64,000 bases of DNA. Source: Henckelia pumila. Taxonomy: Eukaryota; Streptophyta; Magnoliopsida; Lamiales; Gesneriaceae. The stretch spans positions 146,148,861 through 146,212,860 of the forward strand of contig NC_133122.1 in the NCBI RefSeq assembly GCF_033568475.1, read 5' to 3'. The position numbers were made by a program, and so were the translations under genes. The notes under the pieces were generated by a model, which saw only the letters and a list, made by a program, of their open reading frames with translations, did not search any database and was not told the origin of the DNA. This document shows positions 1 to 64,000 of the stretch, one piece after another (the first letter of the stretch is position 1; each line of letters opens with the position of its first letter).

Positions 1-1440
1 AGGGCCCGTTCCTGATTTATATTTAATGACCATACAATTAGGGTTAATTAATGTAAACAACGAAAATGAGTTAAAAGTTTTTTGCTTTCGGGCCTACCGA
101 AAATTCAGCATGACCTCCCCGTAAATCGGACATACCAGGAAAATTAAAAACTCAGACAGCAATACAATACTCGAAAATAGAATCCAATTCAACAATACAA
201 ATCTACAGCCACACTGGCCAGGACTAAGAACATGCAAGCCGGCAAGGCTCAAACACATCAGCAAACAAATCTCAAATATCGATACAGGTACAAGAGGCAT
301 CTCCCCGGCAAATAAAAGACTCCAATAATATTACATAGTATCTGGGAACTCACGACAACTCAATACCTTCCCTGGGATCCACTGGTAAATGCACCACCAG
401 AGGCAATAGAACCACCTGTATTACCTGCCATGACAATAACAACAAAATCACAGCATTCCCGAGGGACAGGGTCAAACCCCAGTACGAAGATCAAATAAAT
501 TATAGCAAAATAAATGATATGTAAAACAACTAATGCAATGCAAGTGAATGGTAAAAGAACATCGGGTATCAAATCTGAATCCAAAGGATAATAGATATAC
601 TGTGGCCACCTGTGCTAGGGGGACAGTTTCAAACACTGTGCGGCCCTATATCAGTACGCGTCAAGCGGAAGCAGTCTGCAGAACTGCGCAGCCCTTACGC
701 TAGCATCAGAGGTGAGACGTCAAAACGCCCTCGGCAATTATCAGAGTAATTCTTAAAAACTTGATGCAATCCTAATTACTCCAAACCTGAGGCAATTATC
801 ATTCCATCAATCCTAACATTTATTTCAACTTCCAAATAATTCAAATATTCAATCCTAGGATCGAAAATGCCCAAATTAATATTTTGGAAAATTCCGATAA
901 ATTCCCAAAAATTTCAGAACTATGATATATTGATATATAACAATAATTCGAAAATCCCTAATATATAAAATCTGAATTTTCGAAACAAATTACAGAAAAA
1001 TGAAAAATTCGATCGATACTTTCAATCGGCTCAAATATAGCACCTATAACCAACAAATAATCATATATTAATTATCTAAATTCGAATTCAACCAAAAATT
1101 CCCAAATTCAAACTCTAACTCGAAATATACCTCAAGACTTCGAATTAAAGATCAAAACGACCGGAACAACACTCCTCCTAGCTCCGGCGACGAACGGCGG
1201 CGGCAAGGGACGGCGAACGGCCATGTTGGTCGGAAATGGGTTTTCGGCCGACGCGAGAAAAGCTTACAAAATTGGTACCAAAAGAAAGCCCTCGTCGCAA
1301 GAATTCCGGGACTACTTTCGGATTTGAAATCGAACGATCAATGAAAGAGTTATGGCCGGATGAAGAAACGAATTGGAAAGGAAAAAGAAAAACAGAAGCA
1401 GGAACATGAATTATGTTTGAGGGAGGGAGAGAAGACAATG
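1..1440 (-). repeat. LTR-type retrotransposon remnant, reverse orientation
   Basis: Read on the minus strand, this stretch has an LTR-like layout. A CT-rich leader-like part (about 1440-1150) is followed by AT-rich DNA and then a GC-richer part (about 720-360). The minus-strand reading of 360-600 resembles the plus-strand sequence at about 60850-61090: both carry a 'tactggggt(c/t)tgaccc' stretch followed by a short frame beginning MAG and containing ASGGA. I see no protein domains. The short open frames here are not credible genes. One end lies outside the window and the inner boundary near 1440 is approximate. Confidence 0.5.
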
Positions 1441-1742
1441 ATATAAATATATTATATATATGCGTATGTGTGTGTTTCTATTTTTTTTATTTGGGTTCAA
1501 AATTTGATTCGGTTAATTTAATTTCAACTTTTATGTGTCATAAAAATAAATATGTATTTTAATACTGTTTATACATCGATATTTTTTAATATATATTTTA
1601 ACACACAAATTAATTATTTGGTTTAATTATTTTAATTCATCATTTTAAAATAATTATTAACAAATCTAGCCAAATAATAAGGTAATTAGCATCGATCCTT
1701 ACATTTAATGAGCTACAATTTAGTAATATATATACCAATTTT
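1441..1742. other. AT-rich intergenic DNA, nothing recognised
   Basis: Very AT-rich sequence with a short TA-rich run near 1440-1460. I see no gene, repeat boundary or regulatory site. Confidence 0.6.
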
Positions 1743-3164
1743 TTATGGAGTACCTTCATGAGAAGTTACGTTTCGCGATCTAGCTTGTCTTTATGTTTAA
1801 ATTCTTTCATCATTAATTTTGTTTCTTGACAAACAGTTTTTTTAGTTAACTTTGATGTTGATATTATGTAAGCTTTGTTGCTAGCTAGTTTACCAAATAG
1901 CAATACTTCTGTCTTATTTCAAAGTTTACTTCAGTATGTTCATCTATGGCAACACGTGCATTTAAGTGGCTAATGAGGTTATAATTAACAATTCCCTTGG
2001 TTACTGATGACAAAGTTGGCTGATATTCCTTGGCTTGATGTCAAAAAGAAGGCATTTTCACACGTGGATATGGTCGCATTCATGTGTTGGTCGACGAGGG
2101 GATTCTTTTAATCTTGATACCCTTTGATAAAGATTTTTAGCATAGAGCAATTACTATAATGTCATACCAAAAGTTCTATGCGACATTTTGAAGTCTTTTC
2201 TTTTTTGAGCAACTTAGGCAACTCAAACTTTCTTTGTTTAACCATGCGCTGGTGCTGCTATATAGCAAACCAGACATTCTTGAACTTGGCGTGCTGTGAA
2301 GAGCTTGAATTTTTTTTTTTAATTTAGAAAAAAGTTTTGTACAAAAATTGTCGGCGTGCGATTCTTATATGCAATTCATTTGGTTATAAAGTTTTCAAGA
2401 ACGTATTGACTTTGATATTTTCATCCTATATTTTTATATCAATGAAATTTGTGTGGAATATTAGTTCTCGCAATGAAATACGCGAAACTTATATTACATG
2501 CTTAGTCCCATCCCACCACATGCAGAGACTACTACAGCCAGCATAAATTTTTCAGATAGAAGATTAATATACTGTCTTGTTTGTTTCTCATTTTCGGTTT
2601 CGATCTTGGTATTCGAGGCTTGTTTGCAAATGTTATATTTGAAAAAAACAATATTTGAACTATCACACCAACTGTCCGTGCAAACTTTGTTATATTTTTT
2701 ATTCATTGACGATTTATTTTCATGACGATCATATGCTACTACTGCAAAAATTTATACTTTTATTTGTCCATTTTGGACTTATTGCGCAAAATCATTATGA
2801 ACTATAACAAGTTATAAACCTAGCTGAGATGCTACTTGAAAGAGTTCGTTTCTTACTATAACATACAAAATTTTACATAAAAAAGAAACAACTAGAAAAT
2901 TGCTATATTTGCAGATTTTCCAGAGAGTATTGATTTGAATTGATCACGTTTTATAGGGGACGTACATCATTTCAACAGCATATACGTACGTACTCATAAA
3001 GCAATAATTCTCTTCAAATTCATTGTTTTTGTTTAATTATATTTACTCCACGGTTTCCCAAAGATAGTCATGCTTATTTATTCTATATTCAAACTAGGTT
3101 TATACTAGCTTGATCATCACTGATTTCCAATATAAATGCGGAATCGTCACACTGAGTGACACTT

Positions 3165-3535
3165 TAGAATATTTTTCCGTCTTTATTGGCGGTTCTTGAA
3201 AGGGATCAAAATCCAAGCAGCTTGGGAAAATAATTAAGGTCTGGGGAATCTGTCAAGGCATATACAGTCCAATGAGCCTCACGTTCAAAGTGGATCGAGC
3301 GAGGCTTGTCCCGTCGAAGAGTGAGGATCAAAACTGGATATGGCCAATGGATAAGCTCAACATTCCTAGTACACCTATATTTGTGATAAGAGCTCGAGCA
3401 GGAGGCCCGAAATTGGCATTTGTTACGTTATATCTTGACAGGTATAATGTGATACCGTCTAACAAGAGATTGCATTCGATGGTGGAACTTAGTAGGTATA
3501 CTCTAATCTTTAAACACCAAGTAAATAACTGATTT
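3165..3535 (+). pseudogene. Decayed CW/MBD-domain gene copy
   Basis: This is homologous to coding exons 1 and 2 of the MBD4-like gene at 9851. Recognisable pieces include a stretch like 'WPMDKLNIP' (functional copy: WAMDKPNIP) and one like 'PSNKRL-SMVELSRY'. Several things show it is dead. The intron acceptor before the start is changed (ggcgg where the functional copy has ggcag). Most of the CW zinc-finger codons, including the later cysteines, are deleted. The intron between the two exons is largely lost. Exons 3 and 4 are absent. An open frame of about 86 codons (3272-3532) crosses the remains but is not a plausible protein. Confidence 0.8.
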
Positions 3536-3750
3536 ACTACTATCTGATGTCAAGCAACGAACGTCGTATGTTAAAGCTAGAGCGGGCTTATATCCAAAAC
3601 ATATCAACTTGTATATAATCACTGTAATTGTGAGTTTAGATTTGTATATATTCTGCATATATTTTAGAGCTATAATCGTGCAGAGTGTGTGCATGAATGA
3701 TAGTGCACCATACGTGCGCATTGTGTGTGCCTTGGGTACTTTTGATTAAT

Positions 3751-3817
3751 GTGCACTATTTATACGTGCACATTGTGTGCTGGGATTGTGCACTATTTAT
3801 ACGTGCACATTGTGTGC
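3751..3817. repeat. 30-bp direct repeat, two copies
   Basis: A 30-bp unit beginning gtgcactatttatacgtg occurs at 3751-3780 and again at 3788-3817 with 7 bp between. The related region downstream of the functional MBD gene (about 10925-10970) has diverged gtgcac words but not this exact doubling. It looks like a local slippage duplication in the downstream part of the duplicated block. Confidence 0.85.
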
Positions 3818-3920
3818 AAGAGTACTTTCGACTAATTTTGCTTGTGCGAAAATATATTTACTTGTTTGGAAATAAATATAGTATAAATGACGAACATTTG
3901 ATACATAGACCATAGTAATG

Positions 3921-4967
3921 TAGAAGGAACCGTATATATTATTAAATTATATTTATTTAATTAACCTGGAATTTTTGTTTATAGTAAACTTATATATTTT
4001 GTTCATTTATATTTATATTTTATATTATGTTTGGTTAAACTTATTTTAAACATTTTATAAGCTCATATATCTTATAATTGAGATTTGAGATGTTTTACAA
4101 ATTTATAAAGGTGATCATAAAAAGTATAGTTTTGATAATAAGTTGTTAAGATGTTTACATAAAATAAGATAAGATATCATAATTGTAAAAGTTAATGAGG
4201 GATTATAATGCAGTTGTTGAACTTGATACCAACGTACAAACTTGTTCATGTTTTTTTTAAAAAAAGAACACTAATAATATTAAAGGCCAGAAATATGAGG
4301 GAACTATCGAATCCATAATATAATATATATCTTCCCCTTCCCCGTTTTGTTGGGTTTAGGGTGGCTTTCTTTTTTTGTTGACAAATCTTGTAATTAAAGA
4401 CATCTTTTGATCCATTTTAATATTATAGGTTTTATCCGTCAAAAAATAATATAATATATATCTTAAATGTTGTAAAAAAATAATAATGCTCTACAAAATA
4501 GTGTAAGAAAATAAGGATTGCACATAAACAGTTTGAGGTGTTTTCACAAGGTGTTTACAACACCTACAATAACACCTTGTGTAATTTGCAGCGAAATATA
4601 ATTTAAGCGTGAATAAAATAAACAAGCAACCAAATAAATAGAATCAAATGTTTTAAGCAAAAGTATCGCCTCAGGGCAAAACTTTCACTACAAAATAATT
4701 CAAAGAGTTTTACAAACTCTAAAACCAGTGATTATTGTAAAATCAATTTTCTCCAACATATCAGAAAATAAACCAAAGATAAGCATCTCCTAAAATTCTA
4801 TACGAAATAGAATAAATAAACAAAATACGGAGATGAATCCTTGAGGCCGAAACTCGACTAGAACACTTCAATTTTGATTTTCGATCTTCACGTGTTCTTC
4901 AAGGCTTCAAGGTTACACGACCAACACAGCTTCAATAATTCTCCAGAATTCTTCTCTTGTATGTACG
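3921..4967. other. AT-rich intergenic DNA with repeat-like patch
   Basis: There is no gene here. About 4500-4967 is less AT-rich and looks like part of an old retroelement: it has LTR-like text such as 'tatcgcctcagggcaaaac', and similar-looking sequence continues after the hAT element at 5616-5900. I could not identify ends or a protein domain. Confidence 0.4.
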
Positions 4968-5500
4968 CAGGGACGGACCAACAGTGGGGGTATATTAATA
5001 TATATGTGTATATTATGTGTATATTTTTAAGGTCCAATATAATGTATTTTTTTCCTTTTTGGGTTTTTTCAAAAATTTTATTTTGGGCTCTTTCAATGTT
5101 TGATATAAACTAATAATATTTTTTGTTTTGGGTTCTATAAAACATATTTTTTTTTTCTGTTTTCGCCTATTTTAACTTTGATTTGGACTAACTAAATTTT
5201 CAAATGGAGTTTGAGAAATTTCAATTATATTATACTAATAATAAATTATATTATAAAGATAATTAATTAAAAAAATTAGACAAGTATCATCCGTATATTA
5301 GATTTTAAATGGAAAATGCTTTATTTTTTTAAAAAAAATTTGTGTAATGATATAATATATATTATCTATTAAGTTTAGGGGAGCTAATATAATAAAAGTT
5401 AGATTTTTATATCATTATTATGATATTCATATTTAATAAAATTAAAAACTTATGAAAAACTAAATGATATATAAATTTAGAGAGTTAATTAGATTATATA

Positions 5501-5535
<35 letters not shown>

Positions 5536-5615
5536 GATTAGAATATTCAATGTCTATAATTTTTTTGTACCTAAAATTTAACCCCCCTTGAAGAAAAATC
5601 CTAGTTACGTCCCTG
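4968..5615. mobile_element. hAT-like non-autonomous element, 648 bp
   Basis: It begins cagggacggacc and ends tacgtccctg, an inverted pair typical of CAGGG-type hAT elements. The flanks are tatgtacg (4960-4967) and tatgtact (5616-5623), an 8-bp target-site duplication with one mismatch. The interior is AT-rich, includes a (TA)n run at about 5505-5532 and has no transposase. Confidence 0.8.
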
Positions 5616-6471
5616 TATGTACTTATATCTCTCTAAATCTCACACGGTAGTGTATTTCTCTCTAAGTTCATATTTTTCCTTGTGCACGCCTATCTCAATA
5701 TATAGGCAAGAATATTTCTCATCTTGGTTTCCATGCATACGTAGGATTCTCCTAGATTTGATCACATCAAATCTACAAAGATTGAGAAACAAAATAATTA
5801 GATAATAATATTAAAGATAACTCAATCTTCTTAAATAAGAAAATAAATAATTTAAATATGATATCTCAACGTGACTTCATGTCCAAGAAAAGCAAAAGAT
5901 TTTTATATAAAATCTTTTTAAAATTAAGAAATTTGTAGGAATGAAATATTTCTTTCAAATAGGATGGAACGAATAGAGCCCATTATTGTTAGGCTTATAA
6001 GTCATAAGATATAAATGTCTCAAATTTGATATCCGCTGGTTGGTATGGTTAGAATATATTCTAAAATATGGTTAAAATATTGATTTTCCTTCATTTTCGA
6101 ATTCTTCTTCTCTCTTTTTTTTTTAAAAAAATAAAACCATTGAAAATTATAATTATGTTTTTTTAAAAAAAAAAATTCATGTTGTTTTCCAAAGGATGTT
6201 GAGTTTCGTACTTCTCAATGTATCATCATACAAGAAATTCTGAACTCCCGAATTTATAGTATGTTTGAAAGAATATAACTTTTTTTTTTTGTCAATTACT
6301 TATCCAATGTAGGTTTTGGTCCAATAAGTATTTTGAATTTTAGTTTTGGATTAACTTTTATTTCTTAATTTTTTTTTAGTTTTTAATCTTATTTCGTCGG
6401 AGTGATAATATGACATCAAAAATATTAATGCGACACTAGATAATGCTGACGTGATATAATACTAGTATGAG
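5616..6471. other. AT-rich intergenic DNA
   Basis: I see no gene. The first 250 bp may continue the repeat-like patch seen before 4968. The rest is low-complexity AT-rich sequence with poly-A and poly-T runs. Confidence 0.5.
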
Positions 6472-6696
6472 TCCTAGAGTTGGGATACCGAACCAAAATA
6501 CCGACTTTTTGAAATATCGTATCGAAATTTTTTCGATATATAGACATTTTTTTGGTATATCGAATGTTCTTTCGGTATCTATACGGTATGAGTATGGATT
6601 TTTTTTATACAAAAATTTCAAAATTTCGATATCGGTACCGATATGAATTTTTTCATACCAATATTTTTTATAGGATATATCGAAAACCCACCCCTA
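6472..6696. mobile_element. hAT-like MITE of the 'ataccga' low-complexity family
   Basis: The left end (ctagagttgggataccg) and right end (accgaaaacccacccctaa) form an imperfect inverted repeat. The flanks agtatgag (6464-6471) and agtatgac (6697-6704) are a 7/8 target-site duplication. The interior is built of 'ggtat.cga' words. A close relative with a perfect duplication lies at 58072-58292. It has no coding capacity. Confidence 0.7.
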
Positions 6697-7289
6697 AGTA
6701 TGACACCAAAAATTACTAACTTGTGTTAGTAATCAGATCAAAACAACCACGCTCATACCTAATAACCACACAAGTATTAAATCGATACTATTAATAAAGC
6801 AAGAACCTCTAATACAACTAATTTTTTGTGAAGTTTTTTCAACATACCGAAATTGCTCTTAATTTGCTTCTTTTTTTTCTACACTTAATTTTATTTTTTG
6901 TGCATTTCTTGCCACGATCCACAAAATATCCAAAACATAATAAAAATTCAACCAAAAATCACCATCGATTTTAATATTTTACAGTTTTATAAAACTCTAT
7001 TGAATTTATTTTTATATTTTCTGGATACAAATCGTGTATGCCACGATTACAAATGGTTTACATTATACACTAGTTCTCTCATTTTTAAAAAAAATATTTT
7101 TATTACATCAAAAGATGGTAGTTTATTTTAAGAATATAATAATATCGATCAGAGAAATTAAATTTTTAACAATTAAAAATAAAACAATAATTTATTTAAA
7201 TATGAATAAAAATATTAAGACAAGGCCGTCAGTGTTAGTCAACCCTTACATATTAGTACTACGTACGTACTTCCTTTTTTGCTTTTCTC

Positions 7290-7542
7290 GCCTACCACCA
7301 AACCCTAGCTTCCTCAATCACTCACACACACAAACACACAAGAACAATCATTTCTCTTCGGGAACACTTTTGGATTTTTCATCTGATCTTGGTGGTGGTA
7401 TCTTTCCAGCTCCTTTCCCTCGTTCATTCATTTTATTACTGTTGGGTTTTTTTTTCTTAATTATGTCATTGTTTGGTGTGGATGTTTTTTCGTTTTGTTT
7501 CGTTTCTTGGCGGATAAATTCTTTCTTTCTTTTTTACGTCTG
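7290..7542 (+). other. Probable 5' UTR exon of the MBD4-like gene
   Basis: A leader-like stretch ('aaaccctagc', CA-rich then CT-rich) ends at a good donor, tctg|gtaaga, at 7543. The first acceptor in frame with the CW/MBD coding exon is at 9841-9842, so I infer a non-coding first exon and an intron of about 2.3 kb. The transcription start is estimated only. The unspliced open frame across this exon (7034-7546) has no known domain. Confidence 0.5.
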
Positions 7543-9850
7543 GTAAGATCTTCAGTATACGGATCTGTTGAAAAGAGCTGATTTTTTCTTTTATATTTGG
7601 TGTGTATATATCTTTGTTTCAAGAATGTACATATACTTTAGAATCATTACTGAAATTCAAAACTGACACGAACGTGTGTGAATCAAATTTTCTGTTGTGT
7701 AGATGATTGGGGTTGATTTTTCTTTGTTTTTCCTTGTTGATTTAATTTGTGTCTTCAGATTGCCCGTCTTTTTCATGTACTTATACGGTTCGAGTTTTGA
7801 TCCAGCGTTTTAATTTTGTCAACTTGCATGTATGCTTGTGGTGGTAAATGACAATTTTGATAATACTTTTAGTCAATTGCAATAGGATATATGATTTGTA
7901 AGATGCATGGCAGCCTGGTCATTTGAATTAAATATGAAAGGAGTTGTCTAGTTTTATGGGAAAAGTTTCCACCTTTGGCATGAAAATTAAGGGGAATTTT
8001 GTGTTAAAGATTCTCCATCAGACAGTTTAACTGTCAGCAAAGAGCAAGGTTAATGTATTAAGCAGGAACATGCATCCGCGTGCGGTTGTATATATGTATC
8101 ATTACATGCATACTAACTTAAAGCTTTCTTGTCCGGTCCACGTGGTTTAAAACCGTTCCTGTTACGGTTGAAAACACTTCAGTTGATGAACACATAAGAG
8201 CGGTTTAAAACCGTTTCTGTTATCTTATCCGAAGCAGTTATAGCAAGTTTTACCATCGAGTACTACTACAAGCCACTCCTATTGAATATATACGAGCACT
8301 ATCTACCACCGATTTTTGTTCTATCTTAATGTTAGCCTTGTGTTTTCTTCAGCGCTCAGCAATCTCTTTCGCTCTTTCTTAAGTTATTCAGCATGGTATA
8401 TTAACCAATGAGTGACAAATTAGTGTATTCCAGTGTTATATGTGAGCACTTCTTCTGAAGTTTCATGATCAAGTTTGCCTTTATGTTTGAATTCTTTCAA
8501 CAGTAGTTTTATGTCTTGACAATAGTTTTTTAGTTAACTTTAATTTGTTGGTTGACATTATGTAATTGTTATTGCAAGTTTACCTAATAATGATACTTCT
8601 GTCTTATTTCAAAGCTTACTTCATTTCATTAATGATGCATCCCATGCAACACTTTTAAGTGGCCATGAGGTTGTAGTACTTGTATTGTCTTTGTTTTTTG
8701 TGACGAAGTTGGCTTATCCTTGTCTGGACATGGTGTAGATGGCCTTTTCGCAAGTGCATAATATTGATTGAATTCAAATGTCTGTCGGTATTCTATTATT
8801 TCAATATCCTTTGCCAATATTTTTCAGTAATAGAACAATGTCATACACTTCAGTTTTATGCGATTTCGTGAAGTCTTTTATTTACTTGGGCAACGCTTTG
8901 GTATTCAAACTGTTCTTTGTTATAATTACCATACACTGCTGTAGCAAACATGCCATTCTTGAGCATCTACTTGCACAAAAATCGTTAGCTGCGAATCTAT
9001 GTTTGTTATCTGGTCGTGAAGTTTTCAAGAACTTAATTATGGCATTGATATTCTCATACCGCTTTTCAATTCAATAAATCTTTTGTGTGGTTTAGTTCTT
9101 GCAATCCAAATAGGCGAACATACGTTGCATGCTTAGTCCCATGCACCAGATGCATCAGCTGTTTTTTTTTCGTTGAAACAATGCATTAGCTGTTTTATCC
9201 TTGGAAAAGATACATAAATTAATGTTAATGAATTAAACATGCCCAAATATTCGATATAAAAAGGGAAAACAGGCATGCAGCATGTTTGTTTGACATGTTG
9301 AAGACATAAAGTTTGCCGGTCGAACAATTAGAGATTATACAACATTTTATTTTTATTATTGGTAGTCCAGGCTTATTTATTTGCTTATGCTTTCTGTTTC
9401 TTCACTAGAAAATTTCCTTGGTATTATGATTGTGTTGGTTGATTTAAATGATAATGATTGTTCATATCAATACGAACCTTGTTATTTAGTTCATTGATGA
9501 TACATTTCCATCTGATGCTTGTATGTTACTAATGCAAAAAAGCTATACCTTATTGGTCGATTTTGGATGTATTGTGCCAGATCTTACAAATGAACTCAAA
9601 TAAGCAAAGCTTTTAGACGAGGTATTCCTTGAAAGAGGTTGTGATCACATGCTACAGCACATGAAATTTATTCAGCAAAAAACAAAAAGAACTAGAAAAA
9701 TGCTATTTGAAGATCTCCAACAGGAAGTATATATTTGCATTGATCATGCTTCAGTAACTTGATCACTGATGTCCAACATAAAAGCAGAATCGTCACACCT
9801 AAATGACACTTTAGAATATTAATGTTCCCTTTTTATTGGCAGTTGTCGAA

Positions 9851-10758
9851 ATGGAACGGAATTCAATCAGCTCGGCAAACAAGGTTTGGGACTCCGTCAG
9901 GGCGTATACAGTCCAGTGCGCCTCATGTTCAAAGTGGAGGCTCGTCCCCTCCAAGGAGAAGTACGAGGAAATCAGAGAAACAATCGACGAACAGCCTTTC
10001 ACGTGCGATACAGCCAGGCAGTGGAAGCCTGATGTATCATGTGACAAGGAATCTGATGTCCAGAGGGATGATGATCAAAACTGGCTATGGGCAATGGACA
10101 AGCCCAACATTCCTCGGACACCAAAGGGCTGGCAACGGATCATAAGATCTCGCGCTGAAGGAGGCACGAAATTCGCTGATGTGTATGTATCAGTACTTAT
10201 TGATTTTGTCTCTCATGACAAAAAAATACTTAGTCTGCATCATCTATATAAGCATTTTCTTTTGTGTCACATGTTAACAGGTATTATGTGACACCGTCCA
10301 ACAAGAGACTGCGTTCGATGGTGGAACTTAGTCGGTATGCTCCGATCTTCAAATAATGCTAAATAAAGTTATATTTACTCTATATGCATGTCTTAATGCC
10401 GGCGGCATATATACAGGTACCTTGGTGAGCATCCGCAGCTTGCACAAGACGGTGTCACCACGTCACAATTCTCGTTTCAACCCCCGGTGCGATTTGTCGA
10501 TAACCATGTTCCGAAAAGGCGAGGTCGTTCTTCTTCACGTGACATACGGGGGACACACATGACAGCCATCGTGCCATATGAACATCCGGAAAGTGGCGCG
10601 CGGGATCAGACATTGGTTGAACCCCGAGCAGAAAGTTCGGGTAATTTTACATATATCTAATAATTGATTGAGATTCAATATTTTGTTGATGATAGATCTC
10701 GTGTCTCTTTGCAGGAAACCCCATGTTAGCAATGGTTCCATATGCAAATAAGGAGTAG
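9851..10758 (+). CDS. MBD4-like: Methyl-CpG-binding domain protein with CW zinc finger (MBD4-like)
   Basis: I reconstruct four exons: 9851-10182, 10281-10334, 10417-10640 and 10715-10758, all with GT/AG introns and continuous frame, giving 217 residues. Residues 20-66 form a CW zinc finger with cysteines at 23, 26, 52 and 64 and the motif CASCSKWRLVP. Residues about 75-150 match the plant MBD (WAMDKPNIPRTPKGW, then YYVTPSNKRLRSM). A basic stretch PKRRGR near residue 160 could be a nuclear signal. In plants the CW-plus-MBD arrangement is seen in the small MBD1/2/4/12 group of nuclear chromatin proteins; I infer a chromatin-reader role. Binding to methylated DNA is not certain for this group. 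The start is the first ATG after the acceptor at 9842. A truncated dead copy lies upstream at 3165-3535. Without the last splice, the frame would end shortly after 10640. Confidence 0.88.
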
Positions 10759-11580
10759 CAAGCTAGGTAACCTGCTTGAGAATTGTAGTTTAATTTGTAG
10801 AAGCGTACAAGAACTCATTGTTCTCGTGTAATATTAATTAATGTATTCAACAGTACATGTGAACTTAATTGTAAGATTATATTTGTGCATTTCAACAAGA
10901 TTTAATTTGGGGAATTTGTGTGCAATAATCGTGCACATTATGTGCAGGGGATAGTGCATGATATGTGCATGGGTTCTTTCATGAATTCATATTTACTCGC
11001 ACAAAAGTATCTAATTTTGAAATAAAAATAATCTTAATGATGCACATTTGGTACATGATCATGTAAGCATCAAACAAAAAACAAAAAACATATGACATAT
11101 CATAAATTTAATGAAGACGGAATCCTTAAATTCACCCTAGCTCTTCCGATATAATTATAAATTAATGGTTATAAAGATATATATATTGTGTTATATATAA
11201 CTAGTGTATTGATGCATGCCTTGCGTGCTCGTATAATATTTTTGTAATTAATTTAATTTATATTCAAATAAGAGTAATATCATAGTTGTAAAAATTATCA
11301 ATAGACTAATTAACTGCAATTTAAAACATCGAAATTTAAAAAAAAAACAAAAGAAAAAAAAGTGTAATATATATATCACATATGGGCAATTTTGGTTAAT
11401 AAAATGATGTCTAAGAGACGGATTCTTTAATTTATATATAGGAGAATATACAAAGAAATAATTTTTTGGTTTATTAGGGATAATTTTAATTTTCCAGTTG
11501 ATAATTTTATGGTTAGATTAATAATCTTAATTACCAAATTAAAGTCTAATGATCAGGAACAAAATTCTATGATAGTTACG
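10759..11580. other. 3' flank of the MBD gene and AT-rich DNA
   Basis: About 10759-10920 is probably 3' UTR. About 10920-11070 matches the downstream part of the duplicated block at 3670-3900. The remainder is AT-rich with no recognised feature. Confidence 0.55.
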
Positions 11581-11745
11581 GAACTGTCGATGCTACACAC
11601 AGAGTAGTGCCCTGTGCGTAACATGGTGAGTTCTGATTGGTCCAAATCAGTGGGCCCCTGTGGGTAGCATGTACAAAACCGACAGTTACTCCACCATGTG
11701 TCACACTAGCGTAAAGAGTGCAACTGTCGATTTGGTTCCATTTTG
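11581..11745. repeat. Imperfect inverted repeat around 'aactgtcgatgctac'
   Basis: The left arm aactgtcgatgctac (near 11582) is complemented in two pieces by gtagcatg and accgacagtt near 11665-11690, and a third related word (aactgtcgattt) follows near 11722. The block is less AT-rich than its surroundings. It may be a MITE fragment; I found no duplication at the edges. Confidence 0.35.
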
Positions 11746-12257
11746 GAAAATTTTGTTCGATTTTGTAAATATTTAATCCGAAATCAAACGATGTAATTTT
11801 GAGATAATTCCCAAATTATTCATTCAAGAGTTTACATCTCAATACATATGCATAATTAATATTATAAGGTTGACATGACAAATCATGAGTTGTTAGATCT
11901 CCTGTTAGGGTAATACCTTTAAGGTAGGTTGAACTAACCCTGTAATTTTGGTTCAGTTTGGTTTTCTTGTATTACCGTTGGTTAATTCAGTTCGGTTTAA
12001 TTAATAACATTAAATAAAAAATTATCTTTTATGGTTTAGAGTAAATTATTAGTAAAAATCTGAATATTATTTTGAAATATCTAAAAATATCAAATATTTG
12101 ATAAATAAATAAAAATAGCAATTTAAAATAAATATAATCAAAAATTAATAACATAGTAAAATATAGTAAAATGATTAAAAACATCAAATTAATATTTTGT
12201 ATTAAAGTTCATGATCTTTTGAATGAACAAATATCACCCTTTTTATCTATTTATATA

Positions 12258-13422
12258 TGGAAGTGTTATTTACACTCCAAAAAGTATTAATCACACTCTA
12301 AATTAATTATATGTTTATTGTATTAGTTGACAAAATTATCCTTATAATTAATGACTTTCTAAATACATATGAAATCTTGTTTGACGTCCTTCCAAACTTA
12401 TACTCTTGCATTTATTATGAAAATTATTATGTTTAAATCATTCATTTTTTATTCTATATAATATAATATAATCAAACAATAAAAGTTTAATCATTCAAGT
12501 GCAAAAATATTATTATGTTTTATATTGAATTTTACAAAATATTATAAAACTTTGGTTAAATCAAATAATTAAATATTAACTATTATCTAAATTCGTGTGT
12601 AATTTGATTTGTTTATATCATGATTATCTCGACTATTAATTTTAAGGAAATATATTATCTTATTTTAATTCATTAAATATTTGAAAATTAAACCAAAAAA
12701 TAAATTGAAGTTCCGGGAAGTTTATTTTTAGTTTTCAAAAAATTATTCAATTGCCTTTATATATTGAAAATATTTAATTTATTTTATTACTTAGAAACAA
12801 ATTATTCGGATTAGTATCATTTTAAATATCATTTTATTTTATTGATTTATAAATCAAGTTATTACATAATATTATATACATTATTTAATGTATACCTGAA
12901 ACTAATATTAAAAATTCACAACATATTTATAAAAAATAAAATAATATTTGAATATAATATATTATTATTAAAAATATATTATTACTTTGATAAGCAAAAT
13001 ATCGAGTCATAAAAACTAATGTAATTAAAATGTATAAAAAAATTTATAACTTCATAAATATTTAACAATTCATTTAAATTTTTAATATTATTGTTATTGT
13101 GTAAAAAAAGAATAAAAAATTCTCCAAATACAATCAATACGATGATATATAATTATATTTGTAGGCGATTTACTATATAAAAAATATTCTGTTTTGTAGA
13201 TTATTTTAAAGATTTTTTTCTAAAAATAACTGATTGCTTATTTATTTGTTTATTAATTATTATACAGGAAAGTTAGTTTATATTAGGTATACATTTAAAT
13301 TAATTTTAGAATAGAATGATTTGTAAATTTGCTAAACAATATGAAAGGATAGTATTATCAATATGTAAAAAAAAAAAAAAAAAAGTGGAGTGAGATTAAC
13401 AATTTTTGGAGTGTAATAATCC
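12258..13422. mobile_element. Element with about 35-bp terminal inverted repeats, unclassified
   Basis: The left end (12258-12297: ggaagtgttatttacactcc then aaaaagtattaatcacactc) is inverted at the right end (about 13385-13422: gagtgagattaacaattttt, ggagtgtaataatcc). The interior is AT-rich with no transposase. The target-site duplication cannot be judged because both flanks are TA-rich. The same end sequence starts again near 63767, so it is a repeat family. Confidence 0.6.
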
Positions 13423-13437
13423 TATATATAGAGGACT

Positions 13438-13566
13438 TTTCAACTGCCCAAAAATATTTTACCACCTCGTTTAGTTGTTTTTTTTTTATTTTTCGCATAA
13501 CTAAAACTCGATACCGGGTTTTAGTGATCGGGGACGAGTTGAGCATCATTGGTTGGGCAGCTGAAA
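13438..13566. repeat. Hairpin-forming inverted repeat
   Basis: Arm tttcaactgcccaa (13438-13451) pairs with ttgggcagctgaaa (13553-13566) with one mismatch, and the loop contains further partly complementary 'aactaaaact' and 'gggttttagt' words. It is probably a small foldback element next to the end of the previous TIR element. Confidence 0.55.
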
Positions 13567-13799
13567 ATTTCTATATATATATATTATATACAAATTTTAA
13601 ATATTTTAATCTATACTATTATATAAAAAAAATAGGCCTACTATACTAACTAACTTTGAGGACACAAAAATTCCTTATTTCGAATTACCTTTTCTTATCA
13701 ACTATCACATTAAACCTTCCTTATTTGCTTTTAAATAAAATACATATAAAAAACCTCTATTTTACACATACAAAGAATGTACATTTTTCACTAGTATAT

Positions 13800-13960
13800 A
13801 TGAAATGTGTAATAGTCGGTTCAATTTTTTAGGTTAATATTTTAAATTTATCGAAACCCAAAACCGATCCAAAAGTTGTTTAAACTGAACCAAGTAAACT
13901 GAAATTAACGGTTCAATTGGTTTTTTTGGTTTTAACTTTTAACTATTCAATGAACGCCCT
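13800..13960. repeat. 'ggttcggtt'-type low-complexity repeat
   Basis: Reiterated words such as cggttcaat, aaccga and aactgaacc on both strands, like the interiors of plant hAT MITEs. A similar short patch is near 11945-12000. No clean ends were found. Confidence 0.35.
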
Positions 13961-14008
13961 AATCACACTCTCATATATTTAACCTTGCCTGAAATAGTCA
14001 ATTGAAGG

Positions 14009-14491
14009 TAGGGGTGTTAATTTGGGTGAGTTCAAGTAAGGTTGAAGAAAATAGTATTTAAAAATTTTTGAACCCGACCCCGAACCAACCTGAAAATGAC
14101 CAACTCGAACCCAAATCCGGTTAACCCGGCTAACCCGATCAACCCGAACCAACCCGATTTTATTTTTTATTTTTTAATAATTAAATAAAAATTCAAAACA
14201 AAAAATAATAATAATAATATTTATTTTAAACATACATAATAACAAAATATATCTAACCCCGCCACAACAGGTGACTTTCTTTAAAAAAAACATAATAACA
14301 AAATCTATATATATAATTTAAATTTGAAAGTTTAGTTGTAGAAAATTTAAATTATATTTACTACAAAAATAAAAAAATCTTGTAAAAAATAAAATTATAC
14401 AAAATAAAAATTAAATGACTAAAATCTTTTATATCAATTGACAATAAATTAGTTTCAAACATATGTCACATAAAAATATAGCAAATATTTC

Positions 14492-14528
<37 letters not shown>

Positions 14529-14701
14529 GTTTCGAGTCATCTCGGGTCAATTCGAGTTGACCCGAATTCGATTATTTTTACGGGTTAGATATCGGGTAAA
14601 CCCAATTCGACTTGAACCCGAAAACCTCCAACCCTAACTCATTTTTTTTTGGGGACTACTCGTATCGGGTTGACGGATTGAATTTCTTGTTGACACCTCT
14701 A
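14009..14701. mobile_element. hAT-like MITE, 693 bp, with perfect 8-bp TSD
   Basis: The left end taggggtgttaa and right end ttgacacctcta are inverted repeats. The flanks are attgaagg at 14001-14008 and again at 14702-14709. The interior has 'cccgaacc/gggtt' words near each end and an (AAT)n run at about 14493-14528. It has no coding capacity. Confidence 0.85.
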
Positions 14702-14709
14702 ATTGAAGG

Positions 14710-15109
14710 TGGCGTATGTAACTCTCGACGGCTAGTTATTTCTTTATAGAGGTGAGGAATCGAAACATATAATCCATGGCCCCAAGTAATAGAGTCAATG
14801 TGCACTTTGTGAATCTTACATGAGGCTCGGGTGGCCACAACTCTAACTCCAGACCTCGACTACAAAAGAAAGTTCATAGAGTACTTGTCAGTTGATGATG
14901 GAGATATATATCTTTTTTTTTTTAAGTCATGATTAAGATATGTTATTACTAAGGGAGAATTGTTGTTTCTCTTCTAATGTTTGAATCTTTGCTATTTTGG
15001 TCACATGTGTTATCAAATCTCAGTTTTAGTCCGTCATTTTTTTCCCGTAATTTTATTCATTTTTCCGACTTGATATTGAAACTAATGCAATGCTAATGTG
15101 TATAGTGTA
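14710..15109. other. Intergenic DNA, nothing recognised
   Basis: Mixed AT-rich sequence. I see no gene or clear repeat. Confidence 0.5.
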
Positions 15110-15545
15110 CGGGTGATATACATACCATACCGAATCGTATACTGTATATCATAACGAAAATTACGGTATAAGAAAATTTTATATCGTTATCGTACCGAAA
15201 CTTTCGGTATACCGATTTTCGGCATACTGAAATTTTCGGTGCATATAACTAGCATACTGATTATAACGAAATTTTATGGTATACCGAAATTTCGGTACAA
15301 TATCAGTATATACCGTTTTATACCGAAAAAAATCTTATATTTTAAAATTTATTATTTTATTGTTTCAAAATATCATATATATTTTTAAATTTTGATATAT
15401 CATTTTGGTATGCCAATATATATCAAAATTTTTAAATTTCATACCGTTACCGTATCGTAGCGATCGAAATCTTCGATACACCGAAAATCGATAAATTCGA
15501 TAATTTTTCGGTACGAAAATATCGATATATCAAAATTTTGATATT
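15110..15545. repeat. Diverged 'ataccgaaa' low-complexity element
   Basis: Dense inverted words (ataccgaaa / tttcggtat) like those in the elements at 6472 and 58072. The ends are eroded and I find no target-site duplication. Confidence 0.5.
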
Positions 15546-16586
15546 TTTTTCACATATGGTATAATATCACATCAGCAATTTCTTAAAGTCACAAATTATT
15601 GGACCAAAAATTCAGTTTTTCTTTTGTTAATTAAAATCAACATTCAGATTAGGAATGAAATGTAGAGTCTCGAAAACATGTATATTTTATCCTAGACTAG
15701 ATAGGAGAGTGCATGCCTTTTTTTTTCTTTTCTTTTTTTTTTTTTCCAAAAACGAAAATATAAATAACCACAATAATTAATTAGTATACATATAAAGGTC
15801 ATTTAAGTCAAAGTCACGTTGTATAAAAAAATAATAATAATAATAAGCAGCCAATTTTCAAAGATTTTGAAAGCTCCTCCTTATATAAACAGCGCAGCAT
15901 ATCCTAAAAATGAGGCGTCGCGTGCGTAGCTTTTCTTGACGATAATCAATTCAATTCTTGGACTCATTCCTAACATTTTTTTGTCTTTCATTTGTGAGAG
16001 GACTTCTCCTCTCGCAACTATTAATGTCTCTTATCTACATATTTGATTTTGGAAACGAGATAATATATAATAAAACTAATCCAGATACATATTCGTAGAG
16101 AAAGCTCACCAAGTACTTGTTTTCTTCGATCACAAGAGTCAAGCCCGATATCTCATTTAAGAGGAATCGATCTCCTAATTAATACGTGTATCATCAAATA
16201 TAGAGTGTTACATTCGAAGAATTCGTTAGACAAAGTTTTGGATTGACTATTATATAGGATAGAAAGAATATAAATCTTCAATATACTTTATATTATTTTC
16301 TACATGGTGGTGGTATATGCAGAATATAAATATATAGGTACATCATCACTAATGAGGAGGGAAATTTTTCTTTGTGATTTGATTCGAGAATTTATACACT
16401 AAACAATGTTTAGTGCGTGACGCTCAAAGATTTGTGAGTTGCGACGTGACTTGTCATGGAATGTGACATAAGCCTTAAAAAAATTTAATCAACAAATAGG
16501 GAAAAAAAAATTTCTATCTATAGTTTAAATTATTGAACCAATATATAATTCATCTATTAGAATATCATAATTTATAGTCAAATTAA
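15546..16586. other. Intergenic DNA, nothing recognised
   Basis: AT-rich with a long T-rich run near 15718-15745. One TATA-like 'ttatataaac' occurs near 15882, but no coding frame follows it. Confidence 0.5.
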
Positions 16587-17186
16587 GAGGGTGTTTGGCT
16601 AAACTTATTAAAAAGAGGTTATAATCTCCTAGTGCTTAAAAGCTATTTTACGAGCTTATAAGTTGTTAAAACTTATTTTAAAAATAATCTGTTAAAGTGT
16701 TTTGATAAACTTATTTTAAACAACTTAAAGATGTTGATATGTTTGGTATTATAAAATCTTTTATTGTCAAAATTACCAAAAAAGATATAATTCTATGAAA
16801 ATAAAATTTTGAGTTATACACATACGAAAATAGTTTTAGAATAAACATATATTAAAAAATAAAATTGTTTTAATATTTTACTTTAGAAAAATTTGTGTGA
16901 TTTGTAATTTTTTAAAAAAAATTATATTTAGTATTTAATGGATGGAGGATATGATGGAGATTATGAAAATATTCAAGGATAGATAGAATATTAAAAAAGG
17001 ATCTTTTTGAAAAAAGTACCTCCCCCTTACTTTTTTAAAAACAGCTTATAAGCTGTCAAACAGCTTATTTTGACAGTTTATAAGCTGTTTTTTAAAAAAA
17101 TTTCCAAACAAAATTTGAGAACTTAAAAACTCTAAAACAGCTTATAAGCTGTTTGAAAGAGCTTTTAAGCTCTGTCAAACACCCTC
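16587..17186. mobile_element. Tourist-like (PIF/Harbinger-type) MITE, 600 bp
   Basis: The terminal inverted repeats are exact at the ends: gagggtgtttg on the left and caaacaccctc on the right. TAA flanks both sides (16584-16586 and 17187-17189), matching the 3-bp target preference of this superfamily. The subterminal regions also fold (repeated 'cagcttataagctgt' palindromes at about 17040-17160). Confidence 0.8.
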
Positions 17187-17464
17187 TAAATGTCACTAAG
17201 TTTTTATATTTTCAATACTTATAACTCATGTGTAATCTACTTATTTAATTCAAATATAAAAATAAACTACACCAACGAAATAGCCTCATCCAAAAGATCT
17301 ATTTACTTTTTCTCATCTACAAGCTCCATCACAAATATAAATACGCATTTTCTTTTTTTGGTAGTAAAAAAAATATATATATTTAATTTTTTTATTTTTT
17401 TATTTTTTTCTACATTCTTTTGCCAATTTACTAATCTATACTATATAACAATCCACTATCCCCA

Positions 17465-17707
17465 GACACCGTTTGGTTTGAGTGATATGATAAGTAATTC
17501 ATAGATAAGTAATATAATGTAAATTAAAAATAAATAAGAAAAAATAGTTAATACATTATTTGATTTGATTGATAGATTATAATTTATTTGATTTAATTGA
17601 TGTAAAATTATTAATTAATAAATAGATAAATAATATGACGAAAATAAGGCGAAATTGATTGAGATAAGTTATACATAGATTAATAATACATCAAACCAAA
17701 CAATGCC
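17465..17707. mobile_element. Small Tourist-like MITE
   Basis: The left end gacaccgtttggtttga is inverted at the right end as tcaaaccaaacaatgcc. The AT-rich core has 'gataagtaat' words, as in the related element at 59235-59628. No target-site duplication is visible. Confidence 0.6.
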
Positions 17708-19460
17708 AATGGATGGACAAAAATACCTCTTATTTCATCCAATAAAAATTGTTAGAACAAACCTATTTCAATAAATTTGAAAAATAACTAAATGATTTGT
17801 TATTCATAATCAATATCTTAAATAACTTTAAAAAACATAGAGATTTAATTTAAAAAACATTTAATTATTAAAAAAATCTATGCATGCGTGAATTATCGCG
17901 TTCGTAGTTTGTTAGTATTCATTGAATACATTAGTTATTTTCAACAAGTTTTTATATCATATTGAAGCCCTTATTAAATAAGTGTAAAATATAAATTTAT
18001 TTTGTAAAACATGTTTTTTCAATAATTTTCTTACTCTATCTTAAAAATATAAATATAGGACGAGTCGGACCTGACAAAACTAAAATAGAGAATCTCAAGA
18101 GTTATCAAAAGGATAGAATTAAGTTCATTCTTTTCCCTTAAGATAAATTCAAATGTATGGGACGATCGACAAGAATATATCCTATTAAATTTTATCTTAT
18201 TACATATAGTAACGGTTATTTGAATATATTGCGCACATTTTTTTTGACAAATTGTCCTTTTCTTAGATCCAATGCATGAACTGTAGTCCCAAAAATTAAA
18301 GATTCTCAAGGTCTCAATAAATGAAGGCTTTAAATGCCTTTAGACGAGGTACTTAAATGTGAGTCAAAGTATTATTTATTGAAAATGACACACCTTGAGG
18401 ACACTTGTACCATTTCAAAAATGGGTATATTTTATATTTCTCCTATGTTGTAAATGATTTCCCATAAAAGGTAAATGGGATCATCATTAGCATTAAATCC
18501 CCAAATTATTACCAAGATTCTTTTTTATTATTATATATCAATGTAAATGTTGGGTTAGTTTATGCTATATCGAGTGTTTTTCCCTCTATTTCAATACTAT
18601 TAGATCTAGTGAGACTCTTATATTTTTATAAAAATTGACATGTGTGTTGATGATCCAATAATTATAATTTGACATATCATGGGAAAAAAAATTCAAAATA
18701 TAGCATAGAATAATACGTAAAGGTCTATCAAACCAACCCCCCACCCACCCCCCCCAACAAAAAGACTAAAATAACCTCAAATGAAATACTCCCGTTTGAT
18801 CAATCTCATAGAGCTTAGGGTCATGAAAGGAATAAATTATTGTACAAAGTACATATGGTAGATCTGACTGAGATTTATCTATTTTATATAGGTTAAATAT
18901 TTTATTTACATTTTACAATATTCATGGTTAGATGTATATGAATATAAGTACACTAAAAAAAAATACATGCTATGGTCCTACATATTAGATATGGAAACAA
19001 TCAAATAATGTGTCACTGGTGTGTACTTCATCTGGATTTTGGAACAAAAATCCCCAAATTTCTATTTCAAGATTCAATTAATTGGAACAAATCATTTCTT
19101 AGTTTGAAAAAAAAAAAAAAGAGAACAAATAACCCTTTAATGATTATGTTATAATTTATATGAAATTTAAATGTAAATTTGGATGTAAGAATCAAGGGTC
19201 AGGATTTCTTTAACCAAGTGTGGGTGTACGGTGCTCTTCGTGCGGGATGCCACACTGAATAATAACAAAAAAGTCTTCCCTTTCCAAAATTGCATGCTTC
19301 TGGCTCCATCCGAGTTAAGAAAGAGAAAAAAAAAGTTGCTGTAAGCAGACTATAAAGAAAGCTCTCCATTATTTGACACCATAAAGCTCCATTATTCACA
19401 CCCACTTAGGCACGCACATACACACACTTGTATGTGTATCTATATCCATGTTTTATATAA
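17708..19460. other. Intergenic DNA upstream of the response-regulator gene
   Basis: AT-rich. I see no coding region; a C-rich run sits near 18738-18755. The ARR promoter presumably lies in the last several hundred bases, but I cannot point to specific elements. Confidence 0.5.
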
Positions 19461-19928
19461 TATATGCAGCACATCAACCTTTTGTCATTATTGACAATAA
19501 TCACTGAAAAAAAGGGGGAAAAAGTTGAAGGTAAAAACAAATCGCACACACACAGTGGTACCATAGGAAGGGGGGAAGAAAGTGATGAAAATTGTTATAC
19601 GATTTGGTTCCTTGCTGTGTTGGAACCTTTAACTATGTTCTGGCCATCACCATCGTTGTCAACACGTACGGCTTTTACTTTCTTGAAACAAGTCTTTCCC
19701 CTGTCTCTCTCTCTCTCTCTCTCTCTGCACGCACTCACGGTGTACTTTGTGTTTCTGTTTTGATTTTTCCCGATTCTTGTGAAGTTCTTATTTGAAAGGA
19801 AGTGTTTTGGGCATCTGGGTCTTGAGTTGGGTGTTGAAGAAAGTGATTGTTGGTGTTCAAGATCCCATCTTTAGGGCTTGATCTGCGTTTTTCTCATCTG
19901 GGTCTTCGAATTTTGTGGGGTATACAAA
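19461..19928 (+). other. Probable 5' leader of the type-B ARR gene
   Basis: A less AT-rich leader with a (CT)n run at about 19702-19726, as is common in plant 5' UTRs. It contains several upstream ATGs (for example near 19464, 19592 and 19635), which could dampen translation. The transcription start is not resolved. Confidence 0.5.
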
Positions 19929-22900
19929 ATGATTGTGGAGAAAATCATTCTTGACAATGAAAAATCTGATAAGTTTCCAGCGGGCCTGCGTGTTCTTGCT
20001 GTCGATGATGACCCGATTTGCTTGAAGTTATTGGAAACTTTGCTTAGGAAGTGCCAGTACCATGGTATGTTGTTCATCTGTTTTGTGTAGATGTTTCTTG
20101 TTTAGTGGATTCCTTGAGTGGCATCCTAGATTTGCTTTTGAAGTTTCTTGCTTTATGATCATTATTATTGCTTTGGAATTTTCGTTCAAATCATGTTGAT
20201 CGATTCTTGACGCATCTGCTTTCATTCATCAGTATTCGGGTTGACTTGGTAATGGTTATGAATACTTCAGTATTTCAGTATTTACATGTGTATAATCATG
20301 TGTGGCATTCTTTCATAACCTGATGTTTTTATTTGGTTTTGAATTTTGTTGATCGGCTTGTTTAGCTTCTTTTTTGTTCCTAATTTAATATCTGAAAAGT
20401 TCTGGCTTCCGATTTCATTTAATTCTGCCAATTGATGTCTATATCCTTCTCACTCTCCTTGTTTGAATCTTGTTGTTTGTTCATAAGATAATTTATAGTA
20501 GACTACCATGTATTATGAACTTGGGGAAAGCTTTGAAATAGGTTCAAAATCCGGTGTTTTAATTTCTGTCTAGTTTTACTATTTTTACCAAATGCTGTGA
20601 ACTGGAAGACTACTTTATCTGATGCTCGTAGGACTAGCTGACGAAAACAATTTTGGAATCTATAATGAGATTGTACTTGCTGAAGCGGCCTGCCCCCTTT
20701 ATCTTATACATGAAATGTGCCGCGGTCTAAATGTTTGATTTTTCTTGGAATTGCTCTATTATTTGAATCGTGAAACTCACATCTTGGTTTATCAGTACTA
20801 TTGGTCCTAGAGGCTCAGCAAGGCTCAACCTTCGTGTCTCTATAGTGTCTTAACTGTAGATCCCCAAGCTTGACGCACTTTAGATTCTCGAGGCATCTTT
20901 CAAGCTCATCTTAAATATGGGTATAGCACATATGTGATGAAATGCAAGACAGTATTCAATCATTGTCGCAAATAGAGTAATGAATATTTATTTGTTGCCG
21001 TTGAAGTGTTTATAAGGTACAATTTGGTTATACATGATGTAATTTTGTTCATTGGTTATACATGATGTAATTTTGTTCAAATATTTAGATTCTAACAGAT
21101 ATCTTGTCTCTTATGATGCCTTGCCGCATCCATTGCACCTAGACTCTACAATATCCATGTGTCTGAGGGCTCATTGCTCTTCCAATAATTACTGTTCAGG
21201 CCCTTGATTGGGAATCTTGTTCTAACAGATTTTGATTTATTTGTCTGTCAGTTTTTGGTGCTCTGTTGACTGTTCATACTTGTAATACCTTTTTTTTAAA
21301 ACTCAAAATCGTGTCTAATCTCATATCTAATATCATTTTATTTCAAGTCTTTTGAAATGGATGAATTCTTCTTTCATGAAATTGATTTGCGGTTCTCACA
21401 GTTACTACAACGAGTCAGGCTCGTGTGGCGTTGAAGATGTTGAGGGAAAACAAAGACAGATTTGACCTGGTTGTCAGTGATGTGCACATGCCAGACATGG
21501 ATGGTTTTAAGCTTCTTGAACTTGTCGGTCTTGAAATGGATTTACCTGTCATCAGTAAGTTCGATTTTCGTTTTTCCTTGTTTCTCTTAGTATGAAAGAG
21601 ACTTGAGACCAAGTTTCAAATCTTCCTTTGGGTTTTGATTCTTTCTTGAAGATGCCAAAATGAGATTATTACGAAGTGTAGAATTACCAATATCACAGTT
21701 AATCTGATCTTGGAGGTGTTTTTTTTTTTAAAAAAAAAATTGTTGTTGCAGTGTTGTCAGCAAATAGCGATCCCAAACTTGTAATGCAAGGGATTACTCA
21801 TGGTGCTTGTGATTATTTGGTGAAACCCGTCCGTATTGAGGAATTGAGGAATATATGGCAACACGTAATTAGGAGAAAGAAGGTTGATTCGAAGAACCAG
21901 AATGCATCCACTGATCAATTAAATGCTCAGCCAGGCAGTGGAGAAAGTCATATATCTCCAACAACAGAGAATGCAGATCCGCATGGGAAATTTAATCGAA
22001 AAAGAAAGGATGACGAGGACGATGGCGAAGATGATGAAAATGAAAGTGAAGATCCCTCGACACAAAAGAAGCCTCGTGTAGTCTGGTCTATTGAGCTTCA
22101 TCGGAAGTTTGTTGCAGCTGTGAATCATTTAGGAATCGAGAGTAAATTCATCCACCTTGTTACTTTGTTCGTGTGTATATTTAATTATTTTGCATACTGA
22201 TGCCCCCCATTCCTTATTTTATACTGCTTCTCCTTGTAGAAGCTGTTCCTAAAAGGATTCTTGACATGATGAATGTTGAAGGGCTTACTCGGGAGAATGT
22301 GGCGAGCCACCTCCAGGTACAGTTTCTTATTCTGAATGTCTTGTGATCCATTAGGTTTTTGCACCTAAAACTCCAAATAATGTAAGCAAAACAACAGAAG
22401 AAGATGCGATCTCAATGCTTTTAACTTCTTGCAGAAGTATAGGCTTTACCTGAAAAGAATCAGCCACGTCACAACCCAGCAAGCAAATATGGCAGCTGCT
22501 TTTGGGATCAAGGATTCCCCTTTCATGCGAATGGGTTCATTGGATGGGCTCGGAGATTTTCGTACTTTGTCTGGACCAGGAAGACTCGGAAATGTTGCTT
22601 TATCACCTTATGGAACCAGTGGCATACTTGGGAGACTAAATAGTCCTGCTAATATGAACCTTCGCAATCTCACGCCAACTCTAGTCCAACCGACTCATTC
22701 TCCAACCTTGAGTAACTTGATTGGGAAAACACACCCAGTCCTCTCATCCTCCGGTCAGAATCCAAGTTTGTTTCAAGGGATACCATCATTGGAGCTAGAT
22801 CAAATACAACAGAAAGGCAATCTAAATTTCAATGGCACGGATGATTCAAAAATCTTTGCCACTGCCAATACATTTACAGATTCAGGAGCAGTGATTGGTG

Positions 22901-23809
22901 GCTCCAGCAACTTGTTTAGCAGTAATGGAAATAATTCCATGATGCTTGTTGGGGGATTTGGAAATCCATCTTCCAATAACATGGCTTCTTTCAGCTCAGA
23001 ATCCTTTAATACTGGTATCACTTGTGCCTCTAATCTGCTGGATCCCAGTAAATGTAACGAGACCTGGCAAAACACCATCGAACCACCTAAAATTGAGCCA
23101 AATTCTTTGCTTTCTACGAATACTTTTCATCCTCAGTTGCCTCTCAATAGTATGAGAGACAAAAACTCCTCAAATGGTTCTTATTCTCAGAACAACTCCT
23201 TCCTTGCTTCTTCAGTGCCTCCTCAAGATTTGAGGGAGAGGTCTTGCCAAGATTTGGTCAGTGATACTCAAAATACAAATCAAACCACGAACCAGAGATG
23301 GGGAGAACAAAGGCAGAATTACAGGCACATTCCGAACAATGCTTTTGGTTCCTTAAATTCTCAAAATCCCGAAAATGGTGTCATCTCTCGCATGAACAGG
23401 AATCTGGACCACAATACTGGAATATTTGAGCAGAAAATTGACGAGTTTGTAAATGGCAGAGCAAGTGGAGGTGTTTTGAGCCTCGTGCAGCGGAGTGAGA
23501 GTGACAAATTTGCAATGGAATCTAGAGTAAGGTCCAACGAGAACTTCTTTTCGGAGCAACCAAAGCTGCTAGGTGGCTTCGTTCATCAAAGTTATGATTC
23601 ATTGGATGATTTAATGAACGCAATGATCAAACGGGTATTGTAGCCTTAGATCGCGACCTTTGTTTAATTTATTCATGACAATCATATCAATCTCTAGTTC
23701 TTGAATCATACCAATATCTCGTGCTCTTGATGCGTAGGAACAGGATGAAACCACGTCAAATTGTGACTTCGGATTTGATGATTATGCTGCTTTTGGACAA
23801 GGTATGTAA
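19929..23809 (+). CDS. ARR12-like: Type-B response regulator, ARR10/ARR12-like transcription factor
   Basis: Exons are 19929-20064, 21402-21554, 21752-22141, 22240-22316, 22435-23634 and 23738-23809, giving 675 residues. The receiver domain spans about residues 20-135: acidic pair in LAVDDDP (26-28), predicted phospho-acceptor Asp72 in [12 protein letters not shown], and Lys121 in YLVKPVR. An acidic/basic linker with KRKDDEDD follows. The GARP/Myb DNA-binding domain is at about 202-262 ([15 protein letters not shown] to [12 protein letters not shown]). The long Ser/Asn/Gln-rich C-terminus is the usual activation region. The family sits at the end of the cytokinin histidine-kinase phosphorelay, in the nucleus, activating target genes. 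The text after the GARP domain ([13 protein letters not shown]) favours the ARR10/ARR12 group. The last exon is ambiguous: a strong donor at 23802 could splice to 23956, ending at 23975 with a different short tail. Confidence 0.93.
21024..21079. repeat. 28-bp tandem duplication in ARR intron 1
   Basis: A unit beginning ttggttatacatgatg is repeated exactly, 21024-21051 and 21052-21079, with no spacer. It is a recent local duplication within the intron. Confidence 0.9.
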
Positions 23810-23975
23810 TGAAGGCTTTTTGGGGACACGACTCTTGCTCGTGGAATGCAAAAACATCGATGGAGTCTGTGTATATGTAATCTGCATTTTCATTCTGAGT
23901 CATTGTAGTATGCTTGAATTGATCTTTGTTTTTCTTTTTCCTTGTCTAGTTGCAGTTGAGAAAACGTTGGTATAG

Positions 23976-24348
23976 TTGCTATCACGAGGAGCTGTAGACT
24001 CTTTCTTTCTTGGTAACCAGAATTATGAATAAGATTTTTAGTGATGTGGGCTAGTCTACTTGTCCAAGGAAATTTAAAACAGTAGTATTATGTCAGAAAA
24101 CAAAAAACAAAAAACAAAACATATATCTTGGCTTCATAAAGATGCGTAAAATCTCAGCCGAAGTGGGGATACTTTGAGACATGCCATGCCTTTCGTTGTC
24201 AATGAGAGATATACATACACAAAAATAAACTTGACCATAACATAAAACGAATGAAAGAGACCACGAAAAAATGAATCACAACAGGAAAAAAAGACATCCT
24301 TTAATCTCGTTGCCCACCCGAGGCAGAGACGCTACCGGAGGTATCAAT
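23976..24348. other. 3' flank of the ARR gene
   Basis: Probable 3' UTR followed by A-rich sequence (repeated aaaacaaaaaac near 24097). No other gene. Confidence 0.5.
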
Positions 24349-24827
24349 GATTGTTTTAAAAAGCGTTACGTAGAGCGCTATAGCGTAAGCTCGCCATTTA
24401 GCTATTTACACAGATTGCACACGCTTGCGCTATCACGCTTTTTAACGTACAAGCCGATTCACAAATCCCAAGTCTTACAGATTCAGAACACCTCAAGGGA
24501 ATAAACATAGAGCCGATTCAGAATTCAGACTGCAACTTCCGTTTTCCAAATTCACAAATTCCAACCCTAGATAATCTTGATGATGATAGCTACGTAGGGT
24601 TGGATGGATGATAGTGATTATTTTCACATCATGTCGTTTTAGTTGTAAGACTTTCTAAATTATTATGGTTTCATAATTAATTATCACTAATTTGCTTATA
24701 TATATATTTCTATTTTCTAATTAGATAATTGACGTGCACAAATAGCTTACGCTACGCGCTGCGGTATTTATGTTACGCTATCACAGGACAAAACGCTACA
24801 GGCCAACGCTACGTCTTTTAAACACTG
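24349..24827. mobile_element. hAT-like MITE, 479 bp, with perfect 8-bp TSD
   Basis: The left end gattgttttaaaaagcg and right end cttttaaacactg are inverted repeats. gtatcaat flanks both sides (24341-24348 and 24828-24835). The subterminal parts hold repeated 'acgcta/tagcgt' words. It lies between the convergent 3' ends of the ARR and DUF1068 genes. Confidence 0.85.
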
Positions 24828-25081
24828 GTATCAATATGTTGCATGTATCAGCAGAAGTTAGTATAGAAAATTCCTCGTTTATAGATTGCAAGATAAGTTC
24901 CACATCTTTCAGAAATAGAGTAATGATATTGCACCAGTTTAGGCACATTCTAATATTCTGTCCAAAATATAAGAATACAAGTAGCAGAAGGCAGCAAAAC
25001 GAATGATTTACCAATGAATAATCTTCCTGTCAGTACTTCATTCCCATCGTGGACCAGTAGATACATCGTTTATGGTTATAT

Positions 25082-27789
25082 TTACTCGCCTTCCCAACCA
25101 AGTTGACGGGCTCTTCGTTCCCAAAGCAAAGTTATCTTCTTTTCTTTGGTGAGTAGCACCACAGCTCGTTCCCGGGCTCCCTCACAAGTTTCCGTGGCAA
25201 TATTGCATTTTTCGGCTTCCCTTTGATACTGAGAAGCCAATCTTCTTGCCTCACCGAAGGTGATGTTCATGTGTCGGGAACTCTCTTCATCGACAGTTTC
25301 TTGCAATTTCAGCTCTTCCGATAACAAGTCAACAAATTGCTTCTCCATCTCCTCCTTGAGATCAGGGTCATCTTTCCCACAATCTATTTCAATGAAAATT
25401 TGTCGATCAAATTATTTATGATTCAGAAGAGAAGCTATGCAATGCTCTTCATCAAAATGAAACTCTAATATCATAACACTGAGCATGTTTGGTTTCATCT
25501 ATTATACCCCTACTGATCCTGGAAATGAAACAAAAAAATACACTCTTATTTTCATTCTCCACCCCCAATGCCCTGCCACCAATTTTCAAATATCCCAACC
25601 TTATGATTTGAGGTTTCACTACTCCTCAAAATACTATATTATTTTACTATATTTTAAAATTTTAACAGAGTCTGTATACTGTTAAAAATTAATAAATCTA
25701 CAATGAGACATCACTAACTCAACATGATATGATTTCGGGCTATGAAGTTGATTAGACTGTCAAAAGTAGAAGAAATAAATGAAACTAAACATACTCCTTA
25801 CCTGTAACAGAAAGATTAGCCAATCCTGCAGAATAAAGGAAAACAAAGTTGAGTGTGTCGATGAATCCGGTATTCTTATAACAAGATGAATATTTTGAAA
25901 TTTTAAATGTAAGCAGACAAGACAATAAATGTAAAAGCATAAGAAGAGCATGAAAGAGATGCTCAAATCTTCCCTGACAATCCGGCATAGTATTGACAAG
26001 AAAATGACAAGGAAGTAGATTAAGAAAGAGGTTGTCTGGTGACAAAAAACAGAATGAGAAAATGGCATGACAACAAATGTCAGATTGATTTAAAAATAAA
26101 TCTCAATCACCATTCAATCCTCCTACTGTAACTTGTGAACATTAAGATTGAGGCGTTCTTCATTTATCGTAAGAACTCGTAAGAACCTGCATCACTCACA
26201 ATTACATCGCATATCCACACCAATCTTATATTTTCCATAAACACCATTTAAATAGTTGTCAAAGCTACAATACAAAAGAAGCATATGTGTGACCGGAGAT
26301 GCAAAGTCTAACAACTCCTCCGGCATTGCATGACTTTGTACAACATTTATAAATCTGACTTTGGATTTATGTCTCTATCAGACAAAAATGGCTCTGATAT
26401 TCTCATATGCAACCCCTTCAAAGAACAAATAAAAGAAACGTAGTAAAATATCAGGACCTCCGTGAAGGTTGAATTGGTTCTTATAAATGGAATCTTGTAA
26501 TCCATACATCAGCTAATCTTGGAGAGGTGCGTGAGAATAATTAGAAACCGTAATTTGTACTGAGTGGCACAGAAGAAGAGCTTATAGAGTTGACAAAGAT
26601 ATTCAGTTTTTGGTTGTTTTGTCAGTTCTATTCCGAATGAAAAGAAATTCACAAAGATATCAAACAAACACCAAGTGTCGAGACAGCATGGTTGTAACTT
26701 GTAAGATTGCATATCCCTGTATCATTCCTTTTTTGTAGGAATTCTATCCATACGATTACAACACTGCTCAGAATCTTCTTCACAGTTGTAATGTTAACAG
26801 GAAAACTACCCACCATTTACGCGATACGATAGAAGGGGAGATGTACTAACTTTTCCTTAATTACGATGTCGAGACAAAACCAAATCCCATGTATCCTTTG
26901 ATTTCATTGACAATAAAGTGATAAGCTCAAACAGTCAGGACCATTCATAAGCTATACACCAACTCATCCAAGAGATTAACTGTAATAATTCCATCGCATG
27001 AGATATCATCTAATTGCATCATCTTTCATAATATCTTGAAGCCATCATTTCAGTTAAATAACTTGATCAACCGTTCTGATTTCTGAACTTCGAAACCCCA
27101 CCAGTGGTGAGTGACGAATCAAGGGAATTTACTATGCTAGTGGTCAGTTTTGCATCAGAATGTGTGTGATTAATCAATATTCATCACATAAACAAGTAAC
27201 AAATATGAGTAACCCACGTGATGGCACTAGCACAACACTTCAGGACACAATTCTTGTTTTTGGTGATCGCAAGACAAACTAGTAGGATTAAATCAACACA
27301 TGAAAATTGCTCCCTTTTGTACTGCAAGAAAATAAGAACCCCTACTTACTGGAGCTTGGAGTGTGATCTCCGAAGGCACAAACATCACAAAGCTTAGAAA
27401 GGGGATGGAAAAAAAAAAGATGTTTAGTAACAAATCCAGCTATACCCAGATAAAATTCCCATTTTAGCATGGAGGAAATCATCTTAGAAATAGTAATAGT
27501 CGATTTATAAGGAGGAACACCAAAATAATCAAGATATTACACCATGTCCCATGAACCCAGAAACTGAAACCATCAAAAAGCACAAAGGAGAGATCATACC
27601 AGGTGCAATCTGAAAAAGGGATTGAGGTGGGGCACAATTGCAGATGCACGGAGGACAAGCTGAAGAAGCTTTCAATTTCAAACCCTTGTTGAATTTGAAA
27701 TACAGAGCAGGGCCACACACACAAAGTGCAGAAACTACAGCAAAGATCACCAAGCAACAGCGCAGGCAAGCCCCAGATCTTCTGTTCAT
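25082..27789 (-). CDS. DUF1068 family membrane-anchored coiled-coil protein
   Basis: On the minus strand the exons are 27789-27600, 25825-25802 and 25383-25082, giving 171 residues, the usual size for this plant family. Residues 13-31 form a hydrophobic N-terminal segment (VIFAVVSALCVCGPALYF), probably a signal anchor. A cysteine-rich CPPCICNC follows at 45-52. The C-terminal part (from about residue 75) is charged and helical, with the family signature 'HMNITFGEARRLASQYQREA' and the ending WERRARQLGWEGE. Exon 2 is only 24 bp and encodes GLANLSVT; its existence is supported by phase and by consensus acceptor and donor sites. The molecular function of the family is not known to me. It is convergent with the ARR gene and followed on the same strand by the carboxypeptidase gene upstream. 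Confidence 0.9.
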
Positions 27790-29022
27790 CTTTCCGTGTG
27801 GAAACTAGAAACGATGTGAGATCTACACTGGCTTCATTAAATGTCACAGCTTTCAATTTATCATCATATCATATATATATATAAAAAAAACTTTTTTATT
27901 TTATTTTTTAAAAATGTGTATAAAGTCATGTTGATGTAAAATAAAAGTTTTTTGTTAAAAAAAATTATTAGATTTTTTTTTTAAAAAATTAGAGTTTATA
28001 ACTTATAAGTGATTTTAGTTTTAAAAAATTTATTATTATTATATGCTCTTATATCACTTTTATTGAGAGCTGCCAGAGTTTAGATAAAATAAATTGTGGT
28101 AAAAAAAATTAAATAAAAAATAAACAAATCACATGAGAGAGAGATTTTTTTTTTTTTTACATAATTTTAAAAACTTATCTTAAAATCGACCGAAAAAATT
28201 CTATGCCTAAAATCCTTTAAAAAAAAAAATGGTACTTTGGTAGTCAAATATAAATTATTAGTTCTACTTGAATACGTTTAGCTCGTTTGAGATGACAATT
28301 ATTATCCATTGGTCTTTGGGGAGCACAAGCTCAAATAGTAATTTTCATATCGAAAATTTATATAATATAGTATAACTGATATCAGTAATAATACAATATA
28401 TGGTAAACTTTTTCTTGTAGAAAAATAATTTTTTAAATAATTTCGTTAGCACGTACCCTCATAAAATGAAAGAATTTGATTGATTTTTTAACAAGTAAAT
28501 AAAAGAATTCGATCTTTTGAAATTTTGCTACCATAATCATTGTGCTCATCCATAATCAACTAATATTCAGACATTAACTAACAATTAAAAAGAGTAATTA
28601 TGTCCCATTAAGAAAACGAGTAATAATGTAATTTAGGTAACTAGACATCCTATTATTCTTCTAAAATTTAAATTTAAGACCATGAAACATTTATTAAACT
28701 AATTATATGATTTTTTTTTGTATTAATAACATTTTTTTTATTTTTTTTTACACCGCTATTTCAATTTCATAAATTAACCACTGTAATTTTAAAATTTTTA
28801 AAAAATACTTCATTATTTGTTTTAAGCAAATCTAAAATTACATCACGACCATATAAACATAAAATCCCTTTTACGTGCCAATAATCCAGTAAAAGAAATG
28901 AAACATTCCAAAAGATCCAAGATTAGTGTTTGAGCTATACATGACTTCCTTAGTTCTTTGTAACATGTTTTTCGCATTTTAACTTGATGCAGATATTATT
29001 ACAACAATCTATTCAATCTGCT
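27790..29022. other. Intergenic DNA between DUF1068 and PRCP genes
   Basis: Probably contains the DUF1068 promoter (near 27790-27900, where a short TA-run occurs at 27873-27883) and the 3' flank of the carboxypeptidase gene. Otherwise AT-rich with poly-A and poly-T tracts and no gene. Confidence 0.55.
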
Positions 29023-32000
29023 TCAATTCAGATCAAGATGGTAATCTGATATCCATCTCTTGATGATCTCAACTTCTTGATTTCTCTGATGAATTAGCCA
29101 TTCAGGATCGCTGCTCGTTGCGGCGCGTAAATCTGTGTGGTGTGCCCCTGTTCCGAGCAAATGTGATATTACTAATGAGTCTAATGACAATAGTACTAAG
29201 GCTGTGTTATTGGGACGATTGGATTCGATAAAATATTTAAAATGACTCCATGTTTAGGAAATAACTGGCGCAAGATTTATAATACATAGTTAAATAGATT
29301 TATCCACACAAATTAACAAATGGATCTGTTTTTATGAATTTGAATTCCTTGTATTTATATCCATCAATCCAAATAGAACCAAATTACCTTGCTCTGCCAC
29401 GAGTGCCACAATGCTAGCAGATATGTTCTTCAGCACACTAAATAGAGTCAAAAACGATAACATCAGATAAATAATTAAACAATATGATTCTAATGAATGC
29501 AGTGAGTGCATGATGCATCAATATGATATCCAAGCTCGCTTCATGACTTGACGCCCTTCTAGAAGACGTAGGAGCCACCTCCCGACGCAGGTGGATCGAC
29601 CAGTCAAGCCGTGACTAGGAAGCTACCAAAATGTCTCTATTAAATTTCAGTGAATCAAAAGATTTGTAAAGTTTTTTTTTATAGTTCTGTTTGATAAAAA
29701 TAAGATGGAAGCTACCAAAATGTCTCTATTAAATTATCCAGATTGTTTCCAACTGACCTGCCCCTGCTCCATGGGTCTTGCAATCCACTGGAAAATATAA
29801 TATTGCTGCCGAATCTCTTCAGAACTTGTTCGATGTTCTGCGTAGAATAGGGAGCTTACAAATGAATAGAAATAAGCTTATCATATTAAAATCTAGAAGA
29901 AAACAACTGTTTTTCAAGAAGAATATAAAATATAAACAAGATTGGCACATTAACTTCTCGGAAATTATCACATCAATAAAAGAACAATTACAAAAGACTT
30001 ATTACTAGCACATGATATTTGAATTGGACACTCACAGTCCCACCAAATTCAGTGGTGATCCAGTGACGTCGGGGCTTCACTCCATACTTTTTCGAGCAAT
30101 CCATTGCGTAATCTTCGTAACTGAATGAAGATGGAGGGAACATGCTCTCATTGGACACTATCATTGGCATAACCATCTCTGTACATGCCTAAACATGATT
30201 TGTTCATCAAGAAGATGAATAAAAAAAACATATGAATTCATTCATTCAGTATTTCGACAGTTAATTATTATTCAGGAATTTCGTCTACCTGCCAGTCCCA
30301 ACCATGAAGTCCATGATCATCAGTTTCATCTTCCAATTTGAAGCATTTTTCGGTCTTGGAGTAGTTATAATACAAGCTAGCAGCTGCGAAAACTCTGCTA
30401 AGCTTTGTTTCTCCCAGCTTAGATCCATCAATGATTTTGCACATCTTCTCAGAAAAGAAAGAAAAATATTAATCAATACAAGGGATCCGAAAATCTTCAA
30501 AACACCAGTTTGTCTATGGAAATGAATAATATCTATCTATGTGATCCACATTGCACCTCTTTCACAGGGTAGGCTGGCAATGGCTTCATAAAATTAGCTT
30601 GTGTTGGATAATTCACCATTGCTGTGTAAATGAAGGCTTCCCACAGCCAGCTTCGGGCCGATTCAATTGAAGTAATTTCTCTGAAACACGAGGCAGGCAT
30701 GTTATAAAGAAGTTACTTTAGTTTGTTCAACTAAAGTAAAGTTCCAAGCAGTTTGCTAATCAGGTAAAAGCCATAACTTGTGAGTGAAAAATATGCTTTC
30801 AGACCAATTATATTGTTTTTTCTTCCTTGAAACTTACTTGCAAGCTCTGAAATGGCGACTAAGTTCAGCTAAACTTTCTTTGTGCGGGGAAATAGCATCC
30901 AATTCTGCCCAACTCTGTTTGATCACTTCATAGCAATTTAAGCTTACATCCTGTTCGAAATGAGTTGATTCAAACATCATTTTTTTTAGGAAGAATTCAC
31001 TACTTTTTGAGTTCTGTAATCTGTTATTTAGCTAGAAAATACCTTGAAATCTTGAGAAACAGCATCATAGAAGCTAGACCATGGTGTAATGCCATCAAAT
31101 TGCAAGATTGGGGCAGAAGATGCCAGTGCACCAATGGCTACATGCGGGTATTTTAGCCTAAACCAAGCACCAAGCACTGCAGACGGTGGAATTTGGAATT
31201 GAAAATACCGTTTTAGTGTTTGGCAAGTAAGGATTTCAATCCCCAAACTCAGAAAATTAGAGGCAATCCCCAAATTTGTTGTAATATCATCAGTTTTTAT
31301 AACCTTGTCAATAAGTAGTCAGCAAATTATGGCTAAAATTAAACACTTTGATGAAAATAGGATCAAAATAATCAAAAGTTAGCTATCAATATAAGTTTGA
31401 TTAGTTGTTATATGACTCAAAAAGAAAAAAAAAATAAAATTACACGACAAAAATATCTTTTAACTTTTATCCATGGGGAATTTTTCCATAATTCTCCTAC
31501 ATTATCGTTGTGTTTAAATTTTTACAGCTTTTGGCATGTGAAAATGGTACCAACAATCACAATATATATCGATATATATTATATCGAGCTATATATAGAA
31601 CAAATTAACATCTTCTCCACGGAATGCACTTGGAGAAGACTACAAAAATATAATTAGCTGTAATGCAGAGCATATATATGACAAACAAAAGCCACGTGAA
31701 GTGCTGCAGGAGTCCCACAATTAAACTTCAATTCTACAGATATCTAGAGAGGGAGTGGAGGATTTATCCGATGTTTTTTTTTTTTTTTGTGTGTGTGTTA
31801 TTATCCTAAAAATTGATTCACTGATTATTGTAACGCATTATATCACATGAAAAATATATACGTGACCCGTCTATTACCTTTGAATCAACCTTGGGGTGCT
31901 ACGATATCGTTCAGAATTTTGGGTTCCAAAATGTTAGATAACGTATTTTTATAATTTTTTTTATGGAAGGCTAAAATATAAAGTTTTTCTAAAAATTTAA

Positions 32001-33311
32001 AAAAAAGATATAATATCATGATATTATGTTACTTACTTCCCCCATAGGATCCTCCAAAAACCACAACAGGGGATGCCTCAGAAGATAAGTTTTGCTTCAA
32101 ACTTGTGATCAGAACTGCGTAATCAGCCAATGCTTGCTGTGAATTCAAGTATCCCAATGTCTTTGCCGACTTGTAAGAGTTCTTTCCGAAAGGTAGCGAT
32201 TCTCCATAGAACCTATGCTACAAGTCAAAATTTATATATATAAAAAAAAAACAAAAAGAGAGAAAAATCAGCTTTAAACATCATGCTTTGATTAAGTTAA
32301 AACCCTTTTAGAGAATAAAATAAAATAAAATCATTATTTCAGGTCTTAAATAGTGATCATTTAATTTTCCTGCAAATTTACTTGAATGTTGAGCCACATG
32401 CACATAGCTAAAAGCATGGACGGATTCAGAAATTGGGGTAAGGGTATACTTCAACTTAATATAACAAATCATATATTATTATCAAAAAATTATTATATAA
32501 ATCATTACATCCTATGTTTAATAAAGTTGTGTCCAAGAATTAAAGAAATCGACGGAGCTTTGGGCGTGGAAAACGTGGATTTTAATAGTCTAAGTAAAAC
32601 ACTTAAATATATAAGTAATTTTAAAAAAAAAAATTTGGGTTGAGCTGATCTAAGCTAGATCATTCTTTGTTAAAAGGCCATTTATAGAGAAGCTGCATGT
32701 AAGTAGTTGCGGTGACGAAGGAAATTAAGGTAGTGTTTGGGAAAGCTTCTTGGAAACACTTCTCAACTTTTTTTTTCTAAAATTTTAAAATTTTGTGAAA
32801 TTTTGTAAAGAAAAAGGCGAGAAGTAATTCCTAGAAGCTTTCTAACCACTACATAAGACTAGCCTATGAGCAAAGTTTACGAAATTTGAAACTTTTTTAT
32901 GAGATATACCTCGATGAAAACTAGGAGGGCGTGAAATTTTGGAGCAATGTCGAGTAGGAAGCCGGTGTTTTCAGCAAACCAATCAATATCTCCTTCATTC
33001 CCAGTGTAAACAAAGATGGGGTCTCCAATATTTCCCCAGTGCTGGCTGTTGATCAGGTACTTCTGATAGAAAATCTTGTAACTCTGGGGATTAAATGTGA
33101 AGTGATCTAAGATTTGAGGGAAATAACGGGTTTCGTACGGCGTTTTTGGCTTCGAAATCTTTGCATAATTATTCTTTAGTGAAGACTGGCGAATCCCAGG
33201 AAGATAAGCTGGAAGTACTGATGCTGCTGATAGAATTACAGTAGCATTAATGAGAATTAGTAGCAGAAATAGAAGGGATGAAAATGGAGCCATGTGAGTT
33301 TGATTCTCCAT
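29023..33311 (-). CDS. PRCP: Lysosomal Pro-X carboxypeptidase-like serine peptidase (family S28)
   Basis: Ten exons on the minus strand: 33311-32910, 32217-32037, 31176-31043, 30950-30838, 30680-30557, 30444-30289, 30188-30036, 29837-29758, 29437-29388 and 29147-29023. All have GT/AG introns and phases that match, giving 505 residues, normal for the family. Residues 10-30 are a hydrophobic signal peptide; Met7 is an alternative start. The nucleophile motif GGSYGGML spans the exon 2/3 junction, with Ser191 predicted catalytic. Asp442 (GLQDPWSRG) and His467 or His468 (QGAHHTDL) would complete the triad. The N-terminal text [11 protein letters not shown] and '[11 protein letters not shown]' is typical. 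The family releases a C-terminal residue following proline and acts in the secretory or vacuolar/lysosomal compartment; that role here is inferred. I see no break in the frame. Confidence 0.93.
29618..29735. repeat. 29-bp direct repeat in a PRCP intron
   Basis: A 29-bp unit beginning ggaagctaccaaaatgtc occurs at 29618-29646 and 29707-29735. Just before it, about 29529-29617 contains inverted words (catgacttgac / gtcaagccgtg), so this may be the scar of a small insertion. Confidence 0.8.
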
Positions 33312-33820
33312 TGGTGCTGTACGTATATGTGATAATTTGTGTGCGGAGAAGAGAGTTTCACAACTTTGGACAAATTTTATTTATGTTTTTTTTTTTTATC
33401 TTGAAATGTGAGAGATTTATTTTTACAGTTTGTGTTGTGTCAAATTCAGACCATATATGTCTTTATACGAAATTATTTCGACAGCTTTAGTTTTGGATTA
33501 TTCTCGGAAGATATCGTCGAGATGTGATGATACTTGTGGTTGAATTGTAGGTACGACGTGATGCTGCAACATTGACAGTTCAATTGGATATCTAATTTGA
33601 GACGTTTAAATTAAAGACTAAGATCGTCGTTGTTCTAAATAAGTGGAGTTTCGCATGGAAAGGAAAAGGTTAATAATATATAGTAGTTGGATGACCATGT
33701 TCTTTGATGTTTTCCGATTTGCATGAAGAATTTAGATGGTCATGAATATCATATATTTTTAATCTATATATATATATATATACAAAAATGATCTCATGCA
33801 TTCTAAAGTGCAGAAAATTT
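33312..33820. other. PRCP upstream region
   Basis: Likely 5' UTR and promoter of the carboxypeptidase gene (reading leftward). No specific element could be assigned. A (TA)n run lies at about 33767-33782. Confidence 0.45.
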
Positions 33821-33990
33821 GTGAGCGACCACTAAAATCCAAGTTTTAATGATTTTTTTTTATTTTTTTGCACGTAGTGGTCGCTCACATATTCTCTACG
33901 CCCTAAAATGTGTGCGACCATTAAAATCCGGTAGTGGGTTTTAGTTGTGAAAAAAAAAATCACTAAAACCCACGTTAGTGGTCGCACACA
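33821..33990. repeat. Two adjacent related hairpins
   Basis: Hairpin 1: gtgagcgaccacta (33821-33834) pairs exactly with tagtggtcgctcac (33875-33888). Hairpin 2: tgtgtgcgaccattaa (33909-33924) pairs with ttagtggtcgcacaca (33975-33990) with one mismatch, and an inner pair gtgggttttagt / actaaaacccac extends it. The arms of the two hairpins resemble each other, so this looks like a duplicated foldback element. Confidence 0.8.
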
Positions 33991-35155
33991 ATTTTTCTGG
34001 AATCGGAGCTATATATATATATATATGATAATATTTTTAGCGGAGTCATGCATCACATCATACATAATATGATATAATAACAATATTCGATGTAAAAGTA
34101 GACATCCAAGAGTCAAACACCAGTCGTTCACCGACACTCTGCTTGATTGGATATGCCCACCAATTTAATTAAGAAGGGTTGTGATTTTTGGGAAAAAAAA
34201 ATTCAAGAGTTTCCTTGGAATTTAATTTTTTTTTTTGCAATTAGTATGATTTATATTATAAAATAGAGATAATATTATAGTTATGAATTTTTTATTTTGG
34301 CGATGGATGATAATAGTATGAAATTTTAGTTTGGTGAAGGATAATAATAGTAATTTTATGATTAAAAATAGGAATAAAAGGTAAAGTTTTTCATTATGGG
34401 TATACATAATTATCCTTTTATTTCATATAAATAAGATAAAAATTAGGATTATATGTCATTTTACAACAAATTAAAGAAAAGGACAGAGATGAAAAAATGC
34501 ACAAGACAATTGTGATTTAATTTGTGTCTACCTTCCACATATAACGTACTTTCATTTTAATTAGGTCTCTTGAATCTTATAAGTTATAACTTCCAACTTT
34601 ACTGTTAATTGTCCAATACTGTCATATATAAGTTTTGTAAGGAATTATTAAAAATTTAAGACTGATTATAAATTTGGTAACAAAAAAAAATCCTAAAAAA
34701 ATAACCAGATAAATTTAGAAATCCAATTATTAAACTTATAATAACATTAGATAAATTTTTTTTGTAATTTATTAATTTGTCCTCATAATAGAACTATGAA
34801 ATATATCATCATAATAAATATTTTAAATAAATCTCGGACTTTCGAACTTTATTTCTTTCTTTTTCTTTCTTTTTTTTTAATTTTTTTAAATTTATTTTTT
34901 TCTAAAAAAAATAAACTAGATAATATTTATCTATATATTATCTATTACCTATCTAAAAGTGTGAATAAAAGGGTAAAGTTTTACAATTGTGAATCTACAA
35001 CTTTGTTTTTTATTCTACACAAATTTATGTAAAAATAAATACATATTATAAGGATATAAATGTAAAAGTTAAATATTGGCTAGGACATAAAAGCAATATA
35101 TTATATTACTTATCTATCTATATCATCAATCATCAATCATCAATCATCAATCATC

Positions 35156-35193
<38 letters not shown>

Positions 35194-35650
35194 ATCATCA
35201 ATCATCAATTATCAATTATAAAAGTGTGAACCAATGTCAAAGTTTTTCGTTGTGTATTTTCAATGTTGTCATTGGTTAGTACACACTTGATAAATTCTAC
35301 GAGGATACTTTTATAAAATCAATCATTATGATAAGGTTAAAATTGACAATGTGTGAATATTAGATAAGGTTCCAGTTTTCAAAAAGATTGAATACCAAAA
35401 TACTTTAGTTTTTATTTTCTTGTAGATAAAGTGAAAATATTTTTTTCACAAAAATTTTAATTAAATTAAATATTTATCCAGTTTTCTAAAAGATTGAAAC
35501 ACCAAAATACTTTAGTTTTTATTTATTTGTAGATGGAATGACATATTTCAACAAAAAAATCTTATGTATTATAATTTGCGTAAGGACCTATTGAACTAAA
35601 TAATTATATCATTAGTTCATAAATATAATAAAATATTAGATTTTTAAACG

Positions 35651-35696
<46 letters not shown>

Positions 35697-36663
35697 TAAA
35701 TTACACATCGGTGTTGAAATAAATCAATTCATGTAGAGTCAAGTTTTTATCCAGAATAATAATAAAAAACAAACCAACACACAAATATCATATATGTAAA
35801 AGTTGAAATTTAAAAAATTAACTATTTTTCCTCCTCAAAAAATCTAAAAACTATAAAAATTATTTTATGAGATGATGTTACAATTAACGAAGGAATATTT
35901 TTACAAGAGTTGGAGATGAATATCTTCAATTGTTTTTAGCAAAACTATAAGATTGATATTATTTAAATATTATTAAAGTCTGTAAATATATCTATGTTAA
36001 TCAATCTACTACGGGTTAGTTAATAAATCAAAAAAAGAAGACTAGAAAAATTATGGATGACACGTCTCGCATTAAATTAAAGATCCTGTAAAAAAAATTA
36101 CATATATTGATGCAAATTTTCAATCAGATGAATGAATAAAAAAAAATGCAACAAAACGGTTGAGATAAAATATGAAATGTTAACATTTGTAATTAAAAAC
36201 ATTCAAAATTCAATCAAAAAATTCAGCAATGATAGCATTGTAAGCAAAAAGAGATATGTAGATTTTGAAAAACAAGAAATCAAAAAGAAAAAAGGATGTA
36301 CAACAAATACATTGATAGTTAAGGATACTGACATACAAGTAATGAAAGACGATAACATACCAGAATGCAGATGAGAATGATGAAATTATTGTTATTCTTT
36401 GCAAGCAAATATTTTTAGCATAAAAAAGAGACCGTCTGATTAAATAATCACGATACAAAAATGCAAATGATTGATGAAGATAGTATCACAAGAATTGTTA
36501 TTAAAGATGATGATAATAATGATTCTTTCATGGAGAATAAAAAACACATGATATGAAAAATCGTTAAAGAGAGAAAAATCCTAAATATAAAATAAAAAAT
36601 ATATTTTACGCAATAATTTAAATTAATGTATAGAAAGTATTATCTATACCAATTTTTTTTCCA
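33991..36663. other. Long AT-rich intergenic stretch with microsatellites
   Basis: No gene. It contains an (ATC)/(ATCA)n tract at about 35122-35217 and a (TA)n run at 35656-35692. Open frames here (for example 36132-36374) are lysine/asparagine-rich by composition only. Confidence 0.65.
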
Positions 36664-36794
36664 TAAATTGTAGTAATCCAGATCCCATTTTAAGATAATA
36701 ATATGTTAAACATGATTAAGAGTTAATATTTAACCAATTCCAGGGATTAGTCGAACTTCAGAATTAAGAATTGGACTTCCATTATTTGGGCCAG

Positions 36795-37090
36795 TTCGGA
36801 CGGTCCGAAGAGGACTTCAGACGATCCGAACTCAGCAACCCGGAGGCTCCGAAGAGGGCTTGTTGACTTCGAAGTTAAGGCAAGTTCGGACGGTCCGAAC
36901 CAGGATCGGACGACCCGAACTCCCTTATGCCAAGCAGGAAGGATTACTCAGCCATGGAATTTGACAAGTGTCATGCATAGGTCACTTCGGACGACCCGAA
37001 GTGGCGATCGGACGGTCCGAACTTGACGTGTTCTGCATGCAGGCGTTGAGCTAGATCGGACGATCCAAACCCGAGTTCGGAGGGTCCGAA
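36795..37090. promoter_or_regulatory. Array of nine palindromic motifs in LTR U3
   Basis: Variants of TTCGGACGGTCCGAA start at about 36795, 36816, 36838, 36885, 36905, 36986, 37007, 37055 and 37076. Most are near-perfect palindromes. The array ends about 20 bp before the TATA box, so a role as promoter-proximal binding sites is a reasonable inference. It is present in the 3' LTR too (about 44367-44662). Confidence 0.75.
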
Positions 37091-37108
37091 CTTGACCGAA
37101 AATTTGCC

Positions 37109-37116
37109 TATAAATA
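37109..37116 (+). promoter_or_regulatory. TATA box of the gypsy LTR
   Basis: cctataaatagg in U3, directly after the palindromic array. The equivalent in the 3' LTR is at 44680-44687. Confidence 0.75.
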
Positions 37117-38174
37117 GGGCTCATTCGGATTCTTTTTGAATTACGAATTCCGAGTTTCCTTCTTCAGTTATATAGTGTGAGATATACACTTGAGGGCCCT
37201 ATCGGTTTATAGTAAGGTTCTGGAATAACCAAAGCGTGGTTATAGTCATCCGGGATTAGCGACTCCAAAGGACTTACGATGGACGAAGATATGGTCCGGG
37301 AATCTATTTAAGTTTTAGGAGTACTTATTATATTAGCTTAGTTAAGGCTTATAGAATATGTGTAGTGATACGGTGAACTTTTGAATATAGGCTTGGAACC
37401 TAGGATCCTACTAGACTTGAACTAGCCTAGAGGTACATACACATTGACTGAGATTGCCAGCGAGTATACATGTTTATGTGTTGCATTTATTTGGCATTAT
37501 TATATGGCATGATATATGATTTACCGTTTTCCATATTCATATGTCATGTGCATATACACGTTGAGCCTATACCTGGTTATACCTGATTATAGAGCCGCTC
37601 AGCTCTATACTTGTTAGTCTGTCACTGAGAGTACCGCGACAGCGGGACATGTATGTCTGACTACTCTAATGTACTAGACGAGTGTGGTTGTACCCAAAGG
37701 TTGATCCGCGAGGTTATATCACTCATGTGGCGCCTGTACTGAGCATGACTTATCGGATGACCCTTTACCAGTCATCACGGTTGCATGCATCATATACATA
37801 TGTTTACTCATGTTTATGTACTGGGCGTTAGCGCTCACATCCTAGTTGTTATCTTGGATACCCTATTCCACGGGGCAGGTCGCAGGATGGACGGAGCCGG
37901 TAGTTCGAGGCAGGACTAGGGAGCAGGAGTCTTGAAGAGTTAGTTATACAGCGGGATTCGATATAGTTGTATAATGTTTACTTACTAGTCTTTTCGATTT
38001 GGTTGTATCACTACTTATAAATAAGCTTGAAACTTTTATACTAAGCTCATATGTAAATTATGGGTTCTGTTTCCGCACGTTTTTCTTTGATTAGTAATTA
38101 TTGCTTTTATTAAGCTTAATGTATGCTATTAGTTGTCAGTTAATAGGTGATACAATGCAGAGTTACTACATTTT

Positions 38175-38186
38175 TGGTATCAGAGC
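38175..38186 (+). other. Primer-binding site, initiator tRNA-Met type
   Basis: tggtatcagagc lies four bases after the 5' LTR and matches the 3' end of plant initiator tRNA-Met, the usual primer for gypsy elements. Confidence 0.9.
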
Positions 38187-38279
38187 ATGCTTAGATTTTG
38201 GGATTAGTACTTGGAATTTAGCCTAGTTTTGAGTAATTATTGCGCATTTGGGATTTTAATGTGCAAATCTTTTCAGATA

Positions 38280-39215
38280 ATGGCTGATGGAGGTAACGAG
38301 AGTCATGGTAGTGTTGGCAGAGAGATGGTCATCATCGTCAACATCGCCATCATCAAGAGGATCGACATCGTCCTCACGAGGGTAGACGTCGCTATACTAT
38401 CAATAAGTTTATGAAATTAGGACCGAAACTCTTGTTAGGAGGTGAGAATCCTGAGGAAGAAAGGAACTGGATAGCTAGGATCGAGAGTGCTTTTCGTGCT
38501 TTCGAGTGTTCTGAGGAGCAGAAGATGGAATTTCTAGAGTTTGTTCTAGATGGGCGTGCACGTTTATGGTGGGATGCCAAGGTAGCTCAGGCGGGTACTA
38601 AGAGAAGACAGGTGACTTGGGAGGATTTCCGTCAGCAGTTTTAGAAGTTATATTTTCCTCCAGCTGTTCGTCAGGCACGATCGATGGAGTTGCTTACTTT
38701 GAGGCAAGGATCTATGACTGTTGATGAATATCAGCAGTGATTCATTGATCTGCTACCTTACAGTCCCCATATCAATGAGAGTGATGCGTCCAAGTATGAT
38801 ATCTTCCTGCAAGGCTTGAATCAGGATATTTATTCACAGGATGTTGTCTGTGATGATCTAACATCTTACGAGACTCTGGTTAATCGGTGTCGTCAAGTGT
38901 AGAACAGCAATAGACGAGCATTGTTGATGATGCCAGGACAGCCTAGTGGATCTTTTGGGCCTAAGGCTCAATCTGTTGTGCAGTCTGGCACTACGCCTTC
39001 TTCTACTACTACTTCTTTTGGATCTCGTGGTTCACGAGGTATGTTCCGGTTTGGAAAGAAGAAGAAGAAATATGAATTTTGCAGTCACTGTGGTGGGAAT
39101 CATTCTGCAGCTTCTTGTCGAAAGGTTTCTGGTGCATGTTATATCTGAGGTGAGCAGGGACATCTACGGAGAGATTGTCCTCAGCGTATGGGAGCTGAGA
39201 GTGGATCGGGATCAT
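38280..39215 (+). pseudogene. gypsy gag remnant with zinc knuckle
   Basis: It starts MADGGNESHG at 38280, soon shifts frame, and continues with capsid text (LGPKLLLGGENPEEERNW, then RARLWWDAKV). A CCHC-type knuckle region appears near 39080-39180 (FCSHCGGNH). In-frame stops occur at about 38642, 38738, 38900 and 39146. The nucleocapsid would bind element RNA. Broken, so not functional. Confidence 0.85.
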
Positions 39216-39903
39216 AGATGGGATCTCAGGCTTCTACTCATTCACATCAGCAGCCAGCACCACCTAGTTCTTCTAGTTTCCGTCCACACACACAGGGGCA
39301 GGTGTTTGCTCTGTCTCAGGATCAGGCTACTGAGGAAAGCGATCACATGTTGGCAGGTACTTTTTTGTTATGCGGTATTCCTGCACTTGTTTTAATTGAT
39401 ACTGGAGCATTGTATTCCTTTATTTCTAACCATTTTGTTAAGAGACATAGATTACCTTATGTATCATTAGACCTGGATTTAGTTGTATCTACTCCGCTGG
39501 AGTAGAAGGTAGTAACTAAGCGTCTAGTGATGGGTTGCCTTCTAGAGTTTGAGGGTCACGTGTTGTCTGATAATCTGATGATTCTAGCGATGACAGATTT
39601 TGACTGTATTTTGGGAATAGATATACTGACATTGTATCACGCTACTGTGGATTGTTATCAGCATCTGATACAGTTTCATCCTGATGAGGGTGAGAGCTGG
39701 TCTTTTTATGGTGAGGGTGCGCGACCTCCGATGCCACTTGTTTCGGCTCTGAAGGCATGTCATGTCTTGGAGTCGGGTGGGGAGGGCTACCTCATTTATG
39801 CATTTGATATGTCCATGAGTAGTCAGGGTATTGATCAATTACCAGTTGTCAGCGAGTTTTCCGATGTATTCCCTAATGAGATTCCTGATTTTCCTCCGGT
39901 TTG
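39216..39903 (+). pseudogene. gypsy aspartic protease remnant
   Basis: The retropepsin active-site motif is seen as LIDTGALYSFIS at about 39394-39430. A stop at 39503 and another just after PDFPPV (39902) break the frame. It would process the polyprotein. Confidence 0.8.
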
Positions 39904-40800
39904 AGAGGTTGAATTTGGAATTGATCTAGTACCAGGAACAACGCCTATATCCCGAGCACATTATCGTCTGGCACCGTCAAAGATGAGGGAATTAAAATAG
40001 CAGTTGCAGGATCTGCTTGATAAGGGATATATTCGTCCGAGTGTTTCTCCGTGGGGAGCACCTGTGTTGTTTGTCAAGAAGAAGGATGAGTCGATGCGAT
40101 TATGTATTGATTACAGACAGCTGAATCGTGCCACCATCAAGAATAAGTATCCTTTACCACTGATTGATGATCTGTTCGATTAATTACAGGGTACTTCTGT
40201 CTACTCCAAGATAGATCTGAGATCTGGATATCGCCAGATGAGGGTATGAGACTCAGATATTTCTACGACTGCTTTTAGAACCAAATACGAGCATTATGAA
40301 TTTTTGGTGATGCCATTCGGTCTGACGAATGCACCGGCAGTCTTTATGAATATGATGAATCAGGTATTTCGAGAATATCTAGATAGGTTCGTCATCGTCT
40401 TCATTGATGATATTTTTGTCTATTCTCATGACAATGATGAGCATGCACAACATCTGAGAATTGTATTGCAGACGTTACGAGAGAAGCAGTTGTATGCGAA
40501 ATTGAGCAAGTGTAAATTTTGGCTTGATCGGGTAGTGTTTCTTGGTCATGTGATTTCTAGTAAAGGAATATCTGTTGATCCAAGTAATATAGAGGCAGTG
40601 CTGAACTGGTCTCGTCCGACGACGGTTGCTGAGTTTCGAAGTTTCTTGGGTCTAGCTGGTTATTACCGTCAGTTCATCGAGAATTTTACACAGTTGGCCA
40701 GACCTTTGACTCAGCTTACACGGAAAGATGTTTCCTTCATATGGTCCTCGGATTGTGAGGAGTCTTTTCACGAGCAGCGTAGACGTCTTACTACTGCACC
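39904..40800 (+). pseudogene. gypsy reverse transcriptase remnant
   Basis: RT motifs are in order: [19 protein letters not shown], then [17 protein letters not shown], then the catalytic FIDDIFVYS at about 40402-40430, then [10 protein letters not shown]. In-frame stops at about 39902, 40000, 40183 and 40247 precede the long intact stretch that starts at 40304. Confidence 0.9.
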
Positions 40801-41080
40801 TGTACTAGCTCTACCTTCTGGATCAGGAGGTTATGTTGTCTACATTGATGCCTCTGGTCAGGGATTAGGATGTGTTTTGACACAACATGGACATGTTATT
40901 GCCTATGATTCTCGACAGTTGAAGACGCATGAGAATAATTATCCAGTACATGATCTTGAGTTAGCCGCCATTGTATTTGTGCTCAAGATCTGGAGACATT
41001 ATCTTTATGATAAGAAATTTGATATATTTACGGATCACAAGAGTCTGAAATATTTATTCACCCAGACGGAGTTGAATATG

Positions 41081-42451
41081 TGACCGGCTAAATCGGTGTG
41101 ATATAAATCTACTGGCAAGCGTACCAGGTCAAGTAATAGTAAAGTGGACAGAGAGTCCAAGTATCGATCCCACAGGGACTGTTGTCAATTCTCAAGATTT
41201 AATTATTTTACTTAATCTAGACAAAATAATAGAAAATATTTTGAATTAAATAAAATAAGAATATAAAATAAAAACTGCTTAAGAAATACGAATGAAAATA
41301 ACTAAAGATAAAAATAATTAAAAAAAAATACAACCAAGACACACGTAGGTACCGAACAAATCACGTAACATGTAGTCGATTCAGGACTCAGATTTAATCT
41401 TAATTCACGGGAATTCTCCTAATTTGTTCAAAGGTCTATTTCTAGAACAATCAAACCTATTCAAATATTGATGAACTAATCTTTCGTAATTATAATCAAA
41501 TTTGAATGCATTAAATATTTATGAAAATTCAGTTTACACCCAAACCGCATAATGAAACCGAATTCTATTTCTAGTCAGTTTTACAATATGTTAATTATCA
41601 GAGTGATCAAAATCAAAACCTCCTCTGTACAAATTGGAATCGATTAACAAGCAAACAAATAACTGGCCAAGAAATTTGTAAGGCAAAGATAAATCTGATA
41701 ATCAATAAACTCAATTAAGTCTAAAAAATCCCAAACAAACATCCAAGTTTTCTACATGAATTTGTTCGGCCCAATCACGCCGTCTTGGTTGAAAATAAAC
41801 TACTCAATAATTAAAAATAATAATTCAAAAATAAAAATAAGAAGAAGAAAAGAAAGAAGAAATCTTCTCTCCCAAGCCTTGTAGCCACCTCCTCTTGCGT
41901 TGTCTGCGCTCTGGAGCTTCCGAAACCCTTAAAAATATGTTATATCTTGTATATATATGGTCCGGAACGCCTATCAGTTAATTTCCTCTCAAAACAAGGA
42001 TTTTTCGGAACACACATGACCCCCGAACACGCGCGCGCGCGCGCAGGAGTTAAAAACAGAGATCTGATCACGAAACTCGCGCGCGCGCGAGCTTGATTCT
42101 CGCGCGCGCGCAGTACAAGTTTTCTGCACCGAGCGATGATTTTCAAAAATTCATATCTCAAGATCTAGCCGTCGGATTGAGCTGAAATTTGGACAGAAGC
42201 TTCAAAACATCGTGAACTTCATTCTGACCGGTTAAGATCGGATTTGGATCTCTCAAAAATTAAATATGATTTTTAGATCAAGGCTGCTCCGTTATTCGCT
42301 CTTCAAAAATCTAATTTCCTACAAAATTAACCGGGGAAGTGAAATACACACATATGAACTAAAACACATAAAAACACATAAAAATAATATGAATTCACAC
42401 AAAATAGACATAAAAATAACATGAAATAATGCATACAAAATGCACTTATCA
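41081..42451 (-). mobile_element. Solo-LTR-like insertion, 1371 bp, inside RNase H
   Basis: The insertion begins TG and ends CA. It is flanked by ATATG at 41076-41080 and 42452-42456. On the minus strand it begins tgataagtgcattttg and has a TATA-like tatatatac near 41950-41958 followed by leader-like sequence, so I infer reverse orientation. No coding domains. It carries three CG-dinucleotide tracts at 42030-42111. Confidence 0.75.
42030..42111. repeat. Three (CG)n tracts in the inserted LTR
   Basis: Alternating CG runs of about 10-16 bp occur near 42030-42044, 42078-42090 and 42099-42111, standing out strongly from AT-rich surroundings. Confidence 0.85.
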
Positions 42452-42659
42452 ATATGCGACAGAGACGCTATATGGACTTCGTGAAAGATTATGACGGTAA
42501 GATCAAGTATCATCCAGGTTCTGCTAATCTTACTGCTGATGCTTGAGACGGCAGGTGAGACTTTCTGCAGTTCAGACTAGTGAATTATCTCATATGGTTC
42601 AGGAGTGTTGTTCACTGAGTTTTACACTCAAGCACAAGAAATAAAGAAATGGAATTCGT

Positions 42660-43610
42660 TTGTATACTATTTTATCTGAGCCAGCTTTTTATTCTCGGAT
42701 TAGAGAAGCTCAGATATCTGATGTTAAGACTCAGCGATTGTCACGTCTAGCCAATGGAGTTAATACATCTAGATTCTATTATCAGACAGATGGTTTATTG
42801 TCCTTATCGAATCGAGTGGTTATACCTGATGTTGCGGAGCTCAGGCATGATATTCTTTCTCAAGCTCACAGGAGCCGATTGTCAGTTCATCCTGGAAGTA
42901 TGAAAATGTATAAGGACTTGCGATCCAGATTCTGGTGGAAAGGGATGAAGCGAAGTGTATATCAATTTGTTTCTCGATGTTTGGTTTGTCAACAGGTCAA
43001 GGCTGAACACCGACGACCAGGTGGATTACTGCAGAACTTGAGATTCCCGAATGGAAGTGGGAGCACGTGACTATGGATTTTGTCACTCACTTGCCTATGA
43101 CTTTACGTCAGTGTGATGCTATCTGGGTCGTTGTTGACCGTTTGACGAAATCAACACATTTTATTCCTTACAATCGGGAGTATTCTTATGATCGCATGAC
43201 ACTCTTATATATCTAGAAGATAGTGTGATTGCATGGGATTCCAGTGAGCATAGTCAGTGATAGAGATCCGCGGTTTACCTCATGTTTCTGGGGCAGTTTT
43301 CAATAGGCGTTGGGTATCACTCTGAGTTTGAGCACTGCATATCATCCGGAGACTGATGGGCAGTCAAAGCGGACGATTCGTACATTGGAGAATATGCTAC
43401 GTTCTTCTGTCATGGATTTTGGTTTATCTTGGCAGGATCAGTTACCTTTGATCGAGTTCGCCTACAATAACAGTTATCATCACAGTATTGATATGGCATC
43501 TTTCAAGGCATTATATGGTCGAAGATGTCGTACTCCATTATTCTGGGATGAGATAGGAGAACGACAAGTTGAGGTCCCGAGTTGGTGCAGCAGATTGTAG
43601 ACAAGGTAGA
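42660..43610 (+). pseudogene. gypsy integrase remnant
   Basis: The H2C2 zinc-binding part is visible (HRSRLSVHPG, then CLVCQQVK at about 42970-43000). The catalytic core follows after a frameshift near 43065, with [17 protein letters not shown] and 'AYHPETDGQSKRTIRTLENM'. Stops near 43215, 43227 and 43303 interrupt it. Confidence 0.88.
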
Positions 43611-44120
43611 TTTGATGAAAAGGAGGATTAAAGTTGCTCAAGATCGGCAAGCCAGTTATGCTAATATTCACCGCAGGCCACTTCAGTTCGAGTCTGGTGA
43701 ATATGTGTTCTTACGAACGTCACCTTTCAGGAAGGTGATGAGATTTGGTTTGAAAGGCAAGTTATCACCTCGTTTCATTGAGCCTTTCTAGATACTGAAA
43801 AGATCGGAGATGTTTCATATCGTTTGGCGTTACCGCCATATCTTTCTAGTATACACGATATTTTTCATGTGTCGTTGCTTCGACAATACATAGCTGATGA
43901 GTCACATATTATCCAGCCTACTGACGTTCAGCTAGAACCAGATCTGTCTTATGTTGAACGATCACTCCGTATACTTGACAGGAAAGAGAAAGTTCTTCGG
44001 AACAAGACTATACCACTTGTGATGGTACAGTGGCAGCATCGAGGTGCCGAAGAAGCAACTTGGGAAACAGAGAGTCGTATGCAAGCGGAATATCCTGAGT
44101 TGTTTGCTTTGTACTTTTGA
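43611..44120 (+). pseudogene. gypsy integrase C-terminus with chromodomain-like end
   Basis: After a stop at about 43789 and a frame change, the frame 43824-44120 reads LPPYLSSIHDIFHVSLLRQY, then a chromodomain-like end with VQWQHRGAEEATWETESRM. This end module is the signature of chromoviruses, which use it in target choice. Confidence 0.85.
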
Positions 44121-44227
44121 TTACCATGTAAAGATGTAATTACAATTGTTGTAATAAAACATGATTTGATGTTTCATATTATTATCTTGATTTGTTTTTA
44201 GATTTTATTTCGCGAAGAAAATATCTA

Positions 44228-44240
44228 AAGGTGGGGAGAA
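44228..44240 (+). other. Polypurine tract
   Basis: aggtggggagaa directly precedes the 3' LTR, as expected for plus-strand priming. Confidence 0.85.
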
Positions 44241-45501
44241 TGAGTAACCCAGATCCCATTTTAAGATAATAATATGTTAAACATGATTAAGAGTTAGTAT
44301 TTAACCAATTCCAGGGATTAATCGGACTTCAGAATTAAGAATTGGACTTCCATTATTTGGGCCAGTTCGGACGGTCCGAAGAGGACTTCGGACGATCCAA
44401 ACTCAGCAACCCGGGGGCTCCGAAGAGGGCTTGTTGACTTCGGAGTTAAGGCAAGTTCGGACGGTCCGAACCAGGATCGGACGGCCCGAACTCCCTTATG
44501 CCAAGCAGGCAGGATTACTCAGCCATGGATTTTGACAAGTGTCATGCATAGGACACTTCGTACGACCCAAAGTGGCGATCGGACGGTCGGAACTCTACGT
44601 GTTCTGCATGCAGGCATTGAGCTGGATCGGATGATCCGAACCTGAGTTCGGAGGGTCCGAACTTGACCGGAAATTTTCCTATAAATAGGGCTCATTCGGA
44701 TTCATTTTGAATTACGAATTTCGAGTTTCCTTCTTCAGTTATATAGTGTGAGATATACACTTGAGGGCCTTATCGGTTTATAGTAAAATTCTGGAATAAC
44801 CAAGGCGTGGTTATAGTCATCCGGGACTAGCGACTCCAAAGGACTTACGACGGACGAAGGTATGGTTCGGGAATCTATTTAAGTTTTGGGAGTACTTATT
44901 AGCTTAGTTAAGGCTTATAGAATATGTGTAGTGATACGGTGAAATTTTGAATATAGGCTTGGTAGGATCCTACTAGACTTGAACTAGCCTAGAGGTACGT
45001 ACACATTGACTGAGATTGCCAGCGAGTATACATGTTTATGTGTTGCATTTATTTGGCATTATTATATGGCATGATATATGATTTGCCGCTTTCCATATTC
45101 ATATGTCATGTGCATATACACGTTGAGCCTATACCTTGTTATACCTGATTATAGAGCCGCTCAACTCTATACTTGTTACAGCACTCATGTGGTGCCTGTA
45201 CTGAGCATGACTTATCAGATGACTCTTTACCATTCATCACAGTTGCATGCATCATATACATATGTTTACTCATGTTTATGTACTGTTCGTTGGCGCTCAC
45301 GTCCTAGTTGTTATCTTGGACATCATATTCCACGGGGCAGGTCGCAGAATGGACAACTTGAAACTTTTGTACTAAGTTGATTTGTAAATTATGGGTTCCG
45401 TTTCCGCACGTTTTTCTCTGATCAGTAATTATTGCTTTTATTAAGCTTAATGTATGTTATTAATTGCCAGTTAGTAGGTGATTCAATGCAGGGTCACTAC
45501 A
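44241..45501 (+). repeat. 3' LTR of the gypsy element, 1261 bp
   Basis: Aligns with the 5' LTR from cagatcccatttt onward and ends CACTACA. It lacks two blocks present in the 5' copy: about 37617-37728 (missing near 45178) and about 37895-38025 (missing near 45356). Confidence 0.92.
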
Positions 45502-45506
45502 TAAAT

Positions 45507-46160
45507 CAATAGTGATCAACATATAACATAGAAAATTAAAAAATCATATTTAATATAATATGATTAACATATCTCACTTATTAACAAATAAAAAATAAAT
45601 CATACATATATGTTATAGAAAATAAGACGAATTCATAGTACGAAACATGTCATAATTTCTCAAGATTAATAAAGAAAAATAGAAAACTCGATCGAGCTGT
45701 AATAATTAGATAAGTTCAATATCAATATTGAGTTAATGTAAAACTACAATAAACGTAACACTTATATTTATAAGTTTACATGAATTATTGATAATGTCTT
45801 ATCCTAAAATGTTAATGTGGATGTAAAATAATCATGACCGTAAATAATACAAATATTGAAACTGCATGTGTTACATTGTCGAAAATGTTGCAAATATTTT
45901 TATTAGGTTCAATGTCGAAGATTATATTGATTACATCACTAAGACATGTAATAAGTTTCTTTTTCAAAAAATATATTATTACCATAAAAATCATTTATTA
46001 AATGTGTGTTAGTATCTTCTCATCTCAATTAATTTATTTAATAACATTTATCGACAACAAAAGATGTTCTCACGTGCATCGCAAGTAACTTTTACTAATT
46101 AATCTAAATGACATGATTACAATAGAAACAAAAGTAGGTGAATTAGCGATCCAGCGTACA
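45507..46160. other. AT-rich intergenic DNA
   Basis: Lies between the gypsy element and the hAT-like element. No gene or repeat was recognised. Confidence 0.55.
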
Positions 46161-46525
46161 CAGGGGTGAATTTATTGCATGGCGAAAAGAGGCACAGGCA
46201 CGCCCCCGCAAAAAAATTTTAAAGTCTTATTGGTATAAAGTATATTTTTATTCGTTTTTGTATATATACAATTTGGCCCCACATATGTCCATTCTACACA
46301 TTTGGTCCAGTGGTTTGCCTTCTAAATATTTATTTGGGCCAAGTTTAAATCTTGGGTTAATTGTCAATCACTCCCTAAACCAATTTTTAACTTATTTATA
46401 AATCCCTACATAAATAAAACTTACTTTCAACTCCCTGAAGAGAGAAACTTTTGTTTATAAATACCAATTATACCCTTATCTCTTAAAATTCATAAAAAAA
46501 ATAATAAAAAATAAAAAAATGAGAG

Positions 46526-49500
46526 AATGGATAATAATAAAAACAAAACCAATCCAAATAGTATATATATAAAAATTCAAATTAAAATCAAAGAACATAA
46601 ACCATATCATACACATGCTTACGTTGATACAGGAGCAAGTATGTGTTTAGAAAGCAAACATATACTTCCAAATCATTATTGGAAGAAATATGATAAATGA
46701 TTAAAAGTTCGAATATGTAACACCCGGTATTTTAAATACGTAAATCCGCATGCATAATTAGGATATTTAATTATTTAAATTTGTGATTTATAGGTTAAAT
46801 AATTATGTGAATTATTTGTGCATGATTTAATTTATTTTTAAGCATTTAACCCATAATTAGTGATTTTTATGATTTTTAGTATTTTAATTATTTTATCGCG
46901 TAAACGGGACCGTGGACGGACGAGATGACAACTTTCTAGCCAATTAATTTCATGAGCCTTTTTAGAGCCCAAAAATATTATTTTGAGTTTTATTGCCTCA
47001 AAATTTTTAGTATTTAATTTTATATAATTTTAGGAGTCCATTTTTATCCAAATTTAGTCATTTTAATGACTTTTAATTATTTTTAAAATTCCCTAAACTT
47101 GTAATTTCGGGATTTTTATATTTTTTTAACTTAAGTTATCAGATTTTAACTTTTATTTGGAGTTTTAAAATTCTATATTTTATATTTAAAACTTTTAATT
47201 ATCCTAAAACCTATTTTAATTATATTAAAAACCCAAAACCTAATCTACCCAAAAACCCAACCGATCACTCACACATTCAGCCGCCTCCCTCCCTAATATT
47301 CATCATCTTCTTCCTCGAACCACAGCCAAGGAGGTTCCATAGCCGAATTTCTTCGAAGTTTCAAGGTTGCTCGTCGTCCCGGAATCGTCCCACGCTCTTT
47401 TTTCTCTTCGTTTCCGGTGAAAGGCATGATTTCTTTCCCTATTTTTCGTGCCTATCAGATATTTTAGTGTGTGTATTGTGTATGCATCAAAAAAACTTTC
47501 AAGAATTTTCAGAAAAGTTTCGGCCATCATGAAATTTGTGGCTTGTAGTGTGAGTTTGATTGTCATGCTCATGTTTCTTAGCCATGGTGGTGTCTAGGCT
47601 GCTGGTCAAGGTCCCTAGGAGGTATAAGGTGAGTCTAGGCTCGATTGGCTCGGATGGTTCAAGCCAAAAGTGCCTAGAATTGGAGCTGGTTCGATCGGGC
47701 TCCCTTGGTGCGCAGGTTAGGGTTTTGAGAAGGGGGGGCTCGGCGAGGAGGTCCAGGTTGCATGGGGCTAGGGGCTGGGTCAGGTCAGGTCCGCCCAGAC
47801 GTGGGCTACGTCTGGGCGGCGGCGCTCCGGCCAGGGGCGGCCGGCAGCAGCCGAGAAGGGGTTAGGGCGACGGGTCTTAGGGTTTTCAGTTGGGTCCGGG
47901 TCGGGTCTGTGGTCCGGGTCGGGTCAGTAGGGTAGTGGGTCGGGTTAAGTTGGTCCGGGTCCGGGTTGGTGGGCCGGGCTCGAGTCTTTTTATTTTTAAA
48001 GTATTTTATGAATTAATTGGTTTTTGGGCCAATTAATTAGAAATAAAATTATTTGGACTTCCAAATAATTTTATTTGGGCTTTTAAAATTTTAATTAAGT
48101 TAGTCCATTAATTTTATGGGCTTTTGAGCCCATAAAAGTTATTGGGTCAGTCTTTGGGCTTTTGGGCTCATTGGGCCAGTTTAAGTTGTTATTGGGCCTA
48201 GAATGTTTTATGAGCTTTAAATTATTTTTATTGGGCTTAGAACAATTTTATTGGGCTTAAGTATGTTATTGGGCCAGATTTAAGTAATTGGGCTTGAGAG
48301 TTTAGGGCCAGCAGTCCAGTACAATCCATGAGAAATTTGCATGTGTCCTAATTATATATTTAATTATTTTTATGCATTGAAGTTATTTTAATATTTATAT
48401 GTTAGTAAGAAATTAAATTAAATATATATGAAGGACACACATTTTATTTAAGTACATGCATTCATGAAATAATTTTATGCATAATTAAATGTTTAAGGTT
48501 GAGCAATAATAAAATATTTTATGTTGGAAGTTGAAGTAGTGTGACAATTTAAGGGGGATTCGTCCCCATATGTGAACTATTGAAGGGCAGTTTACTGCCA
48601 ATTTAAGAGGTGATTCGTCACCGCCACGTACGTTGGTTTCCACGCTGATCAGTATTTAATGTATGATTTAAGGTTACACTACGGATACAACCATGCGATG
48701 TTAGAAATTTAACTGCTCAACAATGTTTATGTATTATGTTATTTAAGTTAATTTAAGTTATGTTTATGCCATGATATTTTTAAGCATGCTCATTCATGTA
48801 TATGTTATGTATTAGTATCAAAGTGATTTAAATTATTTTAAACCCTTGTTATGTTAGCATGTTGGGCCTCTAGGCTCACTACACTGGTATGGTGCAGGTG
48901 AGTTCGTAGAGGAGGATGTAGCTCCTACCGGCGGCGAGGACATATGAGCGGACATGCAGTGACCCCGTGACCGTGATAGATGTCTGAGTCACATTACATG
49001 TTTTAATTATGTCAGCATGTTACACTTTTTAATTATTTTTCAGTGGTTGTGGTTTTGAATATTTTATTTGAATATTTTCAGTGCATGCAAATTTTACATC
49101 ATTTTTCTTATGCAGTATTTTTAATTAAATGTTTGACTCAGATATTTATTTTATTTAAAGAATGCAATTTTTATTTAAGTTATTTATTTATTTATTTTAA
49201 ATCTTTTTATTCTGTGCATGTATGTATGGGCATATATGTGCATATTTTATTTAGTAAGTATATATATATATAAAAAAAAATTCCGCATATTTATTTATTA
49301 ATTATAGAGTTAGGGTCGTTTCAGAATAGGAGATGGAACAATAATCATGCTTGATACAGTAGCAGAAAAATTAAAAATAGAAATTGAGGAAACAAAAATT
49401 TGTAATACCCATTATATACCAATTAGAATCAGGAATGGACTTTATAATAGGAAATAACTTTTTAAGAGAATATCTTTCTTTTACACAATTTGAAAATCAC

Positions 49501-51347
49501 ATAACTTTAAACAAATGATCATCAATGATTTATATTCCTAAAATACGAACAGCATTTTGTGTAGAAAATGAAGGATTTACAAAGAATTTTCATAAACAAA
49601 ATACAAATCCAATAGAACTAAAAATAGAAAATATTTTAACAATTAATCATGAAAAAGAAATCATGAAAAAATTTCATGATATTTGTTCTGAAAATCCTCA
49701 GGACAAAATTAAGAAAAAAAAAAACAATTCATTGCTTCAATAAAACTTAAAGACCCTAATATCACAATCCGTGAAGCACCAAGAAGATGCAACATGGATG
49801 ATGTAAAAATATTCGAAAAAGAGGTTCAAGAATTACTAAAACTTAAGATAATCATCCCAAGCAAGAGTCCACACTCTTCACCAGCCTTTTATGTCAGTAA
49901 GAAAGACACTGATAAGAAAAAAAATGGTAATTGATTATCGAAAAATGAATAATGCAACAATTATGGATGGATATTACATCCCAAACAAGAATGATTTACT
50001 ATCTTATATAGGAGGAATGAAATATTTCTCCAGTTTAGATTGTAAATCAGGATTCTAGCAAATTCAGCTAGAACCACAAACACAATTACTTACATCATTC
50101 AGTTGTCCAAAAGGACAGTATCAATGGACTGTATTACCTTTCGAACTTAAAAAGCACCAGGTATCTTTCAAAGATATATGGATGAATCTTTTAAATCATA
50201 TGTAGATTTTTGTTGTGTTTATATAGATGACATATTAATTTATTCAAAAACACTAGATCAACATTATAAAGACCTCGTGACAGTATTATATATTTGTCAT
50301 AAAGATGGAATTATACTTTCTGAAAAGAAAGAACAATTGTTTAAAACAAAAATAAATTATTTAGGATTACAAATAGAAGATGGAAAACATTGTTTACAAC
50401 ATCATATACTTAAGAAAATTCACGATTTTTCTAGTGAAATCAAGGATAAAGATCAATTAAAAAGATTTTTAAAATTATTAACTTATTCTGGAAATTACAT
50501 TAAGAAACTTGCAGAAATCAGAAAACCTCTTCAGACAAAACTTAAACAAGACTATAAGTGAAAATGGTCTAAAGAGGATACTAATTATATTGACACTATT
50601 AAAAAGAAGATAATTAGTAATCTTCCCGAATTATATTTTCCTTCAAATAAAGACATAATAATAATCGAAACAGACGCCTCAGATGAATACTGAAGAGCAT
50701 GTTTAAAAGCTTATACATGAGAAAGAAATTTAGAAAAACTTACTAAAACAGCTACTAGGAATAATGAAGAATTATGTAATTATACATCAGGAACTTTTCA
50801 AGGTGCACAACTAAATTATCATTCAAATGAAAAAGAATTATTAGCTTTAATATATACAATTAGAAATTATGAGATTTATCTTATTTCTAAACCATTTTTA
50901 GTAAGAACGGATAATATGAATTTAACATATTTCAAGACAAGAAAAATATCAAGAAATGCAAGGAAAAATGCAGCAAGGTTAATTAGATGGCAATTGGAAT
51001 TGAACCATTATCAGTTCGAGATCCAGCATGTCAAAGGAACGGACAATTCATTACCCGACGCATTAACTAGAGAACTTCATCCAAATTATACTATCCGTAG
51101 TACCAGAATAACAAAAGAGATCCTAAGTGATCCAGAAAATGACTGAGAGTCATCCGAACATGCCTTAGAAAGCATGGGGAATATAAATTGATGAAATGAG
51201 ATTTATATTCAGAAACATGAATTACTCTATGAGTAAAATAATCAATCTAATGAAGATTGGTTCAATTATTGCAAAAGAATTCATAAATGCAATGATACGC
51301 ATAATAAAACTATCCGAATTACTCACGATAAAGAGTTAAATTTCTAA
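46526..51347 (+). pseudogene. Caulimovirid polymerase polyprotein, broken
   Basis: The protease motif AYVDTGASMC is at about 46622-46650. The gene is then interrupted by the solo LTR (46716-49323) and resumes at 49324. RT motifs include YIDDILIYSKT at about 50220-50250; RNase H includes HVKGTDNSLPDALTREL near 51030-51080. The frame probably ended at 51345-51347. Breaks: in-frame stops at 46698, 49516, 50056, 50559, 50691, 50718, 51144, 51189, 51192 and 51234, plus frameshifts near 49420, at an A-run near 49720, and near 49920 and 50150. It would process the polyprotein and copy pregenomic RNA into DNA; this copy cannot. Confidence 0.9.
46716..49323 (+). mobile_element. Solo LTR, 2608 bp, inside the viral protease
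   Basis: It begins TGTAACACCC and ends GTTTCA, and GAATA flanks both sides (46711-46715 and 49324-49328). No gag-pol domain, primer site or second LTR is present. A CT-rich leader-like stretch near 47265-47330 and the downstream GC-rich part (47620-47980) with many 'gggtc' words suggest plus orientation. The 101-residue frame at 47560 is composition-driven and not a credible gene. Confidence 0.85.
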
Positions 51348-51348
51348 C

Positions 51349-51354
<6 letters not shown>

Positions 51355-51382
<28 letters not shown>
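51355..51382. repeat. (TA)n microsatellite
   Basis: About 14 TA units immediately before the transactivator-like ORF of the viral insert. Confidence 0.9.
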
Positions 51383-51385
<3 letters not shown>

Positions 51386-51396
51386 TCTTGTGTAGG

Positions 51397-52509
51397 ATGG
51401 AGCAATTAGATCAATTAAAAGAACAATTGATTGACATAGATGAAGAAATTCAGATTCTTCAACAAAGGAAAAAGAATATAAATGGAAAAATTCAGAGGAT
51501 AAAAGAAAAGATGACAACCTCGTCATCATCATCCTCACCAAGAACACCAATCAAGTTAGCAACTCCATTTGACAAAATAATGGAGATGAATGAAAAACAA
51601 TCAGTGGTCACAGCCAACACAGATAACAAAGAAAAAGAAAAAGGAAAAGAAAAAGAAAAGAAGAAAGAACCGGTGGTCACAGCCAACACCGAGAAAAATG
51701 AAAAAGAAGAAAGGACGTTTAAAAGCGCCCTTGAAACAAGAGAAAGAAAGATGGTCAATCTGCGACCACAAAAACCAATTTTTGAAAAAACAAATTTTCC
51801 AAAAAAACTCAAAACTGAATTCTTTGAAACACTAAACTATTTGAGAATAGCCAAACCATCTGCAGGATCATGGCTACAAACTTGTGACACACAGAGCATA
51901 TCAAGAGCAAGAACACTACAAGGTGCTCCAGCGCATGAAGTCGCAAGATTCTTTTCAAATAGATTATTAAGCGGATTAGAAGTCAGTCCCAACAATCAAG
52001 AGATAGAACTATTTCCATATCAACTGAGAAATAATATTATCCAGTTCAAGAAAGCAGTCTTCAAGGACGAACCAGTGTTAACATTAAGTATTCATTCAAC
52101 CCTTCCAGATTGGGAAAATGACAAATTCTATCAGTCGATGATATACATTCAATGTCGAAAAAATAAAGACAAGTTTTTATTTGAAGGATCAAATGAAGAG
52201 AAACCAGTAATGGATATCTCAACACTTCCTGAGATAAGAATAAAGACATTGATTGACATGATCTCAAAGACGGGAAAGATTGATGGAAACTCAAAGGTTA
52301 AAATAAATTTTGTAACCAGTAAAATTTTATTAACCACTGGACACAAGGAGACAATCCAAAAGAAAGAACAAGTCATGTTAGCTCAATTCGAAGCTCCAAT
52401 CTATGAAGCAAGAGTTGACATGACCCGAGAAACCCAACAAATGTTATGTCAAAGACTAAGAACAATGATTTCCACTCACAAATGTGGACATGCCAACCCA
52501 TTCAGATAG
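51397..52509 (+). CDS. Caulimovirid transactivator/viroplasmin-like ORF
   Basis: An open frame of about 370 residues starting MEQLDQ (an in-frame ATG nine bases earlier is also possible). The N-terminus is a coiled coil, followed by a Ser/Lys/Glu-rich low-complexity stretch containing two 'VVTANT' repeats, then a folded region beginning near FFETLNYLRIAKP. Its place after the polymerase and before the large intergenic region is that of the inclusion-body protein/translational transactivator of caulimoviruses. Assignment rests mainly on position. A stop at 52507-52509 probably truncates it: another frame continues to 52608-52610 with a 7-residue repeat and an acidic end. Confidence 0.65.
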   Translation: MEQLDQLKEQLIDIDEEIQILQQRKKNINGKIQRIKEKMTTSSSSSSPRTPIKLATPFDKIMEMNEKQSVVTANTDNKEKEKGKEKEKKKEPVVTANTEKNEKEERTFKSALETRERKMVNLRPQKPIFEKTNFPKKLKTEFFETLNYLRIAKPSAGSWLQTCDTQSISRARTLQGAPAHEVARFFSNRLLSGLEVSPNNQEIELFPYQLRNNIIQFKKAVFKDEPVLTLSIHSTLPDWENDKFYQSMIYIQCRKNKDKFLFEGSNEEKPVMDISTLPEIRIKTLIDMISKTGKIDGNSKVKINFVTSKILLTTGHKETIQKKEQVMLAQFEAPIYEARVDMTRETQQMLCQRLRTMISTHKCGHANPFR

Positions 52510-52518
52510 AATAAGCAT

Positions 52519-52560
52519 CTGTCAAAGAGGACAAACCAGCTGTCAAAGAAGACAAACCAA
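52519..52560 (+). repeat. 21-bp tandem repeat at the ORF end
   Basis: ctgtcaaagaggacaaacca (52519) is followed directly by a copy with one internal change (52540). In the frame that stays open it encodes a doubled VKEDKPA-type unit. Confidence 0.85.
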
Positions 52561-52610
52561 TAAAGAAATGGTCCGAATGTACCAGTGATTCAGAAAGTGA
52601 CACAATGTAA

Positions 52611-53420
52611 AAACAAATAAAATCGTGGACCATACCACATGTGAAAGGCATCCACTCAGATGTAAAATGAGCTGTTTTCCATTATGTAGTATGGTCCCCC
52701 TCTTCCTTTATTTTACTACTGTATGCGTTTCTACATGCCTATAAAAAGAGATGTTTGTGTTGTAAATGGATAAGTGAAGTTTGAGTATCTCTCTCTTCTC
52801 AAGTTTCTTACAATCTGGTTCATACAAGACGTATGAAAACTATCAGAAACTAAGAAACATAAAATCAGAAACAAAAATAAGTCTTATGGCTAATAACTAA
52901 ACAAGCAGGGCGTAAGAAGGATAAGGTTGGAAACCAACCATTGAAGATTCATGGTTAGAGTAAACCTGGAGATCCATAGAGCAAGTATCAGTTGATCAAG
53001 TGATCGTTAAGGGAAAGCAAGGATTTGGCCTCTGCTCAAAACCAAGATTCATTCAAACAAGGTAACTTTCTAAATCTCTTGCAGCCCTTAATTTAAAAAA
53101 ATAGTCAAAATACATTAATCATGTCATCATCCTTTATAAGAAATGGAAGATTGATAATAAAAAACTGGTTTGAAATAGAAGATGATCATGAATATGATAC
53201 ATTTCATAAATATCATTTAAATACTTCTGATTTAACCATATTCGAATCAATTTATCAACTAAATTTTGTAATTATAACCTATGAATGGAACCAAACTAAT
53301 CTGAAAACATTTATCTGTTATAAATGAATCAGATCTGTAAAGCCATGAATGAGAAAATTCATAAGAATTTGAAGAATTCCGCAACCTGGTATCAGAGCGG
53401 TTAAATAAAGCAGATTATTA
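52611..53420 (+). promoter_or_regulatory. Large intergenic/leader region of the viral insert
   Basis: It holds the presumed pregenomic RNA promoter (TATA at 52740-52747 in gcctataaaaag), a long leader and the primer site at 53387-53398. An ORF of 68 codons (53121-53327) lies in the leader, and its frame runs on, through TGA codons at 53325, 53346 and 53370, across the primer site. Confidence 0.65.
53387..53398 (+). other. Viral primer-binding site, tRNA-Met type
   Basis: tggtatcagagc, the standard caulimovirid minus-strand primer site; the same 12 bases serve the gypsy element at 38175. Confidence 0.9.
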
Positions 53421-53924
53421 ATGCCTGGATTAACTTTAGATATTGAGATTAAAAATTTATTTGATAAAATAATCTTACTAAAAAATTTACGTCAAATAGA
53501 TCAATTATGGAATAAAATAAAAATCTCCAAACCTTTTATTTCAAAAATCATAAAAAAGAACATTTTTCAAGCAACTAGAAAATGATAATTCAAATTTCTG
53601 AATACGATGAAATTGAAGACATAACAATATGTTATGAATAAAAACAAACTTTGTTATCGAAATCCGATCAACAAAAATAAAATAATAAAAGTAACAATTT
53701 TTACTAAATGGAAAATGTATGAAAATACAAAAATGAATATCTTTAATTTATATTCTCAAAATATAAATTTTGATATAGAAAATTGTGAAAATAATTTGAA
53801 ACATCTTAAAAATTGTCAATCTTCAATTGATAGTTTCGAAGATTTTCAGAATTTATTAGAACAAATAGATTCAACAAAAAGGCTTTTAATAGCCTTAAGA
53901 AAATTAAGAAGTTCTATCATCTGT
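53421..53924 (+). pseudogene. Small leader ORFs before the movement protein
   Basis: An ORF beginning MPGLTLDIEI at 53421 runs about 54 codons. A second frame, 53634-53924, encodes 97 residues rich in Asn, Lys and Ile with predicted helices (CENNLKHLKNCQSSIDSFED). They may be pieces of one broken ORF. Their position matches small ORFs between primer site and movement protein in caulimo- and soymoviruses; function unknown. Confidence 0.5.
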
Positions 53925-53928
53925 TAAA

Positions 53929-54837
53929 ATGACAGAAGTAACAATTCCAAATCAAAATAGTCAGATTGATGAATCTGAAGATAACCAAGAGTATAATTTG
54001 AATATTATATTTAATCAGAATAAGTTTGCTGAGATACAGAAAACAGGGTTTTCTAATTCAAAAACAAATCTAATAGACCAACCAGGAATATTAAGCAAGA
54101 TTTCAAATTTTATTAATCCTAGAAAAAATTTAATTTATTATTCGATTCGTACAAAAGAACGATCTTGTAAAATAAATAACGAATCAAGGTCTAATACTCT
54201 GAAGTTATTAACAACTCAAGATATTGATACCATCATGGCAAAAGCCAGTAAAAAAGAACGATCTGAACTAAAATATGTTCACATTGAAGGAATCGAAATA
54301 ATAGTATCAGCTCACTACCGAGAAGGAATAGATAAACCAATTGAAATCACAGTTCGTGACAAAAGGATACGTAATCTTGAGGATTCTATCCTTGAAAAAA
54401 TTGAAGGAAACTTATGTTACAAAAAGATGAAATTTTGTATTTATCCACAATACAATATATCTCTTTTTGATAAAAACATAAATGACGTTTTAACATTAGA
54501 TTATTACTTTTATATAAATAATCTTATGTTAACAGGAAACCATCCGATCAATATAAACTATGTTGTCGGTTTAGCAATAAGTAATAATTCTTAAACAGGA
54601 ATAATTTCAACAAAACCAACTATTTCTGTTGAAAGAATATTTGAAAATATTACAAGAATTGAACACCCTCGAAAAGCATTTATTGAAGAAATAAATCCCT
54701 ATAAAATATGGAGTTCAGATGACCTCCAAATCACAAAACAGTCTGTACCAAGAAGATTATTATCATTTGCTAGAAATGATGAAGATATTCTTGAAAAGAT
54801 TGGAACCATGAATCAAAATATTCTTAAAATTAAATAA
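53929..54837 (+). pseudogene. Caulimovirid movement protein, one stop codon
   Basis: The frame starts MTEVTIPNQN and shows 30K-superfamily features typical of caulimovirid movement proteins (YVHIEGIEIIV, then HYREGIDKPIEITVRD at about residues 125-150). This class enlarges plasmodesmata for cell-to-cell spread. A TAA at 54592-54594 interrupts it at residue 222, and the same frame continues to a stop at 54835-54837. Confidence 0.82.
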
Positions 54838-54866
54838 GCTATTGTTAATGAATCAACCTCATCGCA

Positions 54867-55160
54867 ATGACGTCCTTAATAAAATTAGAAAAAGATCTAG
54901 GAGATTTAGAAAATAATATCAATAAGATCAATCTATCAATACAAGAATTAGAGAAAAATTTCAAAGAATATATTGATTTAGCAACGACTAGATTAATAAT
55001 TGAACAGAAAAGACATAGTAATGAAATATTAAACTATCTTAAAAAAGTTCTTCCAATAGATAAAGGAAAAAGGAAAATGGAAGAAGAACCACCATTCAAA
55101 ATTGAATCATGGTATAGAAATCCCCTTAGTTATGGCAAACATAAGTATGGAGATGTTTAG
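54867..55160 (+). CDS. Small coiled-coil ORF, virion-associated-protein-like
   Basis: 97 residues starting MTSLIKLEKDLGDLENN. The first 65 residues have heptad-like spacing; the end has a basic DKGKRKMEEE patch. Size, coiled coil and position between movement and coat proteins match caulimovirid virion-associated proteins. It overlaps the next ORF at 55102-55160 if that starts upstream. Confidence 0.6.
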   Translation: MTSLIKLEKDLGDLENNINKINLSIQELEKNFKEYIDLATTRLIIEQKRHSNEILNYLKKVLPIDKGKRKMEEEPPFKIESWYRNPLSYGKHKYGDV

Positions 55161-56538
55161 TGAAACCGACTCATCTGATTTTGAACAAATAGGAGTAAAT
55201 ACAGAAGAATTATATCATTCACATCAGGACTCAGAACAATACAGAGATATGGATATTTCAGAATTAGAATCTGAAGATGATTCTAGACCACGATTAAATC
55301 TACGAACGAATGTAGAAGGTAGTGGTGGAAGAGATGATGAAGAATTTAAATATAACAGAGACCAATACTCTGGATCTTATAAAGATGTTAGAGATATTCT
55401 TAGAGAATCAAAAACATCAGGATTTGTGAAACAGAATATCTTAGATTTAGGTTGTTCAACAACCAAAGAAAGAAAATCAAAGATAGATCATTGGGCAAAT
55501 GAACTATCAGTACAAATTCAATTAACACCATTATTAGACAAAAGTGAGAATATTCAAGTTTTAACTCATGGGATGATAAAAATGACACTGATAGGAGCAG
55601 TAAGAACTTGGGCTGAAAACCTAATAATTACTAATCTACCACAAGGAATGACAGGACATCGATATTTCGAACTATTTGTTGATACCTTGTACCAAGAATT
55701 TTTAGGAGTTTCTAATAATGACGCTAATTTAGTAGCCAAAAATATAGAACAAAATAGAGCAATTTTTATTCTGGATAATATAAAATTATGTAATCTATGT
55801 TATCTAGAAGAATTAATATGTGATTATGAAAAAAACTATTATCAGTTAATAGATGCTGATAAAAAAGAGCATTATAAATTAAGTATTTTTAATAAAATAC
55901 CTAATATACCAATAAATAGTAAAGATGAATTCTTAACTAGTGCTTATGCCAAAACACTAGGAGGAGCTATTAAATTTATTAAAGACGTTATAACAAAGAA
56001 ATGTCATGAAGTAACATTAAATAAAAGAATATCCAAATCTTACAAACAAAACAATAAACTTTGTTGTGACAAAATGGAATTCACAGTAAAAGAATACGGT
56101 TGTAAAACAAACATGTCACACAAACATTTAAAACGACAGAAACATAATAAATTAAATAAACCTTATAAATCTTTTAATAGAAAATTTATTCCCTATAAGA
56201 AAAAGAAATTTAGAAGAAATTTCTTCAGAAAACTTTATAAAAGAAAATTTTATAAAAAGTTTGATAATAAAAAATCACCTTGCCCAAAAGGTAAAGGAAA
56301 GAACTGCACATGTTGGTTGTGCAATGAAGAAGGTCATTATGCAAATAAATGTCCAAAACGAAACGAAAAAAAAAATAAAGTTAAACTTCTTGAAGAAATA
56401 TATACTATTGGATTTTATCCAGTAGAAACAATTGAATTTTCATCTGACGATGAAAATATTTATTATCTTGATGAATCAAGTGAATCAGATTTTGAATCCG
56501 ATTCCACATTTGATAATTCAAGAAATAATAATGATTAA
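55102..56538 (+). CDS. Caulimovirid coat protein, intact frame
   Basis: 478 residues from 55102, or 468 from the in-frame ATG at 55132 (MANISMEMF). Acidic N-terminus, central capsid-like region (RTWAENLIITNLPQGM), a very basic stretch, then a CCHC zinc knuckle CWLCNEEGHYANKC, and an acidic Asp/Ser-rich end. Basic stretch, knuckle and acidic tail in this order are diagnostic of caulimovirid coat proteins. The frame has no stop, unlike the polymerase. Confidence 0.88.
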   Translation: MNHGIEIPLVMANISMEMFSETDSSDFEQIGVNTEELYHSHQDSEQYRDMDISELESEDDSRPRLNLRTNVEGSGGRDDEEFKYNRDQYSGSYKDVRDILRESKTSGFVKQNILDLGCSTTKERKSKIDHWANELSVQIQLTPLLDKSENIQVLTHGMIKMTLIGAVRTWAENLIITNLPQGMTGHRYFELFVDTLYQEFLGVSNNDANLVAKNIEQNRAIFILDNIKLCNLCYLEELICDYEKNYYQLIDADKKEHYKLSIFNKIPNIPINSKDEFLTSAYAKTLGGAIKFIKDVITKKCHEVTLNKRISKSYKQNNKLCCDKMEFTVKEYGCKTNMSHKHLKRQKHNKLNKPYKSFNRKFIPYKKKKFRRNFFRKLYKRKFYKKFDNKKSPCPKGKGKNCTCWLCNEEGHYANKCPKRNEKKNKVKLLEEIYTIGFYPVETIEFSSDDENIYYLDESSESDFESDSTFDNSRNNND

Positions 56539-57654
56539 AATAAAGACAAGGGCATTTTCGAAAAGACAAATATAGGGAGTAAATTGAAACTTATGTTTGA
56601 TTTAAGGAATTATCTACGAGTTGCTTTAAATCTTCTTGCATGCCATCATTCACCTTTCTTCTTATTTTTTATTTTTTATTTTTTATGTTTATTATATATT
56701 ACTCACTTTAGCACATTTAATTTAAAATCCTCTTACCATTTTTTTTTCTAAATTTGAAACGTTAGCACTTTTTATTTTAAGCTCTCTTGCAACTTTTTAT
56801 TTTTTGTTATTTGAAAAATTACAATCTTTTATTTAAAACAATAAAATGCGATTAATTTTTTAATTTCATAAATTTCTTATTTAACCCATCTTCAATACAC
56901 AATATCTTGATCAATTTTCCACATATTTTAAGTGATTTTAACTCTTGGGATTTTGGGGGTTTTTGGTAGCTAATAATCTCATTGTTTTAAAACCAAGTTT
57001 GATAAATTTTCGGTTTTTCTTAACATCAAAATTTGGTTAAGTTTTATCATTTGATTTCGTAACATCTTTAATCTATTTCATCATGTTTTTGTTTTGTTCT
57101 ATGATGTGTTTTATTTTCTTATTTCATCTTGATTTTGGATCTTGTTAAATTATTTGCAAGTTGCGATACTTTTTTCTAATTGAAAAAATTACACATCATC
57201 GACTTGGACAAAAAACAAATTCATATTCACTTGTGCCTGCAAAAAATACAATAAAAGCTTAATTTATTGAAGGAATGATTGCATATTACTTTTTATTATT
57301 ATTATTTTGTTAATATATAGAAATGAAACATCTTTGTAAATGGAAATTGTGACTCTCGCTTAACATGTTTTTATTGGCAATAGATGGAAAAAAAACTAAT
57401 TATAAAATATAAAGAGACAACATCATCTTATATGTACAACGATAATTTTTTTATACATAATCGATAATATCTTTTAATGAAATTATGTTTTTCTCTTTTG
57501 GTAATATATTAATTTAACTTTAGGTATTATATATATTTATTTTTTTAAAATATTGTATCCATGTTATTGAAAGTTACACAAACATATAATAATTATTTTT
57601 TTCATTTTATATGCAGACACGCCCCCTGAACATGAAGTCCTGGATCCGCCCCTA
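56539..57654. other. Right arm of the hAT-like element, non-coding
   Basis: AT-rich with no ORF. The first 100 bp show inverted similarity to about 46395-46490 on the other side of the viral insert. It ends at the hAT-type terminus. Confidence 0.5.
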
Positions 57655-57662
57655 AGCCTACA

Positions 57663-58063
57663 CGACTAGACATGGAAACACTAACACGTGAGCAGCTTGA
57701 TCATTTGCTGACCTTTTCACCGAAAAAAAAATTTGCAACGTTGTATATTTAATGCTAGGATCTTACAAAATCTTTAATGAGCAAACCCAGACCCAAAGAT
57801 TAATCTGGCACAGAACTATTTAAAGCATTGACAATCAAAGAAGCATGAGACTTCACTATATATGATGTTTGATAAATCTTAGAAGAAGAGTTGATGAAGA
57901 AGCTAACCAACATGGTGGGGGAACATTGTCAACCTCACTGTAAGGACTCGGTACTAATTTTCTTATTAATTGACAGATCTCGTAATAATTATTTTAAGGT
58001 ATGAAATTAAAATAACTAAGTCATATAATTTAATTGTGTCACATATATATATTGTAAATGTCG
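57663..58063. other. Intergenic DNA, nothing recognised
   Basis: Mixed sequence between two mobile elements. No coding region. Confidence 0.5.
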
Positions 58064-58071
58064 GTTTAGAC

Positions 58072-58292
58072 TAGGGCTGGGATACCGAGCCAAATACCGA
58101 TTTTTCGTGATACTGTATCGAAATATTTTTGATATTGACATTTTTTTTGGTATATCGAATTTTTTTTCGGTTTCTATACGGTATCACTATGAATTTTTTC
58201 CATATCAAAATTCCAGAATTTCGATATTGGTACCGTTATGAATTTTTTTCATACCAATATTATTGATACGGTATACCGAAAACCCACCCCTA
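58072..58292. mobile_element. hAT-like MITE, 221 bp, with perfect 8-bp TSD
   Basis: tagggctgggatacc on the left is inverted to accgaaaacccaccccta on the right. gtttagac flanks both sides (58064-58071 and 58293-58300). The same family as 6472-6696. Confidence 0.88.
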
Positions 58293-58482
58293 GTTTAGAC
58301 TATATTAAAATACGTACATATTGAATTTCTATAACACATAGGAGTTGAAAAATGTTAAACCGAATCAAGTTTTACCCCGAAATAATAATTAAAAAAAAAA
58401 AGACACATGCATCTAACCGTGAAAAGTAATGCTAGCATTCAATTAATTTATCTAGAGTATATACGTACACGTGTAATGTGGA

Positions 58483-59016
58483 TAGGGGCGGCTCCACATA
58501 TGGGCAACAGGGCAAGCCCTCTTGATTTTTTTTTTTTATAAAAGTACTAATATATTTTTATAGTTTAAAAATTATAATTTATGAACATAAATTAGAAATC
58601 AAACACGGAAATACAAAAGAGAGTCAAAAAATTAAATTTAATCTTCATTGTTTAATGTGTGGAAAGTGATCCAAAAATTTGTGGTTCATAGTCTTTAAAA
58701 ATTGTAGCCCAATCACTATGTTTTTAAACTCAAACACAAATGGGTTTTAAGTTTTTTAAACCTAAAAACAAATTGTTGAAGCAAGAATTGTTGGCTTACA
58801 AGCTTGTGAGTTTCGTTTTTAATTTACGAGTCGCAACAACTGCAGAAGGTTATTATAAATATTAATTAATTATACTGAAATATATATATATATATATATT
58901 AGTTTGTCGAATGAAGTTATTATTAATTATTTTGAGAAAAATTAGAGTCGTAGGGGTAAATTTTAAGTGAAATTTAAAATCTTTTAAATGAGAGTACTAT
59001 ATTTAACTTTTGTTAT

Positions 59017-59060
<44 letters not shown>

Positions 59061-59113
59061 CTTTTATTCTGTCTGACTGCCCTCCATTGATAAAATTTCT
59101 ATATCCGTCTCTA
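58483..59113. mobile_element. hAT-like element remnant
   Basis: The left end taggggcggctcc and right end ccgtctcta are an inverted pair of the same general type as 4968-5615; inner words gggcaagccctc and gactgccctcc also pair. A (TA)n run at about 59018-59059 lies inside. No convincing target-site duplication. Confidence 0.55.
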
Positions 59114-59234
59114 TGGTGTAAAGTTAATTGATTTTTCAATTCATAATTTGTTTACGCCTAGTGGATTAATTAAACATGCATTATATTAATTAACATAAAA
59201 TTTCTAGCTAGACACTTATAGAGTAATGGGTATC

Positions 59235-59628
59235 GGTACCGTTCTGTTCATGGTATTACTAATATATGTATAATTAATCTCATCTCATCTCATCTCACGT
59301 TCTTCTCATCATATTATTTATCTATATATTAACTATTTATTTTATATCAATGAAATCATTAATTATTTATCTCACATAAATCAAATCATTGAATTCAAAT
59401 TACTATATTACCCCTTATAAATAATATAATTTTTATTTTATTTATTGTTAAAAGGACAAAATAGTCATTTTAACTTTTTTATATAAAATTTAATCAATCA
59501 AATCAAATAAACCATAATCTATCAATCAAATCCAATACAATTTTAACTATCATTTCTTATTTATTTTTTATTACATTATACTACTTATCTATATATTACT
59601 TATACCATACCTCAAACCAAACGGTGCC
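59235..59628. mobile_element. Tourist-like MITE
   Basis: The right end ctcaaaccaaacggtgcc is inverted, with changes, at the left (ggtaccgttctgttcatgg). The core is 'tctcatctcatc' and 'tatttatct' words, related to 17465-17707. TAA follows the right end but is not clear at the left. Confidence 0.5.
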
Positions 59629-60649
59629 TAATTATTTCGAAGGTAAATTTCTTCGTTTCCCTAATAACTGATAAATGGATGCTTAAACTTAGTACTATAT
59701 ATGAGATAGTCATATATATGGAAATAATTGGTACTATATATTAATTTATTGAAGATACAAAATAGGAAACAATATGAGTGACCAAGTACAAGTTTCTCAT
59801 GTTCGGTTTGTTATTGCTACTGGTTTGCGCGTAAATCTTTTCCTTAATTCTGAATAAAGAATTTTGGCTGCAGAACCTGAATTACGCTATATTATAATAA
59901 AGAATCAAAGTGATTATTTCAAAAACAGAATTTTTCATATTTTAATCAAAACATTTACCCTAGCCAATTGACTTCCTGCACATGCTCCTTATAGTAAGAA
60001 CAAGATGGAGAAGATAACTCTAAACTTTATTTCATACTATTCATACAAAGAAATAAATGGGTCGAGGATATCGGTTATTTAAAGTCTAATACGATTAACG
60101 AAAGAAATTAGAAAGCCCGATTAGAGTGAAGGAAGCTAATAAATTTGAATACATTAGTACAAATAGACTTTGGTTTCGAGTTCTATCCGTATAAATTCGA
60201 TTTTTTTTAACAGACTGAATTGTCAAAGCCTAGGTTCTCAACGTGAACTTGTATCGATTCGAGGAGATTGGTCTAAGTACTTCCAGACTTTTCTTAAGGA
60301 TTTAAATTATTGGTAATTGCTAATGAGGCACGTATGAAACAATGCCTAAAGTAGCATGTAATGATATCAAGTATTTTGCATGTAATGAGTTGTGAGGTAC
60401 TTTATGTATTTATGTGAATATTGATTGTGTTCACGAATTTACATCGATTGTTAAGGTGCAAAATTGAGAATAATCTCTATCTTCTTATAAAATAAAATAA
60501 ACTTTCAATTATTTTCAAATACCTTGTTATTGGAAAAATATTAAGGGATATTCCTCAAATAAGCACGTTAACAGCTTTTCATGGCACGTTGAGCCTTGAC
60601 TCCTTTGACTGTTATTTATATTGGTATGTTGAAATATATTAAGTCGTCT
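59629..60649. other. Intergenic DNA, nothing recognised
   Basis: AT-rich, without coding frames or clear repeats. Confidence 0.5.
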
Positions 60650-61189
60650 CTGGAGCGAGTGATATAGGATTTAACACACTTCACATGTGGGCACAAGGCA
60701 GGCCGGGTCGCTCTCGTCTCCCTCGGGCTCCTGATGACAGCATGAGGCAGGCCGGGTCGCTCCCGTCGCCCTCGAGGCTACGTGCGTGGATGAGCAGTGA
60801 TGGTACGAGGTCTGATACGTTTCTGGCACGGGTGGCCATTGATATTATTATGATTCGTTTCGTTTGGACACCATTTAGTATCCCTTATTCTATTGGTACC
60901 TGTCACGCATTACATTGCATTGCATCGTACTTGATTTTATTACATGTCAGTTATATTTGTCGTAATTTTTTTAATTCATTGTACTGGGGTCTGACCCTTG
61001 TTTTTTTTTATGTTGTGGTTGTTTATGATTCCATGGCAGGTCTATGGGGATTTGACGCGTCTGGTGGAGCATCATCTAGTGGCACCCAGTGAGTCGTGTG
61101 TGGAGTCGAGTTCCCAGATATATGTATATATCAGATTAACGAGTTTTATATTTTCCGATACTCGAGGGTGCAGAGACGGAGGTATGCAA
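60650..61189 (+). repeat. LTR-type remnant, plus orientation
   Basis: Related to the minus-strand sequence at 1-720. It contains a 48-bp tandem duplication (copies starting at 60696 and 60744, 'aggcaggccgggtcgct') and a short MAGLWGFDASGGAS frame that resembles one in the reverse copy. The 135-codon frame at 60685 is not a credible gene. Confidence 0.5.
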
Positions 61190-61920
61190 CAGGGATAATG
61201 CACTATTTTTCAGAGATTGTTCCCTGAAGATTTACAACACAAGGAAACAGATATTTATTGAGAGGAAAGAATACATTTGTAAGTATTTATGACCGTTACA
61301 GATAGATGTCTATAAATAGGTTTGATGATTAGTTGAGGAAGTTCATCCAACTCTCACACATTCGAAGCTATCTTTGTGATCAAGAATCCATTCGAGCTAT
61401 CAAAATCTCAAGTTTCACACAACTGAAAAAGCACACTCATTCAAGTCACATATACGATCATCAAGGATCACTTTGTGCTTAGTTTTTCAAGTGTTTCACT
61501 AATAAGTTGTAATATCAGTCTACGACTGAACTTTGTATTGAGTTCTAGGAGTTCTAGTCAAAGAATTGTTAATTTCTTATTGAATCGGGGTTGTACAAGT
61601 AGTTGTATTACTAAAATATTCTGGTGAATCTTTCCAAGTGAAAGAAGGGACGGCGTAGGAGTTTTCATCTTCCAACATCCATAAACATTCTCTGTGTTAT
61701 TATCTTTTCAGTAGAGTTTTTATTTAGTGTTCGATCTATTAGATGACCTCTTTCACACAAACATTACTTAATGGTCAATTGATATCGACAACTAAGAAGG
61801 AAACAAGCAGTTCATTTGTTATCACGACTAAACCAAAAGTCAAATTCGAAGAAAATTTGTAGTGATGTATTCACACATACCCCCTCTACATTTACTCATC
61901 GATACTAACAGTCGTAAGGT
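61190..61920 (+). repeat. Second LTR-like fragment, possibly copia-type
   Basis: A TATA-like tataaatagg at 61311-61320 is followed by a leader-like stretch and a segment ending 'accccctctacatttactc' near 61880-61900, text often seen in copia elements. It has no coding domain and no clear ends. Confidence 0.4.
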
Positions 61921-62088
61921 GGACTTACTTTTTATTAATTAAATGTTTGATAAACTATTTTTGATATTAAAAAAGTCAAAAAAAAATTCAAACAAAAGAC
62001 AAGGTTTAACACTCAAGATAATAATAGAACAACAAAAGATTTAAAATGAATATGATGAAAATATATATTTGGAAAAATAAGATACAAG

Positions 62089-62560
62089 TTGTAACGCCCG
62101 AAAAATCCATAAAACCACTCACGAATATTAAAGGGATTTTAAATGAATTTTAAATGATTTTATTTTATTTATTTATGAATTTAAAATTATTTTAATTAAA
62201 TACTTTTATATGATGTATTAATGATTTAAAAGTTACGATATATGACATGTTCTATTTATTATATCTTGCATGCTTTAAAGGGTGCGGAGTTACGATACTC
62301 GAGGGTGCAGAGACGGAGGTATTATTATTATTTTTTTATCTCATCCCATATCGATGTTGAAAAATAACCCATTCGAGATGATCCTGACTCGTGGATATTT
62401 CTGGACAATTGGTCAAATTGACATATGAGCTGAGCTAGGTGAGTACGACATCCAACATGAGCCCAGGTGGGCCATCAAAGCTCAGGCCTAGCCGAATTCC
62501 TGGCACCTTTCATGTGGAGGTAGAAGGGATCTGGAAGGAATATGTGTAGTCGGATCATCG
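62089..62560 (+). repeat. LTR-type fragment starting TGTAACGCCCG
   Basis: tgtaacgcccgaaaaatcc at 62090 resembles plant gypsy LTR starts. It carries a 30-bp segment at 62293-62322 identical to 61156-61185. The end is not defined. Confidence 0.45.
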
Positions 62561-62919
62561 AGTGGTGAAGGTATATATATATTCTTTGTTTTTTTTTTTT
62601 TTTTGAGAGGAAGGTATATATATATTCACTAATCCAATACTATCAATAACCCATAATACATTAAAATTGTAGCTACAACATGAACACTGATGTTCAGTGT
62701 TCTAATGATCGACTAAAAAAATATTTCAAAGTAACAATTTGAAAAAATAATCTTGAATAATAGTGAACTCTTTATGATAAGCTAGCAAAATATGTTGTCC
62801 ACCACCACCGTGCATTCACATAATCAAATAAAATCTAGTTCTAAATTCCAAATTACAAAAAGTAACACCATTCAAAATTCCTGAACTCGCCCTATAAAAT
62901 CACATGTTTATTCCTTAAA
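62561..62919. other. Intergenic DNA
   Basis: A 17-bp word aaggtatatatatattc occurs at about 62567 and 62612 on either side of a T-run. No gene. Confidence 0.45.
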
Positions 62920-63437
62920 GAATGGTAAGGGTAATGTCTCGCCAAGTCCGAGACCCGCCCCGCCCCGTGAGCCCGACAGGTCTAATCCGGGTTAAATCCG
63001 TTGGACCCGTCATAAATTATATAAATTTAAATTTATTAAATAATAAATTTTAAAAGTTTAAAAATTAACAAAAATCATTAAATTTTATTTAATTTCAAAT
63101 TTATATTGATAGTGTTTAAGACAAAAAAATATTCTCTTAAGTTAAAATTTATCAATTTGTATTTGATTAATAATTATTAACAAAAAAATACAATTATATA
63201 TTTTCATACAAAACATATCATAATAAAATAAATTCATTTCAATCCAAAAATATTATAAACTCAAATTATGGATAAAATATTAATTATTCAGTATAAAAAT
63301 ATAATTATATATTATTAATATTACATATACTTTGGCGGGTGGGTTTACTTTGACGGGAACCGCTCCGGACTCGCTTGTGGACCCATTTAGGCGAGTTTAA
63401 CATGATACTGGAATTAAACTCGACCCATTACCATTCC
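62920..63437. mobile_element. MITE of the 'gggtcggg' low-complexity type
   Basis: The left end gaatggtaagggtaatg and right end cccattaccattcc are inverted. The GC-rich subterminal parts hold 'gacccgcc' and 'gcgggtggg' words around an AT-rich core. The target-site duplication is not clear. Confidence 0.55.
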
Positions 63438-63766
63438 TACTAAGAAAGCTAAATTTTTTTTTTAAAAAAAAAAGTTATCATACATGACCAGATTTATTTC
63501 ATGTCTTTTGTTATTTCATGTGTTATTTATTTAGCTTATTTTTGTATTTCAAGTAAGTTTTATATTTTAATTATGTGTACTTTAAATTTGTTATATTTAT
63601 GTGTAATTTTATTATGTTTTAAAAAAAATCATTAAATATAATTAAAAAATAATATTCAACATCATCATCACAACATAACTACACCTAGAAACATACAATA
63701 AAGTTTTTAACGCTGACATCATCATACGATCATCACACTAACTTCCTCACATTGTTGAACATGCTC

Positions 63767-64000
63767 GGAGAGTGTTATTTATACTCCAAAAGTGTTAATA
63801 ACATTCCACTTTATCAATATAATTTATTTTTAGACAAGATTACCCCATAATGAATTACTTTCCTTATACTATAAAATTTATATTTACCTTAAAAAAAAAA
63901 ACCCAAATTTAATCCTTCTATTTGTTACAACTAAACTTTTAATATCTCATAAAATTGTCATGAATTTTCTCCATAGGAAAATAAATTATAAAACAACAAA
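63767..64000. mobile_element. Left end of a TIR element running out of the window
   Basis: gagagtgttatttatactccaaaagtg and the following bases match the left end of the element at 12258 (ggaagtgttatttacactcc). The following 120 bp also align loosely, so it is the same family. The right end is outside the window. Confidence 0.6.

What the first reader, a model, noticed from the sequence alone, without database searches (positions are those of the whole stretch)
46526..56538. Single full-length, circularly permuted caulimovirid genome
Each viral gene is present once, in one orientation, but the linear order starts at the polymerase and ends with the coat protein. The circular genome was therefore opened at the coat/polymerase junction, not at the primer site. 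Many endogenous caulimovirids are rearranged fragments, so a full permuted unit is informative about how it integrated, and the virus may be an undescribed lineage.
Basis: partly seen in the sequence, partly recalled or inferred. Interest (0 to 1): 0.75.

Follow-up and report, generated by a model that had tools for sequence, protein, structure and literature searches.

The report
Plant virus genome with transposon ends
A complete plant DNA-virus genome in this chromosome looks not like a chance insertion but like one of hundreds of copies with the same transposon-like ends and a 9-base target duplication, left by a virus lineage that appears to have been functional while it carried those ends.

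Summary
The host assembly (885 Mb) holds 288 matches to the right end and 307 to the left end. The other copies whose ends were reached stop at the same two places: 87 bp after CP (19 of 19 loci) and 173 bp before pol (12 of 20 regions; the other 8 did not reach it). The ends are imperfect inverted repeats (GGG...CCC) flanked by 9-bp target-site duplications: 7 of 10 paired copies match 9/9, the window copy 9/9. A paralogue of the interrupted host repeat shows the empty site. This is transposon-type insertion, best matched by Mutator-like elements. In 40 CP copies, mutations private to one copy look neutral, those shared by three or more show strong purifying selection; MP and pol agree. Between two subfamilies the terminal segments changed about five times less than synonymous sites. 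So the ends belonged to a functional virus lineage. Best reading: a pararetrovirus-transposon composite, like Teratorn in principle. Transposase, circular form and present activity are inferred.

The parts
46345..46353 (.). left copy of 9-bp target-site duplication TTAAATCTT
46354..46383 (+). left terminal inverted repeat, outer 30 nt (GGGTTAATTG...)
   Evidence: 19-22 of 30 identical to the right end in 10 copies; 307 matches of the 26-nt terminus in the genome, reversed-pattern control 0
46354..46526 (+). left terminal segment outside the genes (173 bp)
   Evidence: shared start of 12 of 20 copies at window 46341-46354 by blastn, at GGG by eye; 5 near-fixed differences in 156 sites between subfamilies
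46527..46715 (+). pol, first part: start and aspartic protease N-terminal half (DTGAS), broken
   Evidence: Peptidase_A3 E 4.4e-13, profile 1-47
46716..49323 (+). solo LTR of a Ty3-type retrotransposon nested in the protease, TSD GAATA at 46711-46715 and 49324-49328
   Evidence: point uninterrupted in 12 of 12 copies that reach it; LTR family recurs next to Ty3 material
49324..51146 (+). pol, rest: protease C-terminal half, RT (YIDD), RNase H; several in-frame stops and frame changes
   Evidence: Peptidase_A3 profile 74-117, RVT_1, RT_RNaseH; ordered pieces on PDB 8r0s
51397..52509 (+). open ORF of 370 codons in the position of the transactivator (TAV)
   Evidence: position only; no homologue found
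52740..52746 (+). TATA-like box of the intergenic region
   Evidence: read from sequence
53387..53398 (+). tRNA-Met primer binding site, exact 12 nt
53625..53927 (+). small ORF upstream of MP, function unknown
53929..54837 (+). movement protein, broken by one in-frame stop
   Evidence: PF01107 E 2.9e-33; 72% identical to P0004
54867..55160 (+). ORF in the position of the virion-associated protein, coiled-coil-like
   Evidence: position; weak designed-coiled-coil hits only
55132..56538 (+). coat protein, open, CCHC knuckle
   Evidence: BFVD matches to caulimovirid coat proteins
56539..56625 (+). right terminal segment (87 bp) with the right inverted repeat at its outer end
   Evidence: common end of 19 of 19 other CP loci; 2 near-fixed differences in 87 sites between subfamilies
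56626..56634 (.). right copy of 9-bp target-site duplication TTAAATCTT
46161..57654 (.). host hAT-like non-autonomous transposon (46161-46353 and 56635-57654) interrupted by the viral element; not part of it

Best explanation
The locus is one insertion of a high-copy composite element: a complete caulimovirid genome whose two ends are inverted terminal segments of a DNA transposon, most likely of the Mutator-like (MULE) superfamily. Shown here: the same termini in the other copies whose ends were reached, imperfect terminal inverted repeats, 9-bp target-site duplications, an empty site, hundreds of matching ends, neutral decay of single copies, and purifying selection on CP, MP and pol in the lineages behind the copies, with the terminal segments conserved as well. 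Inferred: in the circular viral form the two terminal segments lie back to back between CP and pol, about 260 bp; a host MULE transposase acting in trans recognises them and inserts the genome, opened at exactly that point. The apparent circular permutation is therefore set by where the transposon ends sit in the viral circle. Each inserted copy then decays; here it gained a solo LTR, stops and frameshifts. Also inferred: that the source was an infectious virus, because the movement protein was under selection too.
For: Termini: CP loci fetched from the assembly stop sharing sequence at window 56623-56635 in 19 of 19 (L017 and L027 are one flank on two contigs) and differ beyond; left end at the same place in 12 of 20 regions. 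Right 22-mer 288 matches, left 26-mer 307 matches at up to 2 mismatches, reversed-pattern controls 0 and 0. Of 100 + 100 listed exact ends, 43 left ends have a right end on the same strand within 30 kb, 19 of these at 7650-7800 bp, against 1 opposite-strand pair. TSD: 9/9 in 7 of 10 pairs, 8/9 and 7/9 in two, one inside (TA)n; 9 is the best length and random 9-mers match 9/9 at 4.5e-5. TIR: 19-22 of 30 identical, above every one of 2000 shuffles in 9 of 10 copies. Empty site: paralogue L087. Selection on CP: private N 221 S 48, shared by 3 or more N 56 S 60, neutral expectation N/S 4.41; 24 copies chosen by terminus alone: private ratio to neutral 0.97, shared 0.16; MP shared 0.15, pol part shared 0.15; within subfamilies, shared changes other than C>T/G>A N 12 S 20 against private N 151 S 38, p 2.8e-6. 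Ends: 7 differences in 243 sites against 38 in 265 synonymous sites, Fisher 3e-6. MULE transposase domain in the same genome: 150 of 150 scored matches over cut-off, 1188 first-look candidates.
Against: No transposase is linked to these ends; no autonomous partner was found, and 30 of 30 right-end loci carry the virus, though these were chosen by the virus-side terminus. The inverted repeat is short and imperfect; the window copy's own two ends are not significantly alike (20 against a shuffle maximum of 25.5), and over the whole segments the score is borderline (0, 2 and 0 of 1000 shuffles reach it in three copies). No circular junction was found in the genome (exact pattern). Variants shared by 2 or by 3-5 copies are only mildly constrained (0.68 and 0.62); most in the 3-5 class are C>T/G>A and may be recurrent, but some spread of already dead copies is not excluded; 4 shared variants are stops. 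The first 20 loci were chosen by CP score, and the 30 right-end loci all come from one chromosome. The left-end comparison of subfamilies rests on 3 and 7 loci.
Confidence: 0.72

Rival explanations
1. Passive Pack-MULE-type capture: a Mutator-like transposon once enclosed a virus genome and only the transposase multiplied it; the viral genes did nothing.
For: Transposon-type termini and 9-bp duplications; no transposase inside; private mutations neutral; low-frequency shared variants only mildly constrained; some shared stops.
Against: Deep shared variants show N/S 0.05-0.16 of neutral in CP, 0.15 in MP and pol, dN/dS 0.055 between subfamilies that share both ends. A dead passenger should show neutral change on every branch after capture.
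Confidence: 0.13
2. Mixed mode: a live virus founded each subfamily, but most copies within a subfamily come from DNA transposition of resident copies by a transposase in trans.
For: Copies within subfamilies are close (mean CP distance 0.030 and 0.021) and many shared variants are deamination-type.
Against: Non-deamination variants shared within subfamilies still show few amino-acid changes (N 12, S 20), though the numbers are small.
Confidence: 0.3
3. An intracellular retroelement without infection: it replicates by its own RT and integrates with a borrowed transposase, never leaving the cell lineage.
For: High copy number and clean single-unit insertions.
Against: The movement protein is under purifying selection in shared variants (N 9, S 18), which only cell-to-cell spread should require.
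Confidence: 0.1
4. One reading: one random insertion of a circle broken at the CP/pol junction by end joining.
For: Gene order as stated.
Against: Identical termini, inverted repeats and 9-bp duplications in independent copies; window TSD 9/9.
Confidence: 0.02
5. The 9-bp staggered insertion is made by an enzyme other than a MULE transposase that recognises the virus's own ends.
For: No partner transposase was linked to the ends; the inverted repeat is imperfect.
Against: The terminal segments hold no room for an enzyme gene, and in the passages seen of PMC10741241 only Mutator elements are given 7-12 bp duplications.
Confidence: 0.1

Closest known systems
Endogenous caulimovirids (EPRVs), Caulimoviridae
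   Same: Same genes, order around the circle, primer site and size; RT piece 73 of 133 residues identical to PDB 8r0s; coat protein matches caulimovirid coat proteins, Lamium leaf distortion virus first.
   Different: Known insertions are described as end-joining or filler events near TA repeats, tandem or rearranged, mechanism speculative (PMC10377300 section 3.1). Here single units with the same inverted ends and a 9-bp duplication. No TAV homologue found; no ORF seen in the position of the aphid factor.
Teratorn (herpesvirus-piggyBac composite in fish; PMC10175614, passages)
   Same: A whole virus genome bounded by DNA-transposon ends and multiplied in the host genome.
   Different: Pararetrovirus of about 7.4 kb, Mutator-like 9-bp duplication, plant host, and no transposase inside the element; selection on viral genes measured here.
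Pack-MULEs / Mutator-like elements (PMC10741241, passages)
   Same: TIR and TSD of 7-12 bp; transposase domains abundant in this genome.
   Different: Carries a complete virus genome under past purifying selection instead of a gene fragment; TIR short and imperfect.
Primulina tabacum protein P0004 (LOC142521795)
   Same: Movement protein 72% identical over 97% of the query.
   Different: Only the protein was seen; whether that copy has such ends is unknown.

Membership tests
Caulimoviridae | aspartic protease, RT and RNase H of caulimovirid type | tested here: met
   Peptidase_A3 4.4e-13 and 2.4e-13, RVT_1, RT_RNaseH; closer to 8r0s than to Ty3, 153 against 58 bits
Caulimoviridae | movement protein PF01107 | tested here: met
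   E 2.9e-33
Caulimoviridae | coat protein with CCHC knuckle | tested here: met
   PF22909 E 0.0016, below the curated cut-off (19.2 against 27 bits), CCHC likewise just below; relatives P0001-P0003 carry PF22909; BFVD: 14 hits at E <= 1e-3, 13 named, those caulimovirid by my own knowledge, model of low confidence
Caulimoviridae | tRNA-Met primer site | tested here: met
   exact 12-mer at 53387
Caulimoviridae | genome of 7.1-9.8 kbp (PMC7660458 abstract, search listing) | tested here: met
   7659 bp with ends, about 7.4 kb without
Caulimoviridae | genus placement by RT-RNase H phylogeny | not tested
   no reference sequences could be fetched; viral contigs and genome-contig scans found none
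Mutator-like transposon (MULE) | TSD of 7-12 bp | tested here: met
   9 bp, 9/9 in 7 of 10 pairs plus the window copy
Mutator-like transposon (MULE) | terminal inverted repeats, usually long | tested here: inconclusive
   19-22 of 30 nt; longer stretch borderline; window's own ends not significant
Mutator-like transposon (MULE) | own transposase or a partner with the same ends | tested here: inconclusive
   none recognised among the element's ORFs of the window; transposases abundant in the genome but none linked to these ends
Teratorn-like composite | whole virus genome inside DNA-transposon ends | tested here: met
Teratorn-like composite | herpesvirus with piggyBac transposase inside | tested here: not met
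   caulimovirid genes, no transposase recognised
Pack-MULE | captured sequence is a passive passenger | tested here: not met
   shared variants under purifying selection

The most novel reading that the evidence does not exclude
A pararetrovirus lineage has turned into an integrating virus by carrying a DNA transposon's ends inside its circular genome: the circle with back-to-back ends acts like an excised transposon circle, a host Mutator-like transposase inserts it with a 9-bp duplication, and resident copies could be cut out again as complete circles. Integration would then be a regular, selected part of this virus's life, which no member of Caulimoviridae is known to have, and the genome would hold hundreds of dated insertions of a virus that lived as both virus and transposon.
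Probability: 0.4. Interest if true: 0.95.

Novelty: new variant of a known kind. Interest (0 to 1): 0.88.

Why it matters
How caulimovirids enter plant chromosomes is described as speculative (PMC10377300, section 3.1). Here the junctions are exact and repeated hundreds of times, so the mechanism becomes testable: ends, duplication length, target preference and partner transposase. It would be a reverse-transcribing plant virus that uses DNA-transposon ends, a parallel to Teratorn in another kind of virus, and a dense fossil series in which neutral decay after insertion and selection before it can be told apart. It also warns that annotation by gene content or LTRs alone misses the borders of such elements. 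None of the nine literature searches I made listed a caulimovirid with inverted ends and a target duplication; most subscription papers are not in that library.

Tried and rejected
Integration of a broken circle at the CP/pol junction: rejected by shared termini and TSDs. Tandem array cut short: rejected, no second copy in the window, no exact head-to-tail junction. hAT capture: I first took 46161/57654 (TIR-like, 8-bp duplication 7/8) for the ends of the mobile unit; the genome showed that this is an older host repeat into which the element went. A second virus at the right border: 56548-56625 translates to something like the TAV-position ORF (score 68, 0 of 200 shuffles), but the other copies score 45-59, so part of it is private to this copy; unresolved, not used. 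Larger elements (11.7-25 kb between ends) as autonomous versions: 5 of 6 middle slices match Ty3-type retrotransposon or the solo-LTR family, the sixth matched nothing. TAV by fold: model too poor. Relatives in IMG/VR and in bacterial genomes: none. No dating beyond private-substitution load (median 0.0046 per CP site, window 0.0028), since no rate was measured.

Uneven decay: by my hand count of 9 lesions in the window's pol against none in CP, VAP and TAV-position ORF, chance is about 4e-6; but in other copies CP decays too (30 of 40 have a stop), and the frame-breaking differences in the pol stretch examined are private to single copies, 3 to the window and 3 to one or two others. Left open.
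Full report
What is in the window. Between 46354 and 56625 on the + strand lies a complete caulimovirid genome: protease, RT and RNase H, a 370-codon ORF in the place of TAV, an intergenic region with a TATA-like box and an exact tRNA-Met primer site, a small ORF, the movement protein, a VAP-position ORF and the coat protein. The RT piece is identical to PDB 8r0s (caulimovirus enzyme, name recalled) at 73 of 133 residues and to Ty3 at 43 of 128. MP is 72% identical to one Primulina tabacum protein, CP 28-31% to three database proteins, two of them from Asteraceae by their names. The TAV-position ORF has no homologue in the searches made, so that name rests on position.

The protease profile is split, positions 1-47 before and 74-117 after a 2608-bp block that starts TG, ends CA and is flanked by GAATA. 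In 12 of the 12 other copies that reach this point the sequence runs through without it. It is a later solo LTR. The rest of pol has several in-frame stops and frame changes, MP one stop; CP and the TAV-position ORF are open in this copy.

Not one insertion but hundreds. The genome tool was busy most of the time but answered eight searches. A CP search of the own assembly (884.7 Mb, 133 contigs) scored 91 matches of 3516 first-look candidates, the others at 92-96% identity. I fetched 20 loci. Apart from the window itself all 19 stop sharing sequence at the same place, window 56623-56635 by blastn, 87 bp after the CP stop, and then differ; two of the 19 are one flank on two contigs. I then fetched 20 regions where the left end should lie: 12 start sharing sequence at one place, GGG at window 46354; 8 did not contain the left end (7 without match, 1 with only LTR-type matches).

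Transposon-type insertion. Of the 12, 10 could be paired with their right flank: target duplications are 9/9 in 7, 8/9 and 7/9 in two, and one lies in a TA repeat where it cannot be read. Nine is the best length; random 9-mers of the window agree 9/9 at a rate of 4.5e-5. The window copy has TTAAATCTT on both sides. The outer 30 nt of the two ends are inverted and 19-22 identical, above all 2000 shuffles in 9 of 10 copies; the window copy's own ends alone would not have shown it, and over the whole terminal segments the likeness is borderline. The right terminus (22 nt) matches 288 times and the left (26 nt) 307 times at up to two mismatches, with none for the reversed patterns. Among the 100 and 100 exact ends listed, 43 left ends have a right end on the same strand within 30 kb; 19 of these span 7650-7800 bp; longer ones contain nested Ty3-type material in 5 of 6 slices looked at. 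The 30 right-end loci fetched, chosen by the terminus and all from one chromosome, carry the viral CP in 30 of 30. The host DNA around the window copy is itself a hAT-like repeat (46161-57654) with some 40 scored relatives; one of four relatives fetched, L087, runs clearly across the insertion point with a single copy of the duplicated target, a second is compatible, two are too diverged there.

The virus was alive. I projected CP of 49 loci on the window's codons (L027 left out as a duplicate); 43 covered 95%, 40 were distinct. Changes seen in one copy only: 221 amino-acid, 48 silent, as expected without selection (4.41). Changes shared by three or more: 56 and 60. The 60 variants shared by exactly two copies (45 and 15) were set aside there and are between. 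With only the 24 copies chosen by terminus the ratios to neutral are 0.97 (private) and 0.16 (shared); in the 19 chosen by CP score 0.89 and 0.09; MP in 18 copies 1.39 and 0.15; the first 348 codons of pol in 12 copies 1.15 and 0.15, where stops per copy are 0, 0, 1 (six times), 2, 3, 4, 4. By number of carriers the ratio falls from 1.04 (one) over 0.68, 0.62 and 0.16 to 0.05 (12 or more); in the 3-5 class 51 of 56 are C>T/G>A, so many may be repeated methylation damage. Copies fall in two subfamilies, 13 with the window and 27 others; between them CP has 38 silent differences in 265 sites and 9 others in 1139, dN/dS 0.055, while the terminal segments have 5 in 156 and 2 in 87 (Fisher for 7/243 against 38/265 is 3e-6). 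Within subfamilies, shared changes other than C>T/G>A are 12 and 20 against 151 and 38 private (p 2.8e-6). Both subfamilies have the ends and the 9-bp duplications. So ends and genes evolved together under constraint.

Mechanism. Shown: precise, repeated, TIR-and-TSD insertion of whole units; selection before and neutrality after insertion. Inferred: the enzyme is a Mutator-like transposase in trans. Of the plant TIR superfamilies whose duplication length I saw in PMC10741241 passages, only Mutator has 7-12 bp (hAT 8, CACTA 3, Tc1/Mariner 2, Ginger 4-6), and this genome is rich in the transposase domain (150 of 150 scored over cut-off). That MULE-related bacterial elements use circles is recalled and was not checked. 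Not shown: a circle, the partner enzyme, or that each copy came from an infecting virus and not from a resident copy.

Known or new. Reviews call caulimovirid integration speculative, by break repair or with retrotransposon help (PMC10377300, abstract, passages and section 3.1 seen). PMC10741241 section 3.1.4 says known EPRVs lack LTRs and have borders that are hard to define. PMC13308828 and PMC4241990 were seen in passages, PMC12440569 (Troyka, abstract and passages) is no parallel. Teratorn (PMC10175614, passages) is the nearest principle: virus plus DNA transposon. Hence new variant of a known kind: another virus class, another transposon type, no transposase inside.

Host.

Noticed in passing
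46161-46353 and 56635-57654: Host hAT-like non-autonomous transposon (ends YAGGGGYGRAT, 8-bp duplication 7/8) that the viral element interrupts; at least 20 of 58 match rows of its right part end at the same base.
   Followed up: yes
36672-45502: Ty3-type LTR retrotransposon with LTR pair at 90-95% identity and an exact primer-site 12-mer at 38175; ends about 660 bp left of the hAT-like repeat.
   Followed up: partly
56548-56625: Right terminal segment translates in the CP frame to 26 residues like residues 126-152 of the TAV-position ORF (score 68, 0 of 200 shuffles; 45-59 in ten other copies). Chance or a real origin of the end is open.
   Followed up: partly
51354-51382: A (TA)14.5 microsatellite lies inside the viral unit just before the TAV-position ORF.
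   Followed up: no
L074 (C1:156423349): A right end is followed directly by viral sequence from another copy (window 54002 onward): one copy seems nested in another.
   Followed up: no
46527-51146: In the window copy pol carries all but one of the counted lesions while CP, VAP and the TAV-position ORF are open; other copies do not show CP to be spared.
   Followed up: partly
21703-23643: Exons that by eye look like a type-B response regulator gene; recalled motif, not searched.
   Followed up: no
32877-33380 (-): ORF that by eye looks like the start of a prolylcarboxypeptidase-like gene; not searched.
   Followed up: no
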